Positions 1 to 64,000 of a DNA stretch of 64,000 bases are shown one piece after another (within the stretch, counting starts at the first letter, position 1; the number at the start of each line of letters is the position of its first letter). The DNA comes from a virus, in IMG/VR virus record IMGVR_UViG_3300042922_000850, positions 102,759 to 166,758 of that record; one strand, written 5' to 3'. The position numbers and the translations under genes were made by a program. A model generated the notes under the pieces. That model worked only from the letters and a program-made list of their open reading frames with translations. It ran no database searches and was not told where the DNA came from.

Positions 1-420
1 GAGATAAAAACGGAAGAATCATTCAAAACACTTATGTATGGACAACCTGTAGAATTTGACATGCAAACTACGGGGACAGCAAAGGATCGTGTTATCGCGG
101 TTAATATAAAGCCAATGCCATTTATTAACGAGAATACGAATAAGCCATTTCTATTGACAAGCTTTGTTGAATTTACAGATGAATCACCTTTAGGCTGCAC
201 CTTGCAAGAGTTTCAAACAGTTATTGGTTCCAAGGAGAAGAAGGGTATTAAACATATCTTTTCCTATCCGAGCTCCGGAATGCTCTTAGGACTTAGTCGT
301 CCTGCCTCAGATTTTAATGGTCAGGAATTGAGCCGGATAGCAGAAACTATTCTTGATAACCGGTATAGGAAGATCATAGAAACAGGAGACTGGCTTAGTT
401 ACGATATATTACAAGTATAA
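1..420 (+). CDS. hypothetical protein, 5' end cut by window
   Basis: The reading frame is open from base 1. The first ATG (34) has no ribosome site before it (TTCAAAACACTT), so the true start probably lies upstream of the window and this is a C-terminal fragment of about 139 visible residues. No domain is recognised. It looks soluble, with no membrane segment. It is the first of a run of closely packed small + strand genes; the next gene starts 13 bp after its stop. Function unknown. Confidence 0.7.
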   Translation, partial: EIKTEESFKTLMYGQPVEFDMQTTGTAKDRVIAVNIKPMPFINENTNKPFLLTSFVEFTDESPLGCTLQEFQTVIGSKEKKGIKHIFSYPSSGMLLGLSRPASDFNGQELSRIAETILDNRYRKIIETGDWLSYDILQV

Positions 421-432
421 GGTGGGTGTTTT

Positions 433-867
433 ATGGACCGAAGAGAGATATTAACTAATAAGGCAATTTGCGTTTGCGTAGAAGCGCGAAAAGCTGTCGA
501 GCGGCAAACCGTTAAAATGGGATCAGCTAACGAAAAAAGACAAAAGGGCATAATAGGTTTGATTTTTGACACGGAAAGTATTTTGAAAAAATCTCATATT
601 GAAAGAAACACGACAGTTTCGCTAGAATATCTGGAAAAGGGTCTAAATAATATATGCCTAATTGATTTAAAAATGAAGGGGATGAAAAATATTTATAGCC
701 CTGTGCGCGAGATATTCCCGGAGATTGTTAAATGTACCGTCAAACTTGCCCACGACGCAGACAATGCGGGCAGCGTAGACGATGTGAACGGTATTTTCAT
801 TCCCTTCCCTTCTCCGGAACAATTTGCTAACCTTGCAAGACAGCTATTTTCAAGAGGAGGTGAGTAA
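433..867 (+). CDS. hypothetical protein
   Basis: A 144-residue soluble protein with an AAGGTGGG ribosome site about 6 bases before the ATG. The N-terminal third is Lys/Arg-rich and helical. The middle (about 60-110) alternates hydrophobic and charged residues like a small alpha/beta domain. Its stop abuts the ATG of the next gene, and that gene's ribosome site (AGAGGAGGTGAG) lies inside this gene's 3' end, so the two are probably translationally coupled. I do not recognise the family. Confidence 0.75.
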   Translation: MDRREILTNKAICVCVEARKAVERQTVKMGSANEKRQKGIIGLIFDTESILKKSHIERNTTVSLEYLEKGLNNICLIDLKMKGMKNIYSPVREIFPEIVKCTVKLAHDADNAGSVDDVNGIFIPFPSPEQFANLARQLFSRGGE

Positions 868-1071
868 ATGGATTATTATCAGGAAAAATACGAAACACTA
901 TTACGCGATTATAAGAAGCTACAAAGGAAATGCGACGATTTAGAGGAGAATAATCGGAAACTGTATGACCAGTTAGATAGTGCAAATTTCCGAATAAGAC
1001 AAGAATTGGAGCCCAGAATAAAACGCGAAGGAAGAAGATATGATGCGTGGGTAACTGATCCAGAAAGATAG
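868..1071 (+). CDS. small coiled-coil protein
   Basis: A 67-residue, highly charged protein. Residues 5-50 show heptad spacing (YETLLRDYKKLQRK, LEENNRKLYDQLD) typical of a short coiled coil, followed by a basic tail. It has a strong AGGAGGTG ribosome site and starts directly after the upstream stop. It may form dimers or act as a small adaptor; no specific function can be assigned. Confidence 0.75.
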   Translation: MDYYQEKYETLLRDYKKLQRKCDDLEENNRKLYDQLDSANFRIRQELEPRIKREGRRYDAWVTDPER

Positions 1072-1102
1072 GAAATAAGTTTAATTTGAAAGGAGGATGT
1101 TT

Positions 1103-1372
1103 ATGTTATTAAAGCAAGTCGTTAAAGATATAGGAGTCGAGGTAGAGAGTCATTATATCAGTACACGTAGGATATTTGATATTAACTTTATCAATTCTGA
1201 TTTATATCAAATATTTAATATTAGCTTTATCAATTCTGATGGAGACAATGACGAAACTCAGTTTGAGGCACAAAACATCGATGAGTTAGATGCGCTGTAT
1301 ACCGAGTTTTGTAAAGAGAATGGGTTTAAAACTGACACAGTGTATGGTATAACCATCGTTGCGCCAGATTAA
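1103..1372 (+). CDS. hypothetical protein with internal repeat
   Basis: An 89-residue protein. I place the start at the ATG at 1103 because the ATG at 1097 overlaps the AAAGGAGG ribosome site itself. Residues around 28-48 contain a duplicated segment, INFINSD then ISFINSD. At the DNA level this is a tandem duplication with a 39-base period (copies begin near 1172 and 1211), in frame. The rest is acidic. No known domain. Confidence 0.7.
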   Translation: MLLKQVVKDIGVEVESHYISTRRIFDINFINSDLYQIFNISFINSDGDNDETQFEAQNIDELDALYTEFCKENGFKTDTVYGITIVAPD

Positions 1373-1391
1373 AATTAATGGAGGAAAGAAT

Positions 1392-1670
1392 ATGAAAATG
1401 AATGTTATTTTTAAATGTGGGGGAGTAATGGTAAACAAACATTCTGATGGCGGTAAACACAATGGGTGGAATAATCCATTTGGGGAAAATTTGCCGGCTG
1501 TAGGAGATTATATTGAACTTGGAGAGCACACAGAAAAATTTACTCATTTAGAATATACCCCAATGAAAAGATATATTGTAAAATCAAGGGCATTTTCTGC
1601 CATTGAAGATAGCAATAATCTTTATTCTTCGCCAACCTGTGTAATTGAATTGGAGGAAGTGTCTAAGTAA
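1392..1670 (+). CDS. hypothetical protein
   Basis: A 92-residue protein starting at the ATG at 1392, which has GGAGGAAAG in front; an in-frame ATG at 1359 has no ribosome site. The sequence has a Gly/His/Asn-rich stretch (residues 18-30) and then a compact beta-like region. No membrane helix or known motif is seen. It sits in the run of small early genes. Confidence 0.7.
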   Translation: MKMNVIFKCGGVMVNKHSDGGKHNGWNNPFGENLPAVGDYIELGEHTEKFTHLEYTPMKRYIVKSRAFSAIEDSNNLYSSPTCVIELEEVSK

Positions 1671-1703
1671 CCATTTCTATAAACAAAGACTTCGTGAGGT
1701 AAA

Positions 1704-2081
1704 ATGATGATCAGATGTAGTAACTCGGCTCTTTTACGAACAAACTGTTGTGTGGAGTGTGCGGCTCAAAACTTAGAGGACGAACGATGTTCCTGTATTA
1801 TTGCAGAGGAGTTAGGATTTGATAAATGGAAAATTGTAAAGTACTGCAAGTATGCGGTTTTAATAAGAGGATGGAGAGCAAGTAGCGAAGTTCATTTCGG
1901 TGACAAAGAACAGAAATTCGATGATAAAGAACAGAAAGTGGGTGGCAAAATTCGTTTTAACGGCGAAGAACATGAAGTGGAAGTAGAGATAAAGGACGAC
2001 CAGTTATTTATTCACTTCTCGGAGGGTGCTAACACATCAAATTGGTATCACGCCGTATATATTGACCACAAACGCAGCTAA
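1704..2081 (+). CDS. hypothetical Cys-containing protein
   Basis: A 125-residue protein after a GAGGT ribosome site. The N-terminal 32 residues hold six cysteines (positions 5, 15, 16, 19, 28 and 30), suggesting a metal site or a reduced Cys cluster. The middle contains a short duplicated DKEQK unit, and the C-terminal half is acidic beta-strand-like. The stop codon overlaps an ATG (TAATG), but the next gene more likely starts at 2105. Function unknown. Confidence 0.7.
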   Translation: MMIRCSNSALLRTNCCVECAAQNLEDERCSCIIAEELGFDKWKIVKYCKYAVLIRGWRASSEVHFGDKEQKFDDKEQKVGGKIRFNGEEHEVEVEIKDDQLFIHFSEGANTSNWYHAVYIDHKRS

Positions 2082-2104
2082 TGTTAAGAAAGGATGATAG
2101 TAGC

Positions 2105-2476
2105 ATGTCAATTGCAAAGAAGGACAGATTTATAAACACAAATTTAAGACTAGCTCTTACATTCCAAGGCAGAGAAGTTTCCTTCCCTCCAGAAGCTTTT
2201 TATTATGAAGGGAATGAATATATTATTCTCGGGAAATCAAACAAGGATGACCTAATCCCTATTAATGTGACGGACATCGAAATGCAAAAGATTGTTACGA
2301 TGGGAGAGTTAGGGCAATATATCTGCACAAACATCGCAGGAGATATATTTGATGCTTGTATATATAGAGGAGAAGATGGTGAGCACGCCTTCCTGCTTGC
2401 AATCCGAACAAGAGAGAAACCGGAGAAACAAAAGGGCGCACAAACCACAACAGGAAAGACGGAGGATGGAGAATAA
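2105..2476 (+). CDS. hypothetical protein upstream of Mre11-like nuclease
   Basis: A 123-residue protein. I prefer the ATG at 2105 (preceded by AAAGGATG) over the in-frame ATG at 2081, which merely overlaps the previous stop. The first 100 residues look like a small alpha/beta domain and the C-terminal 20 are low-complexity, rich in K, T and E. Its TAA overlaps the next ATG (TAATG), so expression is coupled to the metallophosphoesterase gene. No known domain. Confidence 0.7.
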   Translation: MSIAKKDRFINTNLRLALTFQGREVSFPPEAFYYEGNEYIILGKSNKDDLIPINVTDIEMQKIVTMGELGQYICTNIAGDIFDACIYRGEDGEHAFLLAIRTREKPEKQKGAQTTTGKTEDGE

Positions 2477-3495
2477 TGAAATTAATGTATTTTACGGACC
2501 CACATGTACGTGTGAAATCTCCCCTATATCGATTAGATGATTACGGGGAACGTATTCTCAAGAAACTTAATTACGTGGCGCAATTGGGCCATGAACACAA
2601 CGTAGACGGATATATCTGTGGCGGTGATATACTTGACCGCCCGGATATACCATATTCAATGATGGCGAAACTCATATCTGTTCTAATAAAATTTGAAAAG
2701 CCAATTTATACCGTTATTGGAAATCATGAGGAATTCGGATACAACCCAAATTCACACCCACGTACAGCATTATCTATTGTGACAGCGTCAGGGTTGCTTA
2801 CAAGACTTTCAATGAACAACCCCATCATTCTTACGGACGCTCTGGGAAACAAAGTGTCTTTAACCGGATGCGACGCACATTCCGAACTTGATAAGTATGG
2901 CAGAGTATCTGATTATGTAGATATACCAGAGGTTACAAACGCAGTAAGAATTCATGTTGTGCATGGGTTCCTGGCGAAGCGCCCATGGCCTCAAGTGCCT
3001 GTCACCACAATCGACGATATTTTACACACAAAAGCACATCTTGTTCTTTCTGGCCACGAACACAGCGGTTTCGGAGTAGTCAGAAAGGGCGGGAAAGTGT
3101 TTTGTAATCCGGGTGCACTTGGTCGTGTAACTGCGTCGGTAGGTGATGTAAATTTGGATGTTAAAGTTGCTTTGATTGATACAGGAGTAGCTGTTGATAG
3201 TGACGGAATTAATATCGACCTTCTTAAATTCCCTATTGAAATTGCTCCTCCGGCAAACGAGGTTATTGATCGCGAGAAACTTGAATTGGAAAAAGAGCAT
3301 AAACAAGCGCAGGCTGCATTCGTGGCATCTGCAAAAGAAGCAATCAAGAAATTTAATTTTGAAGAGGGATTTAACCTTTATTCAATGCTTGATTTCCTTA
3401 TCCTTGAAGATGAAATTCCGGAAGAAGTACAGAAACTCATGAGATATTATATTGAGAAGGCAGAGGAAGAATTATCGAAAGGCGGCGGAGAATAA
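2476..3495 (+). CDS. Mre11/SbcD-like metallophosphoesterase
   Basis: A 339-residue calcineurin-like phosphoesterase. Visible metal-binding motifs are D8-x-H10 (TDPH), GGDILD around D51, GNHE at N83/H84, an H in VVHG, and GHEH at H194/H196. This arrangement is typical of SbcD/Mre11/T4 gp47 nucleases, which process DNA ends with a Rad50-like ATPase. The C-terminal 90 residues are charged and helical and could hold the ATPase-binding region. The two halves of a Rad50-like ATPase lie downstream (7866 and 13928), supporting the pairing. Other phosphoesterases remain possible, but context favours Mre11-like. Confidence 0.87.
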   Translation: MKLMYFTDPHVRVKSPLYRLDDYGERILKKLNYVAQLGHEHNVDGYICGGDILDRPDIPYSMMAKLISVLIKFEKPIYTVIGNHEEFGYNPNSHPRTALSIVTASGLLTRLSMNNPIILTDALGNKVSLTGCDAHSELDKYGRVSDYVDIPEVTNAVRIHVVHGFLAKRPWPQVPVTTIDDILHTKAHLVLSGHEHSGFGVVRKGGKVFCNPGALGRVTASVGDVNLDVKVALIDTGVAVDSDGINIDLLKFPIEIAPPANEVIDREKLELEKEHKQAQAAFVASAKEAIKKFNFEEGFNLYSMLDFLILEDEIPEEVQKLMRYYIEKAEEELSKGGGE

Positions 3496-3501
3496 TACCT
3501 C

Positions 3502-3681
3502 ATGGATGAAAAATTAAAGCAAAAATTAAAAGACCACATCGACAGTCTTAAGCCAAAGGAAATAGCAGAAATTAAATATTCTGAGTGCGGGATTTGTTTA
3601 GACCCAAAAGAATGCGGGAAAACAACTTTGGAAAACTGCAAAAGAAAGTTAAGAAAACATCTGAAAGATGGTTTATCATAA
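3502..3681 (+). CDS. small four-Cys protein
   Basis: A 59-residue ORF starting at ATG 3502, six bases after the nuclease stop, with GGCGGAG as a modest ribosome site. It is basic and helical at both ends. The middle holds CGIC, then PKEC and ENC, four cysteines within about 18 residues, which could form a small zinc knuckle. No homologue recognised. A palindrome and promoter follow it. Confidence 0.6.
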   Translation: MDEKLKQKLKDHIDSLKPKEIAEIKYSECGICLDPKECGKTTLENCKRKLRKHLKDGLS

Positions 3682-3700
3682 TTTGTTATCGTGCTTTATT

Positions 3701-3732
3701 TTGTTGCAGAGCTCTGCATACAGTGCGATAAT
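3701..3732 (+). promoter_or_regulatory. extended -10 promoter with palindrome
   Basis: TTGCAG (3704-3709), a 17-base spacer and GATAAT (3727-3732), preceded by TGC as an extended -10. A perfect 12-base palindrome GCAGAGCTCTGC (3706-3717) overlaps the -35 box and the spacer, where a repressor or activator could bind. It would drive the unit starting at 3753. Confidence 0.55.
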
Positions 3733-3752
3733 AAATTAATGGAGGTGCAGAT

Positions 3753-4277
3753 ATGAAAGCAGATAAAGAATTAACATTGGAAGAGATAGGGGGAGGAATA
3801 GCTCAGCTTATAACCGACACTATTAATAAAAACCCTTCAGTTAATGTCCGTAATGATTCCGAGGGCAGGGATATTTTGAAAAATCGGATACTTGAATTTG
3901 CGGAAGAATTTATAAAAGTCGACCCTTTGCTTAAGATTGATAATGAAACACACACAATTTATATTTACGATATTTTTGACATGAATATCTTAACAAGAGC
4001 TCCTCTCACTTATCCTGAAATTAAAATGAACTGCGAGTATAAAGTTATAGCAGAAGATGATAAGGTGTTTGGGACAATAGTTTGGGAACGTGAAGAGAAG
4101 GAGTGTAGCTTTACCTTTACCACATGTTACACTCCTTCTCAGACGCTAGAGTATATTTCACTAGCAATAAATGTGAAAGGAGGTGAAGAGCAACATGATG
4201 GAGAAATATGGAACAGATATGGAGAATCTTCCATTGACGGACGATCAGTACCGTCAATTGATGAGATTAGCTTCTGA
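3753..4277 (+). CDS. hypothetical protein
   Basis: A 174-residue acidic protein with a good GGAGGTG ribosome site, first gene after the 3701-3732 promoter. Residues 1-70 are helical; 75-140 look beta-rich (ITIVWER, SFTFTTCYT). Its last 83 bases overlap the next gene in another frame. No recognised domain. Confidence 0.7.
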   Translation: MKADKELTLEEIGGGIAQLITDTINKNPSVNVRNDSEGRDILKNRILEFAEEFIKVDPLLKIDNETHTIYIYDIFDMNILTRAPLTYPEIKMNCEYKVIAEDDKVFGTIVWEREEKECSFTFTTCYTPSQTLEYISLAINVKGGEEQHDGEIWNRYGESSIDGRSVPSIDEISF

Positions 4278-4368
4278 TAATCCGCAGGAAGAATTTAAAA
4301 TGCCTACAAATCGTAAGGCCGCAGATGAATTAATTGAAAAGTTGGCAGGTGAAGCATATGAGAGATAA
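4195..4368 (+). CDS. small hypothetical protein
   Basis: A 57-residue protein. The start is ATG 4195, with AAAGGAGGT about 11 bases upstream; the gene lies partly inside the 3' end of the previous gene. It is charged and helical, ending KAADELIEKLAGEAYER. It overlaps the next gene by 11 bases, suggesting coupling. Function unknown. Confidence 0.6.
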   Translation: MMEKYGTDMENLPLTDDQYRQLMRLASDNPQEEFKMPTNRKAADELIEKLAGEAYER

Positions 4369-4678
4369 GCAAGAATATAATTTAGATCAATTTAATCTTT
4401 CAGCATTTGATGAAGTGGCCAGTGAAACAAACCATTCAATAGAAGATGGATTAGATCCAATTACACATGCACAACAGATGACTGTCTACTCTCTATTTGG
4501 GCAGCTGGGACTGGATAAAACTGATTTTAAAATTGAGAAAGTAAGCAAGATGACAAAAGCTCAGGCCATGGACTTAATAGATCAGTTGATTAAAATGCAG
4601 GAAGAAAAAGAAGAAAGAGATGCTGAGGATGACTTTGAAGATTACTATGGAGAAATTGGAGAGGACTTAAAATTTTAA
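4358..4678 (+). CDS. acidic hypothetical protein
   Basis: A 106-residue protein. ATG 4358 is chosen because GGCAGGTGA precedes it; an ATG at 4334 lacks a site. The C-terminal third is very acidic (EEKEERDAEDDFEDYYGE). The central TKAQAMDLIDQLIKMQEE is an amphipathic helix. Acidic small phage proteins often bind host factors, but nothing specific can be claimed here. Confidence 0.7.
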   Translation: MRDKQEYNLDQFNLSAFDEVASETNHSIEDGLDPITHAQQMTVYSLFGQLGLDKTDFKIEKVSKMTKAQAMDLIDQLIKMQEEKEERDAEDDFEDYYGEIGEDLKF

Positions 4679-4699
4679 ATGACGAGGGGGGTAAGACCA

Positions 4700-5608
4700 A
4701 TGGACATCGCTACATTGTCGACTGTGAAGGAAGGGTCAAAAATTGATATCCGTGCCATGATCACAGATAAGAAGACATTATTAAAAACAAATAAAGAAAG
4801 TTATCTTTCTTTAGACATTCAGGATGCTACAGGTAAAATAAACTTTCCTATATGGGATAATATCGCTACATTGGATAGCGCATTGGAAGTCGGGACACTT
4901 GTGGATATTGCCGATGCAATCCTCGGTTCATGGAATGGCGCTATCCAGCTGAAAAATCCCAGGTTCCACGTTTTAACAGAAGAGGAGTTAGAGACGGTAG
5001 ACATCAATCAATTTATCCCATCTTATAATATTCCTCCGGAACTGATAGATTATATGGAGCAAACGATTACAAATATGGATGAACCGTATAAAACAATTGC
5101 AACCTGCGCCACAGGAGCGTTGGGCTATAATACTCAGCGATGGAAGGCATTTACTGAATGTGTTGCAGCGGAAAAGCATCACGGAAATAAGCGCGGCGGC
5201 TTATTTCTACATACTTACGGTGTTCTCATTAATTCGGAGAGCGTTATAAATGCATATGTAACAAAACCATTCTTTTGTGACGCAAAAGAAGTTATCAATC
5301 CGTCTCGCCTGCGTTTAAAAGCAATTCTCCACGATATCAAAAAAGTGGATGAATACGAGTACCAAACAAATATCCGAAGAAAACCGGGCAGACCTCTCGG
5401 ACACATTTATGATGGGGTAAGTTATCTAAGCGAAATCAATAAAGAAGCTGGATACGTTTTGTCCAAAGAAGAAGAGAATGATATTGCATGGTCAATCTTA
5501 ACACATCACGGTCAATATGGACCTGCTAATCCTGAGACTTTAGAGGAATGGATATTACACTTGTCAGATATGATAGATAGCAGGGTTGTAGGATCTGTGG
5601 AAAAATAA
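4700..5608 (+). CDS. YhaM-like OB-fold/HD 3'-5' exonuclease
   Basis: A 302-residue protein; the start is ATG 4700 after GAGGGGGGT rather than ATG 4679, which just follows the previous stop. Residues 1-95 resemble a YhaM OB-fold (DIRAMITDKKT, then KINFPIWD). The rest is an HD domain: KHHGNKRGGLFLHT (about 159-172), ILHDIKK (209-215), THHG and LSDMIDSR near the end. Bacillus YhaM/Cbf1 enzymes of similar length (about 314 residues) degrade RNA or single-stranded DNA from the 3' end. A phage copy could act in RNA turnover or recombination. A terminator follows. Confidence 0.82.
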   Translation: MDIATLSTVKEGSKIDIRAMITDKKTLLKTNKESYLSLDIQDATGKINFPIWDNIATLDSALEVGTLVDIADAILGSWNGAIQLKNPRFHVLTEEELETVDINQFIPSYNIPPELIDYMEQTITNMDEPYKTIATCATGALGYNTQRWKAFTECVAAEKHHGNKRGGLFLHTYGVLINSESVINAYVTKPFFCDAKEVINPSRLRLKAILHDIKKVDEYEYQTNIRRKPGRPLGHIYDGVSYLSEINKEAGYVLSKEEENDIAWSILTHHGQYGPANPETLEEWILHLSDMIDSRVVGSVEK

Positions 5609-5626
5609 TAATATCGTATAAGAAAT

Positions 5627-5660
5627 AAAAGAGGATGAACAATATCCTCTTTTATTTTAT
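5627..5660 (+). terminator. Rho-independent terminator
   Basis: A perfect 10-base stem AAAAGAGGAT / ATCCTCTTTT (5627-5636 and 5644-5653) with loop GAACAAT, followed by ATTTTATTT. It ends the unit containing the YhaM-like gene. The recurring motif CGTATAAGAAA lies just upstream (5614-5624). Confidence 0.8.
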
Positions 5661-5683
5661 TTAATTAAAAGGAGGATATAAAA

Positions 5684-6193
5684 ATGGAACGAGTTATTTT
5701 AAATAGGCTCAGGGAAGAATTAAAGAGCCTATCAGTAAAGGAAAGAGAAGAGTATGCACAGGAGTTGGGAATTATTTTGGCAGAAAGACCCGTCGCTCGG
5801 ATTGAAACATTGGCAGCGGAAGAGGAAGTAAGTAAAGAAATATCGATCTTTGAGATCAAAGAACTGTTGAGAAAGTTTGGTATGCCAACCAATATCAAGG
5901 GTTATACTTTCGTTGCAGATGCGATCAACCTCTGTCTTACTGATCCATCTTCCAGTGCAGCGTGGGTGAAGTGTATTTATATAGACGTTGCCTTAAAGAA
6001 TGACACCACGCCTTCTCGTGCAGAAAGAGCGATGCGTCATGCAATTGAAATGGTCTGTAATCGTGCTCGAAATGACGGACTATTATATGAAATATTTGAA
6101 GCGGAAATGGATTCCGAGGGCGGCAAAGTTTGCAATAGCCGTTTTGTCTCAGGTCTCGTAGAATATCTTAAAGAAAAGCACTCTATTCAATAA
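5684..6193 (+). CDS. Spo0A C-terminal-domain-like DNA-binding protein
   Basis: A 169-residue protein with a strong AAGGAGG site. Residues 55-166 match the DNA-binding effector domain of the sporulation regulator Spo0A as I know it: FGMPTNIKGYTFVADAI, then TTPSRAERAMRHAIEM (108-123), which corresponds to the recognition helix (TASRVERAIRHAIEV in Bacillus), and an NSRFVSGLVEYL end. The phosphorylated receiver domain is absent; residues 1-50 are a short charged helical region instead. It might bind host 0A boxes without phosphorelay control, altering sporulation or early host transcription, or regulate phage promoters. It sits alone between a terminator and the DUF932 gene. Confidence 0.88.
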   Translation: MERVILNRLREELKSLSVKEREEYAQELGIILAERPVARIETLAAEEEVSKEISIFEIKELLRKFGMPTNIKGYTFVADAINLCLTDPSSSAAWVKCIYIDVALKNDTTPSRAERAMRHAIEMVCNRARNDGLLYEIFEAEMDSEGGKVCNSRFVSGLVEYLKEKHSIQ

Positions 6194-6224
6194 AAAATAA
6201 CTTTAAAATGTGGAGGTAATTTAT

Positions 6225-7340
6225 ATGAGTTTCGATGCAAGGGAAACCAACAAGAATAACGTCATAGCAAAATTATTAGGCGAAAATGGAACAAGTAGTA
6301 AACTACTACAATTCACTCAAGATAATCCGGGAGAAAGAATAGGCAATTTTAACAATTTAAGGGATATGGCGTATGATATTCATAAGAACAGCAAGGATTA
6401 TACGGTAGCCTTAAAGGATATGGTAGCTTACTCAGAGATGCGCGATGATATTGAAAATCTGTATTTGGGTGTAGACTTACCGGAGAAATATTTTGATAGT
6501 AAGTTCCTGTTTAGCAACAACGGTTTATCTGGAATTTGCGGACAATTAGATATTCCTGCTGCATACATAAGGAAATGTTTAGAAGAAAATGTTACAGAGC
6601 ATGCAGCTCACACTCTTAATTATTGGATAAGCCGCGCAAAGAACAGTGCAAAAGAGATGCTCCTTCGCACCACTTCGTCCCGTATTCATGGCGTACTATC
6701 AAGTAAATATTCTGTTTTTGATGATCATGAAGTATTTGATATAACGGAAGGTATCCTTGGTCAGCGCAACAATTACGAGGTAAAAAACTATCACCTAGAC
6801 CCTGAGTTCATGAAGCTTCGTATCGTATCTAGAGATAAAGTTAATATCAACGGCAGACCACTAAGCTTCGGTTTTGATATTAATAATTCTAGAGTGGGTA
6901 GAAGTTCGTTAGAATTGAGCGTAATTATCTTCGACCATATCTGTCGTAACGGAATGATCATGGGTGGCGGCGCAGGTTTATTTTATAATAAGAGACATGT
7001 CGGCATAAGCAGAGAGACTTTCGTTACAGAGTTTACCGACATGCTAGACAATGCCCCTGACACAGTCGCTTTTATCCAAAAGGCTATAAATTCGGCAGGC
7101 AATGAAAAATTAAACAGTGAGACAATTCAGCGTTATCTGGATAAGTTTAAGGCCGAGAATATGTCTAAGAATATCAGCGGCAGGGTAGAACAAATGTTTG
7201 CCGAAAAATACGATAACAATTTATTCGGATTTGTAGGTGCGGTAACAGAGGTTGCACAGGACTACAATTTAGAAGTCAGAGAACGAATGGAAAAATTCGC
7301 AGGCACATTAATATATCAGTCCGGTAGAAAAATCTCTTAA
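6225..7340 (+). CDS. DUF932 / phage-plasmid-like protein
   Basis: A 371-residue protein starting at ATG 6225 (GGAGGTAA before it; the GTG at 6210 overlaps this site). It has the layout of DUF932/TIGR03299 phage and plasmid proteins: LRTTSSRIHGVLSSKYSVFDD (split around 150-170), later SVIIFDHICRNGMIMGGG (238-255), and a helical C-terminus. The family occurs widely on phages and plasmids, and its biochemical role is not established. A 14-base inverted repeat follows its stop. Confidence 0.75.
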   Translation: MSFDARETNKNNVIAKLLGENGTSSKLLQFTQDNPGERIGNFNNLRDMAYDIHKNSKDYTVALKDMVAYSEMRDDIENLYLGVDLPEKYFDSKFLFSNNGLSGICGQLDIPAAYIRKCLEENVTEHAAHTLNYWISRAKNSAKEMLLRTTSSRIHGVLSSKYSVFDDHEVFDITEGILGQRNNYEVKNYHLDPEFMKLRIVSRDKVNINGRPLSFGFDINNSRVGRSSLELSVIIFDHICRNGMIMGGGAGLFYNKRHVGISRETFVTEFTDMLDNAPDTVAFIQKAINSAGNEKLNSETIQRYLDKFKAENMSKNISGRVEQMFAEKYDNNLFGFVGAVTEVAQDYNLEVRERMEKFAGTLIYQSGRKIS

Positions 7341-7355
7341 AACTAAATATTATTT

Positions 7356-7385
7356 CTTCTGACGGGTAATTTTACCCGTCAGAAG
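7356..7385. repeat. 14-bp perfect inverted repeat (terminator or operator)
   Basis: CTTCTGACGGGTAA (7356-7369) and its exact complement TTACCCGTCAGAAG (7372-7385), separated by two bases. No T-run follows, so a normal terminator is less likely. It ends 15 bases before the -10 box at 7401-7406 and covers the expected -35 region, which suits a regulator binding site. Confidence 0.6.
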
Positions 7386-7397
7386 TCGTCATAACCG

Positions 7398-7406
7398 TGC
7401 TATAAT
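7398..7406 (+). promoter_or_regulatory. extended -10 promoter
   Basis: TGC-TATAAT followed by AAAAT, in the context CATAACCGTGCTATAATAAAA. The -35 region (GTCAGA, inside the inverted repeat) is poor, as expected for an extended -10 promoter. Similar boxes are at 3727, 21644 and 29826. It would start the unit beginning at 7442. Confidence 0.6.
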
Positions 7407-7441
7407 AAAATCTCATTAAAAGTTAGGAAGGAGAAAGATTT

Positions 7442-7849
7442 ATGTCTAAATTGGTAAGCGCTAAATGCAAAAAATGCGGGAACTATCTTAATTTTGATAT
7501 TGGAAATATGGATAAAGAAGAAGCTGAGAACTCGCTTAAAGCAATCCGCAGTTGGCAATGTTCTGCCGGCAATCATGTAGAATTGATGTCACCCTTTGAT
7601 TTATACGAATTTGATTGGGATAATATCACAGAGAACGAACCCGTAACAGAAGAACAGTTTCAAGCAGATTTAAAAGAAAAGTTTAAGGAAGTATATTCTT
7701 CTGACGAATTTGGAGAAGCATATAGTATTGATAGCTTTGCTTTAGGGAAGTGCCTTTGCCACCCTCGCAATGGTGACGAGGATAGTATGATCATCTTTGA
7801 CTTTATTCACGGACCAAGCGGAAAGAGATATTATATATCCATGTTATAG
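7442..7849 (+). CDS. zinc-ribbon-like hypothetical protein
   Basis: A 135-residue protein with an AGGAAGGAG site. The N-terminus has CKKCGNYLNF (C9 and C12) and a later QCSAGNH (C40), resembling half of a treble-clef or zinc ribbon; a CLC pair occurs near 106-108. The C-terminus (DFIHGPSGKRYYISML) looks like a beta hairpin. First gene after the 7401 promoter and directly upstream of the Rad50-like N half. Function unknown. Confidence 0.7.
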   Translation: MSKLVSAKCKKCGNYLNFDIGNMDKEEAENSLKAIRSWQCSAGNHVELMSPFDLYEFDWDNITENEPVTEEQFQADLKEKFKEVYSSDEFGEAYSIDSFALGKCLCHPRNGDEDSMIIFDFIHGPSGKRYYISML

Positions 7850-7865
7850 AAAGGAAACCTCAATT

Positions 7866-9173
7866 ATGAGAAAAATTAAACTGGTAATTCTGCATAATTT
7901 TAAGTCTCATGCTCACAGCGAAATTCCATTCGATGATTTTACTGCGATAATCGGCCCATCGAATAGTGGCAAGTCAACAGTTTTTAAGGCTATTCGTCTG
8001 TGCTTATATAATGAACCATCAGGAGATCGATTCATTACGCATGGCGAAAAATTATGTTATGTAGAGGTAAGATTTGATGATAACTCCGGGATACGAAGAA
8101 CTCGTGGTAAGGATGACCAGGAGATAAACCTCTATGAAATCATTCATACAGATGGTAAAGTTGATCCCTATACAAATTTCGGGGCAGGTCCGGTTGCTCC
8201 CATTATCGCATTTCATGGTATGCCAAAAGTAAATTTATTTGGCGAAGAGGAATGTTTGAATATGGCAGACCAATTTTCTGCACCCTTTTTGCTAACCTCG
8301 ACTTCTGAAAAACGGGCAAAAATGATTGGTAAAATAGCTAAGACTGACGTCGCTGACCTTGCTCTCTCAAATCTTAATTCTGAGGTAAGAAATAGAACTG
8401 CCTTAAAGAAGAAATATACCAAGGAACTCAAAGAAAAACATGAATCACTCAAGGAACTAAAGGATTTGCCTTATGCTGAAAGCTTGATAGATTCGCTAGA
8501 CCTAAAACTTGATAAGGCGAAGAATATCGACAATAGACTAAGGCGAATTATGGTTATACAAAAAGAATTAGAAGCGCTGACGAAGAAAAAAGACAGTCTC
8601 TTTGATTTCATTCAAAAAGAAGCTGACATAAATAATCTGATCAATCAATTAGATGGGATATTGGCCTTAGACCACAGAATGACAAAGATAATAACCATCC
8701 AGAGGAATTTGATAAAGGCTATCGGAGAAAAAGATGCTACGCAAAGATTAATCGATACCGTAGATATGGATCAGCTTGGCGCTATTTGTATAGATATGGA
8801 TAAGCTTCTTTCCGTTACTGCAGATGTATTCCATATTCAAAAGATACAAGAAAAATTAGAGTCAGAGATAAAACGGAAGGGTATCGCAGAAAAAACAATT
8901 AAAGATGTTCCAGATGTTGATCTTATTGTCAGTGAATTGGAAAATTGCCGCTCAACCCTGCTAAGCTTAAACAATATTCTTTCGATTAAGTCAAAACTTG
9001 ATACAGAAAAGTTAAGGGTACCGAGAGGAAGAGAGGTTATAGCAAACCTTGAAAAACAATATACTGGTAAATTCGAAATATATAAGCAAGCTCTGATTGA
9101 TAATAAACAGTGTCCTGTCTGTCAATCAGAAATAACAGAGGAGAAAGTGGCCGCAATCACAGACTTGATGTAA
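7866..9173 (+). CDS. Rad50/SbcC-like ATPase, N-terminal half with zinc hook
   Basis: 435 residues from ATG 7866 (AAAGGAAAC before it). It carries Walker A GPSNSGKS (30-37), a Rad50-type N-lobe (NMADQFSAPFLL), then about 250 residues of coiled coil with LKELKDL and KKKDSLFDFI heptads. It ends shortly after a zinc-hook CPVC at 416-419. No Walker B, signature or H-loop is present. Those lie in a separate gene at 13928-14620, so the two products probably assemble into one ATPase head, with a hook on this arm only. Together with the Mre11-like protein it would process DNA ends in recombination or replication restart. The split right after the hook is unusual. Confidence 0.85.
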   Translation: MRKIKLVILHNFKSHAHSEIPFDDFTAIIGPSNSGKSTVFKAIRLCLYNEPSGDRFITHGEKLCYVEVRFDDNSGIRRTRGKDDQEINLYEIIHTDGKVDPYTNFGAGPVAPIIAFHGMPKVNLFGEEECLNMADQFSAPFLLTSTSEKRAKMIGKIAKTDVADLALSNLNSEVRNRTALKKKYTKELKEKHESLKELKDLPYAESLIDSLDLKLDKAKNIDNRLRRIMVIQKELEALTKKKDSLFDFIQKEADINNLINQLDGILALDHRMTKIITIQRNLIKAIGEKDATQRLIDTVDMDQLGAICIDMDKLLSVTADVFHIQKIQEKLESEIKRKGIAEKTIKDVPDVDLIVSELENCRSTLLSLNNILSIKSKLDTEKLRVPRGREVIANLEKQYTGKFEIYKQALIDNKQCPVCQSEITEEKVAAITDLM

Positions 9174-9185
9174 GGAGGTGGCATA

Positions 9186-12100
9186 ATGCAAGAAGAAAAA
9201 GATCGCGATAAGTTTACTCATTTGCACGTACATACCCAAGGTTCGTTAGCAGATTCTATGTTAAAAGAAATTGAACTTGCAAAAGCAATTAAAGCAAAAG
9301 GGATGCACGCAGTTGCGATTACAGATCACGGTAATATGTTCAATGTAATAAAGTTCTATAAAGCTTGTAAGCGTGAGGGTATTAAGCCAATAATCGGTAT
9401 GGAAGCTTATGTCGCCCCGAGATCTAATTTATTAAAACAACATAAAATAGATGATGCAAATTACCATTTGGTTCTACTCGCAGAAAACAATGATGGTTAT
9501 CAGAATTTAATGAGTATTGCTTCAGATTCATCAATTAACGGTATGTACTATAGGCCTAGAACAGACAAGTCGAAACTAAGAGAATGGAGCAAAGGCATAA
9601 TCGCTTTATCTGCTTGTTTAGGTGGAGAGGTTCAGCAATATATTCTCGAAAAAGATTACAATACGGCAAAGAAAGTTGCTTTAGAATATCAAGATATTTT
9701 TGGAGTTGGTAATTTCTTTTTAGAATTGCAAGACCATGGCCTGCCTGAACAAAAGATGGTAAATGAAGCTTTGCTTAAAATGAGCAAGGAGACGAATATA
9801 CCTCTGGTTTGCACAAATGACTGCCATTATCTAACCAATGGCGATTATGAGCCACACGACGTTCTCATGGCTATCCAAGCAAAGACCACAGTAGATAGCG
9901 AAAAACGAAAAAAGTATGGATCGGATCAATTCTATGTAAAAACGCAAGAAGAAATGGAACAACTATTCAGTTATATCCCAGAGGCGCTTGAAAATACAGT
10001 AAAGATTGCAGAGCGATGTAATGTGGTAATTGATTTTCACTCTAATAAATTACCGCCATTCCGGTTACCGGCTAACTTTACTGGGACTAATTTCGAATAT
10101 CTTATGATGCTTACGTATAAAGGTTTGAAGAAATTTTATGGTGAAATAACGCCAGAGATTAAAGAAAAAGCTGAATACGAAGCAAATGTTGTAAATGGTA
10201 TGGGTTATGTAAATTACTTCTTAATTGTGTGGGACTTTTTCCGGTTCTGCATTGAGGGAACTGATGAACCAGGCCAACCAAGTCCTCCAGGATGGATACC
10301 AATTTTAACAGGTCCAGGCAGAGGAAGCGGAGCAGGAAGTATTCTGTTATATGCCTTAGAAATTACTAAAATAGATCCAATAAGATATGACCTTTTGTTC
10401 GAGAGATTTTTAGACCCATCTCGTGTTTCCATGCCAGATGTGGATAGCGATTTCGAATATGAGAGAAGACAGGAGGTTATTGATTATGTAATTCGAAAAT
10501 ACGGAAGACAATCTGTGTGCCAGATTATAACGTACGGCACATTAGCAGCAAGGGCCGCTATTCGAGCAGTTGGTAAAGCGCTTGATTTGCCGTATAGTAT
10601 TTATGATGAAACGGCAAAAATGATACCGATTGAACCGGGGATTACAATTAAAGATGCTCTGGAACAAAATCCAGATTTATTTCGTAAGTACGATAATGAT
10701 GAAATCATACATCGTCTGCTTAATATTTCTATGAGACTAGAAGGACTACCGACTTATACAAGTACTCATGCTGCAGGTGTGTTAATCACGGATGATCGTG
10801 GAGTTACCGCACACGTTCCGGTTTGGGCAAATGAGGGCGCGATTGTATCTCAATATGATATGAATATACTTGAAGAGTTAGGGCTTCTGAAAATGGACTT
10901 CCTTGGGCTTCGTACACTAGGAGTAATTCGAGAAGCTATGGACATGATTAAGAAAAACCATGGGGTTACAGTTGACCTTGATCAGGTTTATCAATGTCTG
11001 GATATGGCTCCGCTACGATTACTTGAAGAAGGGAAGACAGATGGTATTTTCCAGTTAGAAGGTGGCGGTCTAACTGAGTTTGTAAGAGAGTTAAAGCCAA
11101 AGAGCATGGAAGAGTGGATTGCTGTAATTTCTCTCTATCGCCCAGGACCAATGGATTCAATTCCACAATATATGGCCAATCGAAGAAACCCGGACCTTAT
11201 CCAATATCCGTTCGAGGTATTACGAGAAGTGCTTGGGGAAACCTTTGGAGTCCTCTGCTATCAAGAGCAATGTATGAAATCTGTTATTATTGTATCAGGA
11301 TATGATAAATCCGACTCTGATGGCTTTCGTAAGGTTATTTCGAAGAAGAAGAAAGACCTAATCCCATTACATCGAAAATGGTTTATCGACGGAAGAAACC
11401 AAGTGGATTTGGACGAATACGGAAAGCAAAAGGACTATGGGCACGTTATACCAGGAGGCATTACAAAAGGGCAAGCAAGAGAAGCTTTAGAGAGGTTCTT
11501 CGATAAGATGGAGGACTTTGGTAAATATGCTTTTAACAAATCCCATGCCGCAGCGTATGCCGTTGTTGGATATGTAACTGCGTGGCTGAAGTTCTATTAT
11601 CCAGTAGAATTTATGGCGGCATTAATGAATTCTTTAGCAGGAGCTACAAAGCAAACAAAAACCGCTCGTTATATTAACCACTGCAGAAACAGTCTTGGTA
11701 TTGATATTGTTGCACCAGATATTAACACGAGTGAGGAAAGATTTGTTGCCACAGAAGATGGAAAAATCATCTTTACATTAAACGCAAAAAATGTATCAGC
11801 GACTAGCTTGCAAATCATTAAAGCGCAAAGAGCCACATCTAAATTTAGAGACTTTGATGACTTTATACGCAGAACTCTCGACGGAGTGGGAAAACAAGAT
11901 ATTACTGCGTTCGCTTCTATAGGAGCATTTGATAGCCTTGGTAGCATAAGTTCACAAATCACTGCAGGAGCCGCCGATATTGCTGACAAGATGTCCAAAA
12001 CCAAACAAGCAAGAGCCAGAGCAAGAAATTCGGGGAGAGCATTTGAAATTGAAAAATGGTTAACCCTCGATGTAGCTATACCTTATGGTATAAAAGAGTT

Positions 12101-12743
12101 TCCGAACAGAGTTCGTTGGGCTTTGGAAAAAGAATATCTGGGATTATATCTAACAGGCCACCCAATCTATGACTATCTTTATTACTCAGAACAATACTCT
12201 AATTTTAAGCTATCCGAGTTAGATTACGAGATCGATGAAGAAACCGGATTGGTAATTATGAGTACACCAATCCACGGAAGAAAAACAGTAAGGTTTGTTG
12301 GAATGTTTAGCAGCATAAAGAAAACCATTACAAGAAAGAATAAAGAAAAGATGGCTATCGCAGAAGTTGAAGACTTAACCGGTACCGCAAAGATGATGAT
12401 ATGGCCAAATAATTATCTGGCTGTGGAAGACTTATTATCTACGGATAAGGTCTACGACTTTACAGGATATATTAAAACAGATCCAGAGGAACCACCGGTC
12501 ATTGTCCTAACTTCTCTCGAACCACTTGAAATACCAAAAATCAAGAAGCTCGTTATTCGAGAAAACGACAGGTTTAAACTCAAATCCGTTGTTGATTCCA
12601 TTCGTTACAACAGACTTTTTAGAGGAGATACTCCGGTATATGTGGAGTGTGGTAATATCAGGTTGCTGCTTGATAATAAATGCTGGGTAAACTTGGACAC
12701 AATAGACTTGAGTGAGTGCGAATATCAAATTATTGACAAATAA
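9186..12743 (+). CDS. dnaE: DNA polymerase III alpha subunit (DnaE type)
   Basis: 1185 residues, close to bacterial DnaE (about 1160). The N-terminal PHP domain shows HLHVHT (12-17) and ITDHGN. The polymerase core has GPGRGSGAGS, the catalytic pair in PDVDSDF (D418 and D420) and the third Asp in MDFLGLRTLG (D571). HAAGVLITD, FNKSHAAAYA and a helix-hairpin-helix region follow. The C-terminal part (about 1030-1115, GMFSSIKKTITRKNKEKMA) is the OB-fold. It lacks the exonuclease insertion of PolC. This is the phage replicative polymerase; no intein or frameshift is seen. Ribosome site AAGGAGGTGG. Confidence 0.96.
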   Translation: MQEEKDRDKFTHLHVHTQGSLADSMLKEIELAKAIKAKGMHAVAITDHGNMFNVIKFYKACKREGIKPIIGMEAYVAPRSNLLKQHKIDDANYHLVLLAENNDGYQNLMSIASDSSINGMYYRPRTDKSKLREWSKGIIALSACLGGEVQQYILEKDYNTAKKVALEYQDIFGVGNFFLELQDHGLPEQKMVNEALLKMSKETNIPLVCTNDCHYLTNGDYEPHDVLMAIQAKTTVDSEKRKKYGSDQFYVKTQEEMEQLFSYIPEALENTVKIAERCNVVIDFHSNKLPPFRLPANFTGTNFEYLMMLTYKGLKKFYGEITPEIKEKAEYEANVVNGMGYVNYFLIVWDFFRFCIEGTDEPGQPSPPGWIPILTGPGRGSGAGSILLYALEITKIDPIRYDLLFERFLDPSRVSMPDVDSDFEYERRQEVIDYVIRKYGRQSVCQIITYGTLAARAAIRAVGKALDLPYSIYDETAKMIPIEPGITIKDALEQNPDLFRKYDNDEIIHRLLNISMRLEGLPTYTSTHAAGVLITDDRGVTAHVPVWANEGAIVSQYDMNILEELGLLKMDFLGLRTLGVIREAMDMIKKNHGVTVDLDQVYQCLDMAPLRLLEEGKTDGIFQLEGGGLTEFVRELKPKSMEEWIAVISLYRPGPMDSIPQYMANRRNPDLIQYPFEVLREVLGETFGVLCYQEQCMKSVIIVSGYDKSDSDGFRKVISKKKKDLIPLHRKWFIDGRNQVDLDEYGKQKDYGHVIPGGITKGQAREALERFFDKMEDFGKYAFNKSHAAAYAVVGYVTAWLKFYYPVEFMAALMNSLAGATKQTKTARYINHCRNSLGIDIVAPDINTSEERFVATEDGKIIFTLNAKNVSATSLQIIKAQRATSKFRDFDDFIRRTLDGVGKQDITAFASIGAFDSLGSISSQITAGAADIADKMSKTKQARARARNSGRAFEIEKWLTLDVAIPYGIKEFPNRVRWALEKEYLGLYLTGHPIYDYLYYSEQYSNFKLSELDYEIDEETGLVIMSTPIHGRKTVRFVGMFSSIKKTITRKNKEKMAIAEVEDLTGTAKMMIWPNNYLAVEDLLSTDKVYDFTGYIKTDPEEPPVIVLTSLEPLEIPKIKKLVIRENDRFKLKSVVDSIRYNRLFRGDTPVYVECGNIRLLLDNKCWVNLDTIDLSECEYQIIDK

Positions 12744-12757
12744 AGGAGGCTATTTAT

Positions 12758-13012
12758 ATGGCGACAATTACAGAAAATGATATCTTAAAAGTAAAAAACG
12801 AGGCTCTTGCAATCAGAGACCAGGTGATTTCTGCAAAATCAACACTTGAAAACGTAACAACTAATATTAAAAATTATGAGGAAGAATTGAGACAATTAGA
12901 TGTTGACCCAGATAAGATAGATGAAAAAATTGCCGAGATGTCAGCACAGCGAGATGAGATTTACACATCTTCCTTACAAACCATAAATGATTGGAAATCA
13001 AAAATGGTTTAG
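12758..13012 (+). CDS. coiled-coil protein between the Rad50 halves
   Basis: 84 residues, helical throughout, with heptads in the first 55 (VKNEALAIRDQVISAKSTLE, NYEEELRQLD). It has a strong AAGGAGG site and follows dnaE by 14 bases. Its place between the two Rad50-like halves suggests it may be an accessory or arm segment of that complex, but this is inference; it could equally be a small structural helper. Confidence 0.7.
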   Translation: MATITENDILKVKNEALAIRDQVISAKSTLENVTTNIKNYEEELRQLDVDPDKIDEKIAEMSAQRDEIYTSSLQTINDWKSKMV

Positions 13013-13023
13013 GGGGAAGATGA

Positions 13024-14004
13024 TTGCTCGGTAAACCGTGGACAGATGCAGATAAAGACTTCTTAATTAAGTCATACGCTGAAGAAAGTATCGAATACAT
13101 ATCTGATTATCTAGGCAGAAGTAAAAATGCTGTTATGGCCAAAGCCAGAGAACTTGACTTGAAAAAGATAGTCAAAAAGAATACTTGGACAGAACAAGAG
13201 ATTTCTTATTTGGTAAAGATGTACCCTAAACAAAGTGCCAAATACATCGCTAAGAAATTAGGGCGTGGGGTCGATGCGGTCTTCCGTATGGCACACAAAA
13301 TGAATTTAACAAAGAAAAGGGGCAGAAAAGCAAAACCCAGATGGACACAAGACGAAATATTCTACCTCACAAATTTATATGCAACAAAAGATATTAAAAA
13401 GATTGCGGAAAGATTAGGAAGAACGGAATCGGCTGTAATTCATAAGGCTTCACAACTTCATTTATTCAGGGAGAAGAATTACAATCGAAACGGTGTTCCT
13501 TGGGCAGACTCGGAGTTCGATTATCTGAGAAAACACTATGCAACAAAGAATACCGTAACGCTATCCATTGAGATGGATCGCCCAATAAGCACTATTCAGG
13601 AGTATGCAGCTAGGATGGGTATACACAAGAAAAGAGCCGCCGCACCTAAGCCACTTCGAAAAATAAGTCATGGCGGTATAGGGAAGTGGACGGATTGGGA
13701 ATCGCAATATCTTAGAGAGACGTATGATATATTCCATTGGAAACACATGCGTTATGATGCATTGTGTCGTTCTCCCAAGTCAATCAACAAAAGATTAAAA
13801 ACCATGGGACTATACGAACTACGTGTACGAAGAGTTCGTAGTTATACGGTAGTTTTTTATTACCGAACAGAAGAAGAACTGAGACAAAAATGGGAATATG
13901 TGAATTTTTGGAAAGAGGTGACAAACGATGCTTACCCAGGATCAAGAAAAGATGGCTACAGATTTCGAGGCAGCATTGCAGCAGTTGAAAGAGGCTGTAA
14001 GTAA
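13024..14004 (+). CDS. five-repeat Myb/SANT-like DNA-binding protein
   Basis: 326 residues from TTG 13024, with GGGGGAAG before it; no usable ATG is nearby. It carries five tandem repeats of about 40-50 residues, beginning near W6, W55, W107, W160 and W222. Each has the pattern W-T/A-x2-E/D-x3-L-x4-Y, then IA-x2-LGR-x3-AV-x2-KA-x2-L, typical of Myb/SANT or GcrA-like helix-turn-helix units. The tail is basic. It should bind DNA over an extended site and might be a transcription or replication regulator. The last 77 bases overlap the Rad50-like C-half gene. Confidence 0.8.
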   Translation: MLGKPWTDADKDFLIKSYAEESIEYISDYLGRSKNAVMAKARELDLKKIVKKNTWTEQEISYLVKMYPKQSAKYIAKKLGRGVDAVFRMAHKMNLTKKRGRKAKPRWTQDEIFYLTNLYATKDIKKIAERLGRTESAVIHKASQLHLFREKNYNRNGVPWADSEFDYLRKHYATKNTVTLSIEMDRPISTIQEYAARMGIHKKRAAAPKPLRKISHGGIGKWTDWESQYLRETYDIFHWKHMRYDALCRSPKSINKRLKTMGLYELRVRRVRSYTVVFYYRTEEELRQKWEYVNFWKEVTNDAYPGSRKDGYRFRGSIAAVERGCK

Positions 14005-14620
14005 AATGCGATTTAGAAAGGAAACTCTTCTAAACGACTCTGAAAAGTTACAAAAAGACATCGATGATTTAAAGATTGGTGATTATGATAAGGCAGCTAT
14101 CCTGATGAATAAATTAGCAAACAATCAACGGGCAGCGGCAAGTGAACAGTTATCTAAATTAGGGACGATGGCGTTACAGTATACTTTTGGCCCTAACTAT
14201 GAGATGCAAATTGAAATGGCAGGGACTTTGAAAAAGCCTAAAGCAGACATATGGTTTATTCAAGATGGAAAAGTCGATGAAAGAGAAGATCCGATGGAAG
14301 ACAATGGTGGTGGCGTTGTCGATATTATTGGTTCCTCCATGCGCGTAGTGATTATGGATAACTATTCTGATGCTTCAAAAGGAATTCCTTATATTGATGG
14401 ACCGATCCTATTTGATGAACCCTTCAAGATGGTTAGTAGTGAATACATACCTCAAATGAGCGAATTTATTTCTAACGTAGCGAAGGATTTTAACCGACAG
14501 GTTATTGCGGTAACCCATAACGATTATCTATCATCTATGACAGACTCAAACATTTTTATCTCATTGGATGAGAACAAAAGGAGCGTTGTCGTTATACAAA
14601 AGAACAAAAAGGAGGAATAA
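13928..14620 (+). CDS. Rad50/SbcC-like ATPase, C-terminal half
   Basis: 230 residues from ATG 13928 (GAGGTGACAAACG before it). An N-terminal coiled coil (1-75) leads into an ATPase C-lobe: a signature-like NGGGVVDIIGSSMR (126-139), Walker B GPILFDEP (158-165) and an H-loop VIAVTHND (192-199). There is no Walker A. It is the natural complement of the N half at 7866-9173. The canonical LSGGE signature is degenerate (NGGG). RecF/SMC-type alternatives are less likely given the Mre11-like gene and the hook-bearing partner. Confidence 0.8.
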   Translation: MLTQDQEKMATDFEAALQQLKEAVSKMRFRKETLLNDSEKLQKDIDDLKIGDYDKAAILMNKLANNQRAAASEQLSKLGTMALQYTFGPNYEMQIEMAGTLKKPKADIWFIQDGKVDEREDPMEDNGGGVVDIIGSSMRVVIMDNYSDASKGIPYIDGPILFDEPFKMVSSEYIPQMSEFISNVAKDFNRQVIAVTHNDYLSSMTDSNIFISLDENKRSVVVIQKNKKEE

Positions 14621-14902
14621 ATGCCCATGCTATTATTCGGGAAGAAAGAAAGTGTTTGTGCACCAACCCCAAAGTATCGGACCGAAATTTCCAAATTGGT
14701 TGATGAGCGAAAAGCAGTACAAAATGTAATGCGGTTTATCTGTGATCCGGATTTGTATAATGTTTACCAGGATAAGTTACAGAATATTGATGCGGAACTT
14801 GGTTTACTATATAAAAAGGCTCGCACAGAAAACGAAAGGAATGATCAGTTGTATGTTGTCACCTCAACTATTAAGCAATATCAAAAAAATCTTTATCAAT
14901 AA
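14621..14902 (+). CDS. small helical hypothetical protein
   Basis: 93 residues, starting immediately after the previous stop, with AAAAGGAGGAATAA before the ATG. It is helical, with heptad-like DKLQNIDAELGLLYKKA. It overlaps the next gene by 50 bases. Possibly works with the Rad50-like complex by position only. No domain recognised. Confidence 0.65.
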   Translation: MPMLLFGKKESVCAPTPKYRTEISKLVDERKAVQNVMRFICDPDLYNVYQDKLQNIDAELGLLYKKARTENERNDQLYVVTSTIKQYQKNLYQ

Positions 14903-15317
14903 AATTGAATTGATGCAACAACGCGATGAATTACGAACCTCCGTCGCAAATGGAAAAGACTTTTTTTATAAGTACGCAAAGTCTGGTGATGGCAAGCTTC
15001 TTGGCGATGGTGCTCAAAGGATGTTGGAGATAATCCAGCGGATAGCGGACATTGAGAGTGAAATAAAAAGGATGGATACTCTGATTATTTCAAACCTAGA
15101 AATGGAAATTAACCAAGTTAATTTTAAGTTTGTCATCCCGCAACACCCAAATGATGCGGGCGATATTATACAAAGCACAGAATATTTTGTAACAAATGAG
15201 GATACTTCAAGAGAAAATAGCTTGGATATTAATGATTTATGGACTATTATACTTTTGAAGGAGATGTTTGATGTTAAAAACGTTGAGCTAATTCCGAAAG
15301 AGAAAGGTGGTGAATAA
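14853..15317 (+). CDS. hypothetical protein
   Basis: About 154 residues from ATG 14853, which has AAAGGA 12 bases upstream; an in-frame ATG at 14742 lies deep in the previous gene without a site. The first 75 residues are helical (IIQRIADIESEIKRMD); the rest looks alpha/beta. No recognised family. The next gene's ribosome site lies in its 3' end. Confidence 0.65.
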   Translation: MLSPQLLSNIKKIFINKIELMQQRDELRTSVANGKDFFYKYAKSGDGKLLGDGAQRMLEIIQRIADIESEIKRMDTLIISNLEMEINQVNFKFVIPQHPNDAGDIIQSTEYFVTNEDTSRENSLDINDLWTIILLKEMFDVKNVELIPKEKGGE

Positions 15318-15318
15318 G

Positions 15319-15570
15319 ATGTTTATTAATTTTTACGATGAGTTAGAAATGATCGACGAGTTAAAACAGAGAGTTGGCGAACTTGTAGTTTTACACTATG
15401 AGTGTGAAGACTGCGGGACCGATCAGGTAACAGATGAGTTAGAGATAACTTCTGACATGATTGATGATTTACAAGCAGATGGATATTTTATGTGTAGTTG
15501 GCCTTGTACTGATTGCGGCGCAAACACTAAGTTTATGAGAACAGACATGATGAGGGGAATTGAGTACTAG
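15319..15570 (+). CDS. zinc-ribbon-like small protein
   Basis: 83 residues from ATG 15319 (AAAGGTGGTG before it). Two CxxC pairs, CEDCG (29-33) and CTDCG (63-67), about 30 residues apart, plus another Cys in FMCSW, look like a zinc ribbon. The N-terminus is acidic and helical. It may bind nucleic acid or protein through zinc. No exact family recognised. Confidence 0.7.
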   Translation: MFINFYDELEMIDELKQRVGELVVLHYECEDCGTDQVTDELEITSDMIDDLQADGYFMCSWPCTDCGANTKFMRTDMMRGIEY

Positions 15571-15590
15571 GCATACGGGGGTAAAGTGGA

Positions 15591-15731
15591 ATGTGTATTT
15601 TTAAGAAGGTTGCTACTGCTATATTAAAGTTCGTGACAGTAGTTGTTGTACCAGCTACATATCTTTTAATCAAAGGGTTCGTTGATTCTATGTTCCCGTC
15701 TTCTGCACGAGAAATATTTGAAAATTCATAA
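15591..15731 (+). CDS. 46-residue single-helix membrane protein
   Basis: A small ORF with a GGGGGT site eight bases before the ATG. After a short basic start (MCIFKK) comes one hydrophobic stretch of about 20 residues (ILKFVTVVVVPATYLLI), then a short polar tail. It is probably a membrane miniprotein. The stop codon lies in the loop of a 14-base inverted repeat. Confidence 0.6.
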   Translation: MCIFKKVATAILKFVTVVVVPATYLLIKGFVDSMFPSSAREIFENS

Positions 15732-15747
15732 TCTCAAATATTTCTCG
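15708..15747. repeat. 14-bp inverted repeat at gene end
   Basis: CGAGAAATATTTGA (15708-15721) and TCAAATATTTCTCG (15734-15747) form a perfect 14-base stem with the upstream stop codon in the 12-base loop. There is no T-run; TATAAGAAA follows at once. It could terminate, stabilise the mRNA end or bind a regulator. Confidence 0.55.
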
Positions 15748-15884
15748 TATAAGAAAGGTGAAGCGGGGCAACCCCGCCTGGAAACGATAATATACAGGCT
15801 TGTTATATAGTATGTTTGTAAGGTTAGCAAATAAAACAAATAACCATATTATCAACGAAATACAAAATATAACTATAATACTAG

Positions 15885-15916
15885 GCTCTTGGCGGTTTGC
15901 CAAGAGCTATTTATTT
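15885..15916 (+). terminator. Rho-independent terminator
   Basis: Stem GCTCTTGGC / GCCAAGAGC with loop GGTTT, followed by TATTTATTT. Confidence 0.75.
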
Positions 15917-15942
15917 CATTAAATTTTATGGTATAAGAAAGA

Positions 15943-15985
15943 AAAGGTAGAGAAGACACGATTCTCTACCTTTAAATAATTTTAT
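15943..15985 (+). terminator. hairpin, terminator or leader structure
   Basis: A 12-base perfect stem AAAGGTAGAGAA / TTCTCTACCTTT with loop GACACGA (15943-15973), followed by AAATAATTTTATTT. It stands 70 bases after another terminator and directly before the ribosome site of the next gene. It may act as a second terminator or as a leader hairpin. GGTATAAGAAA precedes it. Confidence 0.6.
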
Positions 15986-16004
15986 TTAAAGGAGGATAAA
16001 AACT

Positions 16005-16943
16005 ATGACTCAAAATTTAGAATCAGTTTTATCATTTTTATTAAGACCGGCGGTAGAATATAACCTGCCGCAGAAAAAATATTGGGGAACAGTGGTTAAA
16101 GAAAATTCAATGTTAGTTGCTTCTGGTAGTTTCACAATTGAAATCGGGAACATTCATTTCGACAAAAAGCCAGATGGAGAGTATTTTAGTTTTCTGGAGA
16201 GCAAGTTTGCTGAGTTTGCATATCCGCTAAATCCGGCTCAGATTCAAGAAAAAGTGAGTTCTCAGTGCAGCTTTGTTGGCAAGGTGGTATTCCCATTAAC
16301 AAATATTATTAACCGGTTGTCTGATATCGATAAGCAACTCGTACCTAATGGCAAGGATTCTATATTGAAACGCTGTAGACTTATCGTGTCTCCTGGGTTT
16401 TTAGAATCTGGAGATATGACACTAAAGTTTACAGACAATGGAAACGGGTGGGAATTCAAACATGCTTCTCTACCAAAACCAGTTCGCCTACACAAAGATT
16501 CTGTAATAGGACCTGACGGAATAAGAAAAGATACTGTGTACAGGTGCGAATTAAAAGATAGCGATGATCTTCTTGTAAATGTAATTGAACCGTATGGAAA
16601 AATGAGACTTGGTATTTTATATTCTCCAAAAGGATTTGTACCGGTGAATTTAGAGGAGATTAACCGAATGAGCGGTAAAATACCACCCGACATGATAATC
16701 TGTTCAAATATAATTGAACCGAACCCAATCCCGGCTCCACCAATTCATTTAGACGCTAGTACAATGTTCGATTTATTAAATGTATTTTTAATGTGCCAGA
16801 ACACAGAAAAGATAGAAATGCACTTACCTGATGATCCCAACAAACCGGTAATGTTTACTAACGTTCCTACGAGTGATGATGATTTAAGAATAAGAGTTGT
16901 TGTGGGAACGCTCAACCCGTTCTACGGAGCACAGAGGAGGTAA
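16005..16943 (+). CDS. hypothetical protein, possible clamp-like C-terminus
   Basis: 312 residues after AAGGAGG. Mostly beta-rich with no membrane segment. The C-terminal 60 residues (FDLLNVFLMCQNTEKIEMHL, then DDPNKPVMF and IRVVVGTLNP) resemble the final strands of sliding-clamp proteins, where a basic-acidic strand is followed by a Pro-containing strand and a hydrophobic tail. This is a weak resemblance only; the phage does encode a polymerase that would need a clamp. Otherwise unknown. It precedes the tandem family at 16951-20760. Confidence 0.55.
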   Translation: MTQNLESVLSFLLRPAVEYNLPQKKYWGTVVKENSMLVASGSFTIEIGNIHFDKKPDGEYFSFLESKFAEFAYPLNPAQIQEKVSSQCSFVGKVVFPLTNIINRLSDIDKQLVPNGKDSILKRCRLIVSPGFLESGDMTLKFTDNGNGWEFKHASLPKPVRLHKDSVIGPDGIRKDTVYRCELKDSDDLLVNVIEPYGKMRLGILYSPKGFVPVNLEEINRMSGKIPPDMIICSNIIEPNPIPAPPIHLDASTMFDLLNVFLMCQNTEKIEMHLPDDPNKPVMFTNVPTSDDDLRIRVVVGTLNPFYGAQRR

Positions 16944-16950
16944 TTAGCTA

Positions 16951-17469
16951 GTGTATAGTACTTTTCATGAAAGGTTGGAAGAAGATGCGGATATTGACCT
17001 TGAGCACTTCAGTGTCTTGAGGCATACAGGCAAGGAGTTAATAGCGCAAGGGGAGAATATCGCCTATCCAATTTTCGCATATGGATGGGACTATCTTCTT
17101 TCAAGTACGTTGATTACAATCCATAACAATGACTTCAGGAAGGAAGTTAAAACAAAGTATCAAGAGGCATTTATTGATGCGGATGACCTGGACTTCATTC
17201 CAAGTGTACTAGAAGTCGCAGATGCTATTGATGAATATAATATGATTGTTATCCATGATTTTTATAAAAATAATGGATATTCTATCGATGATATTGATGT
17301 TATCATTGGAAATTATATTCAAGAGTTCTCATGCTCCATGGAGGATTGGGTTGAAGAAGTTTTTAGAGATTTTGGATACGCTTATTATGGTTCATCCGTA
17401 AGTCGGTGCCACGATATTACGGATGAATATGCTCCACAGAATATACTTCTAGTGGAATTTTTAAGATAG
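16951..17469 (+). CDS. tandem acidic paralogue 1 (divergent QN motif)
   Basis: 172 residues from GTG 16951 (AGAGGAGGT before it). Acidic and helical. It is the most diverged member of the tandem family: residues 80-130 include VLEVADAIDEYNMIVIHDF, matching the middle block of its neighbours, and the C-terminus ends PQNILLVEFLR, a variant of the [DE]CQN[LI][LI]L motif. The N-terminal 70 residues are unlike the others. Function unknown. Confidence 0.65.
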   Translation: MYSTFHERLEEDADIDLEHFSVLRHTGKELIAQGENIAYPIFAYGWDYLLSSTLITIHNNDFRKEVKTKYQEAFIDADDLDFIPSVLEVADAIDEYNMIVIHDFYKNNGYSIDDIDVIIGNYIQEFSCSMEDWVEEVFRDFGYAYYGSSVSRCHDITDEYAPQNILLVEFLR

Positions 17470-17482
17470 GAGGCACTAATTT

Positions 17483-18127
17483 ATGAACAACCTCGCAATA
17501 AAAGGGGACCATTCCTTAGAAACTAGTGACACCCCACGGGTATATTTCTATAACAAATATTATAATATGCCGGAAGCATACGACGCGGATACACTATGTA
17601 GTATGGTTATTAATCATCCACAGTATACAGAAGATAAGGAGGAGAACGAGAAGAGAATACTTCAAATCTATAATGATGTAATGGAACAGATGGGTGGCGA
17701 AGCTATCCCATCATTTATCGATATTACCGCTTCTGTTTCATCGTATAATGAAAATATATTTTATAATATAGCTGTTCTTCAAGTAATGGAAAATGGTTCA
17801 TATTTGGATGTGGACGATATTGAGGAGCTGCTCGAAGAGGAAACAACTTCCGTAATGGAGTGGTTTAGTTATAATTTAGAATATTGTAATTTGGATGACT
17901 CTATATTTGAACTGTTGCATAGAAATAAATTGTCCTTTTCGGTGTCTGAAGATGACTCACAATATGAAGATTTAATAAGAGTAGATGAGGTTGTTAGAAC
18001 TTTGCCAGAAGGCGGAAAAGAATATGACATTATAATTGCTGATTGCCAGAACATAATTCTCCCGTGCTTTGGAATTCGTGATTTCTTTTTACAAGACAAC
18101 CTTATCTTATATAGACCTGGGGAGTGA
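17483..18127 (+). CDS. tandem acidic paralogue 2 (CQN motif)
   Basis: 214 residues, ribosome site TAGGAGG. A helical N-terminal block (RILQIYNDVMEQ), then IPSFIDITASVSSYNENIF, an acidic linker (VDDIEELLEEE), and near the C-terminus ADCQNIILPCF (about 193-203). The motif order is the same in the neighbouring genes. No known domain; likely soluble. Confidence 0.72.
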   Translation: MNNLAIKGDHSLETSDTPRVYFYNKYYNMPEAYDADTLCSMVINHPQYTEDKEENEKRILQIYNDVMEQMGGEAIPSFIDITASVSSYNENIFYNIAVLQVMENGSYLDVDDIEELLEEETTSVMEWFSYNLEYCNLDDSIFELLHRNKLSFSVSEDDSQYEDLIRVDEVVRTLPEGGKEYDIIIADCQNIILPCFGIRDFFLQDNLILYRPGE

Positions 18128-18131
18128 AAAA

Positions 18132-18788
18132 ATGTTTGATTTAGATTTTGTCAACAAAAGTTTGGGTTTATGCGACGAACCATACATGTCAAACGAAGAT
18201 TTTCACAATCGGACAGAAGAAATACTAGGTTCGCTATTCTTAAGATCAAATTGCGTTACAAAAAAGGATTACCGAAAACATTGTGATTACATTTTCAAAT
18301 CATATGAGATTAACTTTAAAGCTGTGGGTGGGCCGCCAGATATTGAAGATATTATTCTTAATATTGAAACTGACAATTGGGAAAAAATGTTGGAACTTGG
18401 TAAATTAGATTTATGTTACGGACAAGGGAAACAGGGGTATTTAAAATTTATCAGCTATCAGGATTTTGAAAAAGACTTTATGGCGGAACAAGCAATTGAG
18501 AAATTGGCCGAAATGTGGTATACCGATTATCATTTTGAGGATTCTGACGATATGTTCGAATATGTTATGAAAATCTTGAATGAGCACAATTTAGCATACA
18601 CTTATCCAGAATCTAAATTGATTGAGTATCGCAAGGGTAAAAGAGAGATTGTTTGCTTCAACGACTGTCAGAATTTATTACTCCCGGAATGGCAGCTCCA
18701 TATGATTATTTCGCGAGGTGGCAGCCATGAATATACAGCGGATGAAATCAAAGCCCTGTTGAGTGTATCTATTATATCAAAAGATTAA
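18132..18788 (+). CDS. tandem acidic paralogue 3 (CQN motif)
   Basis: 218 residues from ATG 18132, after GGGGAG and four bases past the previous stop. Shared blocks: PPDIEDIILNIETDNWEKML, then ELGKLDLCYGQG, an acidic stretch (DYHFEDSDDMFEYVMK) and NDCQNLLLPEWQL near residue 180, followed by a short tail. The most typical member together with the 19457 gene. Function unknown. Confidence 0.75.
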   Translation: MFDLDFVNKSLGLCDEPYMSNEDFHNRTEEILGSLFLRSNCVTKKDYRKHCDYIFKSYEINFKAVGGPPDIEDIILNIETDNWEKMLELGKLDLCYGQGKQGYLKFISYQDFEKDFMAEQAIEKLAEMWYTDYHFEDSDDMFEYVMKILNEHNLAYTYPESKLIEYRKGKREIVCFNDCQNLLLPEWQLHMIISRGGSHEYTADEIKALLSVSIISKD

Positions 18789-18800
18789 GGAGGGAATTGT

Positions 18801-19451
18801 TTGAGCAATGAGATTTCTGTAAAAAACGATTATTCCGAGCAATTTGAAAACTTAATGAGTAAGATAGTCTCCTCTTTTGTGGACAAAGAGGAGACTCGTT
18901 ATAAAGCCCAAGAAAAAATAATCACGGATGCTTATATGGAGGTCTTAAATTATGGAGGAGATAGTGCGCCCGACTTTTCAGAAATTGTCTTGAATATAGA
19001 AGAGCGGAATTCCGATATATTGGCAGAACTAGCTGCTATGGATATGGAATGCGGAATGATGTGTCCGGAGCACTCTCATCAAGAACTGACATCATATTTT
19101 ATGGGGCCGGCAGAAGACGAAGAAGATAATTTGTACTCAGCATATTTAAGTGCATGGTATGAAGAATACTCGGCAGAATTTCGTTATGAGCTACCATATT
19201 TTATAAGCACAGTTTTGGAAGAATTGGGCTTTTGTTATTTGATTAGTGACGAGGCTGATGGGCCTAAAGATTATCAATATGGCTTATCGAATAACTTTGC
19301 CATTTATGTTAATGATGCACAAAATTTATTACTACAAGATTGGCATCTTAAAATACTTGCTGGAGACCGATTAGGTAACTACAGTTATACACAGCAAGAT
19401 ATAGAAAATTTGCTTAACATCAGATTTGATTCAAAACCAGAAAGGGGGTAA
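18801..19451 (+). CDS. tandem acidic paralogue 4 (AQN variant)
   Basis: 216 residues from TTG 18801, with AAGGAGGG well placed; the nearby ATG is out of frame. Blocks: APDFSEIVLNIEERNSDILA, ELAAMDMECG, an acidic linker (GPAEDEEDN) and NDAQNLLLQDWHL, where the Cys of the motif is replaced by Ala. The C-terminal tail resembles paralogue 3 (YTQQDIENLL against YTADEIKALL). Confidence 0.75.
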   Translation: MSNEISVKNDYSEQFENLMSKIVSSFVDKEETRYKAQEKIITDAYMEVLNYGGDSAPDFSEIVLNIEERNSDILAELAAMDMECGMMCPEHSHQELTSYFMGPAEDEEDNLYSAYLSAWYEEYSAEFRYELPYFISTVLEELGFCYLISDEADGPKDYQYGLSNNFAIYVNDAQNLLLQDWHLKILAGDRLGNYSYTQQDIENLLNIRFDSKPERG

Positions 19452-19456
19452 ATAAT

Positions 19457-20086
19457 TTGTATGCTGTTGAAGAATCTAAAGAAACGCAACTATGCAGTTT
19501 CTACGAGGGGCGATTAGATGAATTGCTCGATGACATGTTTCTCGGGGAAAGCTGGATCGAGACACCTGAAGATTGGGAGCGCAAGGAAGAGAAGTTGATG
19601 GAAATCTATCAGGAGGTATGGACCAATGAGCTTGTTACAAAAACAGCCGTGCCGGAATTATCAGATATTTTAGATGCTGTTTACGATCACAATATGGAAA
19701 TACAATCAGAAATTGTGGCTCTCGATCTTGAATACGGCCAATATGGTGAACGGTCATTTTATGTAGAAGACTTTTACGACGATAAAGAAGATGCCCAAGA
19801 AGCTGTAGAAGAGGCTTGGGAAAACGACCTCAATATAGAGACTAATTATATGTACAACACAGATAGTTTGGTATTAAAAATATTGCATAAATTAAAATGC
19901 TCTTTCTTGGCAAACGAACAGACATTGCACGAATTCTTTTGTGAAGACTGGCCAGAGGGGTGTGATGCAGTAGTTGGTGATTGCCAGAATTTATTGCTTC
20001 CAGAATGGCATTTAGCGTCAATGCAAGAATATGAACACTCTGTGACAGACGAAGAAAGAATATTGGTACAATTGGTATCGAGGTGA
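19457..20086 (+). CDS. tandem acidic paralogue 5 (CQN motif)
   Basis: 209 residues from TTG 19457, after GGGGGT. Very acidic (DDKEDAQEAVEEAWENDL). Blocks: LMEIYQEVW, AVPELSDILDAVYDHNMEIQ, EIVALDLEYGQYG and GDCQNLLLPEWHL near the end. The acidity could mean DNA mimicry, but that is speculation. Six bases follow the previous stop, so the genes are one operon. Confidence 0.75.
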   Translation: MYAVEESKETQLCSFYEGRLDELLDDMFLGESWIETPEDWERKEEKLMEIYQEVWTNELVTKTAVPELSDILDAVYDHNMEIQSEIVALDLEYGQYGERSFYVEDFYDDKEDAQEAVEEAWENDLNIETNYMYNTDSLVLKILHKLKCSFLANEQTLHEFFCEDWPEGCDAVVGDCQNLLLPEWHLASMQEYEHSVTDEERILVQLVSR

Positions 20087-20090
20087 CGAC

Positions 20091-20456
20091 ATGAGTTATT
20101 TTTTAATACCGGACTACGGGACTCTTAATATAGGCTGTCCGTCAGGAGAAGATATATTAATCTATATGTACCGGGCTTACATGGATTGTTGCAAGCCGCA
20201 TAAGGTATTTGGTTATCTCTCCGATACAGCGCCAAGTTTATTTGAGTTTTATGATAGTCTGACAGACCAAGTGCACTCATCAGATCGCAGAACATTTTTA
20301 TTCCGAGGGATTGCATTAAACCGGGGAGAGCTAAGCGATCCATATTTTGTGGAGATGCTTTTAAAAGACTTCCTGTTTCAATATACGAGAGATGATGGGA
20401 TTGAGGGATGCGATTGCCAAAATATAATACTACAGGAGATGGTTGAAGATGAGTAG
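20091..20456 (+). CDS. tandem paralogue 6, short (CQN motif)
   Basis: 121 residues, site GAGGTGAC. A shortened member: YMYRAYMDCCKP, APSLFEFYDSLTDQVHSSDR (matching the middle block), then EGCDCQNIILQEM at the very C-terminus. It overlaps the next gene by eight bases. Confidence 0.68.
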   Translation: MSYFLIPDYGTLNIGCPSGEDILIYMYRAYMDCCKPHKVFGYLSDTAPSLFEFYDSLTDQVHSSDRRTFLFRGIALNRGELSDPYFVEMLLKDFLFQYTRDDGIEGCDCQNIILQEMVEDE

Positions 20457-20760
20457 AGAAAGCAAGATAATCGAGGAGAAGATACTCTCAGAATACTTCA
20501 AGATTATAAGTGAAGGATTTGTTCCTCAAACAAAAGCTTTAAGAGAAAAGGTAAAGTACCGTATGGATGTAGAATGTTTTGATCTTATATACGGTCAAAC
20601 ATTTGAAGACGAGATAACGGAAAACGCAATACACGATGTTCTGTCGCTTTATAAGCATGTGCATTATCATGACGGAAAGCGGTTTTTCGAATGTCAAAAC
20701 CCATTATTTTTCGAGTGGTTTTCTTATCAGAAAATTCTACTGCTAACACAAAATCCTTAA
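20449..20760 (+). CDS. tandem paralogue 7, short (CQN variant)
   Basis: 103 residues from ATG 20449, with AGGAG ten bases upstream; it starts before the stop of paralogue 6. It has FDLIYGQTFEDEITENAI, recalling the LDLEYGQ block, and FFECQNPLFFEWF near the end, a variant of the motif. Last member of the array. Confidence 0.65.
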   Translation: MSRESKIIEEKILSEYFKIISEGFVPQTKALREKVKYRMDVECFDLIYGQTFEDEITENAIHDVLSLYKHVHYHDGKRFFECQNPLFFEWFSYQKILLLTQNP

Positions 20761-20787
20761 TTATAAATGAGAGAGGATATATAGACT

Positions 20788-21528
20788 ATGATTAATACAA
20801 AATATCAAGCAGTAGAATGTTTTACGTTTTTGCAAAAGATTTGCTCCAGAAATGGATGTGAGGAATGTGAGGAGAAGTCATGCGGAGTTTTGTTTGTCGG
20901 CCAACACGCTTACTCTGCTACTGCCAATATTGTTGGGAGAATAGGTGTTAATGATAATCTTCCGATGGACAATCCAATTTTCTGGAGCTACGGCAGGGAG
21001 GGAGAAATTAATCGCCCAAGCCAAGATAAGTTTCTACTAAACACGAAGGGATACATTAAAAATAATCCATCCATGGGAGCATTTTTAAGCAGCGGTTTTA
21101 TAGATCGCTTTGATCATTACTTGAACAAAGCTCCTGCGAATGATTTCCGTATTCGCAGGAAAGATCTATTGGATCACTTAGACAGTCAAGGCTTAAGTTC
21201 GGCAAAACAAAACAAAATGAAAATACAAATTGGCTCAGCATTAACGGACGTGACATTTAATGCTGAGCCAATTAAATGGACAAAGGCAATGGATAGTCCA
21301 TTTTCATTTGAGTTGCCTCGCTTTGTATACCCTGGTACATATCAAAAAAGCAATATCGATAAAAACGTGGTCTGTTCTATCAATTTGCTATCTTTCTATG
21401 AAATTATTGCAAATGGGTTTACAGAGTATGAAATTATCCGTATTAAATACGACAACGCTGGCCCTGTTGTTATCGAGGGAAAAGCAAGAAATAAAAGTGA
21501 GGTTTTCTTTGCTGTATCTCAAATATGA
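20788..21528 (+). CDS. hypothetical protein, N-terminal Cys cluster
   Basis: 246 residues. The N-terminus holds CSRNGCEECEEKSCG, four cysteines within 13 residues that could bind metal. The middle is polar with RIRRKDLLDHL. The C-terminus (IIRIKYDNAGPVVIEG and EVFFAVSQI) ends as strand, Pro-strand and hydrophobic strand, faintly like clamp proteins; the gene at 16005 ends in a similar way. It does not carry the CQN motif. Function unknown. Confidence 0.6.
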   Translation: MINTKYQAVECFTFLQKICSRNGCEECEEKSCGVLFVGQHAYSATANIVGRIGVNDNLPMDNPIFWSYGREGEINRPSQDKFLLNTKGYIKNNPSMGAFLSSGFIDRFDHYLNKAPANDFRIRRKDLLDHLDSQGLSSAKQNKMKIQIGSALTDVTFNAEPIKWTKAMDSPFSFELPRFVYPGTYQKSNIDKNVVCSINLLSFYEIIANGFTEYEIIRIKYDNAGPVVIEGKARNKSEVFFAVSQI

Positions 21529-21564
21529 TAACATAAAATTCTATCGTATAAGTAACAAAACAGG

Positions 21565-21649
21565 GAGAGTATAGGATAAAGTGGGCTAAAAAATAAAGTC
21601 ACTTCCTATATTTTTACTCTTTAAAAGTGCCATAACAAAGTGGTATAAT
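21565..21649 (+). promoter_or_regulatory. imperfect inverted repeat and extended -10 promoter
   Basis: AGAGTATAGGATAAAGTG pairs imperfectly with CACTTCCTATATTTTTACTCT (to about 21620), a possible terminator or operator. It is followed by TGG-TATAAT (21641-21649) in the context CATAACAAAGTGGTATAATAAAA, very like the promoter at 7401. This would drive the primase-helicase gene. TCGTATAAGTAA (21543-21554) lies just before. Confidence 0.55.
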
Positions 21650-21683
21650 AAAAATTACTGAAAGAATAGGGGGCCAAGGTCGC

Positions 21684-24600
21684 ATGAACAAAAAGGAATG
21701 GTATGAGCAAACAATAGAATTCATCACAAACGATCTTGAGGATTTTTACCAGCATTTTTATAAAAATGATGAGAAAGGTTTTAAACTCGTTTCTATTGGG
21801 AGCGGTTACAGACTAAACCCATGTCCGGTATGTGGGCACAACGATTGCGCAACTGTAGGAGAAGCCGTGAATTGTTTTTCTTGCCATTGGTCTGGTACCC
21901 ATATTAGTGCATGGTACGAGTATGCTACAGGAGTGTTGGGTATTCCGCTAAGGGATGCTATTGCGAAACTAGACATATTTACAGGTCTTAGATTTCCAAA
22001 CTCAGCCGGTAGCAATATTGAGGACTATGCGCAGGAAATAGCTAGACAGAACATCTTAAGAGTTGCTGAAAAACACTATCATGAACAGCTGATAAAATGT
22101 ACTCAAACATTTAATGTGGGAACCCGGTGGGTAACCCCGTTAGATTATCTCCTGAAAATAAGACAGAGAAAAATGACAACTATTGAAGATATGAAAATAG
22201 GCTTCATATCGAATTATTTTGATCTGCATAAACTACTTATTTCTATGGGGTATACCAAACAACAAATCAAAGATGCAAAAGCATGGGCTCCAGAAGGATT
22301 ATTTATCTATTACTACAAAGATCCTCTTACAAAAGATATCACGAGGATTAATACGAAAAACCCATTTCAAGCCAAGATACAGAAAAAAGATGATAGTGGC
22401 AGCACCATCGAGGGCGATGTTATTCAAGGATACTCAGTTGGTGATAAAGTGCCAATGTTTACCCCGCGGTTTTCTTTTAAGAAACCTTTTGTGGCGGTCG
22501 AAGGGGAAAATGACCTCGGTGCAATTTACGAAAACGGAGCTACTAATTCAAGTTGTATCGGTGGTAACCTTTCCGATGAACAATTTGAAGCTGCCTTCGA
22601 AAATGCTGAAAATATCATATATGTAATGTTCGACAATGATGAAAAGGGCAATGAATATGTTGATAGGATGAACAGGCTTCTTCCTGATAAAGATATAAGA
22701 AAGATTGAATATCCCTTGAATTTCAATGACCCAGATGATTATTACCGAAGCCCCGAGGCTAAGCATATAGACATCTTGATAAAGGACGCGAAGAGACTTG
22801 AAACGGAAGGATATAAAATATCTCATATTGGCAATGCATGGACAATTGCGAACCGCCACAGAAAAGTTGAATTTATTATCGATATGCACAGTTCCGACAA
22901 AGGTCAAATGGTCGGAACTGTGAATCTCTTTAGCGATGGAATATTAATTGATAGGGAAGTCGATAAGGACTTAACTAAATGCAAAGCTAATAAGAAGCCA
23001 TTCAATTTTTATCTACATGATAAGATTAATGAGCACTTTAATTCCGGATTAGGTGAAAAATCTGCTGATGAGCTAGCGGACATTTATTGGTGTTCTGCAA
23101 AGAAACAGGAAATTGTAAGGCGATTAGCTAAAATCTTATTTGATTCAAATAATGATGATAAGATTGTTAATATGCTGAAGATAAAACTAAAGACTTCGGA
23201 CGGAAGAGAGGATGTCATTGACGCTATTTTAAAAGAAGCTAATGATGTTCAGAATAAGCTTGTCGGGGCGTACGTCGGAAGCAATATTCCAAAAATCAAA
23301 GTATCACAATATTTTAATATTGGTAATAACGACGGTTATTTTTATTTCATGAACTACAAGCAAGATGGTGATTCTCTAAGAAGATTGCCTTTCTTATTGA
23401 GAAATGATAAAACTTTAATCCGTCTAGATTTACTAAAAAGAAAGGATCCACAATGTCTGCTTCTTGTGGATAATAAATATGAGCTGCCAGTTGAAATTAA
23501 TGAAGCTATTATGGATTCCGATGAGTGCTCCCTTACTCAGGCAAATGTATATAAGTACATAGACGGGCAAATACCATTAGAGGAGCTAGACCCCAAGAAT
23601 TTAGCAGATGTTTTAACTGAGTATTTTGAGAAGTTTTATTACTCCACGGATAGCTCGGTATATAAAATACTATCTTTGTACACCATTCTTACTTACTACT
23701 ATGAATTATTTGATAGTATCCCTTATCTTTATATTAATGGTCAGAAGGGATCAGGAAAGTCTGTAATCGGTTCTGGACTTCACCTGTTCTGCTTTAATGC
23801 AAAGATGGCAACGGATATTTCAGATGCATCATTATTTCGTATGACTAGTTTAGAGGGCGGTACTTTAATTCTTGATGAAATGGAGCAATTAACTTCAAGA
23901 AAGAAGGGTTCAGAAAGCACTATGGGTATTGTTTTAAAAGGTGGGTATAAACGGGCAAGTAATGTTTATCGCGCGGATGTGGAGACCACCTTAAAGACAA
24001 ATCGATATGATAGCTACGGTCCTAAAGTAATCATCAATATCTTCGGACTTGATGATGTTATTAAAGATAGGTGTATTCAAATCAATACATTCAGGTACAA
24101 ATTAACCAGAGAAACAAAGAGAGAAGACCCGAAAAGTTATTTAAATAGGCTGGGGGGTATCCGTGATTTAACCAGTAAGTTATGCTTATCTGCTTTGGAA
24201 CATTTTCAGGAGGTAAACAAAATTAAACAAAGTTGCTTCTTTGAAACCAACAATGACAAGGCTAGACTGTCCGAGATTCTAACCCCAATTCTCGTTATGG
24301 CAAAGTTTGTAGATGCCAAAGAGCGCAAAGCTATGACTGAGAAAGATCTTTCATTAACTAATGGAGACTGTATTGGGTCTTATGAAAAAGCGGTTCAAGA
24401 TTTCTACATAAATGTCATAAAGGGTGACAAGGAGGACACTGACCGCAATACGCCAGAGGGTATTATTACAGCGTGTATTCCTCAAATTGCAAAAGAACTT
24501 TATGGAATTATCCCAGATCCAGAGAAAGTCTATACCATTCCAACCTCTCATAAATACACAGAACCAATTAAATACAGTGTAGAAGAGGGGTGGTTTGATG

Positions 24601-24896
24601 TTAACGTAATTCATTTAAAGTGTTTTGTGGAAGAGCATCAGCCAGGAGAAACCGCTCATACCAAAATTGTAGTGAGATGGTTAAAGACGTGTTTTGATAT
24701 TCCTTACAAGGATATTAAGAGATCTATTGCAAATATTGAAAACGAAGACTTGATCAGAGAATTCAAGGGGAATGCAAAGCCAAAGATAAACACGTACCGA
24801 TTTTATTTCAGAGACTTTATCGATTCTATAGGCGAACAATTTTTAGATAAAACACCTAGATCAAAAGCACCTGAAAAGAAAGTTACATTATTCTAA
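21684..24896 (+). CDS. primase-helicase fusion protein
   Basis: 1070 residues from ATG 21684, with GGGGG about 14 bases upstream. A CHC2-type zinc module comes first: CPVCGHNDC (47-55) and CFSCHW (64-69). A TOPRIM domain follows: VAVEGEND (about 270-277) and MFDNDEKG (about 314-321). A P-loop ATPase lies in the C-terminal half: GQKGSGKS (about 686-693) and TLILDEME (about 727-734). This is the layout of phage and plasmid primase-helicases. The product should make primers and unwind DNA at the fork for the DnaE polymerase. The ATPase subtype (SF3 or DnaB-like) is not clear. Followed by a strong terminator. Confidence 0.82.
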   Translation: MNKKEWYEQTIEFITNDLEDFYQHFYKNDEKGFKLVSIGSGYRLNPCPVCGHNDCATVGEAVNCFSCHWSGTHISAWYEYATGVLGIPLRDAIAKLDIFTGLRFPNSAGSNIEDYAQEIARQNILRVAEKHYHEQLIKCTQTFNVGTRWVTPLDYLLKIRQRKMTTIEDMKIGFISNYFDLHKLLISMGYTKQQIKDAKAWAPEGLFIYYYKDPLTKDITRINTKNPFQAKIQKKDDSGSTIEGDVIQGYSVGDKVPMFTPRFSFKKPFVAVEGENDLGAIYENGATNSSCIGGNLSDEQFEAAFENAENIIYVMFDNDEKGNEYVDRMNRLLPDKDIRKIEYPLNFNDPDDYYRSPEAKHIDILIKDAKRLETEGYKISHIGNAWTIANRHRKVEFIIDMHSSDKGQMVGTVNLFSDGILIDREVDKDLTKCKANKKPFNFYLHDKINEHFNSGLGEKSADELADIYWCSAKKQEIVRRLAKILFDSNNDDKIVNMLKIKLKTSDGREDVIDAILKEANDVQNKLVGAYVGSNIPKIKVSQYFNIGNNDGYFYFMNYKQDGDSLRRLPFLLRNDKTLIRLDLLKRKDPQCLLLVDNKYELPVEINEAIMDSDECSLTQANVYKYIDGQIPLEELDPKNLADVLTEYFEKFYYSTDSSVYKILSLYTILTYYYELFDSIPYLYINGQKGSGKSVIGSGLHLFCFNAKMATDISDASLFRMTSLEGGTLILDEMEQLTSRKKGSESTMGIVLKGGYKRASNVYRADVETTLKTNRYDSYGPKVIINIFGLDDVIKDRCIQINTFRYKLTRETKREDPKSYLNRLGGIRDLTSKLCLSALEHFQEVNKIKQSCFFETNNDKARLSEILTPILVMAKFVDAKERKAMTEKDLSLTNGDCIGSYEKAVQDFYINVIKGDKEDTDRNTPEGIITACIPQIAKELYGIIPDPEKVYTIPTSHKYTEPIKYSVEEGWFDVNVIHLKCFVEEHQPGETAHTKIVVRWLKTCFDIPYKDIKRSIANIENEDLIREFKGNAKPKINTYRFYFRDFIDSIGEQFLDKTPRSKAPEKKVTLF

Positions 24897-24899
24897 TTG

Positions 24900-24932
24900 T
24901 TAGCCGGATTTATTTGTCCGGCTAATTTTTAT
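24900..24932 (+). terminator. Rho-independent terminator
   Basis: Stem TTAGCCGGA / TCCGGCTAA (24900-24908, 24917-24925), loop TTTATTTG, then TTTTTATTT. It ends the primase-helicase unit. Confidence 0.85.
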
Positions 24933-24952
24933 TTAAATCTAAGGAGGAAGAT

Positions 24953-25192
24953 ATGATGAATAGTAAGTTTCCAGATGAATACCGAAGAGATTTATTCGGG
25001 AAGTTCTCTATTTTCACTAATGAGGACGGGGAGCTTGAAATTGCAGACAATGAAAAGGAAATTGTGATGCAAAATAGAGAGACCGGCGTTTATCACAAAG
25101 TAAATTTAGAGATGTTTGTCGGATTAATTAAAAAGGTGTTTCCTTCAAAAGAGGAACAAAAGGAATTATTAATATCAATGTTTAGAGATTAA
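24953..25192 (+). CDS. small hypothetical protein
   Basis: 79 residues after AAGGAGGAAG; ATG 24953 or 24956 could both serve. Charged and soluble, with HKVNLEMFVGLIKKVF as a possible amphipathic helix. Stands between terminator and a short AT-rich spacer. Function unknown. Confidence 0.65.
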   Translation: MMNSKFPDEYRRDLFGKFSIFTNEDGELEIADNEKEIVMQNRETGVYHKVNLEMFVGLIKKVFPSKEEQKELLISMFRD

Positions 25193-25276
25193 AAAATAAA
25201 GGGTACGAGGAATGTGGCGCGATATTAGCATTTAAACTAATAAAATTCACGTTTTAAAAAGAAAAGGATGTTTATC

Positions 25277-25603
25277 ATGAGAGAGAGAAGCACAGTTAAT
25301 TTAGGCAAAGCAGAAGGCCTCGAATTCGTTCAATATAATTCTATAGTTGGTAAGAATGATTCCTCAGTAGAATTAAATGGAAAGGTATATGATGGTTTTT
25401 ATGTCAGTAACAATAACTATGACCGAGCTATCTATGGTGACGTAACAACTGCCTTAGTACTTGGGCAAATGCAAAAGTTTTATATTTTGACTGGAAATCA
25501 TTGTGAACAATACAAGGAACTTATTAACCAAGGTTTTTCCAAGTGTTTTGAGTACTTTAAAGCGAATATTAATCAAGCGCATAAATTTAGTGATGAAATA
25601 TAA
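25277..25603 (+). CDS. hypothetical protein
   Basis: 108 residues from ATG 25277, with AAAAGGATG upstream; ATG 25268 overlaps that site. Mixed alpha/beta: a beta-rich first half (FVQYNSIVG, VELNGKVYDGFYV) and a helical end (GFSKCFEYFKANI). No recognised domain. Confidence 0.65.
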   Translation: MRERSTVNLGKAEGLEFVQYNSIVGKNDSSVELNGKVYDGFYVSNNNYDRAIYGDVTTALVLGQMQKFYILTGNHCEQYKELINQGFSKCFEYFKANINQAHKFSDEI

Positions 25604-25669
25604 TTCGAATAAAGCTAATAAGTCCACATACCCAAAATAAACTATATCAATCAGGAGGATAACTCAGCT

Positions 25670-25894
25670 ATGGGGATAGTAAACATTTCAAAAGAAGCTT
25701 TAATTTTAGGGGGAGCCGCAACAGTAGGAATTTTCGGAGGACTTCTTGTTATAAACAGAAAGAAGCTGGCGGAAGAGAAGAAGGACCACGCCCACTGCGA
25801 ATGCGATGATACTGATGAAATTTGTTTTGACGATTTAAACGAAAATATCATTGATAGCAGTTTTGTCGATGACGATGATATTAACATCGGCTAG
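25670..25894 (+). CDS. small membrane protein with acidic tail
   Basis: 74 residues, site AGGAGGATAA. One hydrophobic helix (ALILGGAATVGIFGGLLVI, residues 10-28) is followed by a basic stop-transfer (NRKKLAEEKK) and a long acidic cytoplasmic tail with two Cys (HCECDDTDEICFDD). Probably an inner-membrane protein with a tail that may bind metal or a partner. Function unknown. Confidence 0.7.
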   Translation: MGIVNISKEALILGGAATVGIFGGLLVINRKKLAEEKKDHAHCECDDTDEICFDDLNENIIDSSFVDDDDINIG

Positions 25895-25907
25895 TGGGAG
25901 GCTCGGC

Positions 25908-26219
25908 ATGACATTACAAGAGGCTTATGCATCATGTGATGCGGGAAACTTTGTTTCGCATCTTAATTTTAGTAGCAACGAGAGTATGCACAAATATGAT
26001 GGCGGTTTATATTACGAAGACGGTGCAAATCTGACCACGTCAGATTTTGATCTATCGCAAGAAGAATGGGCACAAGATAACTGGTATATTAAGTTTACAC
26101 AGGAAAAAGTAGATGCTGAAAAACTTCGTAAAATGCATGAGGATAGTAGAGGTTACATGCTTCAATGCGTTTCTTACGAAGATTGTATTATTAAAACTGG
26201 TGAGGAGGAACTAAAATGA
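25908..26219 (+). CDS. hypothetical protein, possibly DUF2829-like
   Basis: 103 residues from ATG 25908 (GTGGGAGGC before it). The start LQEAYASCDAGNFVS, then YDGGLYYEDG and EEWAQDNWYIK, follow the layout of small phage proteins of the DUF2829/Tad2 type (Q-A-L-x6-G-K ... W ... DW). Tad2 members block Thoeris defence by binding its signal molecule. The resemblance is weak and the family call tentative. Its stop overlaps the next start (ATGA). Confidence 0.55.
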   Translation: MTLQEAYASCDAGNFVSHLNFSSNESMHKYDGGLYYEDGANLTTSDFDLSQEEWAQDNWYIKFTQEKVDAEKLRKMHEDSRGYMLQCVSYEDCIIKTGEEELK

Positions 26220-26560
26220 GCGAAACGTGCAGACATATGATTGGGCAGATTATGGAATTAAACAAAGAGATAATTTGTACAAGTGAATTGACGGGAGAGG
26301 CAGTAAAGACATACCCAAAAGGTACTAAGTTCACAGTGTCATCGAACGGGAGTTTCGTATTTCCGGATGGCAAGATAGTAGTCCCTTCAGAAAAGGTTGA
26401 AGTAAAAGGATATGATACAGAAGCTATAGCTCTTCGGATCATGAAATACTTAAAGCACGATACGCCTATTAACGAAATTATCGATGAAGACGATGATTAC
26501 TATAACGAAAAAACTTTTAAAGAAGCAATTGAAGAAGCTTTGATGGACATTCTTCTCTAG
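26216..26560 (+). CDS. hypothetical protein
   Basis: 114 residues, coupled to the upstream gene by a four-base overlap, site GAGGAGGAAC. The N-terminal 65 residues are beta-rich (KFTVSSNGSFVFPDGKIVVP). The C-terminus is helical and acidic (IIDEDDDYYNEKTFKEAIEEAL). No recognised domain. Confidence 0.65.
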   Translation: MSETCRHMIGQIMELNKEIICTSELTGEAVKTYPKGTKFTVSSNGSFVFPDGKIVVPSEKVEVKGYDTEAIALRIMKYLKHDTPINEIIDEDDDYYNEKTFKEAIEEALMDILL

Positions 26561-26608
26561 GCGGCGATAGTTGTCAAAAGCAAGATTTCAAAGGTATAGT
26601 TTAGTTAG

Positions 26609-26631
26609 CTGAATTAAAGATTTAGTGGAGG
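26609..26631 (+). repeat. leader direct repeat, copy 1
   Basis: A 23-base sequence (CTGAATTAAAG, then ATTTAGTGGAGG) containing the ribosome site of the 26638 gene. An identical copy stands at 26828-26850 before the next gene. Confidence 0.75.
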
Positions 26632-26637
26632 ACTCTT

Positions 26638-26820
26638 ATGAAATCACAAGTAGTAAATGGAACCATGTTTCATGTTAAAATCATATACAAAGATGGAGGT
26701 CACAAGTATGCCAATATCTTTTCTGAAAAAGACTATTATCTGGGTATAAGTCTTGGGACAATTGTCGGGTACAAAGAAATGAATTGTATTGAAAGATTTA
26801 TTTTTAGGAACTGTTTATAG
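26638..26820 (+). CDS. small basic hypothetical protein
   Basis: 60 residues after GTGGAGG. Beta-like start (MFHVKIIYKDGGHKYANIF) and a Cys-containing end. Its leader contains the same 23-base repeat as the next gene, so the two may be co-regulated at translation. Confidence 0.6.
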   Translation: MKSQVVNGTMFHVKIIYKDGGHKYANIFSEKDYYLGISLGTIVGYKEMNCIERFIFRNCL

Positions 26821-26827
26821 AGTTGAA

Positions 26828-26850
26828 CTGAATTAAAGATTTAGTGGAGG
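26828..26850 (+). repeat. leader direct repeat, copy 2
   Basis: Second exact copy of the 23-base leader sequence, again including GTGGAGG, eight bases before the ATG at 26858. Confidence 0.75.
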
Positions 26851-26857
26851 TAATAAT

Positions 26858-27124
26858 ATGGCAAAGTTTAGCGCAGAGTATAAAAACCGTGTACCCAAGT
26901 ACATATTAACATTCAGAGGTAAAGAGTTTGATTTTTCAATGAATCAAAAATTAGAATACGGCACAAGCTCAGATAAACCATGCTTCTCAAAACAACTATC
27001 AGATGCGTTTGAAGATTTAAACGAAGATGAGCTTGAAGAAACCGATATCGATCAACTTGATAGCATATTACATGACGAAGAAGAGTTGTTCGAAATACTA
27101 GAGCGGGTGGAAGAACTTGAGTAG
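26858..27124 (+). CDS. acidic hypothetical protein
   Basis: 88 residues. The second half is strongly acidic (FEDLNEDELEETD, then HDEEELFEILERVEELE); the first is basic with YILTFRGKEFDF. Possibly a structural pair of strand and acidic helix that binds a basic partner. Overlaps the next gene by eight bases. Function unknown. Confidence 0.65.
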   Translation: MAKFSAEYKNRVPKYILTFRGKEFDFSMNQKLEYGTSSDKPCFSKQLSDAFEDLNEDELEETDIDQLDSILHDEEELFEILERVEELE

Positions 27125-27476
27125 AAGTATTCGTTTCACTTTAAAAGAATTAATGGAGAGAGAGATCTATAAGCGAGCGAAACATATTAAATATGTGGAT
27201 AATGAAGGGTTGGATTTAAACATGGAGAAACCTATTCCGTCTGCGCCCGTGTTGTACTTCGAAGAATTAAAAGATGGCACGCTACTGGTAAAATTATGGG
27301 TCTGTAACAAAATGCCCGATGGATGGAGATTAAAATTTGGGGCATTAACAGCACCAAATGGTTTTCACTGGATATGTAACGGTAGAAGCAGATTTGATGT
27401 AGCGTACCGTGTAGCTTTATTGAGAGCCTATAATCAAACGTCTGAAACAACGCCGAATTTATGGTATAAGAAATAA
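27117..27476 (+). CDS. hypothetical protein
   Basis: 119 residues from TTG 27117, with GGTGGAAG before it; ATG 27153 is an alternative with a weaker site. Basic N-terminus, then a compact domain with several Trp (LWVCNKMPDGWRLKF, GFHWICNG). The C-terminal codons overlap the recurrent motif GGTATAAGAAATAAA. No recognised family. Confidence 0.6.
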   Translation: MSRSIRFTLKELMEREIYKRAKHIKYVDNEGLDLNMEKPIPSAPVLYFEELKDGTLLVKLWVCNKMPDGWRLKFGALTAPNGFHWICNGRSRFDVAYRVALLRAYNQTSETTPNLWYKK

Positions 27477-27501
27477 AACAAAAGCGAAAGGAGCAACAAT
27501 T

Positions 27502-27687
27502 ATGATCACATCAAATGGACAAAGACTAGCGAAGGCATTAGTAAAGGTAAGTAAAAATGTAGTTATCGTAGCAGGTAGCGCAATAATAACGGGGGTTCTT
27601 ACAAAGAAAACCAGAGACGCAGTAGGCGAGATAGGAGAAGGAGCAAAACACATTTACAATGTAGTTGTAAATATAATTCAAAAATAA
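27502..27687 (+). CDS. small hydrophobic-helix protein, paralogue A
   Basis: 61 residues, site AAAGGAG. A basic N-terminus, a hydrophobic stretch (NVVIVAGSAIITGVL, about 19-33), a basic KKTRDA and a second amphipathic part (HIYNVVVNIIQ). Same layout and recognisable similarity to the gene at 27808 (GSxITGxL, then AxxEIxxGxKxxYNxxVN). Probably membrane-associated. A terminator separates the two. Confidence 0.7.
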   Translation: MITSNGQRLAKALVKVSKNVVIVAGSAIITGVLTKKTRDAVGEIGEGAKHIYNVVVNIIQK

Positions 27688-27720
27688 TGAATTACAATTA
27701 AAATAAAGGGGTTGGGTACC

Positions 27721-27750
27721 GGGCAGGAATTATCCTGCCCTTTATTTTTG
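27721..27750 (+). terminator. Rho-independent terminator
   Basis: Stem GGGCAGGA / TCCTGCCC with loop ATTA, then TTTATTTTTG. It separates the two small paralogues. Confidence 0.8.
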
Positions 27751-27807
27751 TTTTTCATTATAGTCATAAAAAGAATTATAAATAAAAATTAAAAGGAGAA
27801 TATTATT

Positions 27808-28011
27808 ATGCCAAGTTCAAGTAAACAAAAATTAGGAAAAGCTACTGCTCAGGTGGCTAAAAATTTAGCTGTTGTTATCGTTGGCTCAGTAATAACCGGT
27901 ATATTAGCAACTAAGTCTAGGAATGCAATAATGGAAATCGCAGATGGGTGTAAGCAAGTGTATAACATCGGCGTGAATGTGTATTACGAAATTAAGGAGA
28001 ACAGAGAGTAA
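27808..28011 (+). CDS. small hydrophobic-helix protein, paralogue B
   Basis: 67 residues, site AAAAGGAG. Hydrophobic stretch NLAVVIVGSVITGILA (about 18-33), then a basic TKSRNA and GCKQVYNIGVNVYYEI. Clear paralogue of the 27502 protein, so a duplication with a terminator in between. Predicted membrane-associated; role unknown. Confidence 0.7.
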   Translation: MPSSSKQKLGKATAQVAKNLAVVIVGSVITGILATKSRNAIMEIADGCKQVYNIGVNVYYEIKENRE

Positions 28012-28045
28012 ATCTGTTCTAAATATTTTGGGGAGAGGTGACAAT

Positions 28046-28894
28046 TTGGATGCACTATTAATGATGTTTAGTAAGGACTTGAAGCGATTGCCCTTTGATA
28101 ATATTATTCCGTATAATGAGAACGATTTGCTACTAATTGCAAACCCGTATTTGGCATTTCGGTTAACAAATATTGTGGATGATAATAATTCCTATTTCAG
28201 TATAAAGTCTGTTATGACAGAGCACACAGACCCTTTTGCTTGTGCGGATTTTAATCGGACTTGTACGGACTTTGCTGAAATAATGGAGGCGAGAATTGAA
28301 AGGTACTTTGTTACAAAAAAGGTAACATATTTATTCTTTGATGAAGAAGAACAGAATTTTCTAAAGACAATGTTTAGAAACAACACATTAACATCTTCCG
28401 TAATTCTGTATATGCGGACAAATGTGAGAGAGACATTTAAAGAAATCGATTACACGGATCTTGTGCGTAAAGAATACCTGGAAGTATCCAAGTATTTAAG
28501 ACGATTAAGAATTATGACGGTTGTAAGGCCAGATCAGTATTATTCAATGTATGTTTCTAGCAAAAAAGAATCAAAAGAGCGGTTTGAAAATCTGCGAAGG
28601 AACAAAGATAAGGAATTTATGAAGAAAATGTTTGATAGATATCCCAAACTAAAAGACATTAAAACAAAGTCACAATTCCGGACATATTATCTTGGGCTTT
28701 CAAAGAAATATCATCCAGATGCATCCCAAGGTAGCCATGAGATGTTTGCGGAGATCAGTGTTAACTTTGAATTGCTAAAAGAAACTTATTGGTATCGTTC
28801 CCTTACTGATGATGCGGAAGATACAACACAACAACAACAAGCAAGACCAAAAGAGTTTAATATCTTGCTGCAATCAAAAGAAGAGAAGAGGTGA
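28046..28894 (+). CDS. J-domain (DnaJ-like) protein
   Basis: 282 residues from TTG 28046, with GGGAGAGGTGAC before it. The first 190 residues are an unrecognised helical region. At 213-245 there is LGLSKKYHPDASQGSHEMF, then FELLKE, a J-domain core with the diagnostic HPD (223-225). J-domains stimulate Hsp70 ATPase, so this protein probably recruits host DnaK to a phage target such as a replication complex. The C-terminal tail is polar (QQQQ). It overlaps no gene by more than a few bases. Confidence 0.8.
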   Translation: MDALLMMFSKDLKRLPFDNIIPYNENDLLLIANPYLAFRLTNIVDDNNSYFSIKSVMTEHTDPFACADFNRTCTDFAEIMEARIERYFVTKKVTYLFFDEEEQNFLKTMFRNNTLTSSVILYMRTNVRETFKEIDYTDLVRKEYLEVSKYLRRLRIMTVVRPDQYYSMYVSSKKESKERFENLRRNKDKEFMKKMFDRYPKLKDIKTKSQFRTYYLGLSKKYHPDASQGSHEMFAEISVNFELLKETYWYRSLTDDAEDTTQQQQARPKEFNILLQSKEEKR

Positions 28895-28899
28895 CCGCT

Positions 28900-29511
28900 G
28901 TGAATTTAGACATTATTAATGAAATCAATCAGGCGGTTGCTGAGGAAACAAAAGAAGTAAAGTCTGAGGAGCTCCAAGGCAAAGAAAAAATACTGGAGAA
29001 GAATGCTCAGACGGTTCATAAAATTGAGCAGGAGAAAATAACCTTATCTTCAAACCCTACAGATAAAGGTAAGTATGGGCTTAATCAATCGAAGCCTAAA
29101 GAAGAGAGTATCTTTAAGAAATCTTCCGGAGGCTCGCTAGATGATTTCTTTAAAGATAAAGAGACCGATAAGAAATCATCTAGCGGGTATAGCTCTTATG
29201 GGTATTCGGGATACAATCAGCCGAAGAAAGAAGAAACGAAGCAAGAAAAGGCCAGAGAGTTTGCCGGTGCATTCTCTAAGCGGGCAATGGAACATGCCCA
29301 CAAGGAGTGGCAGCACGAAGAAGAGGTTCAGAAGAATTCATGGAACATTTTTGAGCTGCAAGAGAAAGTAGAAGAAGAGCGCAGGAAAACTAGGTCATTA
29401 ACAAAAGAGGCTATAAAGAAATTACAGAACAAAGATATGTTGAAGAAGAGCTTCTTAAAAGGGCTTGCTAGCGCAGGTAAGGGAATTATCGAATATCTGT
29501 ATAACAAATAA
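28900..29511 (+). CDS. low-complexity helical protein
   Basis: 203 residues from GTG 28900, with AAGAGGTGA before it; GTG 28891 overlaps that site. Highly charged (K/E) N-terminal helix, a Ser/Gly/Tyr-rich linker (SSSGYSSYGYSGYNQ, about 100-115), then a long coiled-coil stretch and KGLASAGKGIIEYLYNK at the end. It follows the J-domain gene directly and may be its partner or substrate. No domain recognised. Confidence 0.65.
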   Translation: MNLDIINEINQAVAEETKEVKSEELQGKEKILEKNAQTVHKIEQEKITLSSNPTDKGKYGLNQSKPKEESIFKKSSGGSLDDFFKDKETDKKSSSGYSSYGYSGYNQPKKEETKQEKAREFAGAFSKRAMEHAHKEWQHEEEVQKNSWNIFELQEKVEEERRKTRSLTKEAIKKLQNKDMLKKSFLKGLASAGKGIIEYLYNK

Positions 29512-29535
29512 CTTATTTAATTGGAGGAAAATACA

Positions 29536-29727
29536 ATGCCAAAAGGACTTGAATATTGGAAACAGGAACTTATAGGAGCAGCAAAGAAATTGGTTATAGA
29601 CACGGTGATTTATACTGTGAAGAATATCATCGCTAGTTTTGTAGAAGAACATCTTATCAAACGCCCGATGAAGAAGATTTTCACCATCAATAAAAGATGG
29701 GGATGGGACGACGATTTTGCTTTATAA
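29536..29727 (+). CDS. small amphipathic protein
   Basis: 63 residues from ATG 29536 (TTGGAGGAAA upstream, so TTG 29521 is not the start). A helix with hydrophobic face (LIGAAKKLVIDTVIYTVKNIIASFV) and a basic, Trp-containing tail. It may lie on the membrane. The 3' end overlaps TTATAAGAAATAAA. Confidence 0.65.
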   Translation: MPKGLEYWKQELIGAAKKLVIDTVIYTVKNIIASFVEEHLIKRPMKKIFTINKRWGWDDDFAL

Positions 29728-29739
29728 GAAATAAACTTT

Positions 29740-29822
29740 CTCATATATATCACAAACATATTTTATATATATGAGGGGTCGCCCTCATATATATAAATCG
29801 TTTGACTTTTATATATATGAGG
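29740..29822. promoter_or_regulatory. four-copy operator-like repeat array
   Basis: CTCATATATAT or its complement occurs at 29740-29750 (forward), 29765-29775 (reverse), 29784-29794 (forward) and 29811-29821 (reverse). The middle two form a 14-base perfect stem (TATATATATGAGGG / CCCTCATATATATA) around a four-base loop. The fourth lies exactly between the -35 and -10 boxes of the promoter. This is the arrangement of binding sites for a dimeric regulator. Confidence 0.65.
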
Positions 29823-29831
29823 TGATATAAT
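29802..29831 (+). promoter_or_regulatory. sigma-A type promoter, extended -10
   Basis: TTGACT (29802-29807), 18-base spacer, TATAAT (29826-29831), with TGA before it as extended -10. It would transcribe the 29862 gene and the UvsW-like helicase. Overlapped by an operator-like copy. Confidence 0.75.
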
Positions 29832-29861
29832 ATTCTCAAAAGAACAGTGGAGGGTATTATT

Positions 29862-30047
29862 ATGGAAAATGGAAATGTAACTGAAGTATTAACAAAAGAA
29901 AACGAGCAGTTATTAAAGGATGTAAAGAATGTTCTTCTCTCTGTGTCTGTTGGTGCGGCTGGATATTTTTTAATAGAACTTGGAAAAGGAATAATTAATG
30001 CTGTTGTAAAAAACGGATTAAATGTTCCTGAGTTACCCAAAAAATAA
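29862..30047 (+). CDS. small single-helix membrane protein
   Basis: 61 residues from ATG 29862 (GTGGAGGG before it). Helical, charged N-terminus, then NVLLSVSVGAAGYFLIELG (about 23-41) as one membrane or amphipathic helix and a short tail. First gene after a promoter with an operator array. Resembles the small proteins at 27502 and 27808 in size and layout, but not clearly in sequence. Confidence 0.65.
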   Translation: MENGNVTEVLTKENEQLLKDVKNVLLSVSVGAAGYFLIELGKGIINAVVKNGLNVPELPKK

Positions 30048-30059
30048 GGGGGCAATGAA

Positions 30060-31952
30060 TTGATTATAGTTGGTTTTGATTTCAAAAAGAACATGATCGT
30101 CATGGTTACACAAACACAAGAAGATTACGATGTACTACGTGCACAACGTGAACTCAGTAATATTGGCTGTTGCGAAATGCAGAAGTCGGTATTCGAGGTA
30201 CCGGTAAAAAGTGTCTATTCTCTCAATACTATTCTGGGCGCAATAAAAGACAGAATTACTGTTGATAATAGCTTTAATATCTGGAAACAGAAGCAAAAAG
30301 TCGTCGCACCGGTTTTAATTCGGTGCGGCGTAATTTATAGTCGGGTTTATCCAGGGCAACTCCAATTACCGATAAAAGAAATTGAAGAAGCAACAAGGTT
30401 TTTCCTCAAAGCGGCTGTGAATATGAAAAAGTACAAAGAGGGGAAATGGGACGGATACGTTAATTTATACGATAGAAGAGAAAGAAAATTCCCGACCGGG
30501 TTGTTACCAAAAATACAGGAAGTACTTGATAAAAAGGAGATTCCGTATAATATAGAGATCGTTTATGAAGAGGCGCCAAAACCTGAGTTTAATTGGAGAG
30601 TGGAAGATGGCCTTACACCTGACCCCGATCAATACGATGCTATCGATGCAGGTATTAAAGGCAGGAGAGGCATTATTAAAGCTCCGACTGGATTTGGTAA
30701 AACGGCAATCCTGGCAAAGAGATTGACTGCTAATTTCAGTGTGCCAACTTTATTTGTTGCGAATAAAAAGACATTGCTTGATGATGCTGCCGAAGAGTTT
30801 AGGGATGGTATCAAGGGGCTGAAGAAGACTGATGTTATTCAGATTAAAGATGGTTGGTTTGGGAGTATTAAAATCGACGGTAACACAAAGGCGGAGGACA
30901 TTAAGCCGTTAACCGCTCCGATTATCGTTGCAACGATACAATCGTTGCATGCAAGATTTATTGACCCTAGAACAAAACCATATTTACTTCATTGGTTACA
31001 TAATGTCTGTAAGTTTGTTATGGTTGATGAAACACAGGCTGTCGGCACTCCGATATGGGATGAAGTACTTTCAGAATGCTATGCTCCGTATAGAATATTC
31101 TTATCTGCGACACCTAGAAGAACTGATGGAGCTACTATAAAAATAGAGGCTTATTCTGGATGTTGGTTATATTCCACTACTGCGGCAGAACAGATAGAAA
31201 AGGGTCGCTTATGTGAATTGGATATCCTCTATCAAACTTACGACCACCATCTATACAATGATGACGACGCTGACCTTGTGTACGCAGATATGTATCGCAT
31301 GTGTATTGTGGAAAATGATGAGCGCAACAAAGAGTGTGTTGTTAAGCCTACGCTAGAAATGCTCGCTGAAGGCCGCCACGTCCTCGTACTCATTCAATCT
31401 ATAGACCATGGCACAATTCTTCAAAGATTGTTTTACGAGGCTGGATTAGATGCAGAAGACGTTCGTTTTATATGGGGAGAAACTCCGGATAAAATTAGAA
31501 CAGCAGCAATTAAAGAATTTCGTAAGGGTGAATTTAAAGTTATGATTGGCAGTACTATCTTTGACGCGGGTGTAAATATCCCTGTTATTTCTGGGGTGGT
31601 CCTTGCCGGTGCAGGTAATTCTGATATCACACTAATTCAGCGTATTGGTAGGGGTGCGAGAAATTCTGATTATGAAGAAATTCTTGGATACCTGCCAGAG
31701 TTTATGAAAAAGAACGACGGGAAAAAGATTACAAAGGTATACGACATTATTGACATGAATAGTAAGTTCTTTCACAAACAGAGTAAGAACCGGTATTACA
31801 ACGCGCGTGAGGAATTTGGCGCAGACCGTGTGCACGTCGCGGGTGGAGACAACTCGGCTCTTCGGAAGACACCTAAACGAACTGTGGAAGTGCGGAAAGC
31901 AGTCGATCAATTTTCTGCCCAACTTGATATGTTGGACCAATTTGCAAGATAA
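30060..31952 (+). CDS. UvsW-like SF2 helicase
   Basis: 630 residues from TTG 30060 (AAGGGGG before it; the nearby ATG stops at once). Walker A APTGFGKT (208-215), motif II DETQ (323-326), SATP motif III, and motif VI QRIGRGAR in the C-lobe. The N-terminal 190 residues form a separate domain, as in T4 UvsW. Such helicases remodel replication and recombination intermediates. It probably works with the polymerase and Mre11/Rad50-like proteins. Confidence 0.88.
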   Translation: MIIVGFDFKKNMIVMVTQTQEDYDVLRAQRELSNIGCCEMQKSVFEVPVKSVYSLNTILGAIKDRITVDNSFNIWKQKQKVVAPVLIRCGVIYSRVYPGQLQLPIKEIEEATRFFLKAAVNMKKYKEGKWDGYVNLYDRRERKFPTGLLPKIQEVLDKKEIPYNIEIVYEEAPKPEFNWRVEDGLTPDPDQYDAIDAGIKGRRGIIKAPTGFGKTAILAKRLTANFSVPTLFVANKKTLLDDAAEEFRDGIKGLKKTDVIQIKDGWFGSIKIDGNTKAEDIKPLTAPIIVATIQSLHARFIDPRTKPYLLHWLHNVCKFVMVDETQAVGTPIWDEVLSECYAPYRIFLSATPRRTDGATIKIEAYSGCWLYSTTAAEQIEKGRLCELDILYQTYDHHLYNDDDADLVYADMYRMCIVENDERNKECVVKPTLEMLAEGRHVLVLIQSIDHGTILQRLFYEAGLDAEDVRFIWGETPDKIRTAAIKEFRKGEFKVMIGSTIFDAGVNIPVISGVVLAGAGNSDITLIQRIGRGARNSDYEEILGYLPEFMKKNDGKKITKVYDIIDMNSKFFHKQSKNRYYNAREEFGADRVHVAGGDNSALRKTPKRTVEVRKAVDQFSAQLDMLDQFAR

Positions 31953-31977
31953 ACTAATTTAGAAGGTGGCGGTTGAA

Positions 31978-32160
31978 ATGAATAGGAACAGACCCATTGT
32001 ATCAAACGAAGAGTTACAGGATAGCTATGACTTGCTTAAAAGACAATTCGAGTATCTGCATGAGAGGTTAGTCTATTTAGAAAGGCGCAGGTGGTGGCAG
32101 TTCTGGAAACCAAAGACAGCATATGAGTACAGAAAAGAAGACGGTTATTATGGAAAATAA
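31978..32160 (+). CDS. small coiled-coil, Trp-rich protein
   Basis: 60 residues from ATG 31978, AAGGTGG before it. A short coiled coil (LQDSYDLLKRQFEYLHERLVYLE) is followed by RRRWWQFWKPK, a basic, Trp-rich motif that could contact membrane or nucleic acid. Overlaps the next gene. Confidence 0.65.
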   Translation: MNRNRPIVSNEELQDSYDLLKRQFEYLHERLVYLERRRWWQFWKPKTAYEYRKEDGYYGK

Positions 32161-32314
32161 AAATTATTGCATTGTCGGGGATATGCTTTGCAGGTGTTTT
32201 GGAAGGTGCGAGTATTGTAAGAAGGACCCTGGATGCCCTAGCCGTAGAGGAAGTCATAGAAATTGCTTCGAATGTATATGCCAAGACAAAGAAACAAAAC
32301 GTTGTGTAATTTGA
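32123..32314 (+). CDS. Cys-rich mini-protein
   Basis: 63 residues (or 54 if the start is ATG 32150); neither ATG has a strong site. It contains nine Cys, spaced CRCFGRCEYC, then GCP and CFECIC, then C near the end, with two His-containing segments. The pattern suits one or two zinc fingers. It is preceded by an overlap with the 31978 gene. No family recognised. Confidence 0.55.
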   Translation: MSTEKKTVIMENKNYCIVGDMLCRCFGRCEYCKKDPGCPSRRGSHRNCFECICQDKETKRCVI

Positions 32315-32328
32315 AAGGAGATGGTCGT

Positions 32329-32793
32329 GTGAAAGAAATCTTAGGTGGAAAGTTAGATAATGCACTTCCCTTTTTAAAGATTAATGCTAATAAGACGTAT
32401 CAATCAAAAGACAATGGATATCAGGTTTGGGAGTTGGCCGATGAAGAGTACGAAAAACTGTGCCAGGTTACTTATGAACAGTGGGGTGACCAAGAAGGTT
32501 GGTGGCGCTGTGCCGAAAGTTCTAATATGGGCGATGTATGTCGAAGATACAACGCAAATCATCACTACTTACTAGCTTGGGACGGCTATGGGCGAAAGGA
32601 TAGAGAAGAAGAGAATAAAAGTTTGTCGCCTGACGATAGATATTCTGTGCCAAGAAAGTACTGCAATTTAACCGAATACTTTTCCGAAGAAATAGGAGTA
32701 TGCATGGAGAAAAACATATGCGCTCTATCCATTGATTTGGCAAAACAAAATGGTATTACATTGAGTGAATTGTTTCGTAAGTATCAAGGATAA
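32329..32793 (+). CDS. hypothetical protein
   Basis: 155 residues from GTG 32329 (AAAGGAG before it); the longer in-frame start overlaps the previous gene. It has several Trp and Cys (WGDQEGWWRCAESS, CRRYNANHHYLLAW) and a helical C-terminus. Soluble, no known domain. It may belong to a small phage family I cannot name. Confidence 0.6.
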   Translation: MKEILGGKLDNALPFLKINANKTYQSKDNGYQVWELADEEYEKLCQVTYEQWGDQEGWWRCAESSNMGDVCRRYNANHHYLLAWDGYGRKDREEENKSLSPDDRYSVPRKYCNLTEYFSEEIGVCMEKNICALSIDLAKQNGITLSELFRKYQG

Positions 32794-32805
32794 GGAGATT
32801 TAACT

Positions 32806-32994
32806 ATGGAATTAATAATGAGCTATGAGTTAAATAACAAGCATCCGGATTTAAATACAATAATAGTTGGTGTATTGGATGACGACGGAACTATCTCTAT
32901 TTTAAATTGCATGCAAGATAAGAAAGATAGTATCAACCTAAGCAAATTTCTTAATCTACATGGATATGAAATTGAAATCCGAAAAAGAGATTAG
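32806..32994 (+). CDS. small hypothetical protein
   Basis: 62 residues after AAGGAG. A compact alpha/beta layout (TIIVGVLDDDGTISIL). Last gene of the + strand block; the UUCG terminator begins right after its stop. Confidence 0.65.
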   Translation: MELIMSYELNNKHPDLNTIIVGVLDDDGTISILNCMQDKKDSINLSKFLNLHGYEIEIRKRD

Positions 32995-32995
32995 A

Positions 32996-33019
32996 AAAGA
33001 GGGCCTTCGGGCCCTCTTT
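32996..33019. terminator. bidirectional terminator, UUCG loop
   Basis: AAAGAGGGCC - TTCG - GGCCCTCTTT, a 10-base perfect stem with the very stable UUCG tetraloop (on the other strand CGAA). TTTATTTAT follows on the + side and an A-rich stretch on the left gives a T-run on the - strand, so it can stop both convergent blocks. Confidence 0.88.
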
Positions 33020-33021
33020 AT

Positions 33022-33711
33022 TTATATCGTTATTCCTCTAAAAACCATGCCCCTCAGATCACCATTGATTTCGCTAATCGTCTTCTCAGCATCGCTGATC
33101 ATATCTGCGATTGTGCCGAGATACATATCAAAGATTACAGCTTGGCGTGTATAGCAATCCGCATAAAAACGTGATCCACAAATTAACGGGATTGTTTCCT
33201 CTAACCGTTTAATACGAGGTTCATACCACTTATTAAACTTTGCCATAACGGTGTCTAAAACCCTCTGTTCGTCTGCGGTATAATCACTTGTTTTATAGTA
33301 CCGGTTAAGAGCCTCAACACCATTACGCAAACACTCTAAGTTTCGATTATAGAGTTTATTGCATTCATCTTCCCCTTCAACTAAACAATGCGACATGCAT
33401 TGTTCAATTTCTTCTGCAAGCTCCATTAAAAGGTCATGCCGGATCTGAATTTCGTTTAGTAAAAGATTGCGAAACACTTCCTGTTTTCCTTTATTTTCTA
33501 AGAAAAATCCAGTCTTAATATAACTTTGATAGGCTTTTAATCTAGCGAACACCGGATGATGTTTTAATTTAACATGACTAGTTGCTAGTGCCTCTTCCTT
33601 CTTTTTCTTCTTTTTTTCTGAAAACCGGTACGTCAGGATAATTGGTAAAATAACAACTAAAACTGCAAATACCCCGGTAACAATCTCTTTTCCAATTTCA
33701 ACATTTCCCAC
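33022..33711 (-). CDS. membrane-anchored protein, own unit
   Basis: 229 residues from GTG 33711, the only in-frame start; a GAGGT lies too close, AGAAGGGA somewhat far. One N-terminal membrane helix (VTGVFAVLVVILPIILTYRF, 11-30) is followed by a run of lysines and a long helical cytoplasmic region with Cys at several points. It lies past the terminator of the lysis genes, so it has its own transcription. Phage genes in such positions often are exclusion or other accessory proteins; this one is unknown. Confidence 0.7.
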   Translation of the reverse strand: MGNVEIGKEIVTGVFAVLVVILPIILTYRFSEKKKKKKEEALATSHVKLKHHPVFARLKAYQSYIKTGFFLENKGKQEVFRNLLLNEIQIRHDLLMELAEEIEQCMSHCLVEGEDECNKLYNRNLECLRNGVEALNRYYKTSDYTADEQRVLDTVMAKFNKWYEPRIKRLEETIPLICGSRFYADCYTRQAVIFDMYLGTIADMISDAEKTISEINGDLRGMVFRGITI

Positions 33712-33789
33712 ACCTCATTCCATCCCTTCTGTCAATTTATTAGCAATACAAGTATCGTTGAGCTTACAGTCATTGTGCTCTACATACAC

Positions 33790-33795
33790 ATTATA
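33790..33795 (-). promoter_or_regulatory. candidate promoter of membrane protein gene
   Basis: On the - strand, TATAAT followed by GTGTATG, in a stretch free of genes between the amidase terminator and the membrane protein gene. No good -35 box is visible. Weak evidence. Confidence 0.35.
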
Positions 33796-33846
33796 ACTAA
33801 AATTAATTTGTATTTCTACTAAATGAATGCGATTAGGGAAAATTAT

Positions 33847-33880
33847 GAAAAAAATGGAGCCATCTTACTGGCTCCATTTT
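33847..33880 (-). terminator. Rho-independent terminator of lysis genes
   Basis: A 12-base perfect stem AAAATGGAGCCA / TGGCTCCATTTT (33851-33862, 33869-33880) with loop of six, followed on the - strand by seven T. Placed right after the amidase stop. Confidence 0.88.
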
Positions 33881-33882
33881 AA

Positions 33883-34668
33883 TTATTGTTCACTAGAATT
33901 AATATTTGCTTCCGGGAAACCTGCAGCTTTAACTTTCTTTAACAGGTTTTCTGCATAAGCATAATTTTCAAATGCCCCAACCTGTACGCGGTGAACCGTT
34001 TTTGTAGCCGGTTTCTCCGAGGTGTAATCTACTTTAAGGTACTCACAAACGCCCTTTGCAATTTCAATAGCGCATTCTCTCCAAAACAGCACATTGCCGA
34101 CCATGTTGGTGGCTTCTGCCAGATTGGTCATGAAAGCAAGTTCGACAAGAATGGCTGCTTTTACTTGAAGCTTAGGGCAATTAACCATTGCAAGACCATC
34201 CGGTGTTACACCGCGATTTGTCTGCTTAGTCCCCTGAGCCAAATGTTTCATAACCATATCACCGAGTTTTTTAGAATCTCCGGCATACTGATCATGGATG
34301 TATATGCCAATGCCCTTGGCTGTGTTAAAGGTCTTTCCATCGCCAAATGCATTGAAGTGTACGCTAACAACTAAATCACAGTCTGCCTTCGCTATGGCAC
34401 TCTGGCGAGCCGAGAGAGCGGTGTCTGCATCGTCGTCAGAGTCAGCGTCGTTCCATCCTGTCTTGAAGGTCTTTATGCCACAACGTTGTAGCTCTTCATT
34501 TAAGAATAATGCTACTCCTACGTTTGCGGTATGCTCTTTGATTGGTTGCCCCTTTTTAATATCAGTTTTTCCATTTTTGTCAAAATCGATATTGGTGGGC
34601 ATTGGTGGTGTTCTTTTGCCGGCTGTATTGCTACCGTGACCGGCATCAATTGCAACTCTAAAACTCAT
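33883..34668 (-). CDS. N-acetylmuramoyl-L-alanine amidase (endolysin) with SPOR remnant
   Basis: 261 residues, site AAGGAGGG. Amidase_3 domain (1-215): H11 in DAGHG, E45, H104 in SVHFNA and E176 in VELAFMTN are the expected zinc and catalytic residues. The enzyme cuts the bond between MurNAc and the stem peptide, releasing progeny. The C-terminus (VHRVQVGAFENYAYAENLL, 225-243) begins a SPOR peptidoglycan-binding domain but stops after about 37 of the usual 70 residues. An insertion DFDKNGKTDI (28-37) looks like a calcium loop. It follows the holin gene. Confidence 0.92.
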   Translation of the reverse strand: MSFRVAIDAGHGSNTAGKRTPPMPTNIDFDKNGKTDIKKGQPIKEHTANVGVALFLNEELQRCGIKTFKTGWNDADSDDDADTALSARQSAIAKADCDLVVSVHFNAFGDGKTFNTAKGIGIYIHDQYAGDSKKLGDMVMKHLAQGTKQTNRGVTPDGLAMVNCPKLQVKAAILVELAFMTNLAEATNMVGNVLFWRECAIEIAKGVCEYLKVDYTSEKPATKTVHRVQVGAFENYAYAENLLKKVKAAGFPEANINSSEQ

Positions 34669-34680
34669 AGGTATCCCTCC

Positions 34681-34998
34681 TTATTTCTTAAACCGCTTCC
34701 ACAATTCATTAAAAGTATCCCAACCATGAGTTGTAATGTATGATATTGCAAGGCTTGCAACAAAGACAGCAAAAATATGGTACCATTCTATTGCGATTTT
34801 GGCATATGTCGCATAAGCAAAATACGCCGGGATGCAAAGAACGATAGAAACAATCATTGTCCACGTTTTCGTCGGGATCTTTTTAATAAGCCATACCTCT
34901 TTGGTTAGCTCTACAATAAAAGAAACAATGAAAGCAGCGATACCAAAAACTGTTGCGATAGCGGGTAGCAAGTTCGATAGTTCGTTTAACTGGTTCAT
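34681..34998 (-). CDS. holin-like membrane protein
   Basis: 105 residues, site AAAGGAGG. Three hydrophobic segments: 11-30 (LPAIATVFGIAAFIVSFIV), 46-66 (WTMIVSIVLCIPAYFAYATY) and 70-88 (WYHIFAVFVASLAISYI), with a basic C-terminus (KRFKK). Size, topology and place before the amidase fit a holin that opens the cell membrane for the endolysin. The family is inferred from context. Confidence 0.8.
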   Translation of the reverse strand: MNQLNELSNLLPAIATVFGIAAFIVSFIVELTKEVWLIKKIPTKTWTMIVSIVLCIPAYFAYATYAKIAIEWYHIFAVFVASLAISYITTHGWDTFNELWKRFKK

Positions 34999-35021
34999 AA
35001 ATAAATCCTCCTTTTATAATT

Positions 35022-35045
35022 ATTATAGTCTACAGAATATAGACT
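35022..35045 (-). promoter_or_regulatory. inverted repeat next to TATAAT before holin
   Basis: On the - strand AGTCTA-TATTCTG-TAGACT (35045 to 35027), overlapping TATAAT (35027 to 35022). No -35 at the right distance is seen. A possible separate promoter or operator for the holin-amidase pair. Confidence 0.4.
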
Positions 35046-35069
35046 GTATCCAACGTAATTAAGTAGTGA

Positions 35070-35100
35070 TACCCCATATGAGAGGTTCTCATATGGGGTA
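35070..35100. repeat. 14-bp hairpin between small tail gene and holin
   Basis: TACCCCATATGAGA / TCTCATATGGGGTA with a three-base loop. No T-run on the - strand side. It may weaken read-through from the fibre genes into the lysis pair or protect the mRNA end. Confidence 0.6.
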
Positions 35101-35105
35101 AATTA

Positions 35106-35252
35106 TTACTGTTGCTGTAACGGATCTCCGTTACCGTCAAGTCCCATAGCTGTAAGATCTGCTAACACTGCTGTTCTTAAGTGTGCTGGAACCTGTTCGA
35201 TGGTTCTTCTCTTATTCATGATAAGAGTTACGTAAACATCAATAATCGCCAT
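35106..35252 (-). CDS. CD1375/XkdX-like small protein 1
   Basis: 48 residues from ATG 35252 (AAAGGAGGAGAT before it; a longer frame to 35306 is leader). The pattern VYVTLIMNKRRTIEQVPAHLRTAV is that of short proteins found after tail fibre genes in Firmicute phages (y-x-LI-x-G-x-x-T-x-x-QVP-x-x-L). Paralogue of the next gene. Role unknown. Confidence 0.7.
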   Translation of the reverse strand: MAIIDVYVTLIMNKRRTIEQVPAHLRTAVLADLTAMGLDGNGDPLQQQ

Positions 35253-35322
35253 AATATCTCCTCCTTTCAGTAAAGCTATAATAAGCTTTAATTTTAGCAA
35301 AAACATTAAACATCAACCTCCT

Positions 35323-35463
35323 TTAATTGGTAGGCTGTGTATTTGCTGCCACATCTGCATCTATCAACGCCTGTACATCAGCCCTTAAATTACTCGGCAC
35401 CTGGTCGATTGTTCTACTCCCGGCCTTAACAAGTTCGTAGTATACTGTTGTTATTGCACTCAT
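35323..35463 (-). CDS. CD1375/XkdX-like small protein 2
   Basis: 46 residues from ATG 35463, with GGGAGGATAAT before it. TTVYYELVKAGSRTIDQVP, then SNLRADVQALID, shares RTI-x-QVP-x-x-LR with the protein at 35106. A tandem pair of the small tail-associated family. Confidence 0.7.
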   Translation of the reverse strand: MSAITTVYYELVKAGSRTIDQVPSNLRADVQALIDADVAANTQPTN

Positions 35464-35479
35464 AATTTATTATCCTCCC

Positions 35480-35878
35480 TTATGGTTGAACTGGCAGCAA
35501 CTCATATATCTCCGCTATTGCCTCAAATGCTGTTAAGTTACTAAGTTGTGCATCTGCTAGCTGAGCATTTAATTCTATGTTTTTAGCCTCCAACAAAACA
35601 ACTTTTTCGTCAACTGTCGGAGTCCTTGGAACTAACTCCTCTTCATGAAGTACACCTTGTTCATCTGTGTAAGATGCAATGTAGAAAACTCCTCCTCTGT
35701 AGATATTCCCTATTGATAATGGGTACTGAGTGGTGTCTACAGCAAAGGCAAATTCGCCATAATTAAATTTAGCTATTTGATTAGCTACTTCATAATTATC
35801 ACAAACAATGATATTTTGCACTACATTATCTGTCTCGCTAACAGGTGTAATTAAACTAAATATTTGATTTACCCACAT
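35480..35878 (-). CDS. XkdW-like small tail-associated protein
   Basis: 132 residues, site AAAGGAG. N-terminal alpha/beta part (NIIVCDNYEVANQIA) and a C-terminal helix (LLEAKNIELNAQLADAQLSN, split at about 95-115). Such proteins stand between fibre and XkdX genes in Firmicute phages; exact role not established. Assignment rests on position and layout. Confidence 0.6.
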   Translation of the reverse strand: MWVNQIFSLITPVSETDNVVQNIIVCDNYEVANQIAKFNYGEFAFAVDTTQYPLSIGNIYRGGVFYIASYTDEQGVLHEEELVPRTPTVDEKVVLLEAKNIELNAQLADAQLSNLTAFEAIAEIYELLPVQP

Positions 35879-35893
35879 AGTTATATCTCCTTT

Positions 35894-36838
35894 CTATTGT
35901 GCTGACCATCTAACGATAACGATACCAGAACCACCGGCACCGCCATTAGCGCTTTGGTTAGAACTCGAATATCTTCTAGATGCACCACCGCCACCGCCAC
36001 CGCCTGTATTGGGCAAACCGTTAGTCCCTACTACAGGATAAGTAGCTGAATCTGTGTAACCACCAGCGCCACCGCCCCCTGCTCCACCAGAACCGCCAGT
36101 CCAAGTATACGGCGTAGCGGCCGAGTATGCCCAACCTGCACCGCCACCACCAGAATATAAGGTGTTTCCCGCTTCACCGAACGCTCTTGTGCTTGAACCC
36201 TGACCAATACCTGCCTGCCAATTACCACTGTACAGCGTACTAGCCAAACCAAATCCATTACCACCATCAGAACCACCATTAGCTTTTCCACTTGACTCTG
36301 TTATTGTTCCACAAGAGCCGCCAGAGCCACCGCTGCCACCAGTCATTGGTATTCCCATGTTATTTGTTCGCCCAGGACCACCTGACGCTGTCAATAGTGA
36401 TCCAAATGAAGATGCCGTTCCTGCAGAAACAGATGCATAATTCCCGGCGCTTATTGTGGAGCCGCCAGCACCTATGGTGACGGAGTGTTGTGAACCTGGG
36501 GTAACTGTAACGCCCAGAGCTTTACTGGTATATCCTCCACCGCCTCCTGCGCCACCATAAGCGGTGCCGTACCCAGCCTGCGAGAACCCCGGTAGGCCGC
36601 CGCCACCACCGCCAACGCAAAATATATCGACTTTAGTCACGCCCTCAGGGACAGTCCATATTTGGGACGAGGTAAAGACAACTTGACCTGGCTCGACACT
36701 GGTCCAAACGAGTTTAGGCACCCCGTTAACACCAACATAAACCTTGGTTACTCTCCTCGGTACTCCATTAACTCCCACAAAAACCTTTACTACTCTTCTT
36801 GGCGTACCATTTACTCCTACATATATTCCTTTTGCCAT
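35894..36838 (-). CDS. Gly-rich tail adhesin
   Basis: 314 residues, site AGGAGG. The N-terminus carries three copies of a YVGVNGVPRRVTKV-like unit of about 14 residues. The rest is dominated by Gly-rich runs (GGGGGG, SGGSGGSGGS, GGAGGGGAGG) that recall the polyglycine-helix adhesins at fibre tips (T-even gp38 type). It ends IVIVRWSAQ, a typical end of this domain. Likely the receptor-binding tip, placed after the fibre genes. Confidence 0.78.
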   Translation of the reverse strand: MAKGIYVGVNGTPRRVVKVFVGVNGVPRRVTKVYVGVNGVPKLVWTSVEPGQVVFTSSQIWTVPEGVTKVDIFCVGGGGGGLPGFSQAGYGTAYGGAGGGGGYTSKALGVTVTPGSQHSVTIGAGGSTISAGNYASVSAGTASSFGSLLTASGGPGRTNNMGIPMTGGSGGSGGSCGTITESSGKANGGSDGGNGFGLASTLYSGNWQAGIGQGSSTRAFGEAGNTLYSGGGGAGWAYSAATPYTWTGGSGGAGGGGAGGYTDSATYPVVGTNGLPNTGGGGGGGASRRYSSSNQSANGGAGGSGIVIVRWSAQ

Positions 36839-36850
36839 TATCTACTCCTC

Positions 36851-38908
36851 CTATTCATACATCAACCATACCGCATTGTTTGCCAGTGTGGTGGGAGCAA
36901 CTATATCTTTGTTTAATGTGTAGCCACCGACAGTGCCAGACATTGTAGCATAATCAGCATTGCCTCCATTGGCCGGAAGGGATGTGGGTGTGCCAGTAAT
37001 CATACTGTAAGGGTGTGTGCCAGGATGAGTATAGACAGTATCCTGAGCGGGTATGCCCAACGCTGTAATGTCCGCCTTAGTGATAGCACCTGTTTTCCCA
37101 TTGATGGTCGTAATGGTATCATTGTCCGTTCCCCAAACAGCAGTTCCATCAGCACTATATTTTAATACTTGACCGGATGCTCCACCGGAGGGGATATGCT
37201 TATTCCCTGAAGTAGTTGGATGAGCATAGTTATTCGCATTGGCTGCTACGCCATCTAATTTGGATTTGTCTGCTGCTGTCATAAAACCATTTACAGATGT
37301 AGTTACAACTCCGTGCGCAGTTCCAGTTGATCCAACATGAGAGGAAGGAGTCGCATCAGTAATTCCATACTCAGATAAAGTAGTAGGATTGGTCCCCGCT
37401 GTTACGTGTCCATTGGTGTTTACTGTTACACTCTTATAAGTTCCTGGAGTAGCTACTCCAGTTGGATGGGAATAGTTATTCGCATTGGCGGCTACGCCAT
37501 CTAATTTAGATTTGTCTGTAGCTGTCATAAAACCGTTTACAGAAGAAGTTGCAACTCCATGCGCTGTTCCGGTTGATCCAACATGAGAGGAAGGAGCAAG
37601 TTCACTAACGGTTTTACCTCCAACATAGTTGGCATTTAAATTTGACACCATTGTACTTGACGCAATTTCGAACGGGGAAACTCCCGTCTCTAAGGAAGAT
37701 TTTATCACATTATTGGTAAAAATACCATCGGTAAATGTTATTTCGTAATTAGAATATCCTGTTGGTATACTTCCTGTTGTTCCCGGTACGATCAAAGACC
37801 AACCAAGTAAATTAAGACCGCGAACAGTCACGGTAAGTGCCGCCGCACTTTTGTTATAAACTTCTAGGTAAGCGTAGTTTCCCGAAGCTGTTGTGTGATA
37901 AACTAACCGGGCTTTCGTCAATCCATTTGCATCATAATGAATATAATGCTCCTGATCTAAGGTCGGATCAGCACCATACATAATTCCTGCATTTAAACTA
38001 ATTGCCCCGTAGTTATCCAAAAGGGTCCAATCAATATCAAATTGACCGACACACCGTAAAATTCCGGCTGTAGAGGTGGCAATTCTATACCACCCGATTG
38101 TTGCAGGTAAAGTCGCGCTTACAGTTAACATTGAGGCAGCGTCAGTAATTCCATATCCTGATAAAGTAGTAGGATTAGTCCCTGCTGTTACGTGTCCATT
38201 GGTGTTTACTGTCACACTCTTATAAGTTCCTGGAGTAGCTACTCCAGTTGGATGGGAATAGTTATTCGCATTGGCTGCTACGCCATCTAATTTAGATTTG
38301 TCTGCCGCTGTCATAAAACCATTTACAGAAGAAGTTGCAACTCCATGTGCAGCCCCAGTTGATCCAACATGAGAAGAAGGAGCCGCATCAGTAATTCCAT
38401 ACTCAGATAGAGTAGTAGGATTAGCCCCTGCCGTTACGTGTCCATTGGTATTTACTGTCACACTCTTATAAGTCCCCGGGGTTACTAACCCTGTAGGGTG
38501 AGCATAATTATTCGCATTGGCTGCTACGCCATCTAATTTGGATTTGTCTGCTGCTGTCATAAAACCATTTACAGAAGAAGTTGCAACTCCATGCGCTGTT
38601 CCAGTTGATCCAACATGAGAAGAAGGAGCCGCATCAGTAATTCCATATCCTAATAAAGTAGTGGGATTGGTCCCCGATGTTACGTGCCCATTAGTATTTA
38701 CTGTTAAACTCCTATAAGTCCCCGGAGTTACTAACCCGGTAGGATGAGCGTAATTATTCGCATTAGCCGCTACGCCATCTAATTTAGATTTGTCTGCAGC
38801 TGTCATAAACTTCTTATCTGTCTCTTCAAGAACAACACTTGCCGTTGTCTCAGGCCACACAACATCAGTGTAGCCTGGTGGCACCATTTGCATTTTTATT
38901 CCGGCCAT
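36851..38908 (-). CDS. tail fibre with repeated modules
   Basis: 685 residues, site AAGGGGG. Several copies of a module of about 63 residues: MTAADKSKLDGVAANANNY, HPTG, TPGTYKSVTVNTNGHV, then YGITDA and GSTGTAHGV. Between them lies a 150-residue segment like that of the next fibre gene (IGWYRIATSTAG, LVYHTTASGNYAYLEVYN). Forms an elongated trimeric fibre in this class of proteins. The repeats could drive recombination. Confidence 0.85.
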   Translation of the reverse strand: MAGIKMQMVPPGYTDVVWPETTASVVLEETDKKFMTAADKSKLDGVAANANNYAHPTGLVTPGTYRSLTVNTNGHVTSGTNPTTLLGYGITDAAPSSHVGSTGTAHGVATSSVNGFMTAADKSKLDGVAANANNYAHPTGLVTPGTYKSVTVNTNGHVTAGANPTTLSEYGITDAAPSSHVGSTGAAHGVATSSVNGFMTAADKSKLDGVAANANNYSHPTGVATPGTYKSVTVNTNGHVTAGTNPTTLSGYGITDAASMLTVSATLPATIGWYRIATSTAGILRCVGQFDIDWTLLDNYGAISLNAGIMYGADPTLDQEHYIHYDANGLTKARLVYHTTASGNYAYLEVYNKSAAALTVTVRGLNLLGWSLIVPGTTGSIPTGYSNYEITFTDGIFTNNVIKSSLETGVSPFEIASSTMVSNLNANYVGGKTVSELAPSSHVGSTGTAHGVATSSVNGFMTATDKSKLDGVAANANNYSHPTGVATPGTYKSVTVNTNGHVTAGTNPTTLSEYGITDATPSSHVGSTGTAHGVVTTSVNGFMTAADKSKLDGVAANANNYAHPTTSGNKHIPSGGASGQVLKYSADGTAVWGTDNDTITTINGKTGAITKADITALGIPAQDTVYTHPGTHPYSMITGTPTSLPANGGNADYATMSGTVGGYTLNKDIVAPTTLANNAVWLMYE

Positions 38909-38967
38909 CTTAACAACCCCCTTAATTCTATATTATCGTCCATAAACTAATTATAAGATTATTTTTG

Positions 38968-41900
38968 TTATTCGTAAACATAGCATACCACGCCATTTGC
39001 TAAAGATGTAGGTATTGTTGTTTGTATTTGTTTTGCCCCTACTAGAGGGCTAAGTGCTTCGCCAGAGATAGTTCCCAAAGTAGGTGTAATCCCTACTGCC
39101 CAACCACTTTCCCAAGTTGCTAACGAACTAACATTAAAACCTAATAGCGCATCTTTTACTATTATCTGTGGATACGCCCAAGATGAGTCTGCATAACCAA
39201 TGTATATTGCACATTTTGTGCCATCGTGACCAAATCTAACTGGAAGATTTGATGCTATTTCATTACTAATTATACTTGCATTGCAATTTGTCCAAACACC
39301 ACCGGTATAATTGTAGCCACTCACTATGGCAGTAAAGTTCTTATTGAGAGCATAGTTAAATACATCAATAGTAATTTTCATCATTGTATCTGTCCAACTG
39401 ACTGGTAATGTTATTTTTATATAACCAGTTTCTGGACTTGTATGGGAAGTACGATTACCGCCTGTTGGCGCAACAACATATGCACATGCCTCCCAATTTC
39501 CTATTCTACTTGCTCTTTCTGAATATACAGATGTGTCAGCTTTTCTAGCGCTATCTACTCTTAAGCCATAAGTCGCGCTGCCATTCCACCCCATCAATGA
39601 TGGATATGTAGGTTCCCATGCTAATGCAGAGTCTTTGTTGTTTACTGCAACCCCAGTTGGTGATGTGCTATTAGATGCATCAAATATTGTGTGACCATTA
39701 CCATAGTGCTTCCACCCTAATTGACCTATGACTGCATCAATAGAATTAAGTGTCTTCCAAATAGTTCTGTCACCAAAATGATACCCATCAACTGAATCCG
39801 CATTATTAGCTATTACATCCCCCCAAGCAGCAGTTCCATCAGCACTATATTTTAATACTTGATTAACTGCTCCTCCAGAGGGGATATGCTTATTTCCTGA
39901 AGTGGTTGGATGAGTGTAAACGGTATCTTGAGCTGGTATGCCTAATGCTGTAATGTCTGCTTTAGCAATCGCGCCTGTTTTTCCATTGATGGTTGTAACT
40001 GTATCATTATCCGTTCCCCAAACAGCAGTTCCATCAGCACTATATTTTAATACTTGGCCAGATGCTCCACCGGAAGGAATATGTTTATTCCCGGAAGTAG
40101 TTGGATGAGTATAGACGGTATCCGTAAACACTGCAGTACTGGGCACGCTTTTCCCCACCGTAAACCCGCTTACCATACTAGCATTTAAGTTCGGCACCAC
40201 AGTTGTTGATGAAACCACTAGTGGAGCTGTACCCGTGGCTACCTTAGACACCAATTGTCTATTGGCTGTAACGTCTTCCATAGAAACCATTCCAGTATCA
40301 AACACAAGAGATTCATTTGTATATCCAGCAGGAACAGATCCCGCAGTTGATGGCGTAACTAATGTCCAACCAGTAGAATCTATCAAATCAACAGTATAGG
40401 TAATAGCCAGGGCTGTCGGGTTGTATACTTCAACATAAGCATAATTTGCGGTAGCTGTAGTATGGTAAACCACTCTCGCTTGCGTTAACCCTAATGTTCC
40501 ATTTGTTGTCGTAAAGCCAAGTTGATTGATTGCAGACCCCGCCGCCACGCCATCATGACAACTCGCTATAAACAAACATCTGCCCTTTACACCCGCACCA
40601 CTAAATTCGACTTTAAACAAACCACTGTTCGCCCCAATATTTACTGCAGACGTTGCAATACGATACCACTGCGCTGTTGCTGGGGTAGCTGCTGAAAGCG
40701 TAGCGAATGGAGCTTTTGCATTAAGTGTGTTCTGTAGATTATCTATATTTGAAATAACGTGATTATGACTATCGTCAACGACACTCACATTGCCACTTGC
40801 GTCAACAGTGATATCTGTTCCACTCTTCACACCACCAAGTGCTCCGGATGTTGCTACCGGAAGGGTGTAAGTAAAATAGTTCGCATTTGTTGCTCCCGTG
40901 TAACCAAGGTTTGCAAGTGTTAGTGTCCGTTTTGACGCGCTTAAAGATGTGATGTGTCCAAGTGCATCTGAAGCAATCGCTAGAACATCAATTACTTCAG
41001 CTCCACTTGCATCTAAGCTGACACTTTGAACTGTGTGAGCCGGGTGAGTATAGACAGTATCATTATCCGTTCCCCAAACAGCGGTTCCGTCGGCGCTATA
41101 TTTTAATACTTGATTAGCGGCTCCTCCAGAGGGAATGTGCTTATTTCCCGGAGTAGTTGGATGAGTATAAACAGTATCGGTAAACACAGCATTGCTGGGT
41201 ACACTTTTCCCAACTGTAAACCCGCTTACCATACTAGCATTTAAATTAGGTACTACAGTTGTAGATGAAACTACCAACGGCGCTGTGCCGGTTGCCACTT
41301 TGGAAATTAGTTGCCGATTAGCTGTAACATCCTCCATAGAGACCATGCCGGTATCAAGAACCAAGGATTCATTTGTGTAGCCTGTAGGAATAGAACCTAA
41401 TGTTGATGGCACTGTTAATGCCCAGCCGGTAGAATCTATTAAATCAACAGTATAGGTAATAGCCAGGGCTGTTGGGTTATACACTTCAACATAGGCGTAG
41501 TTTGCGGTCGCGGTAGTATGATAAACCACCCTAATCTGTGTTAAGCCCAGTGTTCCAGACGTTGTTGTAAAACCTAGTTGGTTGATTGCAGACCCAGCAG
41601 CAACTCCATCGTGACAGCTTGCTACAAATAAACACCTACCCTTTACGCCAGTGCCACTAAACTCTACTTTAAATAGACCGCTGTTTGCCCCGATGTTCAC
41701 AGCAGACGCAGCGATACGATACCACTGTGCTGTTGCTGGGGTAGTTGCTGAAAGCGTGGAGAAGGGGGTTTTTGCATCGAGCGCACTTTGCAGATTATCT
41801 ATATTTGAAATAACATGATTGTGGCTGTCATCTGCGACAGTAGCGGATATACTTACATTGGAACTACCATCAAAATTTACATTGCCCGAAACGTCTCCAG

Positions 41901-42936
41901 ATAATGCTATGTTTCTTGGGGTGATTAATTTTGTGGAAGTTAAAGCATTTCCGCTTAGTGCTGCACTTATTGTTCCGGCGCTAAAGTTTCCACTTGAGTC
42001 TCTTTGAACTACAGTATTACCAGTGTTTGTTATACTCGGCTCCATTCCTTCAAGCTTATCTGCGTTAAGGTTAGGAATTTTAGCACTGTCACCTATGGTC
42101 AAGGTATTAAAGTAACCATTTGACCATAGGTGAGAAGAGTCGCCCAGTGAATAAGCATTGTTGGTATGCGGGTATAAATTGCCATAAATGGAAGAGCCTC
42201 CTCTGGATATAAAAGTTTCTTTCAACCCCTCTGACCCATAGTTAATGACCCCGATTTGAGCAATTCTAAATATGGTTGCCGTTGCCCAACCACTAAATGT
42301 AAGCCTAATTTTATTGAATCCGGTTCCACCGTTATGACTAAATGTCAGGAAATATTCGCCTAATGAATTACTTGAGACAGTCGATTTATTTGTCCATTCT
42401 GTCTCGCCATTATTAGTATTCATTGCGTCAAAAATTATATTTGTTGACCTCCAACCAGCCGCCCCAAAAGCAACGTATAACGTATTAGTCCAACCGAATG
42501 TCTTATGCAATGTCAATTCAATAGATATTTCTGTCACGCCACTAGGATTGATTGCCCAGTAGGATGGAGAGCCATCGAATACATTACTTATATCTAAGCT
42601 TTGAAGAACACCATCATAGTATATTGATGCACTGCCGCCTTTTTTTAATAGAAATGCAATATCATTATTGATAAATGGTATGATTGTTCCCGCATTTTCT
42701 GGATGGGTATCAATATAAAATTTACTCTTCGTGTACCCACTTCCAATATAACCGGGATCAATGTTTGTTATAGGAATTGTAATATTACTAGAACCATCGA
42801 AAGAGGTTGCCGTTCCCGTAGCTCCACCGCTTAGCGCTATTGTTCTTGGAGTTTTAAGTTTGGTGGCTGTGTCAGAGTTGCCAGTAACATTACCAGTAAC
42901 TCCGGCCGGCGCATTGATATTGCCTAAATGCTTCAT
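38968..42936 (-). CDS. large tail fibre with duplicated segment
   Basis: 1322 residues, site AGGAGGG. Modular fibre with alternating linkers (HIPSGGA, QVLKYSADGTAVWG). A segment of about 210 residues occurs twice, nearly the same: from TPATAQWYRIA to VTVGKSVPS, roughly nucleotides 41170-41790 and 40120-40750. N-terminal part (ALSGGATGTATSFDGSSN) is typical of prophage fibres. The C-terminus is a Trp-rich unique region that probably shapes host contact. Confidence 0.85.
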   Translation of the reverse strand: MKHLGNINAPAGVTGNVTGNSDTATKLKTPRTIALSGGATGTATSFDGSSNITIPITNIDPGYIGSGYTKSKFYIDTHPENAGTIIPFINNDIAFLLKKGGSASIYYDGVLQSLDISNVFDGSPSYWAINPSGVTEISIELTLHKTFGWTNTLYVAFGAAGWRSTNIIFDAMNTNNGETEWTNKSTVSSNSLGEYFLTFSHNGGTGFNKIRLTFSGWATATIFRIAQIGVINYGSEGLKETFISRGGSSIYGNLYPHTNNAYSLGDSSHLWSNGYFNTLTIGDSAKIPNLNADKLEGMEPSITNTGNTVVQRDSSGNFSAGTISAALSGNALTSTKLITPRNIALSGDVSGNVNFDGSSNVSISATVADDSHNHVISNIDNLQSALDAKTPFSTLSATTPATAQWYRIAASAVNIGANSGLFKVEFSGTGVKGRCLFVASCHDGVAAGSAINQLGFTTTSGTLGLTQIRVVYHTTATANYAYVEVYNPTALAITYTVDLIDSTGWALTVPSTLGSIPTGYTNESLVLDTGMVSMEDVTANRQLISKVATGTAPLVVSSTTVVPNLNASMVSGFTVGKSVPSNAVFTDTVYTHPTTPGNKHIPSGGAANQVLKYSADGTAVWGTDNDTVYTHPAHTVQSVSLDASGAEVIDVLAIASDALGHITSLSASKRTLTLANLGYTGATNANYFTYTLPVATSGALGGVKSGTDITVDASGNVSVVDDSHNHVISNIDNLQNTLNAKAPFATLSAATPATAQWYRIATSAVNIGANSGLFKVEFSGAGVKGRCLFIASCHDGVAAGSAINQLGFTTTNGTLGLTQARVVYHTTATANYAYVEVYNPTALAITYTVDLIDSTGWTLVTPSTAGSVPAGYTNESLVFDTGMVSMEDVTANRQLVSKVATGTAPLVVSSTTVVPNLNASMVSGFTVGKSVPSTAVFTDTVYTHPTTSGNKHIPSGGASGQVLKYSADGTAVWGTDNDTVTTINGKTGAIAKADITALGIPAQDTVYTHPTTSGNKHIPSGGAVNQVLKYSADGTAAWGDVIANNADSVDGYHFGDRTIWKTLNSIDAVIGQLGWKHYGNGHTIFDASNSTSPTGVAVNNKDSALAWEPTYPSLMGWNGSATYGLRVDSARKADTSVYSERASRIGNWEACAYVVAPTGGNRTSHTSPETGYIKITLPVSWTDTMMKITIDVFNYALNKNFTAIVSGYNYTGGVWTNCNASIISNEIASNLPVRFGHDGTKCAIYIGYADSSWAYPQIIVKDALLGFNVSSLATWESGWAVGITPTLGTISGEALSPLVGAKQIQTTIPTSLANGVVCYVYE

Positions 42937-42946
42937 AACATCCCTC

Positions 42947-44449
42947 CTATCCCACGATTGTTATGGTGTATTGACCAGCCGCAGGAGCAACAGCAAATTT
43001 TACTGTAATTGTATCCACGCTAGTCATTTCAACATCTGTGAATACAACCGCATATGGTGCATCCGTTTCTCTAAGTGTCACACTCAAATCTCTTGTGTTA
43101 AGATTATGGGTAAGGACGAATGATGTGGCTGTTCCGTCCCCAACAACCGAAGTTAGCTTATTTGCAACAATAGCCGTTACCATTGTTCCAGCAACGCTTC
43201 CTTGTGTACTCTTCCATCGATTTGCGCTTTCGCTATAACCTATCTTCGCATCAGCTCTTGTTACATTGTCAGCTTTTAATCTCTTGATTGTAAGCCCACC
43301 ATCGGAATTTTGTGCAGAAGTAGCCACATCACTATTTAATTCAAGTTCACTATCCCCGATATTTACGGTATTTGAATCAATTTGAGTGGTGTCGCCCTCA
43401 ATGTAAAGGTTTCTAACACGGATATCCGCGTAATCACTGTCAGCATTGTTTCTAACCTGTAATTCGGTACCGGCAGCATTTTTAATCTTCACGCCAGAAG
43501 AGCCAACGGTAAATGTTGCACTTGATGTTCCTGTATCTGTATTTTGACTATGCTTTTTGGTAACTGCATCTGCTATATTCGCATTTGTTTGGGTATAAGT
43601 ATCGAGAAGTGCTTTGTTGGCATGGTCATGTTTCTTTGCCACAGCATCAGCTAAGTTCGCTTCTGTCTGAGTGTAGGTATCAAGAAGTGCTTTGTTGGCG
43701 TGAGAATGCATTGCCGTTACAGCTGCATCGATATTTGCGACCGTACTTGACGGTTTGCCTGAGATGTTCGCCCAAGCAACTGTGGGAGTTGCCCAGCTTA
43801 AGGATCCTGCAGTTCCACCCGCTGTTAAGACTTTGCCACTGTTCGTTGTTCCTGTAGCAGGAACATGCAAATTGCCATCTCCTGTGGGATGGCTATAATT
43901 ATTATAGAGTGTATCCGTGTATGCTTTGAGAGCAACTTTTACATTTGCCCAAGTAACTTGACTTAGTACATTAGCTGCGGCGCTATTGATTATTGCAATG
44001 GTGTCTGTGTCAATAAACGATGTTTTCGCCGCTGACCCAGAAATTGAAGAACCAACGTTTGCTGCATCAGTAACATTCGCACCTGCTTCTATACCATCTA
44101 ACTTAGTCTCGTCAGCGGTAGTAAAACTAGCTGTCGTTGCATTAAGAACCGCACTATTTGAATGTGAGTGCCTCTTTGCCACGGCATCGTTTACTGCTGC
44201 TGATAAATTATCATCATCTATCAGACCAGCCGATGAATTAATTGCGGCTACTATATTTACCCCGGTCATAGTAGCATCACCGGCATCAGAATTTACCCAC
44301 ACCGTTCCGTTAAAATACTTTTCCCGGTGCTGAACTGTATTGTAATACTTTTGGCCTTCTACTGCGTTTGCTGGGTCAGAAGCTAGGTGCTGTATAACCA
44401 CATTTAAGAGCTGATTTTTATTTAAATCCAAGTTCGTTAAATACTTCAT
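42947..44449 (-). CDS. tail fibre N-terminal/attachment protein
   Basis: 500 residues, site AAAGGAG. The start MKYLTNLDLNKNQLLNVVIQ, then EGQKYYNT and FNGTVWV, is a common fibre-anchoring domain of Firmicute phages. Middle repeats with HANKALLDTYTQT. The C-terminus (HNLNTRDLSVTLRETDAPY) is a small beta domain found at fibre ends. Probably links the fibre to the baseplate. Confidence 0.82.
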   Translation of the reverse strand: MKYLTNLDLNKNQLLNVVIQHLASDPANAVEGQKYYNTVQHREKYFNGTVWVNSDAGDATMTGVNIVAAINSSAGLIDDDNLSAAVNDAVAKRHSHSNSAVLNATTASFTTADETKLDGIEAGANVTDAANVGSSISGSAAKTSFIDTDTIAIINSAAANVLSQVTWANVKVALKAYTDTLYNNYSHPTGDGNLHVPATGTTNSGKVLTAGGTAGSLSWATPTVAWANISGKPSSTVANIDAAVTAMHSHANKALLDTYTQTEANLADAVAKKHDHANKALLDTYTQTNANIADAVTKKHSQNTDTGTSSATFTVGSSGVKIKNAAGTELQVRNNADSDYADIRVRNLYIEGDTTQIDSNTVNIGDSELELNSDVATSAQNSDGGLTIKRLKADNVTRADAKIGYSESANRWKSTQGSVAGTMVTAIVANKLTSVVGDGTATSFVLTHNLNTRDLSVTLRETDAPYAVVFTDVEMTSVDTITVKFAVAPAAGQYTITIVG

Positions 44450-44463
44450 TTATTTTCTCCTTT

Positions 44464-45042
44464 CTAATTTAAATATGCTTTCCCTGAAAACTGTGCAGAG
44501 AAAGTTATAATCAGCTGACTGTCTGATAAGTATTCTACATCCCCAATAACTAAATTATCGCCAGAATCTACAACGGTGACGGAGGGATATTTTTTAAGTG
44601 TGTGCGTTACCGCCCAGCGCTTAGACGAAGCAATCTGATCATGAATATACCCAGATAACCTTAACTTATCAGCCAGTGATATAAATTGTTTTTCGCTAGT
44701 TTCATCTATTATCTCTGTAGAATGTTTAGCAGGATGAACATAGTTTATATTAGAGTTTAAGAAATCCTCTTCCGTTCCAGTGTGCCCTGCGGATAACCAG
44801 ATTTCGTAAGCACTAAGACCCCTAGCTCCTCTTGGACCTTCACCTAAGATGGTAACATCAATGGCAGCCTTATTGTCAGATACGCTGATACTAACCTCGC
44901 TAACACCGTTGCCATTGATAATCTCTGCGCCAGGGAGTTCTAAGGTGTTTGAATTTTCAACCACCGGTTGCGTTTCACCGAGAGTGCTACTATCAATAAC
45001 AACTGCATCCAAAGACTCCACGCTGAAGAAATTATCACTCAT
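44464..45042 (-). CDS. fibre/baseplate protein with collagen-like turn
   Basis: 192 residues, site GGGGAGGTAAC. A short collagen-like GEGPRGARG, followed by LSAYEIWLSAGHTGTEEDFL, and a C-terminal beta domain (YPSVTVVDSGDNLVIGDV, GKAYLN) seen widely in Firmicute phage fibres. Overlaps the neighbouring gene by eight bases. Confidence 0.75.
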   Translation of the reverse strand: MSDNFFSVESLDAVVIDSSTLGETQPVVENSNTLELPGAEIINGNGVSEVSISVSDNKAAIDVTILGEGPRGARGLSAYEIWLSAGHTGTEEDFLNSNINYVHPAKHSTEIIDETSEKQFISLADKLRLSGYIHDQIASSKRWAVTHTLKKYPSVTVVDSGDNLVIGDVEYLSDSQLIITFSAQFSGKAYLN

Positions 45043-45376
45043 ATGTTACCTCCCCGCAAATTACAAAATCAGAAGGGGTGATAAGTGTTGTGACGTTACC
45101 TGAACTTTTGGTAAGCTGAACATCATACACATATTTCCCATAAGGAAGGTTCTTCGTGTCGATAGGATCAATCTGCACAATCGCTTTCCCGTCTATAAAG
45201 GTTGTTATTATTTTTTGCAATTTCTTTTCAGTGTCCAAAATACTCTTTTTTACGGTAAAATATATCGTATCACCAGTAACTAAAGGAATATGATTGCCAT
45301 CTGAATCTCTAAACATCACTGCGATGCTTTCTGAATCGCCCCTAGACATATGCATATTGGTTCCGACAATTTTCAT
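45035..45376 (-). CDS. BppU-like baseplate protein
   Basis: 113 residues, site AAAGGGGAGGTG. MHMSRGDSESIAVMFRD, then GDTIYFTVKKS, DLPYGKYVYDVQL and ITPSDFVICGEV match the N-terminal Ig-like domain of upper baseplate proteins. Here that domain stands alone without a fibre extension. Confidence 0.78.
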   Translation of the reverse strand: MKIVGTNMHMSRGDSESIAVMFRDSDGNHIPLVTGDTIYFTVKKSILDTEKKLQKIITTFIDGKAIVQIDPIDTKNLPYGKYVYDVQLTKSSGNVTTLITPSDFVICGEVTYE

Positions 45377-45396
45377 ACCGACACACCTCCCCTTTA

Positions 45397-45933
45397 TTAA
45401 TCAATTCGTTTGAACCACCATCCACTTTCTGGCTGAACCGTTCCAAACGCAATTCCATTACCTTCAAATTGCTCGATCATATTTGCTATTTGTACAGATA
45501 CTTCTGCCATAGGCTTAAATATAGGCGCGAGCGTAATATTGCCGGCTACGACAACCTGTGTTTGATATGGCCTAAAAACCGTTGCCAGAACAAGTGTATT
45601 GTCCGCAAGTGCAACACTCTCCAGGGCAGATTTTAAAGTACATTGTGCCGCAACTCCTTCAGAACCGTGAGCATACTCTAAGTACACTGCATAAGTTGAT
45701 CCGCCGACAACATTACTAGTTGGCAAAGTGATTGATCTAGTCTCTGTCTCTTCAACAATAAGGCATCCTTTTATGATGGCAGAACCAACTGACATAGTTA
45801 CTGCGCCGCTCGTGCCGGGAGTTATCTGAAATCCAGACAAAAGTACATTCCCGCCTAACATCATGTGCACCTTATCGTTTAAATCTTTACTTTCGATTTT
45901 TCCTTTGTAACCTACATTGTATTTAAACGCCAT
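45397..45933 (-). CDS. baseplate/tail protein
   Basis: 178 residues, site GAGGGTGATG. Beta-rich; VGSAIIKGCLIVEETETRSI is typical of phage baseplate or tail pin proteins that start a fibre, and the C-terminus ends in GWWFKRID. Located between BppU-like and tail genes. Specific role not known. Confidence 0.65.
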   Translation of the reverse strand: MAFKYNVGYKGKIESKDLNDKVHMMLGGNVLLSGFQITPGTSGAVTMSVGSAIIKGCLIVEETETRSITLPTSNVVGGSTYAVYLEYAHGSEGVAAQCTLKSALESVALADNTLVLATVFRPYQTQVVVAGNITLAPIFKPMAEVSVQIANMIEQFEGNGIAFGTVQPESGWWFKRID

Positions 45934-45951
45934 TTTGCATCACCCTCTTCT

Positions 45952-46503
45952 TTAAAATTCTATAGTCCAAGTAATTTGCAGAGCAAAATCGGTTCCGGTT
46001 TCTAGAGGGACGGTCTTAAATGTGTGTCTTGCAAAAATGGTTGCGTTATCGTCGAACAAAAGGCCACATTCGTTAACGAGTGAATTAATGACGTCACAGT
46101 CAAATAATGCGACAAAAGTTACTTTAGGATTGGTTACAGCAGTATCCACTGTTGTTGACGAAATTGCAACTATGCCCATCTGTGCATATAACCCAGCATC
46201 ACTGTCTACTGGAGCTACCGGAGAAAATGGCGATGTGGCTAAGTTTGCGCCGCCTTTTCCGATTGCCATTTTGGTCACACCTTTGGTACTCTGTTTTGCA
46301 AGAAGTTTAACCAGTTCCGAACGTCCGACCTTTACGATAAGATTATGATCTGTGTAGTCACCAATAACCTCTCCGTCGGATTTGCGTAATAAGCAAACAT
46401 TTACTGTGCCTTTTCCTCTTAATCCATCAGTAAACTTACTGCTGAATTTATTCTTTAAACTATCCCCTACTTTTTTTATAAGGCTATCTTTAAATCTAGG
46501 CAT
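45952..46503 (-). CDS. tail/baseplate protein
   Basis: 183 residues from ATG 46503, nine bases after AGGAGG (TTG 46509 is an alternative). TKMAIGKGGANLA, then SPVAPVDSDAGLYAQMG, is the pattern of phage proteins that carry a beta domain with variable start and end. Between the I-like and the 45397 gene. Structural by context. Confidence 0.65.
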   Translation of the reverse strand: MPRFKDSLIKKVGDSLKNKFSSKFTDGLRGKGTVNVCLLRKSDGEVIGDYTDHNLIVKVGRSELVKLLAKQSTKGVTKMAIGKGGANLATSPFSPVAPVDSDAGLYAQMGIVAISSTTVDTAVTNPKVTFVALFDCDVINSLVNECGLLFDDNATIFARHTFKTVPLETGTDFALQITWTIEF

Positions 46504-46524
46504 AATCAAAATCCTCCTTTTATT

Positions 46525-47988
46525 TTATAATGCTGATTTCCGTATCAATGATACCACGACATTATCGTGGTATGAGCCATCATCAATGTCCACTTGAATT
46601 CCATCAAAATAAATAACATCTGTGTTTGAATCGCATACGTGGCCATCATCGTAAAAATATAAATTTCCGATATTGTGTCTGTTATCCGAAAATTCTGTTT
46701 TGACACTTTTCTTTGCCTTCTCGTTTATGTTTATTTTATCAAATTTTTGAGAAGCATTCAATACACCTAAGCTAACTATGGATTTTCTTTTGGATGAAGC
46801 TGTAATTTTATCTTTTACTTTCTTCGAATTTTTCAAAGCAATGTCGTCCAGATGCTTTAAAACATCCCTAACCAATGGACTTTCCCCATATTCAGGAGGG
46901 TATTTTGCGCCTGGCCAAATTTTTTCATTTGCAATTCTTAATTTTTGAAAGAATTTTCTTTTCTCTGTAGCATTTAGCTTCTCACCGTGAGTACCTTTTA
47001 CAAAGTGGTCATATGAGTGAGGAAGTTGATTTACTCTGTACCTCTCAATCAAATCAAGATAAGGGGAGATAAAGAAATCTGTGTATGCAAGCTTAATCAT
47101 CTTGAGGTAGTTTGTTACCATATCTAACACATTGGTATCATTTGTAATGTCTGGAGGAGCCATGATTAAAAAATCAAAGCGACTAAGTGCTTTATCTCCA
47201 CGTATCGTTTCATCCCAAAACGTTTTATAGTGCCCTCTTGCAGAAGGGTAATCGATTACTTTAAATTGCCCAAAACCAACAAGGGTGTTCAACGTCTCAT
47301 TTAGATTTTTTAAAGTAGGGCCGCCGAGACCTATATATAAAAGCGTTTGGACGATATCTCGGTATTCGTTTTTCGTGATAGTGTCTACGTAAGGGGTAAA
47401 TACCCTGTTGCCAATAATTTTTTCTGGTGCTTTGTAATCGATTGCTATGTCCTTCGCAATTAATTTGCTGCCTTCTTTATAATAGCTAGCTAGATTTTTT
47501 ACCAGATAAATTTTATTATCTTTGTAGGCATAATCTACGTTTTTAATTAAGCTTTCACCGGATATTGTTTGTAGTATAAAGTCAACGATTTCATAATTCC
47601 TTTGATCCGGATTGCCTTCTCGGATTGTTGTTAAGTAGATATATTTTTTCTTACTGTCTAAGATATCTACTTTATCGGTAATCGGCATTACGTTATTCCA
47701 ATGATTAATTCTATCGAGTAGTGTCATATTGGCTAATCCGTATGTGTCAACCACCGCTTTTTCAATTAATAGGCTACTGACATCATAGACTGCTTCAGCA
47801 ACCGGAATAATTTGCATTGGAATATAATGATAGACGCCCACGCTCGGCACTGTCATATTATCGATTATTTGGTCTGCGTTCTGATACATTATTTCGAATA
47901 AGCCCTCATAAAAATCCATGAGGAATTCAAACTTATCAGAACCATAAGAAAATTCCTGATAAAAATTACTGAGATCGCTTGTCGCCAT
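46525..47988 (-). CDS. baseplate protein, I-like position
   Basis: 487 residues, site AAGGTGGTG. Long helical and mixed protein with FDFLIMAPPDITNDTNVL and a basic C-terminal region (KKSVKTEFSD). It follows the BaseplateJ gene, the position of P2 gpI or its counterpart, larger here. No enzymatic motif. It ends with a beta stretch (VDIDDGSYHDNVVVSLI). Confidence 0.68.
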   Translation of the reverse strand: MATSDLSNFYQEFSYGSDKFEFLMDFYEGLFEIMYQNADQIIDNMTVPSVGVYHYIPMQIIPVAEAVYDVSSLLIEKAVVDTYGLANMTLLDRINHWNNVMPITDKVDILDSKKKYIYLTTIREGNPDQRNYEIVDFILQTISGESLIKNVDYAYKDNKIYLVKNLASYYKEGSKLIAKDIAIDYKAPEKIIGNRVFTPYVDTITKNEYRDIVQTLLYIGLGGPTLKNLNETLNTLVGFGQFKVIDYPSARGHYKTFWDETIRGDKALSRFDFLIMAPPDITNDTNVLDMVTNYLKMIKLAYTDFFISPYLDLIERYRVNQLPHSYDHFVKGTHGEKLNATEKRKFFQKLRIANEKIWPGAKYPPEYGESPLVRDVLKHLDDIALKNSKKVKDKITASSKRKSIVSLGVLNASQKFDKININEKAKKSVKTEFSDNRHNIGNLYFYDDGHVCDSNTDVIYFDGIQVDIDDGSYHDNVVVSLIRKSAL

Positions 47989-48004
47989 AAGACACCACCT
48001 TGCT

Positions 48005-49759
48005 TTATATTTGTGAAATATTAACCTTGTTTAATACTGGGTAGGATATTTCCGGTATTGCTAAACTTGTTGAGGATCGTGTTGTTGTCATCGGGTCACT
48101 GGCATTTGCCGGTATATAAAAACTATCTAATGGGAGTGCGATGTATTCTATATAGTCTTTAATATCGTCATCTGCAGACAACCATGTAGCGATGTCAGAT
48201 TCGTCAATACTTTCGCCCATTCCCTTGGATGCAAAGAAAGCAACGAGAGAAGATTGAATCTTTGCGAGCTTAATTTTATCCAAGGTGTATCCCGCCTTGG
48301 CCTTTATTTTCAACGCAATGTTTATATAGGCTATAGTTGCTTCTCTTGCAAGAATATCCGCTGTAACTAATCGATACTCTTCTTTATCTAAAACAGCTCC
48401 TATGCTTTTGAGTGTAAAATTAACTACGTATTTTACAGTAATAACAGACCCGTTTGGCCGATCATCAAAGTTAATTAGTTTGATTTGGCAGACTTCTTGA
48501 GTAGTTCCAACAACACCTGTTTTAATTAATTGATAATGGGTAGCCGGATCTGCAATAGCTACTCCTGCACTATCATCTAGGGATATAATTTCTTTAACAG
48601 GGATACCCAGTTCTGCGATTGTATCCCCAACAATAAAACTATCAACTTGATTTTGAGTTACCCCGTTTGCATCGGTATAATCGTAGGCGATATATATTTT
48701 GCTATCTGACCCCGGAGTAAAACTTTGATTTCCTGTGTTGTTTAGGATTACAGCCATCTTTTGCTGGCCATTAAGAGTGTACGCTGTTTTTGATAATATT
48801 ACTGGTGTTTTAGTCGAATCTGTATCGTTGATTGCTGACACACTCGCAGAAATTATTGATGCGTAACTCTGGCCAAGTAAAAAGAAATTGGTTAACAAAG
48901 GGATTTCTGCGGTTTCTGTGGTGTAAGTATACCCTTTAACATAGATATCAACCATGCCACCTATGTGCTTGTCGACATACAATCCCGTTATTTGGTTATA
49001 CACCTGAATAATATCTCTTGTCATAAATTTATTTTTATATCCAGCGATGTAAGCATCTTCCGTTTCTTCGAAATTTTCCAGAATAAATGCCTTGTATCCT
49101 GGCTCAGTGCCTAGTTGCCTTGATATATAGAAATCTCCGATATACTTTGCATATTCGGCATTCGTTTGCTTGTCGGTTCCATTATTAACTTCAGCTTCAT
49201 TTGTAACATTCGCCAGATTTGTGTTAAACAATACTGTGCTGGCTACAATCGTATTTACCCCAACGTTATAACCAGATCCGATCTCCGTAGCTTCTACTGA
49301 GACCGGAAGATCATAATTTGAAGTGGACGAATTATAAAAAGGCAACAGCTCTTCGTACGCAAAAGTTGTACGTGTCACGGTTTGAAATTGTAAGCCCTCA
49401 TCTGTTTTGAATGTGATCCCGGCAGGTATAATAATAGTTTCTCCTTCTAAAACGTTTGCAAAGGAAAGGGTCAACGATGTCGTTGCTTTGACTCCTTGCT
49501 TTCTTTTTATGAAGTAGTTACCTTCGCCAATTCTGTCGAGTTCTTCTTCCGTCATATATTCTGCGTTTTCTAAATTCTGCATCATTTCCGCTGTGTTGAA
49601 TTTTTCAACAAATGGGATAAAAAGTTCAATTACTGGTTTTAAAAATACATCGTCAAACGAAGAATCCTCTGTTATATCGAGATTGGGATATTTCTGTTGT
49701 ATCCGGCTTATTGCATATGCTCTTACTAAACCGCTAATATCTGTTACGTTTACCGCCAT
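48005..49759 (-). CDS. BaseplateJ-like wedge protein
   Basis: 584 residues. Typical BaseplateJ features: EYMTEEELDRIGEGNYFIKR, AGITFKTDEGLQFQT, VEATEIGSGYNVGVNTI and GTDKQTNAEYAKYIGDFYI, with a C-terminal alpha/beta part (AYINIALKIKAKAGYTLDK). These proteins form the wedges of contractile-tail baseplates (P2 gpJ, Mu gp47, XkdT). This fixes the phage as myovirus-type. Confidence 0.92.
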   Translation of the reverse strand: MAVNVTDISGLVRAYAISRIQQKYPNLDITEDSSFDDVFLKPVIELFIPFVEKFNTAEMMQNLENAEYMTEEELDRIGEGNYFIKRKQGVKATTSLTLSFANVLEGETIIIPAGITFKTDEGLQFQTVTRTTFAYEELLPFYNSSTSNYDLPVSVEATEIGSGYNVGVNTIVASTVLFNTNLANVTNEAEVNNGTDKQTNAEYAKYIGDFYISRQLGTEPGYKAFILENFEETEDAYIAGYKNKFMTRDIIQVYNQITGLYVDKHIGGMVDIYVKGYTYTTETAEIPLLTNFFLLGQSYASIISASVSAINDTDSTKTPVILSKTAYTLNGQQKMAVILNNTGNQSFTPGSDSKIYIAYDYTDANGVTQNQVDSFIVGDTIAELGIPVKEIISLDDSAGVAIADPATHYQLIKTGVVGTTQEVCQIKLINFDDRPNGSVITVKYVVNFTLKSIGAVLDKEEYRLVTADILAREATIAYINIALKIKAKAGYTLDKIKLAKIQSSLVAFFASKGMGESIDESDIATWLSADDDIKDYIEYIALPLDSFYIPANASDPMTTTRSSTSLAIPEISYPVLNKVNISQI

Positions 49760-49782
49760 TATCGGTCACGCTCCTATTCTAT

Positions 49783-50529
49783 CTAGATTCCTATACCTAC
49801 TTCACTCTCTAAGCCACTTCTACTGCGAAGAGAAACTTCCGCATAAATACTTCCTGTGCCTTCGTCATATTCGATAGAGTTGATGATTATGCTTTCTAAT
49901 ATTTCGTCATCCGTTAGTTGATTTCCATCTAGTATGGATGACATTTGAAGTTCTTTGTAATAATTCGCAGCGACATAGAAAATTGACGCAACCTCGGAAC
50001 AGGTTTGATTTATGTCGTATACTGCTTTGCCCGCATAATCAGAAATCTTAGTGCCATAAGAACTACCTTCAACCTGATAAGTAAAGATCATTTTTATAAA
50101 ATCTTGCACTATCTTATTTGATCCAGTTATTGTCGTTATGTTCGTTTCCGATTGAGGCATTAGATCTACATACCATCCATTCCCAAGACACCGGGGACAA
50201 TCGTCCGATTCATATTCTGCAATATCCGGCTGAATGTAGTAGCACTCCACACAATAAGTTGTTCCCGGTACCGGTTTATTCGTTCCTGTCCACCGAATAT
50301 ATTTTGAATTAATAACATTATAGTCTGCGTCCTTATAATAAAAATGATAATTCAGGGCATCTTCATCGATGATAGTGTAAACGCTATAGATTTGTTGTAG
50401 CGTTGCCCCTGACAGGATCTCGTCATCGCTTGAAGTTGTATTCCTTGTAATCTCTAAAACACTCATGTTCTTTTTATAAGTTTCTATGATATGGTCGCAA
50501 ACATGAACAATTTGTGGTGCTAGTGACAA
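49783..50529 (-). CDS. gp25-like baseplate protein with zinc motif
   Basis: 248 residues from TTG 50529 (AAAGGGGG before it). The first half contains CVECY and CPRCLG, about 20 residues apart, probably a zinc site. The second half (YGTKISDYAGKAVYDINQT, then IIINSIEYDEGTGSIYAEV) resembles gp25/W-type wedge proteins. Placed before the J gene as expected. Confidence 0.65.
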   Translation of the reverse strand: MSLAPQIVHVCDHIIETYKKNMSVLEITRNTTSSDDEILSGATLQQIYSVYTIIDEDALNYHFYYKDADYNVINSKYIRWTGTNKPVPGTTYCVECYYIQPDIAEYESDDCPRCLGNGWYVDLMPQSETNITTITGSNKIVQDFIKMIFTYQVEGSSYGTKISDYAGKAVYDINQTCSEVASIFYVAANYYKELQMSSILDGNQLTDDEILESIIINSIEYDEGTGSIYAEVSLRSRSGLESEVGIGI

Positions 50530-50534
50530 TGGGT

Positions 50535-51281
50535 TTACCCCCTTTCAACTAATAGTTGATGCATCTCATTTTCAATATCTTTCGACTGGTTACTTAATAA
50601 ATCTAAGAATTGTGCTTCGTTACAGTCACAATATTCTCTCCATGTTAATAAAACAATAGCCATTACATCCATTAAAAAATCAGTAGCTTGTAGCATACTT
50701 TTTAGCTTCATCGCTTCATTTATCATATGTTGCAATGTAAATTCATATTTATCAATGAATGTAATACCGGATGATTTTGTAAGTTCTGCCACGTGGCTAT
50801 GATTTTTAGTGACACCGGAAAAAACTTCTGTGAAGCTTGAGTTAATATGCTCCTCATAATTATATAGTGAGATTTCTTGGACCAATTCTTTTGATTTTTG
50901 TCCGCTTGTTTTAAAATTCTCCCCATATTTACTTGAGAGTATTAATTTAAGTTCTTGCATCTTCTCATTGCTTTCTCCAAAAGTACATTGAGCATTTGTA
51001 AAAATATCATCATTGATGATACTGCTTGCTTGACCGCCTCTTTGGGATAGCATATAAACAAAGGTGTTTAGTCCCACACTGGACGATAGGTGTAGTGCCG
51101 TTTCCATTTCGTCTGTTATGCGCGACAGATTAAAAAGTGTTTCCTTACACACACTATCGAGAAAATCTGCCATATTTTCAGCGTCAGCTATATCAATTAA
51201 ATATAACATTGCAACTGCATGTGAAACGCATTTTTTTGTGTAGCTTTTTCCCTGACTTTTTATGTCCTTAATAGACCCCAT
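50535..51281 (-). CDS. hypothetical helical protein in baseplate region
   Basis: 248 residues, site GGGTGGTG. Almost all helical, with several Cys. No known domain. It stands between the sigma factor and baseplate genes, so it may be co-transcribed with the sigma factor and could be its partner, or a structural chaperone. Function unknown. Confidence 0.65.
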   Translation of the reverse strand: MGSIKDIKSQGKSYTKKCVSHAVAMLYLIDIADAENMADFLDSVCKETLFNLSRITDEMETALHLSSSVGLNTFVYMLSQRGGQASSIINDDIFTNAQCTFGESNEKMQELKLILSSKYGENFKTSGQKSKELVQEISLYNYEEHINSSFTEVFSGVTKNHSHVAELTKSSGITFIDKYEFTLQHMINEAMKLKSMLQATDFLMDVMAIVLLTWREYCDCNEAQFLDLLSNQSKDIENEMHQLLVERG

Positions 51282-51296
51282 TTACTGCACCACCCA

Positions 51297-52187
51297 TCAC
51301 ATAAGATTTGCATCTTTCCGCATTTGATTAAATTTATCGATAACTTTTCCTGCCTCGTAATAAGTTATTCCGTTGTCGATAGAAGCACTATATAAACTAG
51401 CCGCTTTTTTTCCTTTAAATTCGCCTAGGCCATAGTAGCTACGAATAAATCTCCTCTCTTGCTTTGGTAATTTATTAATGATCTCTTCTAACTGTTGGTT
51501 TCGGAGTCCTATCTCATATGCCTCTTCCGGAGTTTCGTCATTTACATTTGTAATATCTTGCCATGTGATGAAGTCAGCGCCACTAGTATTATCTGTTCCG
51601 CCAACCTGGACATTTCCACTGAGCTCTTTTCGATCTAATACATCTATTCGCTTAATTTTCTCAGGAGTTAAAGACTTTCCTGTTCCTAACTGTGTCTTTA
51701 CAAAATTATCGATCTCATCAATAGTGGGCTGTCTACCATACTCTTTTACAAGGAAGTTCCTTGCTGTTGCTACAACCTCAGAGTGCATTGATAACTCTTC
51801 GGACTTCCTTGCCACAAAGTCTCTATTGTTATACTTGATTTTTCTTAAGACATTTGGCAATGTATCGAAGATATAAGTGCTCGGCTGAACCGGTTTTGTA
51901 AGATCAAAGTTCTTCGTGATCAATTCTTTAAAGGCTCTATTTGATTCCTGTAAAGCAGTATTATAGTCCATGACTGAAGTAAGTCCAGATTTACTGATAG
52001 AAGAGTTGATTATGTTACGGTATTTCATTTGAAGTTCTTTGAACGCCATAAAGTCGTTGTTCTGCTGCACTTTACGGATTAATTCTCGCTCTTGGATTGC
52101 TTCTGGCTTCATTCCGTTTTCCATGTTACCGAAATCACTTTTCTTTCTGGCTGCATACTTTTGTAAAATTTCTTCTGCAAAGAGCAT
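51297..52187 (-). CDS. sigma-70-like transcription factor
   Basis: 296 residues, site GAGGTG. Region 2-like part (about 48-130): AFKELQMKYRNIINS, then FDLTKPVQPSTYIFDTLPNV and a basic NNRDFVARK. Residues 140-175 recall region 3. Region 4-like part: EEIINKLPKQERRFIRSYYG (about 233-252) and a helix-turn-helix to the end. This fits a phage late sigma factor, although region 2 is diverged. It lies inside the late block but has its own candidate promoter. It could direct host RNA polymerase to late promoters. Confidence 0.75.
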   Translation of the reverse strand: MLFAEEILQKYAARKKSDFGNMENGMKPEAIQERELIRKVQQNNDFMAFKELQMKYRNIINSSISKSGLTSVMDYNTALQESNRAFKELITKNFDLTKPVQPSTYIFDTLPNVLRKIKYNNRDFVARKSEELSMHSEVVATARNFLVKEYGRQPTIDEIDNFVKTQLGTGKSLTPEKIKRIDVLDRKELSGNVQVGGTDNTSGADFITWQDITNVNDETPEEAYEIGLRNQQLEEIINKLPKQERRFIRSYYGLGEFKGKKAASLYSASIDNGITYYEAGKVIDKFNQMRKDANLM

Positions 52188-52236
52188 AATTACACCTCAC
52201 TCCATAATTTATTTTAAAGTTCATTCATTGCTATTT

Positions 52237-52242
52237 ATTATA
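52237..52242 (-). promoter_or_regulatory. candidate promoter of sigma factor gene
   Basis: On the - strand TACTG-TATAAT-AAATAG, in the 75-base gap before the sigma gene. TATAATAAA is the same sequence as in the early-block promoters. No -35 box is seen. A T-rich stretch lies before it. Confidence 0.5.
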
Positions 52243-52262
52243 CAGTAAAAAAAGTCATTCTT

Positions 52263-53516
52263 CTACTGCTTTGCCATAATCTGTTTTACCATTTCTTCCA
52301 GCTTCTTAGGAGAACTACTTAACTCAGCATAAAATTTATCGTCATTTGTCATGGTTATCTCAAATGACGAACCGTTACAGGTAATAGTCTTTACAACGCC
52401 GTATTTCCGCTTCAGAGAGATCTTTACAGTATATCTATCCATATATGCCACCTCGCAATTTACAGCCTTTAAGCAAGACCTAGAGGTATCAGCTTTCATC
52501 AATGAAACTACAGGGTAGTCGTCTAAGTTATGTTTTAAAATTATTTCTTCTGACTTCTCCCAAAAATCTGTGATGCCGGATTCGGAAACGGAAAATGAAG
52601 AGGTTACGTCCCCACTCTCGTTAAAAGTTCGAACCCGGTAAATAATAGCTATTTGGTCAGAAGCATAAACAATGTTGCTTGAAGTGAGCTGTTCTAATTC
52701 GGACTGATCGATAACTTCCTTGTTTACGGCGCTTCCCTCTTCCACAATTATGCAAAGCTTTCTCTGATACCGGTAGCTTTCATGAACGCTTTTTTTAAAA
52801 AGAGCTATATTATCTTCTGAGAAATCTTCTTTTAGATTCTGAATACCTACGAGATAATCAAGTATCTTGTTGGTTGCATTCTCGTTTCTTTGGATTATTG
52901 TTGATTGTGTCTTTTTTGAAATGCTTTTCCCGTTGTACTTGGGGGTGGTGAGTTTCTGGCTGTATATCCTTTTTATTTTTATTAACCGTGAGGTTTGATC
53001 ATCCATTAAAATGGTTCCGGAGAATTCCTCGGTGTTTTTATCGTCATAATACTTCCCATTAGAATAAGATTGATTTAAGCCATCTTCTCCATATATCTCT
53101 GTAGAGCATAATCTTGATAAAAATATATGGTTCCCCAGAACATCCTGTTTATAACTGGAGTTTTTTACATATCGCTCCGCTTCGCCCGGTAGAATGTTCC
53201 GCACAATATAATTCTCAGACAGAGATAGTCCACCATAGACAAATCTGTGCCCGTCTGAAGATGATATAAACAGTGACATAGAGTTTTCTTCTGGCATAGT
53301 GATATTCCCTTGCTCTTCACTAAAACTGTCAAAAATCAGAGGAAGAGATTCCATGATGGTTGAAGTGTATGGAATATAAATATCTACCCGGAGATTATTA
53401 TATATTTTTTGAATTATGCACGGATATATCGCGACATTGCTTTTAGCACCTGACCCTGCATATTTTTGAATATTGTTATGAACTAATGACGATGGATTAA
53501 AATATGGATTCATCAT
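52263..53516 (-). CDS. hypothetical baseplate/hub protein
   Basis: About 417 residues from ATG 53516, 11 bases after GAGGAGGG (GTG 53528 is too near that site). N-terminal residues 25-90 look like an OB-type beta domain (CIIQKIYNNLRVDIYIPYTS), like spike or hub proteins. The centre is helical and charged. It follows the peptidoglycan-binding protein gene. No catalytic motif. Confidence 0.6.
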   Translation of the reverse strand: MMNPYFNPSSLVHNNIQKYAGSGAKSNVAIYPCIIQKIYNNLRVDIYIPYTSTIMESLPLIFDSFSEEQGNITMPEENSMSLFISSSDGHRFVYGGLSLSENYIVRNILPGEAERYVKNSSYKQDVLGNHIFLSRLCSTEIYGEDGLNQSYSNGKYYDDKNTEEFSGTILMDDQTSRLIKIKRIYSQKLTTPKYNGKSISKKTQSTIIQRNENATNKILDYLVGIQNLKEDFSEDNIALFKKSVHESYRYQRKLCIIVEEGSAVNKEVIDQSELEQLTSSNIVYASDQIAIIYRVRTFNESGDVTSSFSVSESGITDFWEKSEEIILKHNLDDYPVVSLMKADTSRSCLKAVNCEVAYMDRYTVKISLKRKYGVVKTITCNGSSFEITMTNDDKFYAELSSSPKKLEEMVKQIMAKQ

Positions 53517-53549
53517 ATAAACAAACACCCTCCTCGTGTATAAATAAAC

Positions 53550-54458
53550 TTAGGCCTTTTCTAAAGCTGCTCTTGTCTTTGGCCCAACAATACCATCTAT
53601 TTTTAATTTGTAGTCTTTCTGGAAAGCAAGCACAGCTGCCTTCGTTTTTGGTCCAAAATGGCCATCTACTCTGCCCAGCTTATATCCGAGGTCGGTTAAT
53701 AGTTTTTGCAGTTGCTCTACGTAACTTCCGTTATCTCCGTATTTTATATTTCTTGGCCAACGATCCATGTTGGGTTTTTTAACAACTTTGTTTATGGCGG
53801 CGCTCGTCTTTGTCTTTGCTGAAGGATGCGTAACTTTTGAGGAACTCTTCTTATGAACTGACGGTAGCGCTTCTGTTATATACATTTCCCTCATTTTTTC
53901 AATAGAACTATCAACCAAACTTTGTACTCTGATTGCCCTTGCTTTAATTAATGCCGGAGCTTTTTTATATGCGGTGTTTAATGTATTTTGAATTTCACTT
54001 AAGGTGTATTCTCCGGTAAACAATACTGTTTTCCCGATAGGAACAGTATCCCCTAAATCTCCGGGAGCGAATAATTCGCTCCCGGTATCGGAGCTTGTAG
54101 AAGTGTTATTTGATCCGGATGAAGATGTTTGGCTTGATGCCGGTGTACTGCTCTTTATAGTTTTTGAGGTAGTAACAACCGGATTGCTCACCTTAAACCT
54201 TGCATACTCTGTGTTCAAAATTGACATCGTAAACTGATTAACAGTACCAGTTACATTTAAATAATGTTTTGCTTGGAAAGCACGAACCGCTGAAGCAGTT
54301 TTTTCACCGTAAATACCGTCAACGGCGCCACACTTAAAACCAAGGGCATTAAGCATTGTCTGGACTAATTGGACTGTGTCGCCATCGTGACTTCCTTTTT
54401 TTAGTTCTGTATTTGTTATTCGCTTCGAAGTATTTGTTCCTTCCTCATAAACAACCAT
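53550..54458 (-). CDS. peptidoglycan-binding tail protein
   Basis: 302 residues, site AAAGGAG. Two PG_binding_1 domains: N-terminal (GDTVQLVQTMLNALGF, then VDGIYGEKTASAVRAFQ) and C-terminal (YVEQLQKLLTDLGYKLG, then VDGHFGPKTKAAVLAFQ). Between them is a Ser/Thr-rich linker and a helical region. No lytic motif. Probably anchors the tail tip on the cell wall during infection. It is next to the M23 hub gene, which carries similar domains. Confidence 0.85.
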   Translation of the reverse strand: MVVYEEGTNTSKRITNTELKKGSHDGDTVQLVQTMLNALGFKCGAVDGIYGEKTASAVRAFQAKHYLNVTGTVNQFTMSILNTEYARFKVSNPVVTTSKTIKSSTPASSQTSSSGSNNTSTSSDTGSELFAPGDLGDTVPIGKTVLFTGEYTLSEIQNTLNTAYKKAPALIKARAIRVQSLVDSSIEKMREMYITEALPSVHKKSSSKVTHPSAKTKTSAAINKVVKKPNMDRWPRNIKYGDNGSYVEQLQKLLTDLGYKLGRVDGHFGPKTKAAVLAFQKDYKLKIDGIVGPKTRAALEKA

Positions 54459-54473
54459 ATAAGTACATCTCCT

Positions 54474-57143
54474 TTATGACAATAATTCTGCTCTTGTTTT
54501 AGGGCCCACAATTCCATCGGCCTGAAGTTTCCGAACTTTCTGGAAATTAGTTACCGCAATTTCTGTCTTAGAATCAAATTTTCCTGTTGCTGATCCGGTA
54601 TAAAAACCTAGTTGGGTTAAAAGGCTCTGAACCTCTTTAACATATTTGCCTGTATTCCCTTTCCGCAAGATGGAAGTACATTCACTTAAGATAGAGTATT
54701 TTGCTAGTTTCTTTTGAGATAAAACAGCTTTGGTTTTTGGCCCAACTTTTCCATCCGGGGCAAGTCCATTTGCTTTCTGAAATCTAATAACTGCTGCCCT
54801 TGTTTCTAAGCCAAACTTTCCATCTGCCCCACTATCTCCGACGTCATACCCTAAATTTTTTAGTAATTGCTGAAGCTCAGACACATCATTTCCGCTACTC
54901 CCGCGCTGCAATGTTCCTGACCATTTATTAGGTTCTATTTTGGTGTCTGACGTATCCGATGTTTTAGTTGCTGTTTTTGTAACAGCCTTTTTCTTAACCA
55001 CCTTTTTACCATATAAATCTTGATAGTATTTTGAGGATGCAGAATTAATTAGTCCGGTGACCTCAGTTGTATCAACACCCATATGAAACTTTAATACTTT
55101 CGTTTCAAAATCAGTATAGTTAGACGCTTTCTTGCCAACGATTGGACCGAAGTTTCCATCAGTCACTTTATATCCATCGTGCATTTGGTTTACGAAGAGG
55201 TTCCCAGATTCCCCCGGTTTTAATGTTCCTATCTCAGACTTACCATCAATAAAGTCAGAGAGTGTTCGACCCATCGTTAACCCAAGATTCGTATACACTC
55301 CACCACTAGCTGAGCCTTGAAAAGAAATAGAAGACAGATAGTAAATTCTATTGATCCCCAGAGGATCCACCCATATATTAAATCCTACACGAAGCCAAGG
55401 CATCGCAATGGTCTGTAGTGTTGCAATATTCACAGTGGAATTTAAATATGACAGCATAAACTTTGCATAGTTTTTAAGCATATCATACATTGATTGCCGA
55501 TTTGTTGTTGTCGTAGAAGCAGTCGAAAATTTAATCATTGGCTGATCCACATTAAATATAGCTGGACCGAATTTTTTTTCATACTCCGTTGGCACCAACA
55601 AAGAGTCATCGCCTATTGAAATTTGATAGTTACCGAGCGATTTAGGGCTACTTGTTTCTGTTAAGTAATAAATGGGGTCGATATATCCTTTGCCACCATC
55701 TCTTACTCCGACATGTAAATGAGGACCGGTTGAATTACCAGTGTTTCCAGAATACCCCAAGAGAGCACCTTCTTCTACTGTCTGCCCAGCGGTAACTGCC
55801 CAGTTGGAAAGATGTGCATAAATTACAGTATATCCTGCGTAAGGGCCCTCAATAATTTCTATTCCAACATACCTACCAAATCCTTCATCACCTTGGTCCC
55901 CTCTCGTAACCGTACCCTTGGCTCCAATGTGATAAACCTTTGTGCCTGTGCTCATCGCCCAATCAATACCTTTGTGGATATCATTAGCGCCACGAAGCAT
56001 TCTTGGTCCGTATCCAGAGGATACGGTGTATCGGTCTAACCATGTTCCGGTATTTGCACCGGTTAAATCGCTTGGCGTCGAATATCCTACTCCTCCTCCT
56101 GCAGAGCCGGAAGCGGAAGTTGAAAAGGTTCCGTCTGTACGATAAACTGCGGTCGGAGTAATATACGACTTTGTAGATTCGCTCATATTCTCTTCATACC
56201 ATTCTAACCCGCCGGTTGCGATTACTCTGGAGTATTCGGCATCCCAATTAGTCGACTCCGTGAAATTTATAATTAGAGCTGGGTCAATAACATTGCTCTT
56301 TAAAATTGGTTCTGACCAAAATGGCGCTTTAATTCTAATCTGCCCATCGCGGTCTTGAAAGAACTCCAAAAGAACAGATTTAATTAAGTCATTCATCATC
56401 GTATAGATTGAGTTCATCATTGTAGCAGACGCGGTTACTATAAAATCTAATGCGCTTTGATCCTTGGTGTACTTAGGGTCGATGTCTGCCATATGCACAA
56501 CTCTGCCGACCGGATTATCCCATGCCGCAGCTTCCGATTGAGCGTAGAGCATATTCGCTGACATGGTGCGGTCAACAACTTCTTTCCACATCTCTTCGAT
56601 ATTTTTGCCTCTAAAATGAATGTCTCTCCACTGAGTAACAAAAGGTATTTCCTCTAAATTAATTCCCTGTGCCTTCCAGCGCATTCTGTCAGGAAAATTT
56701 AATCTACTCTCTCCTGGAATGGCGAGCGGAACTATCGTTTTATTAAACCATGTTAAGTAATCGCTAGCAGAAAAAGTGATATGCTTTTCGCCACCACTTT
56801 TTGACAGTGTTTTTGACTTGATATTCCCGTCAAAAACACTGCAGTATTTTTCAGTAAACATATTCTTTACAAAAATTCTTAGGTTGGTCATATTTTCAAG
56901 ACCATCACCAACCTCGCTAGTGTCTTGGATTGTTTGGCTCCCAACCTTTATATTCTTATTTGTGCTGTGCAAGCGGTATAAGTCTGGAAGATATATCATT
57001 TCTACAGAGGCAGATCCAATTCCACCATCCACTGCACCCTGAGTAGACCAATTGGTTACGAATTGGTCTACTCTAACGTTGTCAAAGAAAATTGCATATC
57101 CGGATGTGCCGGTTAAAGTTTTGTCGTAAATTTTCCCAGTCAT
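54474..57143 (-). CDS. tail hub/lysin with M23 peptidase and PG-binding domains
   Basis: 889 residues, site AGAGGGAGGG. N-terminal 330 residues resemble a hub protein (late control D-like). An M23 endopeptidase follows: H390-x3-D394 in HKGID and H475-L-H477 in GPHLHVG, the zinc ligands. Two PG_binding_1 repeats are at the C-terminus (VSELQQLLKNLGYDVG; VKEVQSLLTQLGFYTG). It probably opens peptidoglycan at the tail tip for DNA entry. Length suits such Tal proteins. Confidence 0.9.
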   Translation of the reverse strand: MTGKIYDKTLTGTSGYAIFFDNVRVDQFVTNWSTQGAVDGGIGSASVEMIYLPDLYRLHSTNKNIKVGSQTIQDTSEVGDGLENMTNLRIFVKNMFTEKYCSVFDGNIKSKTLSKSGGEKHITFSASDYLTWFNKTIVPLAIPGESRLNFPDRMRWKAQGINLEEIPFVTQWRDIHFRGKNIEEMWKEVVDRTMSANMLYAQSEAAAWDNPVGRVVHMADIDPKYTKDQSALDFIVTASATMMNSIYTMMNDLIKSVLLEFFQDRDGQIRIKAPFWSEPILKSNVIDPALIINFTESTNWDAEYSRVIATGGLEWYEENMSESTKSYITPTAVYRTDGTFSTSASGSAGGGVGYSTPSDLTGANTGTWLDRYTVSSGYGPRMLRGANDIHKGIDWAMSTGTKVYHIGAKGTVTRGDQGDEGFGRYVGIEIIEGPYAGYTVIYAHLSNWAVTAGQTVEEGALLGYSGNTGNSTGPHLHVGVRDGGKGYIDPIYYLTETSSPKSLGNYQISIGDDSLLVPTEYEKKFGPAIFNVDQPMIKFSTASTTTTNRQSMYDMLKNYAKFMLSYLNSTVNIATLQTIAMPWLRVGFNIWVDPLGINRIYYLSSISFQGSASGGVYTNLGLTMGRTLSDFIDGKSEIGTLKPGESGNLFVNQMHDGYKVTDGNFGPIVGKKASNYTDFETKVLKFHMGVDTTEVTGLINSASSKYYQDLYGKKVVKKKAVTKTATKTSDTSDTKIEPNKWSGTLQRGSSGNDVSELQQLLKNLGYDVGDSGADGKFGLETRAAVIRFQKANGLAPDGKVGPKTKAVLSQKKLAKYSILSECTSILRKGNTGKYVKEVQSLLTQLGFYTGSATGKFDSKTEIAVTNFQKVRKLQADGIVGPKTRAELLS

Positions 57144-57162
57144 TATTACCCTCCCTCTTTAT

Positions 57163-58023
57163 TTACACAAGTCCTAGTAATTCGCCTGTTGTATTACCAA
57201 GTGTATTTGTAATTTCGCTGTTGTTTTCCGCAACTGAATAAGCTGGAGGAGTCATCGTCCTTTTGTTTTCTAATGCGTGCGCCGATCTATAAATGAGAAA
57301 GTCGTTTACCGAAGCATAAGTAATATTGTATTGGTATAAAAATGGCTGAATGGATGATTTTTGTATACCAAGGGATTGCACAAACCCGATATATTTTCTG
57401 CCCTCAATAATCAAACTTACAGACCACTCATTAGTGTACTCATTACTCGCATTCTTGCTATCCTCAATATACTCTTTATAGTTTTCAAGAAAATCATGCC
57501 TTTCTTGGCAATATCTTGTATCAAGCATATACCCTGTCAAATTTGTTTGCTGTATGTTTTTACCAGTCCTCATAATATACCAACCAGCCATGGTCTTATT
57601 AATCTGTTGTGAGGTGGAATAAGAATGGCCAACGCTATTCGGAGAAATCATAAAGCCGATAACTTTAATGTCTCCTGTATTTATATTTATAAATTCGAAG
57701 TATGCATTTTGATAACCCGGTAACTCTGCATTATACAGAGTATCTTCGCTATAAGGACGAAGAGAATCGTAATACCCTGCAGTTAACCCTTGTGCTTTTT
57801 TCTTTGTCTTTGACGCGCTCAAAGACTTAACAGAGGTGTCCAGTAATGCAGCATCGTCCGCAGTAATCACAAGGGATGCGTCGCTCAATAGCAACTCTAA
57901 GTCAGAATAGTACTTGACTTTCGATTTTGCGAGCGCCAACTTATTTCCTGCAACGGTAACAGCATACCCTTTATTCGTGTAGCTTATGGTTATTGTTTGA
58001 CCCGGTTTAAAGGTAGTCGCCAA
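57163..58023 (-). CDS. tail/baseplate protein
   Basis: 286 residues from TTG 58023 (AAAGGAGGG before it). The N-terminus is a small beta domain (GQTITISYTNKGYAVTVAG). The middle (AYFEFININTGDIKVIGFMI, then SQQINKTMAGWYIMRTGKN) recalls distal tail or hub adaptor proteins. It stands between the 217-residue gene and the hub-lysin. Structural by context. Confidence 0.68.
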   Translation of the reverse strand: MATTFKPGQTITISYTNKGYAVTVAGNKLALAKSKVKYYSDLELLLSDASLVITADDAALLDTSVKSLSASKTKKKAQGLTAGYYDSLRPYSEDTLYNAELPGYQNAYFEFININTGDIKVIGFMISPNSVGHSYSTSQQINKTMAGWYIMRTGKNIQQTNLTGYMLDTRYCQERHDFLENYKEYIEDSKNASNEYTNEWSVSLIIEGRKYIGFVQSLGIQKSSIQPFLYQYNITYASVNDFLIYRSAHALENKRTMTPPAYSVAENNSEITNTLGNTTGELLGLV

Positions 58024-58036
58024 AATAATCCCTCCT

Positions 58037-58690
58037 TTATAGCAAATGTTCGTTCTGTTGTAAAAGAACGCTTTGTGGTATTCCTGTCAGTTCTGACAAT
58101 TCTTTTATTGTCATTTCAGAATTTAAAGAAATAAACTCTGCTTTTTCTGAAGCCATATTTGTTGCTTCGGCTTCTCTTAAAAATGAGTTTCTTACGATAT
58201 TGATTGGATTTTTTTGCTCCAGCACATTCATTACCAGAAGTTGAATGTTATTCTTTTGCTCCTCTGCCGAAGTATCATTTAAAATGTCATATGGAAAAAA
58301 GTTAATCTCTCTTGGCCCGATAGCATATTTTTGGCACAAGAAGGAGCATACTTTAACTAAGGCATTCTTTTGATCGTCTGAATACTTTTTAAAACTACCC
58401 TCTGTATAAATAATGAGATCGTTCTCATGAGACGAAAACAAATTAACTTTTGTGCTAACAAAGTCTGCTTTTGCGGAAAACAATGCCCCATCAGAGGTTA
58501 TTACATAATGGTAGGGCAACATTTCATTATGTAATTCAACGTATCTGAAGTTTAACCATTTAACATACGATTGGCTATCATACCCTCTTGGTCTTACTTC
58601 TTCCGTATCCGTGATTAGTATTTTTCTCTTTTGAGAAGCATCAATTGGGTTGATCATGATGTTTTCTGAAGCTAAGTTTAGTTTGTACAT
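58037..58690 (-). CDS. tail protein of unknown role
   Basis: 217 residues, site AAAGGAGG. Mixed alpha/beta, no membrane helix. The C-terminus has MTIKELSELTGIPQSVLLQQ, which looks like a helix-turn-helix or LysM-like turn. Within the tail block, so probably structural or an assembly factor. No family recognised. Confidence 0.6.
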   Translation of the reverse strand: MYKLNLASENIMINPIDASQKRKILITDTEEVRPRGYDSQSYVKWLNFRYVELHNEMLPYHYVITSDGALFSAKADFVSTKVNLFSSHENDLIIYTEGSFKKYSDDQKNALVKVCSFLCQKYAIGPREINFFPYDILNDTSAEEQKNNIQLLVMNVLEQKNPINIVRNSFLREAEATNMASEKAEFISLNSEMTIKELSELTGIPQSVLLQQNEHLL

Positions 58691-58702
58691 GAAAAACCTC
58701 CT

Positions 58703-59323
58703 TTAATTTGTGATATAGAGAGAATAATTATACTTGCGCTCGAAATCATATGTTCCGTTCGTCATATAAATATCAACACTGTAAGCACCACCATCCCCGA
58801 GACCTGGTATCTGGACAGAGAATAATTTCTCCTGTCCTAATAATATTTCGTCCGATGGAGACAGTGTGAAAATATAAGTTTCATCAAAGAAAGAATCGTT
58901 TTTTACAACATGGACTTCAAGATGCGCGTTGGTACTGTTCCATGAACTAAACCCAACATTGCGCTGTGTTACTTGCCATCCAATAGAGACATTGGGTCCC
59001 GAAGACTTGGGAATTGTATTTCTTGTAATCTCCGATCTGAATTTAACCATGTTCACATCGTCAGCGAAGTCAGCTTCTTCATATTCAATTTTTTCTGAAA
59101 TAGATGCAATGCTCGATACACACTCCTTAATTTTTTTATTAAGTATGTGGAGCGCGCGTTGTCTTGTTGTAAATTCCTTATAATTAACAAAATTACCTGT
59201 ATTGTATAAGTCGCGCTTTTCTCTAATTTCTGCGGTAATTCCATCCATCTCTACCAAATATTTATCTATGTTACTTAACAATTTTGTAACTTGATTATCA
59301 TACATTTTTGAAGTTTCATCCAT
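58703..59323 (-). CDS. tail protein with coiled coil and beta domain
   Basis: 206 residues, site AAGGGGG. Residues 1-85 form a coiled coil; 110-206 are a beta domain (VGFSSWNSTNAHLEVHVVKN and YSVDIYMTNGTYDFERKY). First gene after the tape measure, separated by a hairpin. Likely tail tip component. Confidence 0.6.
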   Translation of the reverse strand: MDETSKMYDNQVTKLLSNIDKYLVEMDGITAEIREKRDLYNTGNFVNYKEFTTRQRALHILNKKIKECVSSIASISEKIEYEEADFADDVNMVKFRSEITRNTIPKSSGPNVSIGWQVTQRNVGFSSWNSTNAHLEVHVVKNDSFFDETYIFTLSPSDEILLGQEKLFSVQIPGLGDGGAYSVDIYMTNGTYDFERKYNYSLYITN

Positions 59324-59345
59324 TTAAAGATACCCCCTTATTCAT

Positions 59346-59380
59346 AATAAAGCTAGGTATTTTTGGTACCTAGCTTTATT
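59346..59380. terminator. hairpin after tape measure gene
   Basis: A 14-base perfect stem AATAAAGCTAGGTA / TACCTAGCTTTATT with a seven-base loop. On the - strand the tail of T is short, so termination may be partial, reducing expression of the genes that follow. Confidence 0.65.
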
Positions 59381-59413
59381 TTAAAACAAATTTTAAGAAT
59401 AGACAAATATGAA

Positions 59414-62400
59414 TTAATGATTGAGGAACGGGTTGATTATTTTGATTTGCTTTACTTCGGCGGCAACTGTATCTACCTTTTCGTTAATGACCCTCATGGT
59501 ATCAGCTATTTTTGTTGCAGCATTTTCGGCTTCATCCATACCATCGTTGATTGCGCCCGTAAGGGTTTCATTCGAATCTTTGACAGCTGCACCTATTTCT
59601 TCACCGCCAAATGTTGAGCCAGAAGCAGAGATTACATTAAGTATTGCCCCCGCAATCTCTTCATAATTTTCCGTCTTAAGTGTAAAGGCTCCGTCTTCGC
59701 CCACAGATAGGTAATCTTTTAGATATGTGCTTGTAACCTCTTCGGGAATGTACTGTGCCCAGCTTTTTGAAAATGCTTCGAGGTTTGTTTTCAGTTCGTC
59801 GCTGATTGTTTCTATAACTTCGGCATAACCACTTTGAAAAGCATCCTGAACAGCCCCGACATCTTCTTTTCTAAGTTTTTCGGAGCCTTGTGACAAGAAG
59901 TCGTATCTCATATCTTCGCGGAACTCTTTGGCTTTTGATTTATCCATGCCGAGCACTCCAACAACTGCATCGCCCAAAGTTGCCAAATCACCACTCTTAT
60001 CAATCTGTTCATAAATTGCAGCAATTTGAGCATCTAAGCCACTTATATTACCTGGGTCACCTATTTTATCAGGGTTGCGTAACATATAATTTGATTGCTG
60101 ATTGATATCGTATGGATTATATCCGCTAACCTGTGATTGCATGATTTTCTTTTTCTCGGCTTTTAGCATCGTCTCGGCTTCTTCTGCGGTGCTGTTCATA
60201 ATTCCAGACATTGTTACTTTGTCCGCTATAAAATATTCGCCATCCACGGATCCATTTTTCTGAATCCATTTCTTCACATTTTCATAACCTTTTTCATAAC
60301 CATCAACTTGATAATTATAATTTCTGTCTCCGTAATAATTGCCATTATTACCTATTTTGTTCATAGTGTTAAGGTCATTCGCATTAAACGCACCGGCGTA
60401 ACCTTTTCCGGTGAGGGATAAAACATCTTTTAATTCAAGAGTTACTCCGTCTTGTGAGCCAAAAGTAGAGTTTATTAATAGGTTCATTGTCTCTAAGTTC
60501 TGGGTTTTTTCTTCCATGCTTAGACTATCCCATGTATTAACTTCACCCTTTGTGAACCGTTCAATATCCCTGTACTGAGCATCATACCAGTTTTTTGTAG
60601 CTTTGTACGCACTTACTCTCTTGTCAGGGTTTGTTAAATCGGTCACACTTGTAACATCGAGTCCAGCAGATTGAGCAAACTTAAATAAGATTTCATCTTC
60701 CATTTTAGAAGTAAGATAAGTTTTCTTTATCGCATTGGTACCGTAAGCTCCAATCCCTTTAATGCCAGGATCATCAGCTCTAAGATATGCGTCCACTTCT
60801 TTTTCGTAGTCGGTCCATGTTTTCTTACTCCCAAACCTTCCCATACTTAAAGATTCATTCTTTGTGAGTTTTGTGGCGGCGTCATATTGATTTTGTATAC
60901 TAGTTATACTGTCCAAATCAATGATTGCTTTATTTGTCTGGTCTGTCACACTAAATTTCTTAGCGAGTTCACTAGCATTTACAGAAGCGTTTGTAATAGC
61001 ATCTTTTATTTGTTTTTCTAATGTTATATCGTATTCAGTTTCAACAGCATCGACAACGGAACTTGTTGGTTTAATCTGATCATCTCGGAGATTTCTGCCG
61101 AAATTAGTATTAGCTCTTCCTTTCCCTACAACATCTGCCGCAGAAAGGCCCTTAACTGGTATCGATCCAGCATACTTAGATGACAGCGTATTAATATCGC
61201 TGTCTGTCAATTTGTTGAAATCTACGCCTTCAGCTGAAGCAGCCTTTTCTAAGAAGTCGACATATCCCTGACCGCCGTTAAATCCGGCATAGGCCAGATA
61301 TGGATTTTGACTTCCGTCATTGGTTGCATTTTTTAAATGACTGTTGTATATCTTTCCGCCAACGTACAGATTAACTTCTTCTTTTGCGAGCTCGTGTTTG
61401 AAAGCGCTCTCAGAATCCATACCATCTAAAGCGGGATCACTTCCGATGGTATACGTCTTTCCATCGTTTAAAGTAATGGTCTGGCCCTTAAACTCTTCAT
61501 AACGACTAGCATAGGGCATAATTTGCGTTAATCCGATTTCTCCAGATCCACCTACTTTAATATTTCCGTTCTTATCAAAATTATAGCCCGAACTTTCAGT
61601 TATCATAAGGGTAGCTAGTGCATTTGGAGAAAGTCCCATTTGGCTTGCAACCTGATGAACAATATCGTAATATTTATCTTCGCCTTTTTGGTTGTCTTTT
61701 GAACCGCGCAAATAATCGTATTCTGGTAAATACTGATAATCTTTGCCAAGATCCACGGGAGAGCCTTTCACATGAAAAGAGACTCCTGGATTTGACGCAT
61801 CAAATCCGTCAGCGCCCATACTACCCATTGCGCCAGAAAAGTTACTATAATTACTACTGTTAATGACCACTTGGTTTGCGTTTGCGTTGGATAGAATACC
61901 TTGGTTGCCGAGATTTCTAAGTTTATCTACATCATAACCCATCGCCTTAAGCTGATCATCCACCGTCTGTTGCCCGCCATAAAAAGCTTTCATAGCAAGG
62001 TCTTCATTGCCACCGTACAATCCGACTAGCTTTGAGATTTCTCCTGCCGCAACTTCTAATTTCTGCTCTAAGGTTGATGTTGAGCTGCCGGAGACCTTTG
62101 CTGAATTTTCACGAGATAGCTTTTCAATAATGCTAGCATCCGCCCCGAAAAGAGTTTTTGCCTCAGACCTACCAGTAAACTTAACCAGTGCTGCTAATAT
62201 TGTTTCAGATAAATCGGAATTTTCACCAACTTTCTGTATCGTGCCGTAATTCTCACCAACAATGCCACCGAGAGAACTACCGTTTGCAATAATCTCTCGC
62301 ATATATTGATATGTCTTTTGATTTGGATTTGTGACGTTAAATAAACCGATTGTGTCGTCATTGATGTCATACCCTTGCGACTTAAACTTCTTTAAATTGT

Positions 62401-63994
62401 CTTTTGTTTGAGACATTGCATCGTAGAAGTCGTTACTGTAGTATTCCATACCGGTAGTAGACCAATCAGTCTTGGTTTTAAAATCGAGTGAGGTATAGTG
62501 CTTCCCATAGAGGGCTTCATTAATACCGGTATACATATTGCTCATAGTATCACTAAAGTCCGCGCCCCATTCCCCAAGGTCTTCTTTAACACCTTCCCAA
62601 CCATACTTGATACTTCTCCACAAAGTAGGATTGTTAGCCTGCATTGAAGCATTGATATTTTGAAATGAAGCCATGTTCTTTTGTTGAAGAATTAAGCCAT
62701 CTCCTTGGGAGTTAACAGTTTCCATGTAATTAGCATACAATGCTCTTTCATCTGCGGACATATTCTGCATCATAAAGGAAAGGCCTGAACTTAAGTCATT
62801 AGGGTTTGCACCTACTTCATTACTATAAGCCATTGTTAACGACCTAGAGAAATTTGAAATTTGGCTTTCCTCTAACTCATTACCCATATAAATATGATAA
62901 TTATCTTGCCAATCCTTTATCGCCAAATCACCATATTTCTCTAAGTTAGAAACGCCTAAATCATTTAGGGCATTCAGATCGTACAATCCTTTTTCTGCCC
63001 CAGAAATTATGGTGTTGTACTTATCTTGATTAAAGCCCCAGGTATTATTGGATTTATTATAATCAAAAAATGCAGCCGCAACGTCTTTGTTTTTATCGAG
63101 GATACTGTCTTGTATCTGATTGATCATTCCCGAGACAGCTTCAACACCGCCGTTATTATTAATATAGTTTTTAGCGGCAGCTTCTTTCGCATTCAAACTG
63201 GGCTGACCTTTTAAAGCCTCATACATATAATTTGTATATGTTACAGTATCAGCTAATCTTCCAACATACTGTTCATTGCTTAATCCGGTTCCCTGTGTAA
63301 GACCACCGGCCATACCTAATAGACTTCTTGTTGTTTCGCTTCCAGATTTTCCAAGTTCGGCGCCTACTATTTTCCCCATGCTCATAATATTCGTATAACT
63401 GCCTTCGCTGATGCCCATCTTTTTCATCTCAGACATAAGACTAGTAATGCTCTGGTAAGTTTCATTTAACATCAGCGCACCGCTTTTTACATTCTTCGTA
63501 AGCTCCTTGATTTTATCTCTGAAGCCCTCCAAATCTTTTACATCCCTTAACATTCCACTTTCCGTATACTGTTGGGTTAAATTCATCATTTCCCTGTCAC
63601 TAATAAAAAAGTCTTTATTAGCACCGCGAAGGAAACTTGCTGCTTGCTGGCTCTCGTTTTGTGAAAAACCGCTATAGCCCCTGTCATTATTTGATTCTCT
63701 CGAATTAATAAATCGGTAGGATTCTCTTTGCAGGTATTTTGAATAAGCTCCTTGTATTTCTGCTTGTTCTTGGCCATTATTAAAATATGCTCCAACAATA
63801 GGTGCGCCAACCATACCAAGTGCTGTGCCCCCAATAAGACCAAGCCCAGCAGCATATCCACCAAAACTAAGCCCTGCGCTTGCTACTGTGCCCATTCCAG
63901 AAATTGCTGCGTTTGTCATTCTTCCTGCATGGTCCTGAAGCATCATATTTTTAGTTTCGGGGGAAATATTTGAGCTTGGGAAAAAGGTATCCAT
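59414..63994 (-). CDS. tape measure protein with lytic transglycosylase domain (start near window edge)
   Basis: At least 1526 residues; only six bases are seen before the ATG at 63994 and the frame stays open, so it may begin outside the window. Hydrophobic helices near the N-terminus (LGLIGGTALGMVGAPIVGAY), long helical regions, and an SLT transglycosylase domain at about 785-915: LMITESSGY with catalytic E800, GEIGLTQIMP, and AYAGFNGGQGYV. The protein sets tail length and the SLT domain would cut peptidoglycan during entry. About 1530 residues would correspond to a tail near 230 nm by the usual rule of 0.15 nm per residue. Confidence 0.88.
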   Translation of the reverse strand: MDTFFPSSNISPETKNMMLQDHAGRMTNAAISGMGTVASAGLSFGGYAAGLGLIGGTALGMVGAPIVGAYFNNGQEQAEIQGAYSKYLQRESYRFINSRESNNDRGYSGFSQNESQQAASFLRGANKDFFISDREMMNLTQQYTESGMLRDVKDLEGFRDKIKELTKNVKSGALMLNETYQSITSLMSEMKKMGISEGSYTNIMSMGKIVGAELGKSGSETTRSLLGMAGGLTQGTGLSNEQYVGRLADTVTYTNYMYEALKGQPSLNAKEAAAKNYINNNGGVEAVSGMINQIQDSILDKNKDVAAAFFDYNKSNNTWGFNQDKYNTIISGAEKGLYDLNALNDLGVSNLEKYGDLAIKDWQDNYHIYMGNELEESQISNFSRSLTMAYSNEVGANPNDLSSGLSFMMQNMSADERALYANYMETVNSQGDGLILQQKNMASFQNINASMQANNPTLWRSIKYGWEGVKEDLGEWGADFSDTMSNMYTGINEALYGKHYTSLDFKTKTDWSTTGMEYYSNDFYDAMSQTKDNLKKFKSQGYDINDDTIGLFNVTNPNQKTYQYMREIIANGSSLGGIVGENYGTIQKVGENSDLSETILAALVKFTGRSEAKTLFGADASIIEKLSRENSAKVSGSSTSTLEQKLEVAAGEISKLVGLYGGNEDLAMKAFYGGQQTVDDQLKAMGYDVDKLRNLGNQGILSNANANQVVINSSNYSNFSGAMGSMGADGFDASNPGVSFHVKGSPVDLGKDYQYLPEYDYLRGSKDNQKGEDKYYDIVHQVASQMGLSPNALATLMITESSGYNFDKNGNIKVGGSGEIGLTQIMPYASRYEEFKGQTITLNDGKTYTIGSDPALDGMDSESAFKHELAKEEVNLYVGGKIYNSHLKNATNDGSQNPYLAYAGFNGGQGYVDFLEKAASAEGVDFNKLTDSDINTLSSKYAGSIPVKGLSAADVVGKGRANTNFGRNLRDDQIKPTSSVVDAVETEYDITLEKQIKDAITNASVNASELAKKFSVTDQTNKAIIDLDSITSIQNQYDAATKLTKNESLSMGRFGSKKTWTDYEKEVDAYLRADDPGIKGIGAYGTNAIKKTYLTSKMEDEILFKFAQSAGLDVTSVTDLTNPDKRVSAYKATKNWYDAQYRDIERFTKGEVNTWDSLSMEEKTQNLETMNLLINSTFGSQDGVTLELKDVLSLTGKGYAGAFNANDLNTMNKIGNNGNYYGDRNYNYQVDGYEKGYENVKKWIQKNGSVDGEYFIADKVTMSGIMNSTAEEAETMLKAEKKKIMQSQVSGYNPYDINQQSNYMLRNPDKIGDPGNISGLDAQIAAIYEQIDKSGDLATLGDAVVGVLGMDKSKAKEFREDMRYDFLSQGSEKLRKEDVGAVQDAFQSGYAEVIETISDELKTNLEAFSKSWAQYIPEEVTSTYLKDYLSVGEDGAFTLKTENYEEIAGAILNVISASGSTFGGEEIGAAVKDSNETLTGAINDGMDEAENAATKIADTMRVINEKVDTVAAEVKQIKIINPFLNH

Positions 63995-64000
63995 AAACCC

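What the first reader, a model, noticed from the sequence alone, without database searches (positions are those of the whole stretch)
51297..52242. Sigma-70-like factor inside the baseplate block with its own promoter
A diverged sigma factor is placed amid structural genes but preceded by TATAATAAA, the same box as the early promoters. It could be made earlier than its neighbours and then turn on the late block.
Basis: partly seen in the sequence, partly recalled or inferred. Interest (0 to 1): 0.58.

Follow-up and report, generated by a model that had tools for sequence, protein, structure and literature searches.

The report
Sigma factor paired with phage polymerase
A tailed phage that encodes its own cell-like RNA polymerase keeps a promoter-recognising sigma factor among the genes for its tail baseplate, probably so that the factor is built into the particle and helps switch on the phage's first genes in the next cell.

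Summary
The gene is real: window 51297-52187 (-), 296 aa. It is a divergent but true sigma-70 relative: a family profile matches SigA at 3.5e-22 across domains 2-3-4, and the model (pLDDT 85.9) matches sigma chains of solved holoenzymes. TATAATAAA is present upstream, but it is not the early box. The early promoter is GTATAAGnnAnAAAA: 38 copies against 0.12 expected, all on +, none before any of 36 minus-strand leaders. TATAAT without a good -35 marks late leaders, so this gene looks late, not early.

The record also encodes a fused beta-beta' RNA polymerase of 2301 aa. Relatives of this sigma sit upstream of the baseplate wedge genes in 39 of 53 loci. Of 50 such records tested, 35 encode an RNA polymerase, including 19 of 19 at least 150 kb long. 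In the distant relative Salmonella phage Arash, published virion proteomics reports the sigma (467 spectra) together with beta and beta'.

Best reading: it is the specificity subunit of the phage's own polymerase, made late with the baseplate, carried in the particle and used first in the next infection. Partner, packaging here and promoter are inferred.

The parts
51297..52187 (-). sigma-70-like protein, 296 aa; model shows sigma2 (about 28-122), sigma3 (130-185), flexible linker (188-217), sigma4 (220-292)
52234..52242 (-). TATAATAAA box, 55 nt before the ATG; late-type -10-like element without a recognisable -35
50535..51281 (-). 248-aa protein X of unknown function, first gene after the sigma
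   Evidence: no match over a curated cut-off; a gene of varying length lies in this place in relatives
49783..50529 (-). protein Y, same place as Tonenili gp208, which is annotated as a baseplate protein
   Evidence: iterative HMM matches Tonenili gp208, Bacillus phage G gp187, Arash gp12, D181 gp13
48005..49759 (-). baseplate J / wedge protein
   Evidence: Pfam Baseplate_J 9.8e-13, phrog_6 1.3e-32
52263..53516 (-). 417-aa gene upstream of the sigma, in the same block
54474..57143 (-). 889-aa tail hub-like protein with M23 peptidase and peptidoglycan-binding repeats
5616..5630 (+). early promoter motif GTATAAGnnAnAAAA
15931..15945 (+). early promoter motif
21546..21560 (+). early promoter motif
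27464..27478 (+). early promoter motif

Best explanation
The protein is a genuine, divergent sigma-70 factor that serves as the promoter-specificity subunit of the phage's own fused beta-beta' RNA polymerase. It is expressed late as part of the baseplate operon, is built into the tail/baseplate or otherwise carried in the virion with the polymerase, and after injection directs the polymerase to the repeated early promoters (T-rich stretch, GTATAAG, AATAAAA). One early gene is a second, canonical sporulation-type sigma that could then open the late TATAAT promoters, closing the cycle. Shown: sigma family, place in the late block, conserved place beside the wedge genes, co-occurrence with a phage RNA polymerase, the two promoter classes. 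Shown only for a distant relative, by others: virion presence (Arash). Inferred: the partner, packaging in this phage, and which sigma reads which promoter.
For: Sigma identity: profile of 35 members against PDB SigA 3.5e-22 over positions 22-238 of 244; model pLDDT 85.9; the listed top PDB matches are mainly sigma chains, probability 1.00. Own polymerase: 2301-aa protein at record 25094-31999, Rpb2_6 1.2e-63, Rpb1_2 2.4e-33, Rpb1_5 2.4e-30, catalytic NADFDGD, near the portal gene. Synteny: sigma-X-Y-baseplate J in this phage, Arash, D181, and IMG/VR records behind L063, L116, L117/L118 (near-duplicates) and L127; 39 of 53 further loci have Y and/or baseplate J downstream on the same strand. 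Co-occurrence both ways: among 34 IMG/VR records chosen by polymerase, sigma in 12, including 9 of 9 of at least 150 kb; among 50 records chosen by sigma, polymerase in 35, including 19 of 19 of at least 150 kb. Control: six related phages with neither polymerase nor a baseplate sigma (G, LR745208, Tonenili, Myrna, E3, Phrappuccino). Virion: Arash Gp10 100% coverage, 24 unique peptides, 467 spectra; beta 3516 and beta' 1210 spectra. Early promoter: 38 copies against 0.12, all +, also in relatives G004 (11) and G001 (8), one strand only in each. One sigma relative is the C-terminal part of an 834-aa ORF in the tail block.
Against: No virion proteome exists for this phage, and the Arash list holds 116 proteins, including replication enzymes, so carry-over is possible; its authors say so. 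Seven named phages with RNA polymerase genes lack this sigma by profile (0 of 7). Of the 12 stretches fetched around sigma matches in polymerase-bearing records, 5 (L120-L124) did not show it next to the wedge genes, and 14 of 53 loci lack Y or baseplate J within about 4 kb. The Trp-Trp pair of region 2.3 that helps open the -10 box in SigA is absent, and Pfam region 4 matches only 1 of 35 members. The early motif is confined to close relatives, essentially absent from distant polymerase-bearing records, Arash and D181. The clamp-helix motif of the polymerase did not separate phages with from phages without sigma.
Confidence: 0.58

Rival explanations
1. It is the late sigma factor: made with the first late transcripts, it directs the phage (or host) polymerase to TATAAT late promoters and reinforces its own operon. 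Its presence in Arash virions is carry-over.
For: It lies in the late block behind a late-type TATAAT box. Most phage sigmas with known function act on late or middle genes (recalled; SPO1, T4). Arash virions contain many non-structural proteins.
Against: Its fixed place beside the baseplate wedge genes across distant phages and its high share of Arash spectra suggest a virion protein. The second, early-promoter sigma is the better candidate to open late genes.
Confidence: 0.2
2. The sigma fold has been taken over as a structural or docking part of the tail, for example anchoring the polymerase in the baseplate, with no promoter reading left.
For: Baseplate synteny, virion presence in Arash, loss of the region 2.3 Trp pair and weak region 4, one ORF with the sigma as a C-terminal part.
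Against: All three sigma domains are kept across the family and the gene co-occurs with a polymerase, while phage G and Tonenili assemble the same wedge genes without it.
Confidence: 0.12
3. One reading: made early from an early promoter, it turns on the late block, using host RNA polymerase.
For: A TATAAT box precedes it, and a separate transcript is possible in the 75-nt gap.
Against: The early motif is absent here and from all 36 minus-strand leaders; the box is the late type; the gene is operon-embedded in most relatives; the phage has its own polymerase.
Confidence: 0.08

Closest known systems
Salmonella phage Arash Gp10 with Gp206/Gp216 (PMC10585845; passages read)
   Same: Sigma two genes upstream of the baseplate J-like gene; phage-encoded beta and beta'; all three proteins reported in virions; authors suggest early transcription
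   Different: 22% identical to our protein; RNA polymerase in two proteins, not one; no copy of our early motif; the word baseplate does not occur in the paper's text, and the wider family is not discussed in the passages read
Virion RNA polymerases of phiKZ and AR9 (PMC7598289 and PMC7824862; passages read)
   Same: Cell-like multisubunit polymerase carried in the virion for early genes
   Different: Subunits split into several proteins; no sigma homologue in that group; AR9 gp226 has no sequence similarity to sigma
mReC Caudovirales (PMC7481178; start of abstract and passages read)
   Same: Metagenomic tailed phages with deep-branching beta and beta'; our record may belong here
   Different: The word sigma does not occur in the main text searched; membership by phylogeny not tested here
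Phage sigma factors acting on host polymerase (SPO1 gp28/gp34, T4 gp55; recalled)
   Same: Phage-encoded factors that redirect transcription
   Different: Those phages have no RNA polymerase of their own, and these factors are not known as baseplate-operon proteins (recalled)
P23-45 tape-measure-fused virion polymerase (PMC10770324; passages read)
   Same: Transcription enzyme built into the tail to read first genes during DNA entry
   Different: Highly divergent single-chain polymerase in the tape measure; no sigma partner named in the passages read

Membership tests
sigma-70 family | sigma2-sigma3-sigma4 order by sequence | tested here: met
   Profile A9 to SigA 3.5e-22 over 22-238 of 244; single sequence phrog_351 8.2e-8, SigA 2.2e-7
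sigma-70 family | Curated Pfam region models over cut-off | tested here: not met
   Window protein: only Sigma70_r3, 15.8 bits, cut-off 25.3; family at E<=0.01: r3 31 of 35, r4 1 of 35, r2 0. A sensitivity limit rather than a defining residue; see the profile and fold rows
sigma-70 family | Sigma fold in a predicted structure | tested here: met
   pLDDT 85.9, pTM 0.48; Foldseek top matches sigma chains, prob 1.00, best E 3e-6, whole-chain TM only about 0.27-0.37
sigma-70 family | Region 2.3 aromatic (Trp-Trp) melting residues | tested here: not met
   STY is kept in the window protein, Trp-Trp absent; the role of the pair is recalled
sigma-70 family | Binds RNA polymerase and reads promoters | not testable with these tools
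   needs biochemistry
virion RNA polymerase system (phiKZ/AR9 kind) | Phage-encoded beta/beta' homologues | tested here: met
   Fused 2301-aa protein; NADFDGD
virion RNA polymerase system (phiKZ/AR9 kind) | Subunits split into several proteins and no sigma homologue | tested here: not met
   One fused chain; two sigma homologues in the record
virion RNA polymerase system (phiKZ/AR9 kind) | Enzyme present in virions | not testable with these tools
   Only published data for Arash
SPO1/T4-type sigma cascade on host polymerase | No phage RNA polymerase | tested here: not met
mReC Caudovirales | Polymerase in the mReC branch of the tree | not tested
   No tree was built

The most novel reading that the evidence does not exclude
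A widespread lineage of tailed phages packages a complete, bacterial-style holoenzyme (fused or nearly fused beta-beta' plus a dedicated sigma) in the tail. The sigma is a baseplate-operon product that docks the polymerase at the delivery end and reads phage-specific early promoters as DNA enters. A second, early-made sigma relays to late genes, so two sigmas alternate between generations.
Probability: 0.35. Interest if true: 0.86.

Novelty: new variant of a known kind. Interest (0 to 1): 0.72.

Why it matters
Characterised virion polymerases of the phiKZ/AR9 kind work without sigma (PMC7598289, PMC7824862, passages read), and how phages with more bacterial-like polymerases find promoters is open. 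A sigma that travels with its polymerase would be a viral counterpart of a bacterial holoenzyme. It would explain why a transcription factor gene is kept among tail genes, and it gives promoter sequences to test directly.

Tried and rejected
Single-protein scans of IMG/VR with the sigma or the baseplate J protein found no relatives. The distant relatives came only after phage G, Arash and D181 were linked through sheath, portal-like and wedge proteins. GenBank 'phage' hits H1-H3 are unannotated contigs; H2, the one opened, could be bacterial host DNA, which I did not settle, and the hits were not used. Some polymerase hits also look bacterial and were dropped: Staphylococcus, Listeria, Enterococcus, and Salmonella/Acinetobacter genome pieces. 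The genome-contig scan with the polymerase (80 loci kept) returned mostly Bacteroidales and other cellular rpoB/rpoC; seven served only as the bacterial rows. The idea that TATAATAAA is the early promoter was rejected. The first structure job with 2 sequences was poor (pLDDT 59.3) and was replaced. The clamp-helix motif as a marker of sigma use did not discriminate. Bacillus thuringiensis phage 0305phi8-36 was considered; its polymerase is of another family (passages). Literature searches for a virion or packaged sigma (open-licence PMC only) returned, in the listings, no paper on this sigma family; the hits are mostly reovirus sigma proteins and none is about phage sigma factors by title. The Arash mention was found through the phage name.

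Full report
WHAT IS THERE. The window is bases 102759-166758 of a 166,758-base virus record. On the minus strand, 51297-52187 encodes 296 aa with an ATG and a good Shine-Dalgarno sequence. The order in transcription direction is M23 hub (54474-57143), 302-aa peptidoglycan-binding protein, 417-aa protein, the sigma, X (50535-51281), Y (49783-50529), baseplate J (48005-49759), 487-aa protein, collar-like protein. TATAATAAA is at 52234-52242 on the minus strand, 55 nt before the ATG. The 9-mer alone is not enriched: 5 in the window against 2.7 expected.

IS IT A SIGMA FACTOR. As a single sequence it reaches phrog_351 at 8.2e-8 and a SigA chain at 2.2e-7 over residues 56-258, and Pfam region 3 only at 0.015. 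A profile of 35 relatives (A9) matches SigA at 3.5e-22 across almost its whole length. The structure model from that alignment has mean pLDDT 85.9, with only the linker 188-217 below 50 as a segment. The PDB matches listed by Foldseek are mostly sigma chains of initiation complexes; whole-chain TM is low (about 0.27-0.37), which I take to reflect different placing of separate domains. Departures from the norm: the Trp-Trp of region 2.3 is missing, region 4 is barely visible to Pfam (1 of 35 members), and Sigma70_r2 matched none.

THE PHAGE HAS ITS OWN RNA POLYMERASE. Outside the window, at record 25094-31999 (L003:5094-11999, minus), one 2301-aa chain holds beta and beta' domains: Rpb2_6 1.2e-63, Rpb1_2 2.4e-33, Rpb1_5 2.4e-30, with NADFDGD. 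A portal-like gene lies just upstream of it on the same strand (L003:12188-14158). A second, canonical sigma lies at record 49545-50150 (+): region 2 43.5 bits, region 4 45.7 bits, phrog_351 5.1e-38. The early motif lies 137 nt upstream of that gene.

PROMOTERS. With home-made gene calls, the pattern GTATAAGnnAnAAAA occurs 38 times in the record, all on +, against a mean of 0.12 (maximum 2) in 60 dinucleotide shuffles; 37 of 38 have a called + start within 400 nt and 27 of 38 within 81 nt. A T-rich element stands before it, and a weak TTTTAA about 17 nt upstream. It is in 29 of 64 plus-strand leaders and 0 of 36 minus-strand leaders. TATAAT is in 7 of 13 late-block leaders (mean 2.2, maximum 7 of 300 shuffles), in 11 of 23 other minus leaders (mean 3.1, maximum 8) and in 10 of 64 plus leaders (mean 7.5, maximum 14). 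In the late block the best -35 has 4 of 6 matches; before the sigma gene 3 of 6. So the sigma gene has a late-type leader. 'Early' and 'late' are my labels from gene content and strand; no transcript data exist. In the relative L063 a TATAAT box behind a terminator-like stem also precedes the sigma (read by eye), but in most relatives the gene is tightly packed: upstream gap 30 nt or less in 31 of 42 loci, downstream gap 30 nt or less in 38 of 42. A private promoter is therefore not a family trait.

RELATIVES AND SYNTENY. Sheath, portal-like and wedge proteins link the phage to Bacillus phage G, the Bxz1-like mycobacteriophages, Rhodococcus E3, Salmonella Arash and Vibrio D181. Sigma, X, Y, baseplate J in this order, with two genes between sigma and baseplate J, is seen directly in this phage, Arash, D181 and L063. 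One search places sigma, Y and baseplate J alike, with room for one gene between sigma and Y, in L116, L117, L118 (L117 and L118 near-duplicates) and L127. It is looser in L125 and L119, not seen next to Y or baseplate J in L120-L124, and L126 holds a second sigma without them. Tonenili and phage G have Y and baseplate J without the sigma; phage G has phrog_351 matches elsewhere. A scan with the distant branch gave 53 loci; 39 of 53 have Y and/or baseplate J downstream on the same strand inside the fetched stretch. In L222 the sigma is the end of an 834-aa ORF; I read a Nudix-like box in it by eye, not by a search.

CO-OCCURRENCE. Chosen by polymerase: 12 of 41 records have the sigma by profile, made up of 12 of 34 IMG/VR records (9 of 9 of at least 150 kb, one of them weak at 3.4e-6; 3 of 25 shorter) and 0 of 7 named phages. 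One of the twelve is the record of L063, whose sigma was in the profile. Three of the seven named phages are longer than 150 kb (Carin-5, 1.031.O, RHph_TM30), so the rule fails outside this lineage; 1.031.O has another sigma-like gene not beside annotated tail genes. Chosen by sigma: 35 of 50 records have Pfam Rpb2_6, including 19 of 19 of at least 150 kb and 16 of 31 shorter ones, which are more likely to be fragments. Fifteen of the 19 were not in the polymerase-selected set. Related phages with neither: G, LR745208, Tonenili, Myrna, E3 and Phrappuccino lack Rpb2_6, and none has a phrog_351 match at its baseplate J where that was located (none was located in E3).

VIRION EVIDENCE. The Arash paper (PMC10585845; passages read) lists Gp10 (sigma) with 100% coverage, 24 unique peptides and 467 spectra. 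Gp206 (beta) has 3516 spectra and Gp216 (beta') 1210. Its baseplate neighbours Gp11-Gp14 have 156, 253, 517 and 474. The authors offer early transcription or carry-over. This is the only direct virion evidence, from a relative 22% identical in sigma.

MECHANISM. The simplest account is a two-sigma relay: injected polymerase plus baseplate sigma read GTATAAG early promoters; an early product, the canonical sigma, opens TATAAT late promoters; late genes include the baseplate sigma, and probably the polymerase, which are packaged. The weakest links are which sigma reads which promoter and whether this phage packages either protein. The confinement of the exact early motif to close relatives (38, 11, 8 and 1 copies in G000, G004, G001, G006; 0 in the close relatives G002, G003 and G005; 0-1 elsewhere) fits a co-evolving phage-specific holoenzyme but does not prove it, and the zeros in G002, G003 and G005 show that even close relatives can lack the exact motif.

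NOVELTY. Reviews of virion polymerases describe systems without sigma (PMC7598289, PMC7824862; passages read). The mReC paper does not contain the word sigma in the text searched. The Arash paper notes a virion sigma in one phage. The conserved baseplate placement, the two-way association with the polymerase and the early promoter were not found in my searches (open-licence PMC only). I rate it a new variant of a known kind.

Noticed in passing
L004:9545-10150 (+), record 49545-50150: Second, canonical sigma of sporulation type (my reading of the family) behind an early motif; candidate late-gene switch.
   Followed up: partly
L003:5094-11999 (-), record 25094-31999: Single-chain beta-beta' RNA polymerase of 2301 aa near the portal gene, with 43-51% identical fused relatives in six IMG/VR loci.
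   Followed up: yes
whole record, e.g. L006:5149-18577: 38 copies of a phage-wide early promoter motif on one strand only.
   Followed up: yes
L222:2066-4570: Sigma homologue forms the C-terminus of an 834-aa ORF with a Nudix-like stretch (by eye), in a tail block.
   Followed up: partly
L126:7112-7924 (G033): A second, more canonical sigma in another polymerase-bearing record, so two sigmas may be common in this group.
   Followed up: no
L004:13913-15682 (-): SNF2-type helicase (Pfam 3e-23); PMC7824862 reports such helicases travelling with phage RNA polymerases.
   Followed up: no
window 9186-12743 (+): Phage-encoded DNA polymerase III alpha with PHP domain, 1185 aa.
   Followed up: no
L006:952-4461 (-): 1169-aa protein with no match in Pfam (E<=0.1) or PHROGs (E<=0.01).
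   Followed up: no
GenBank records behind H92-H97, H102: Several records labelled phage give strong bacterial-like rpoB/rpoC matches; probably host contamination.
   Followed up: no
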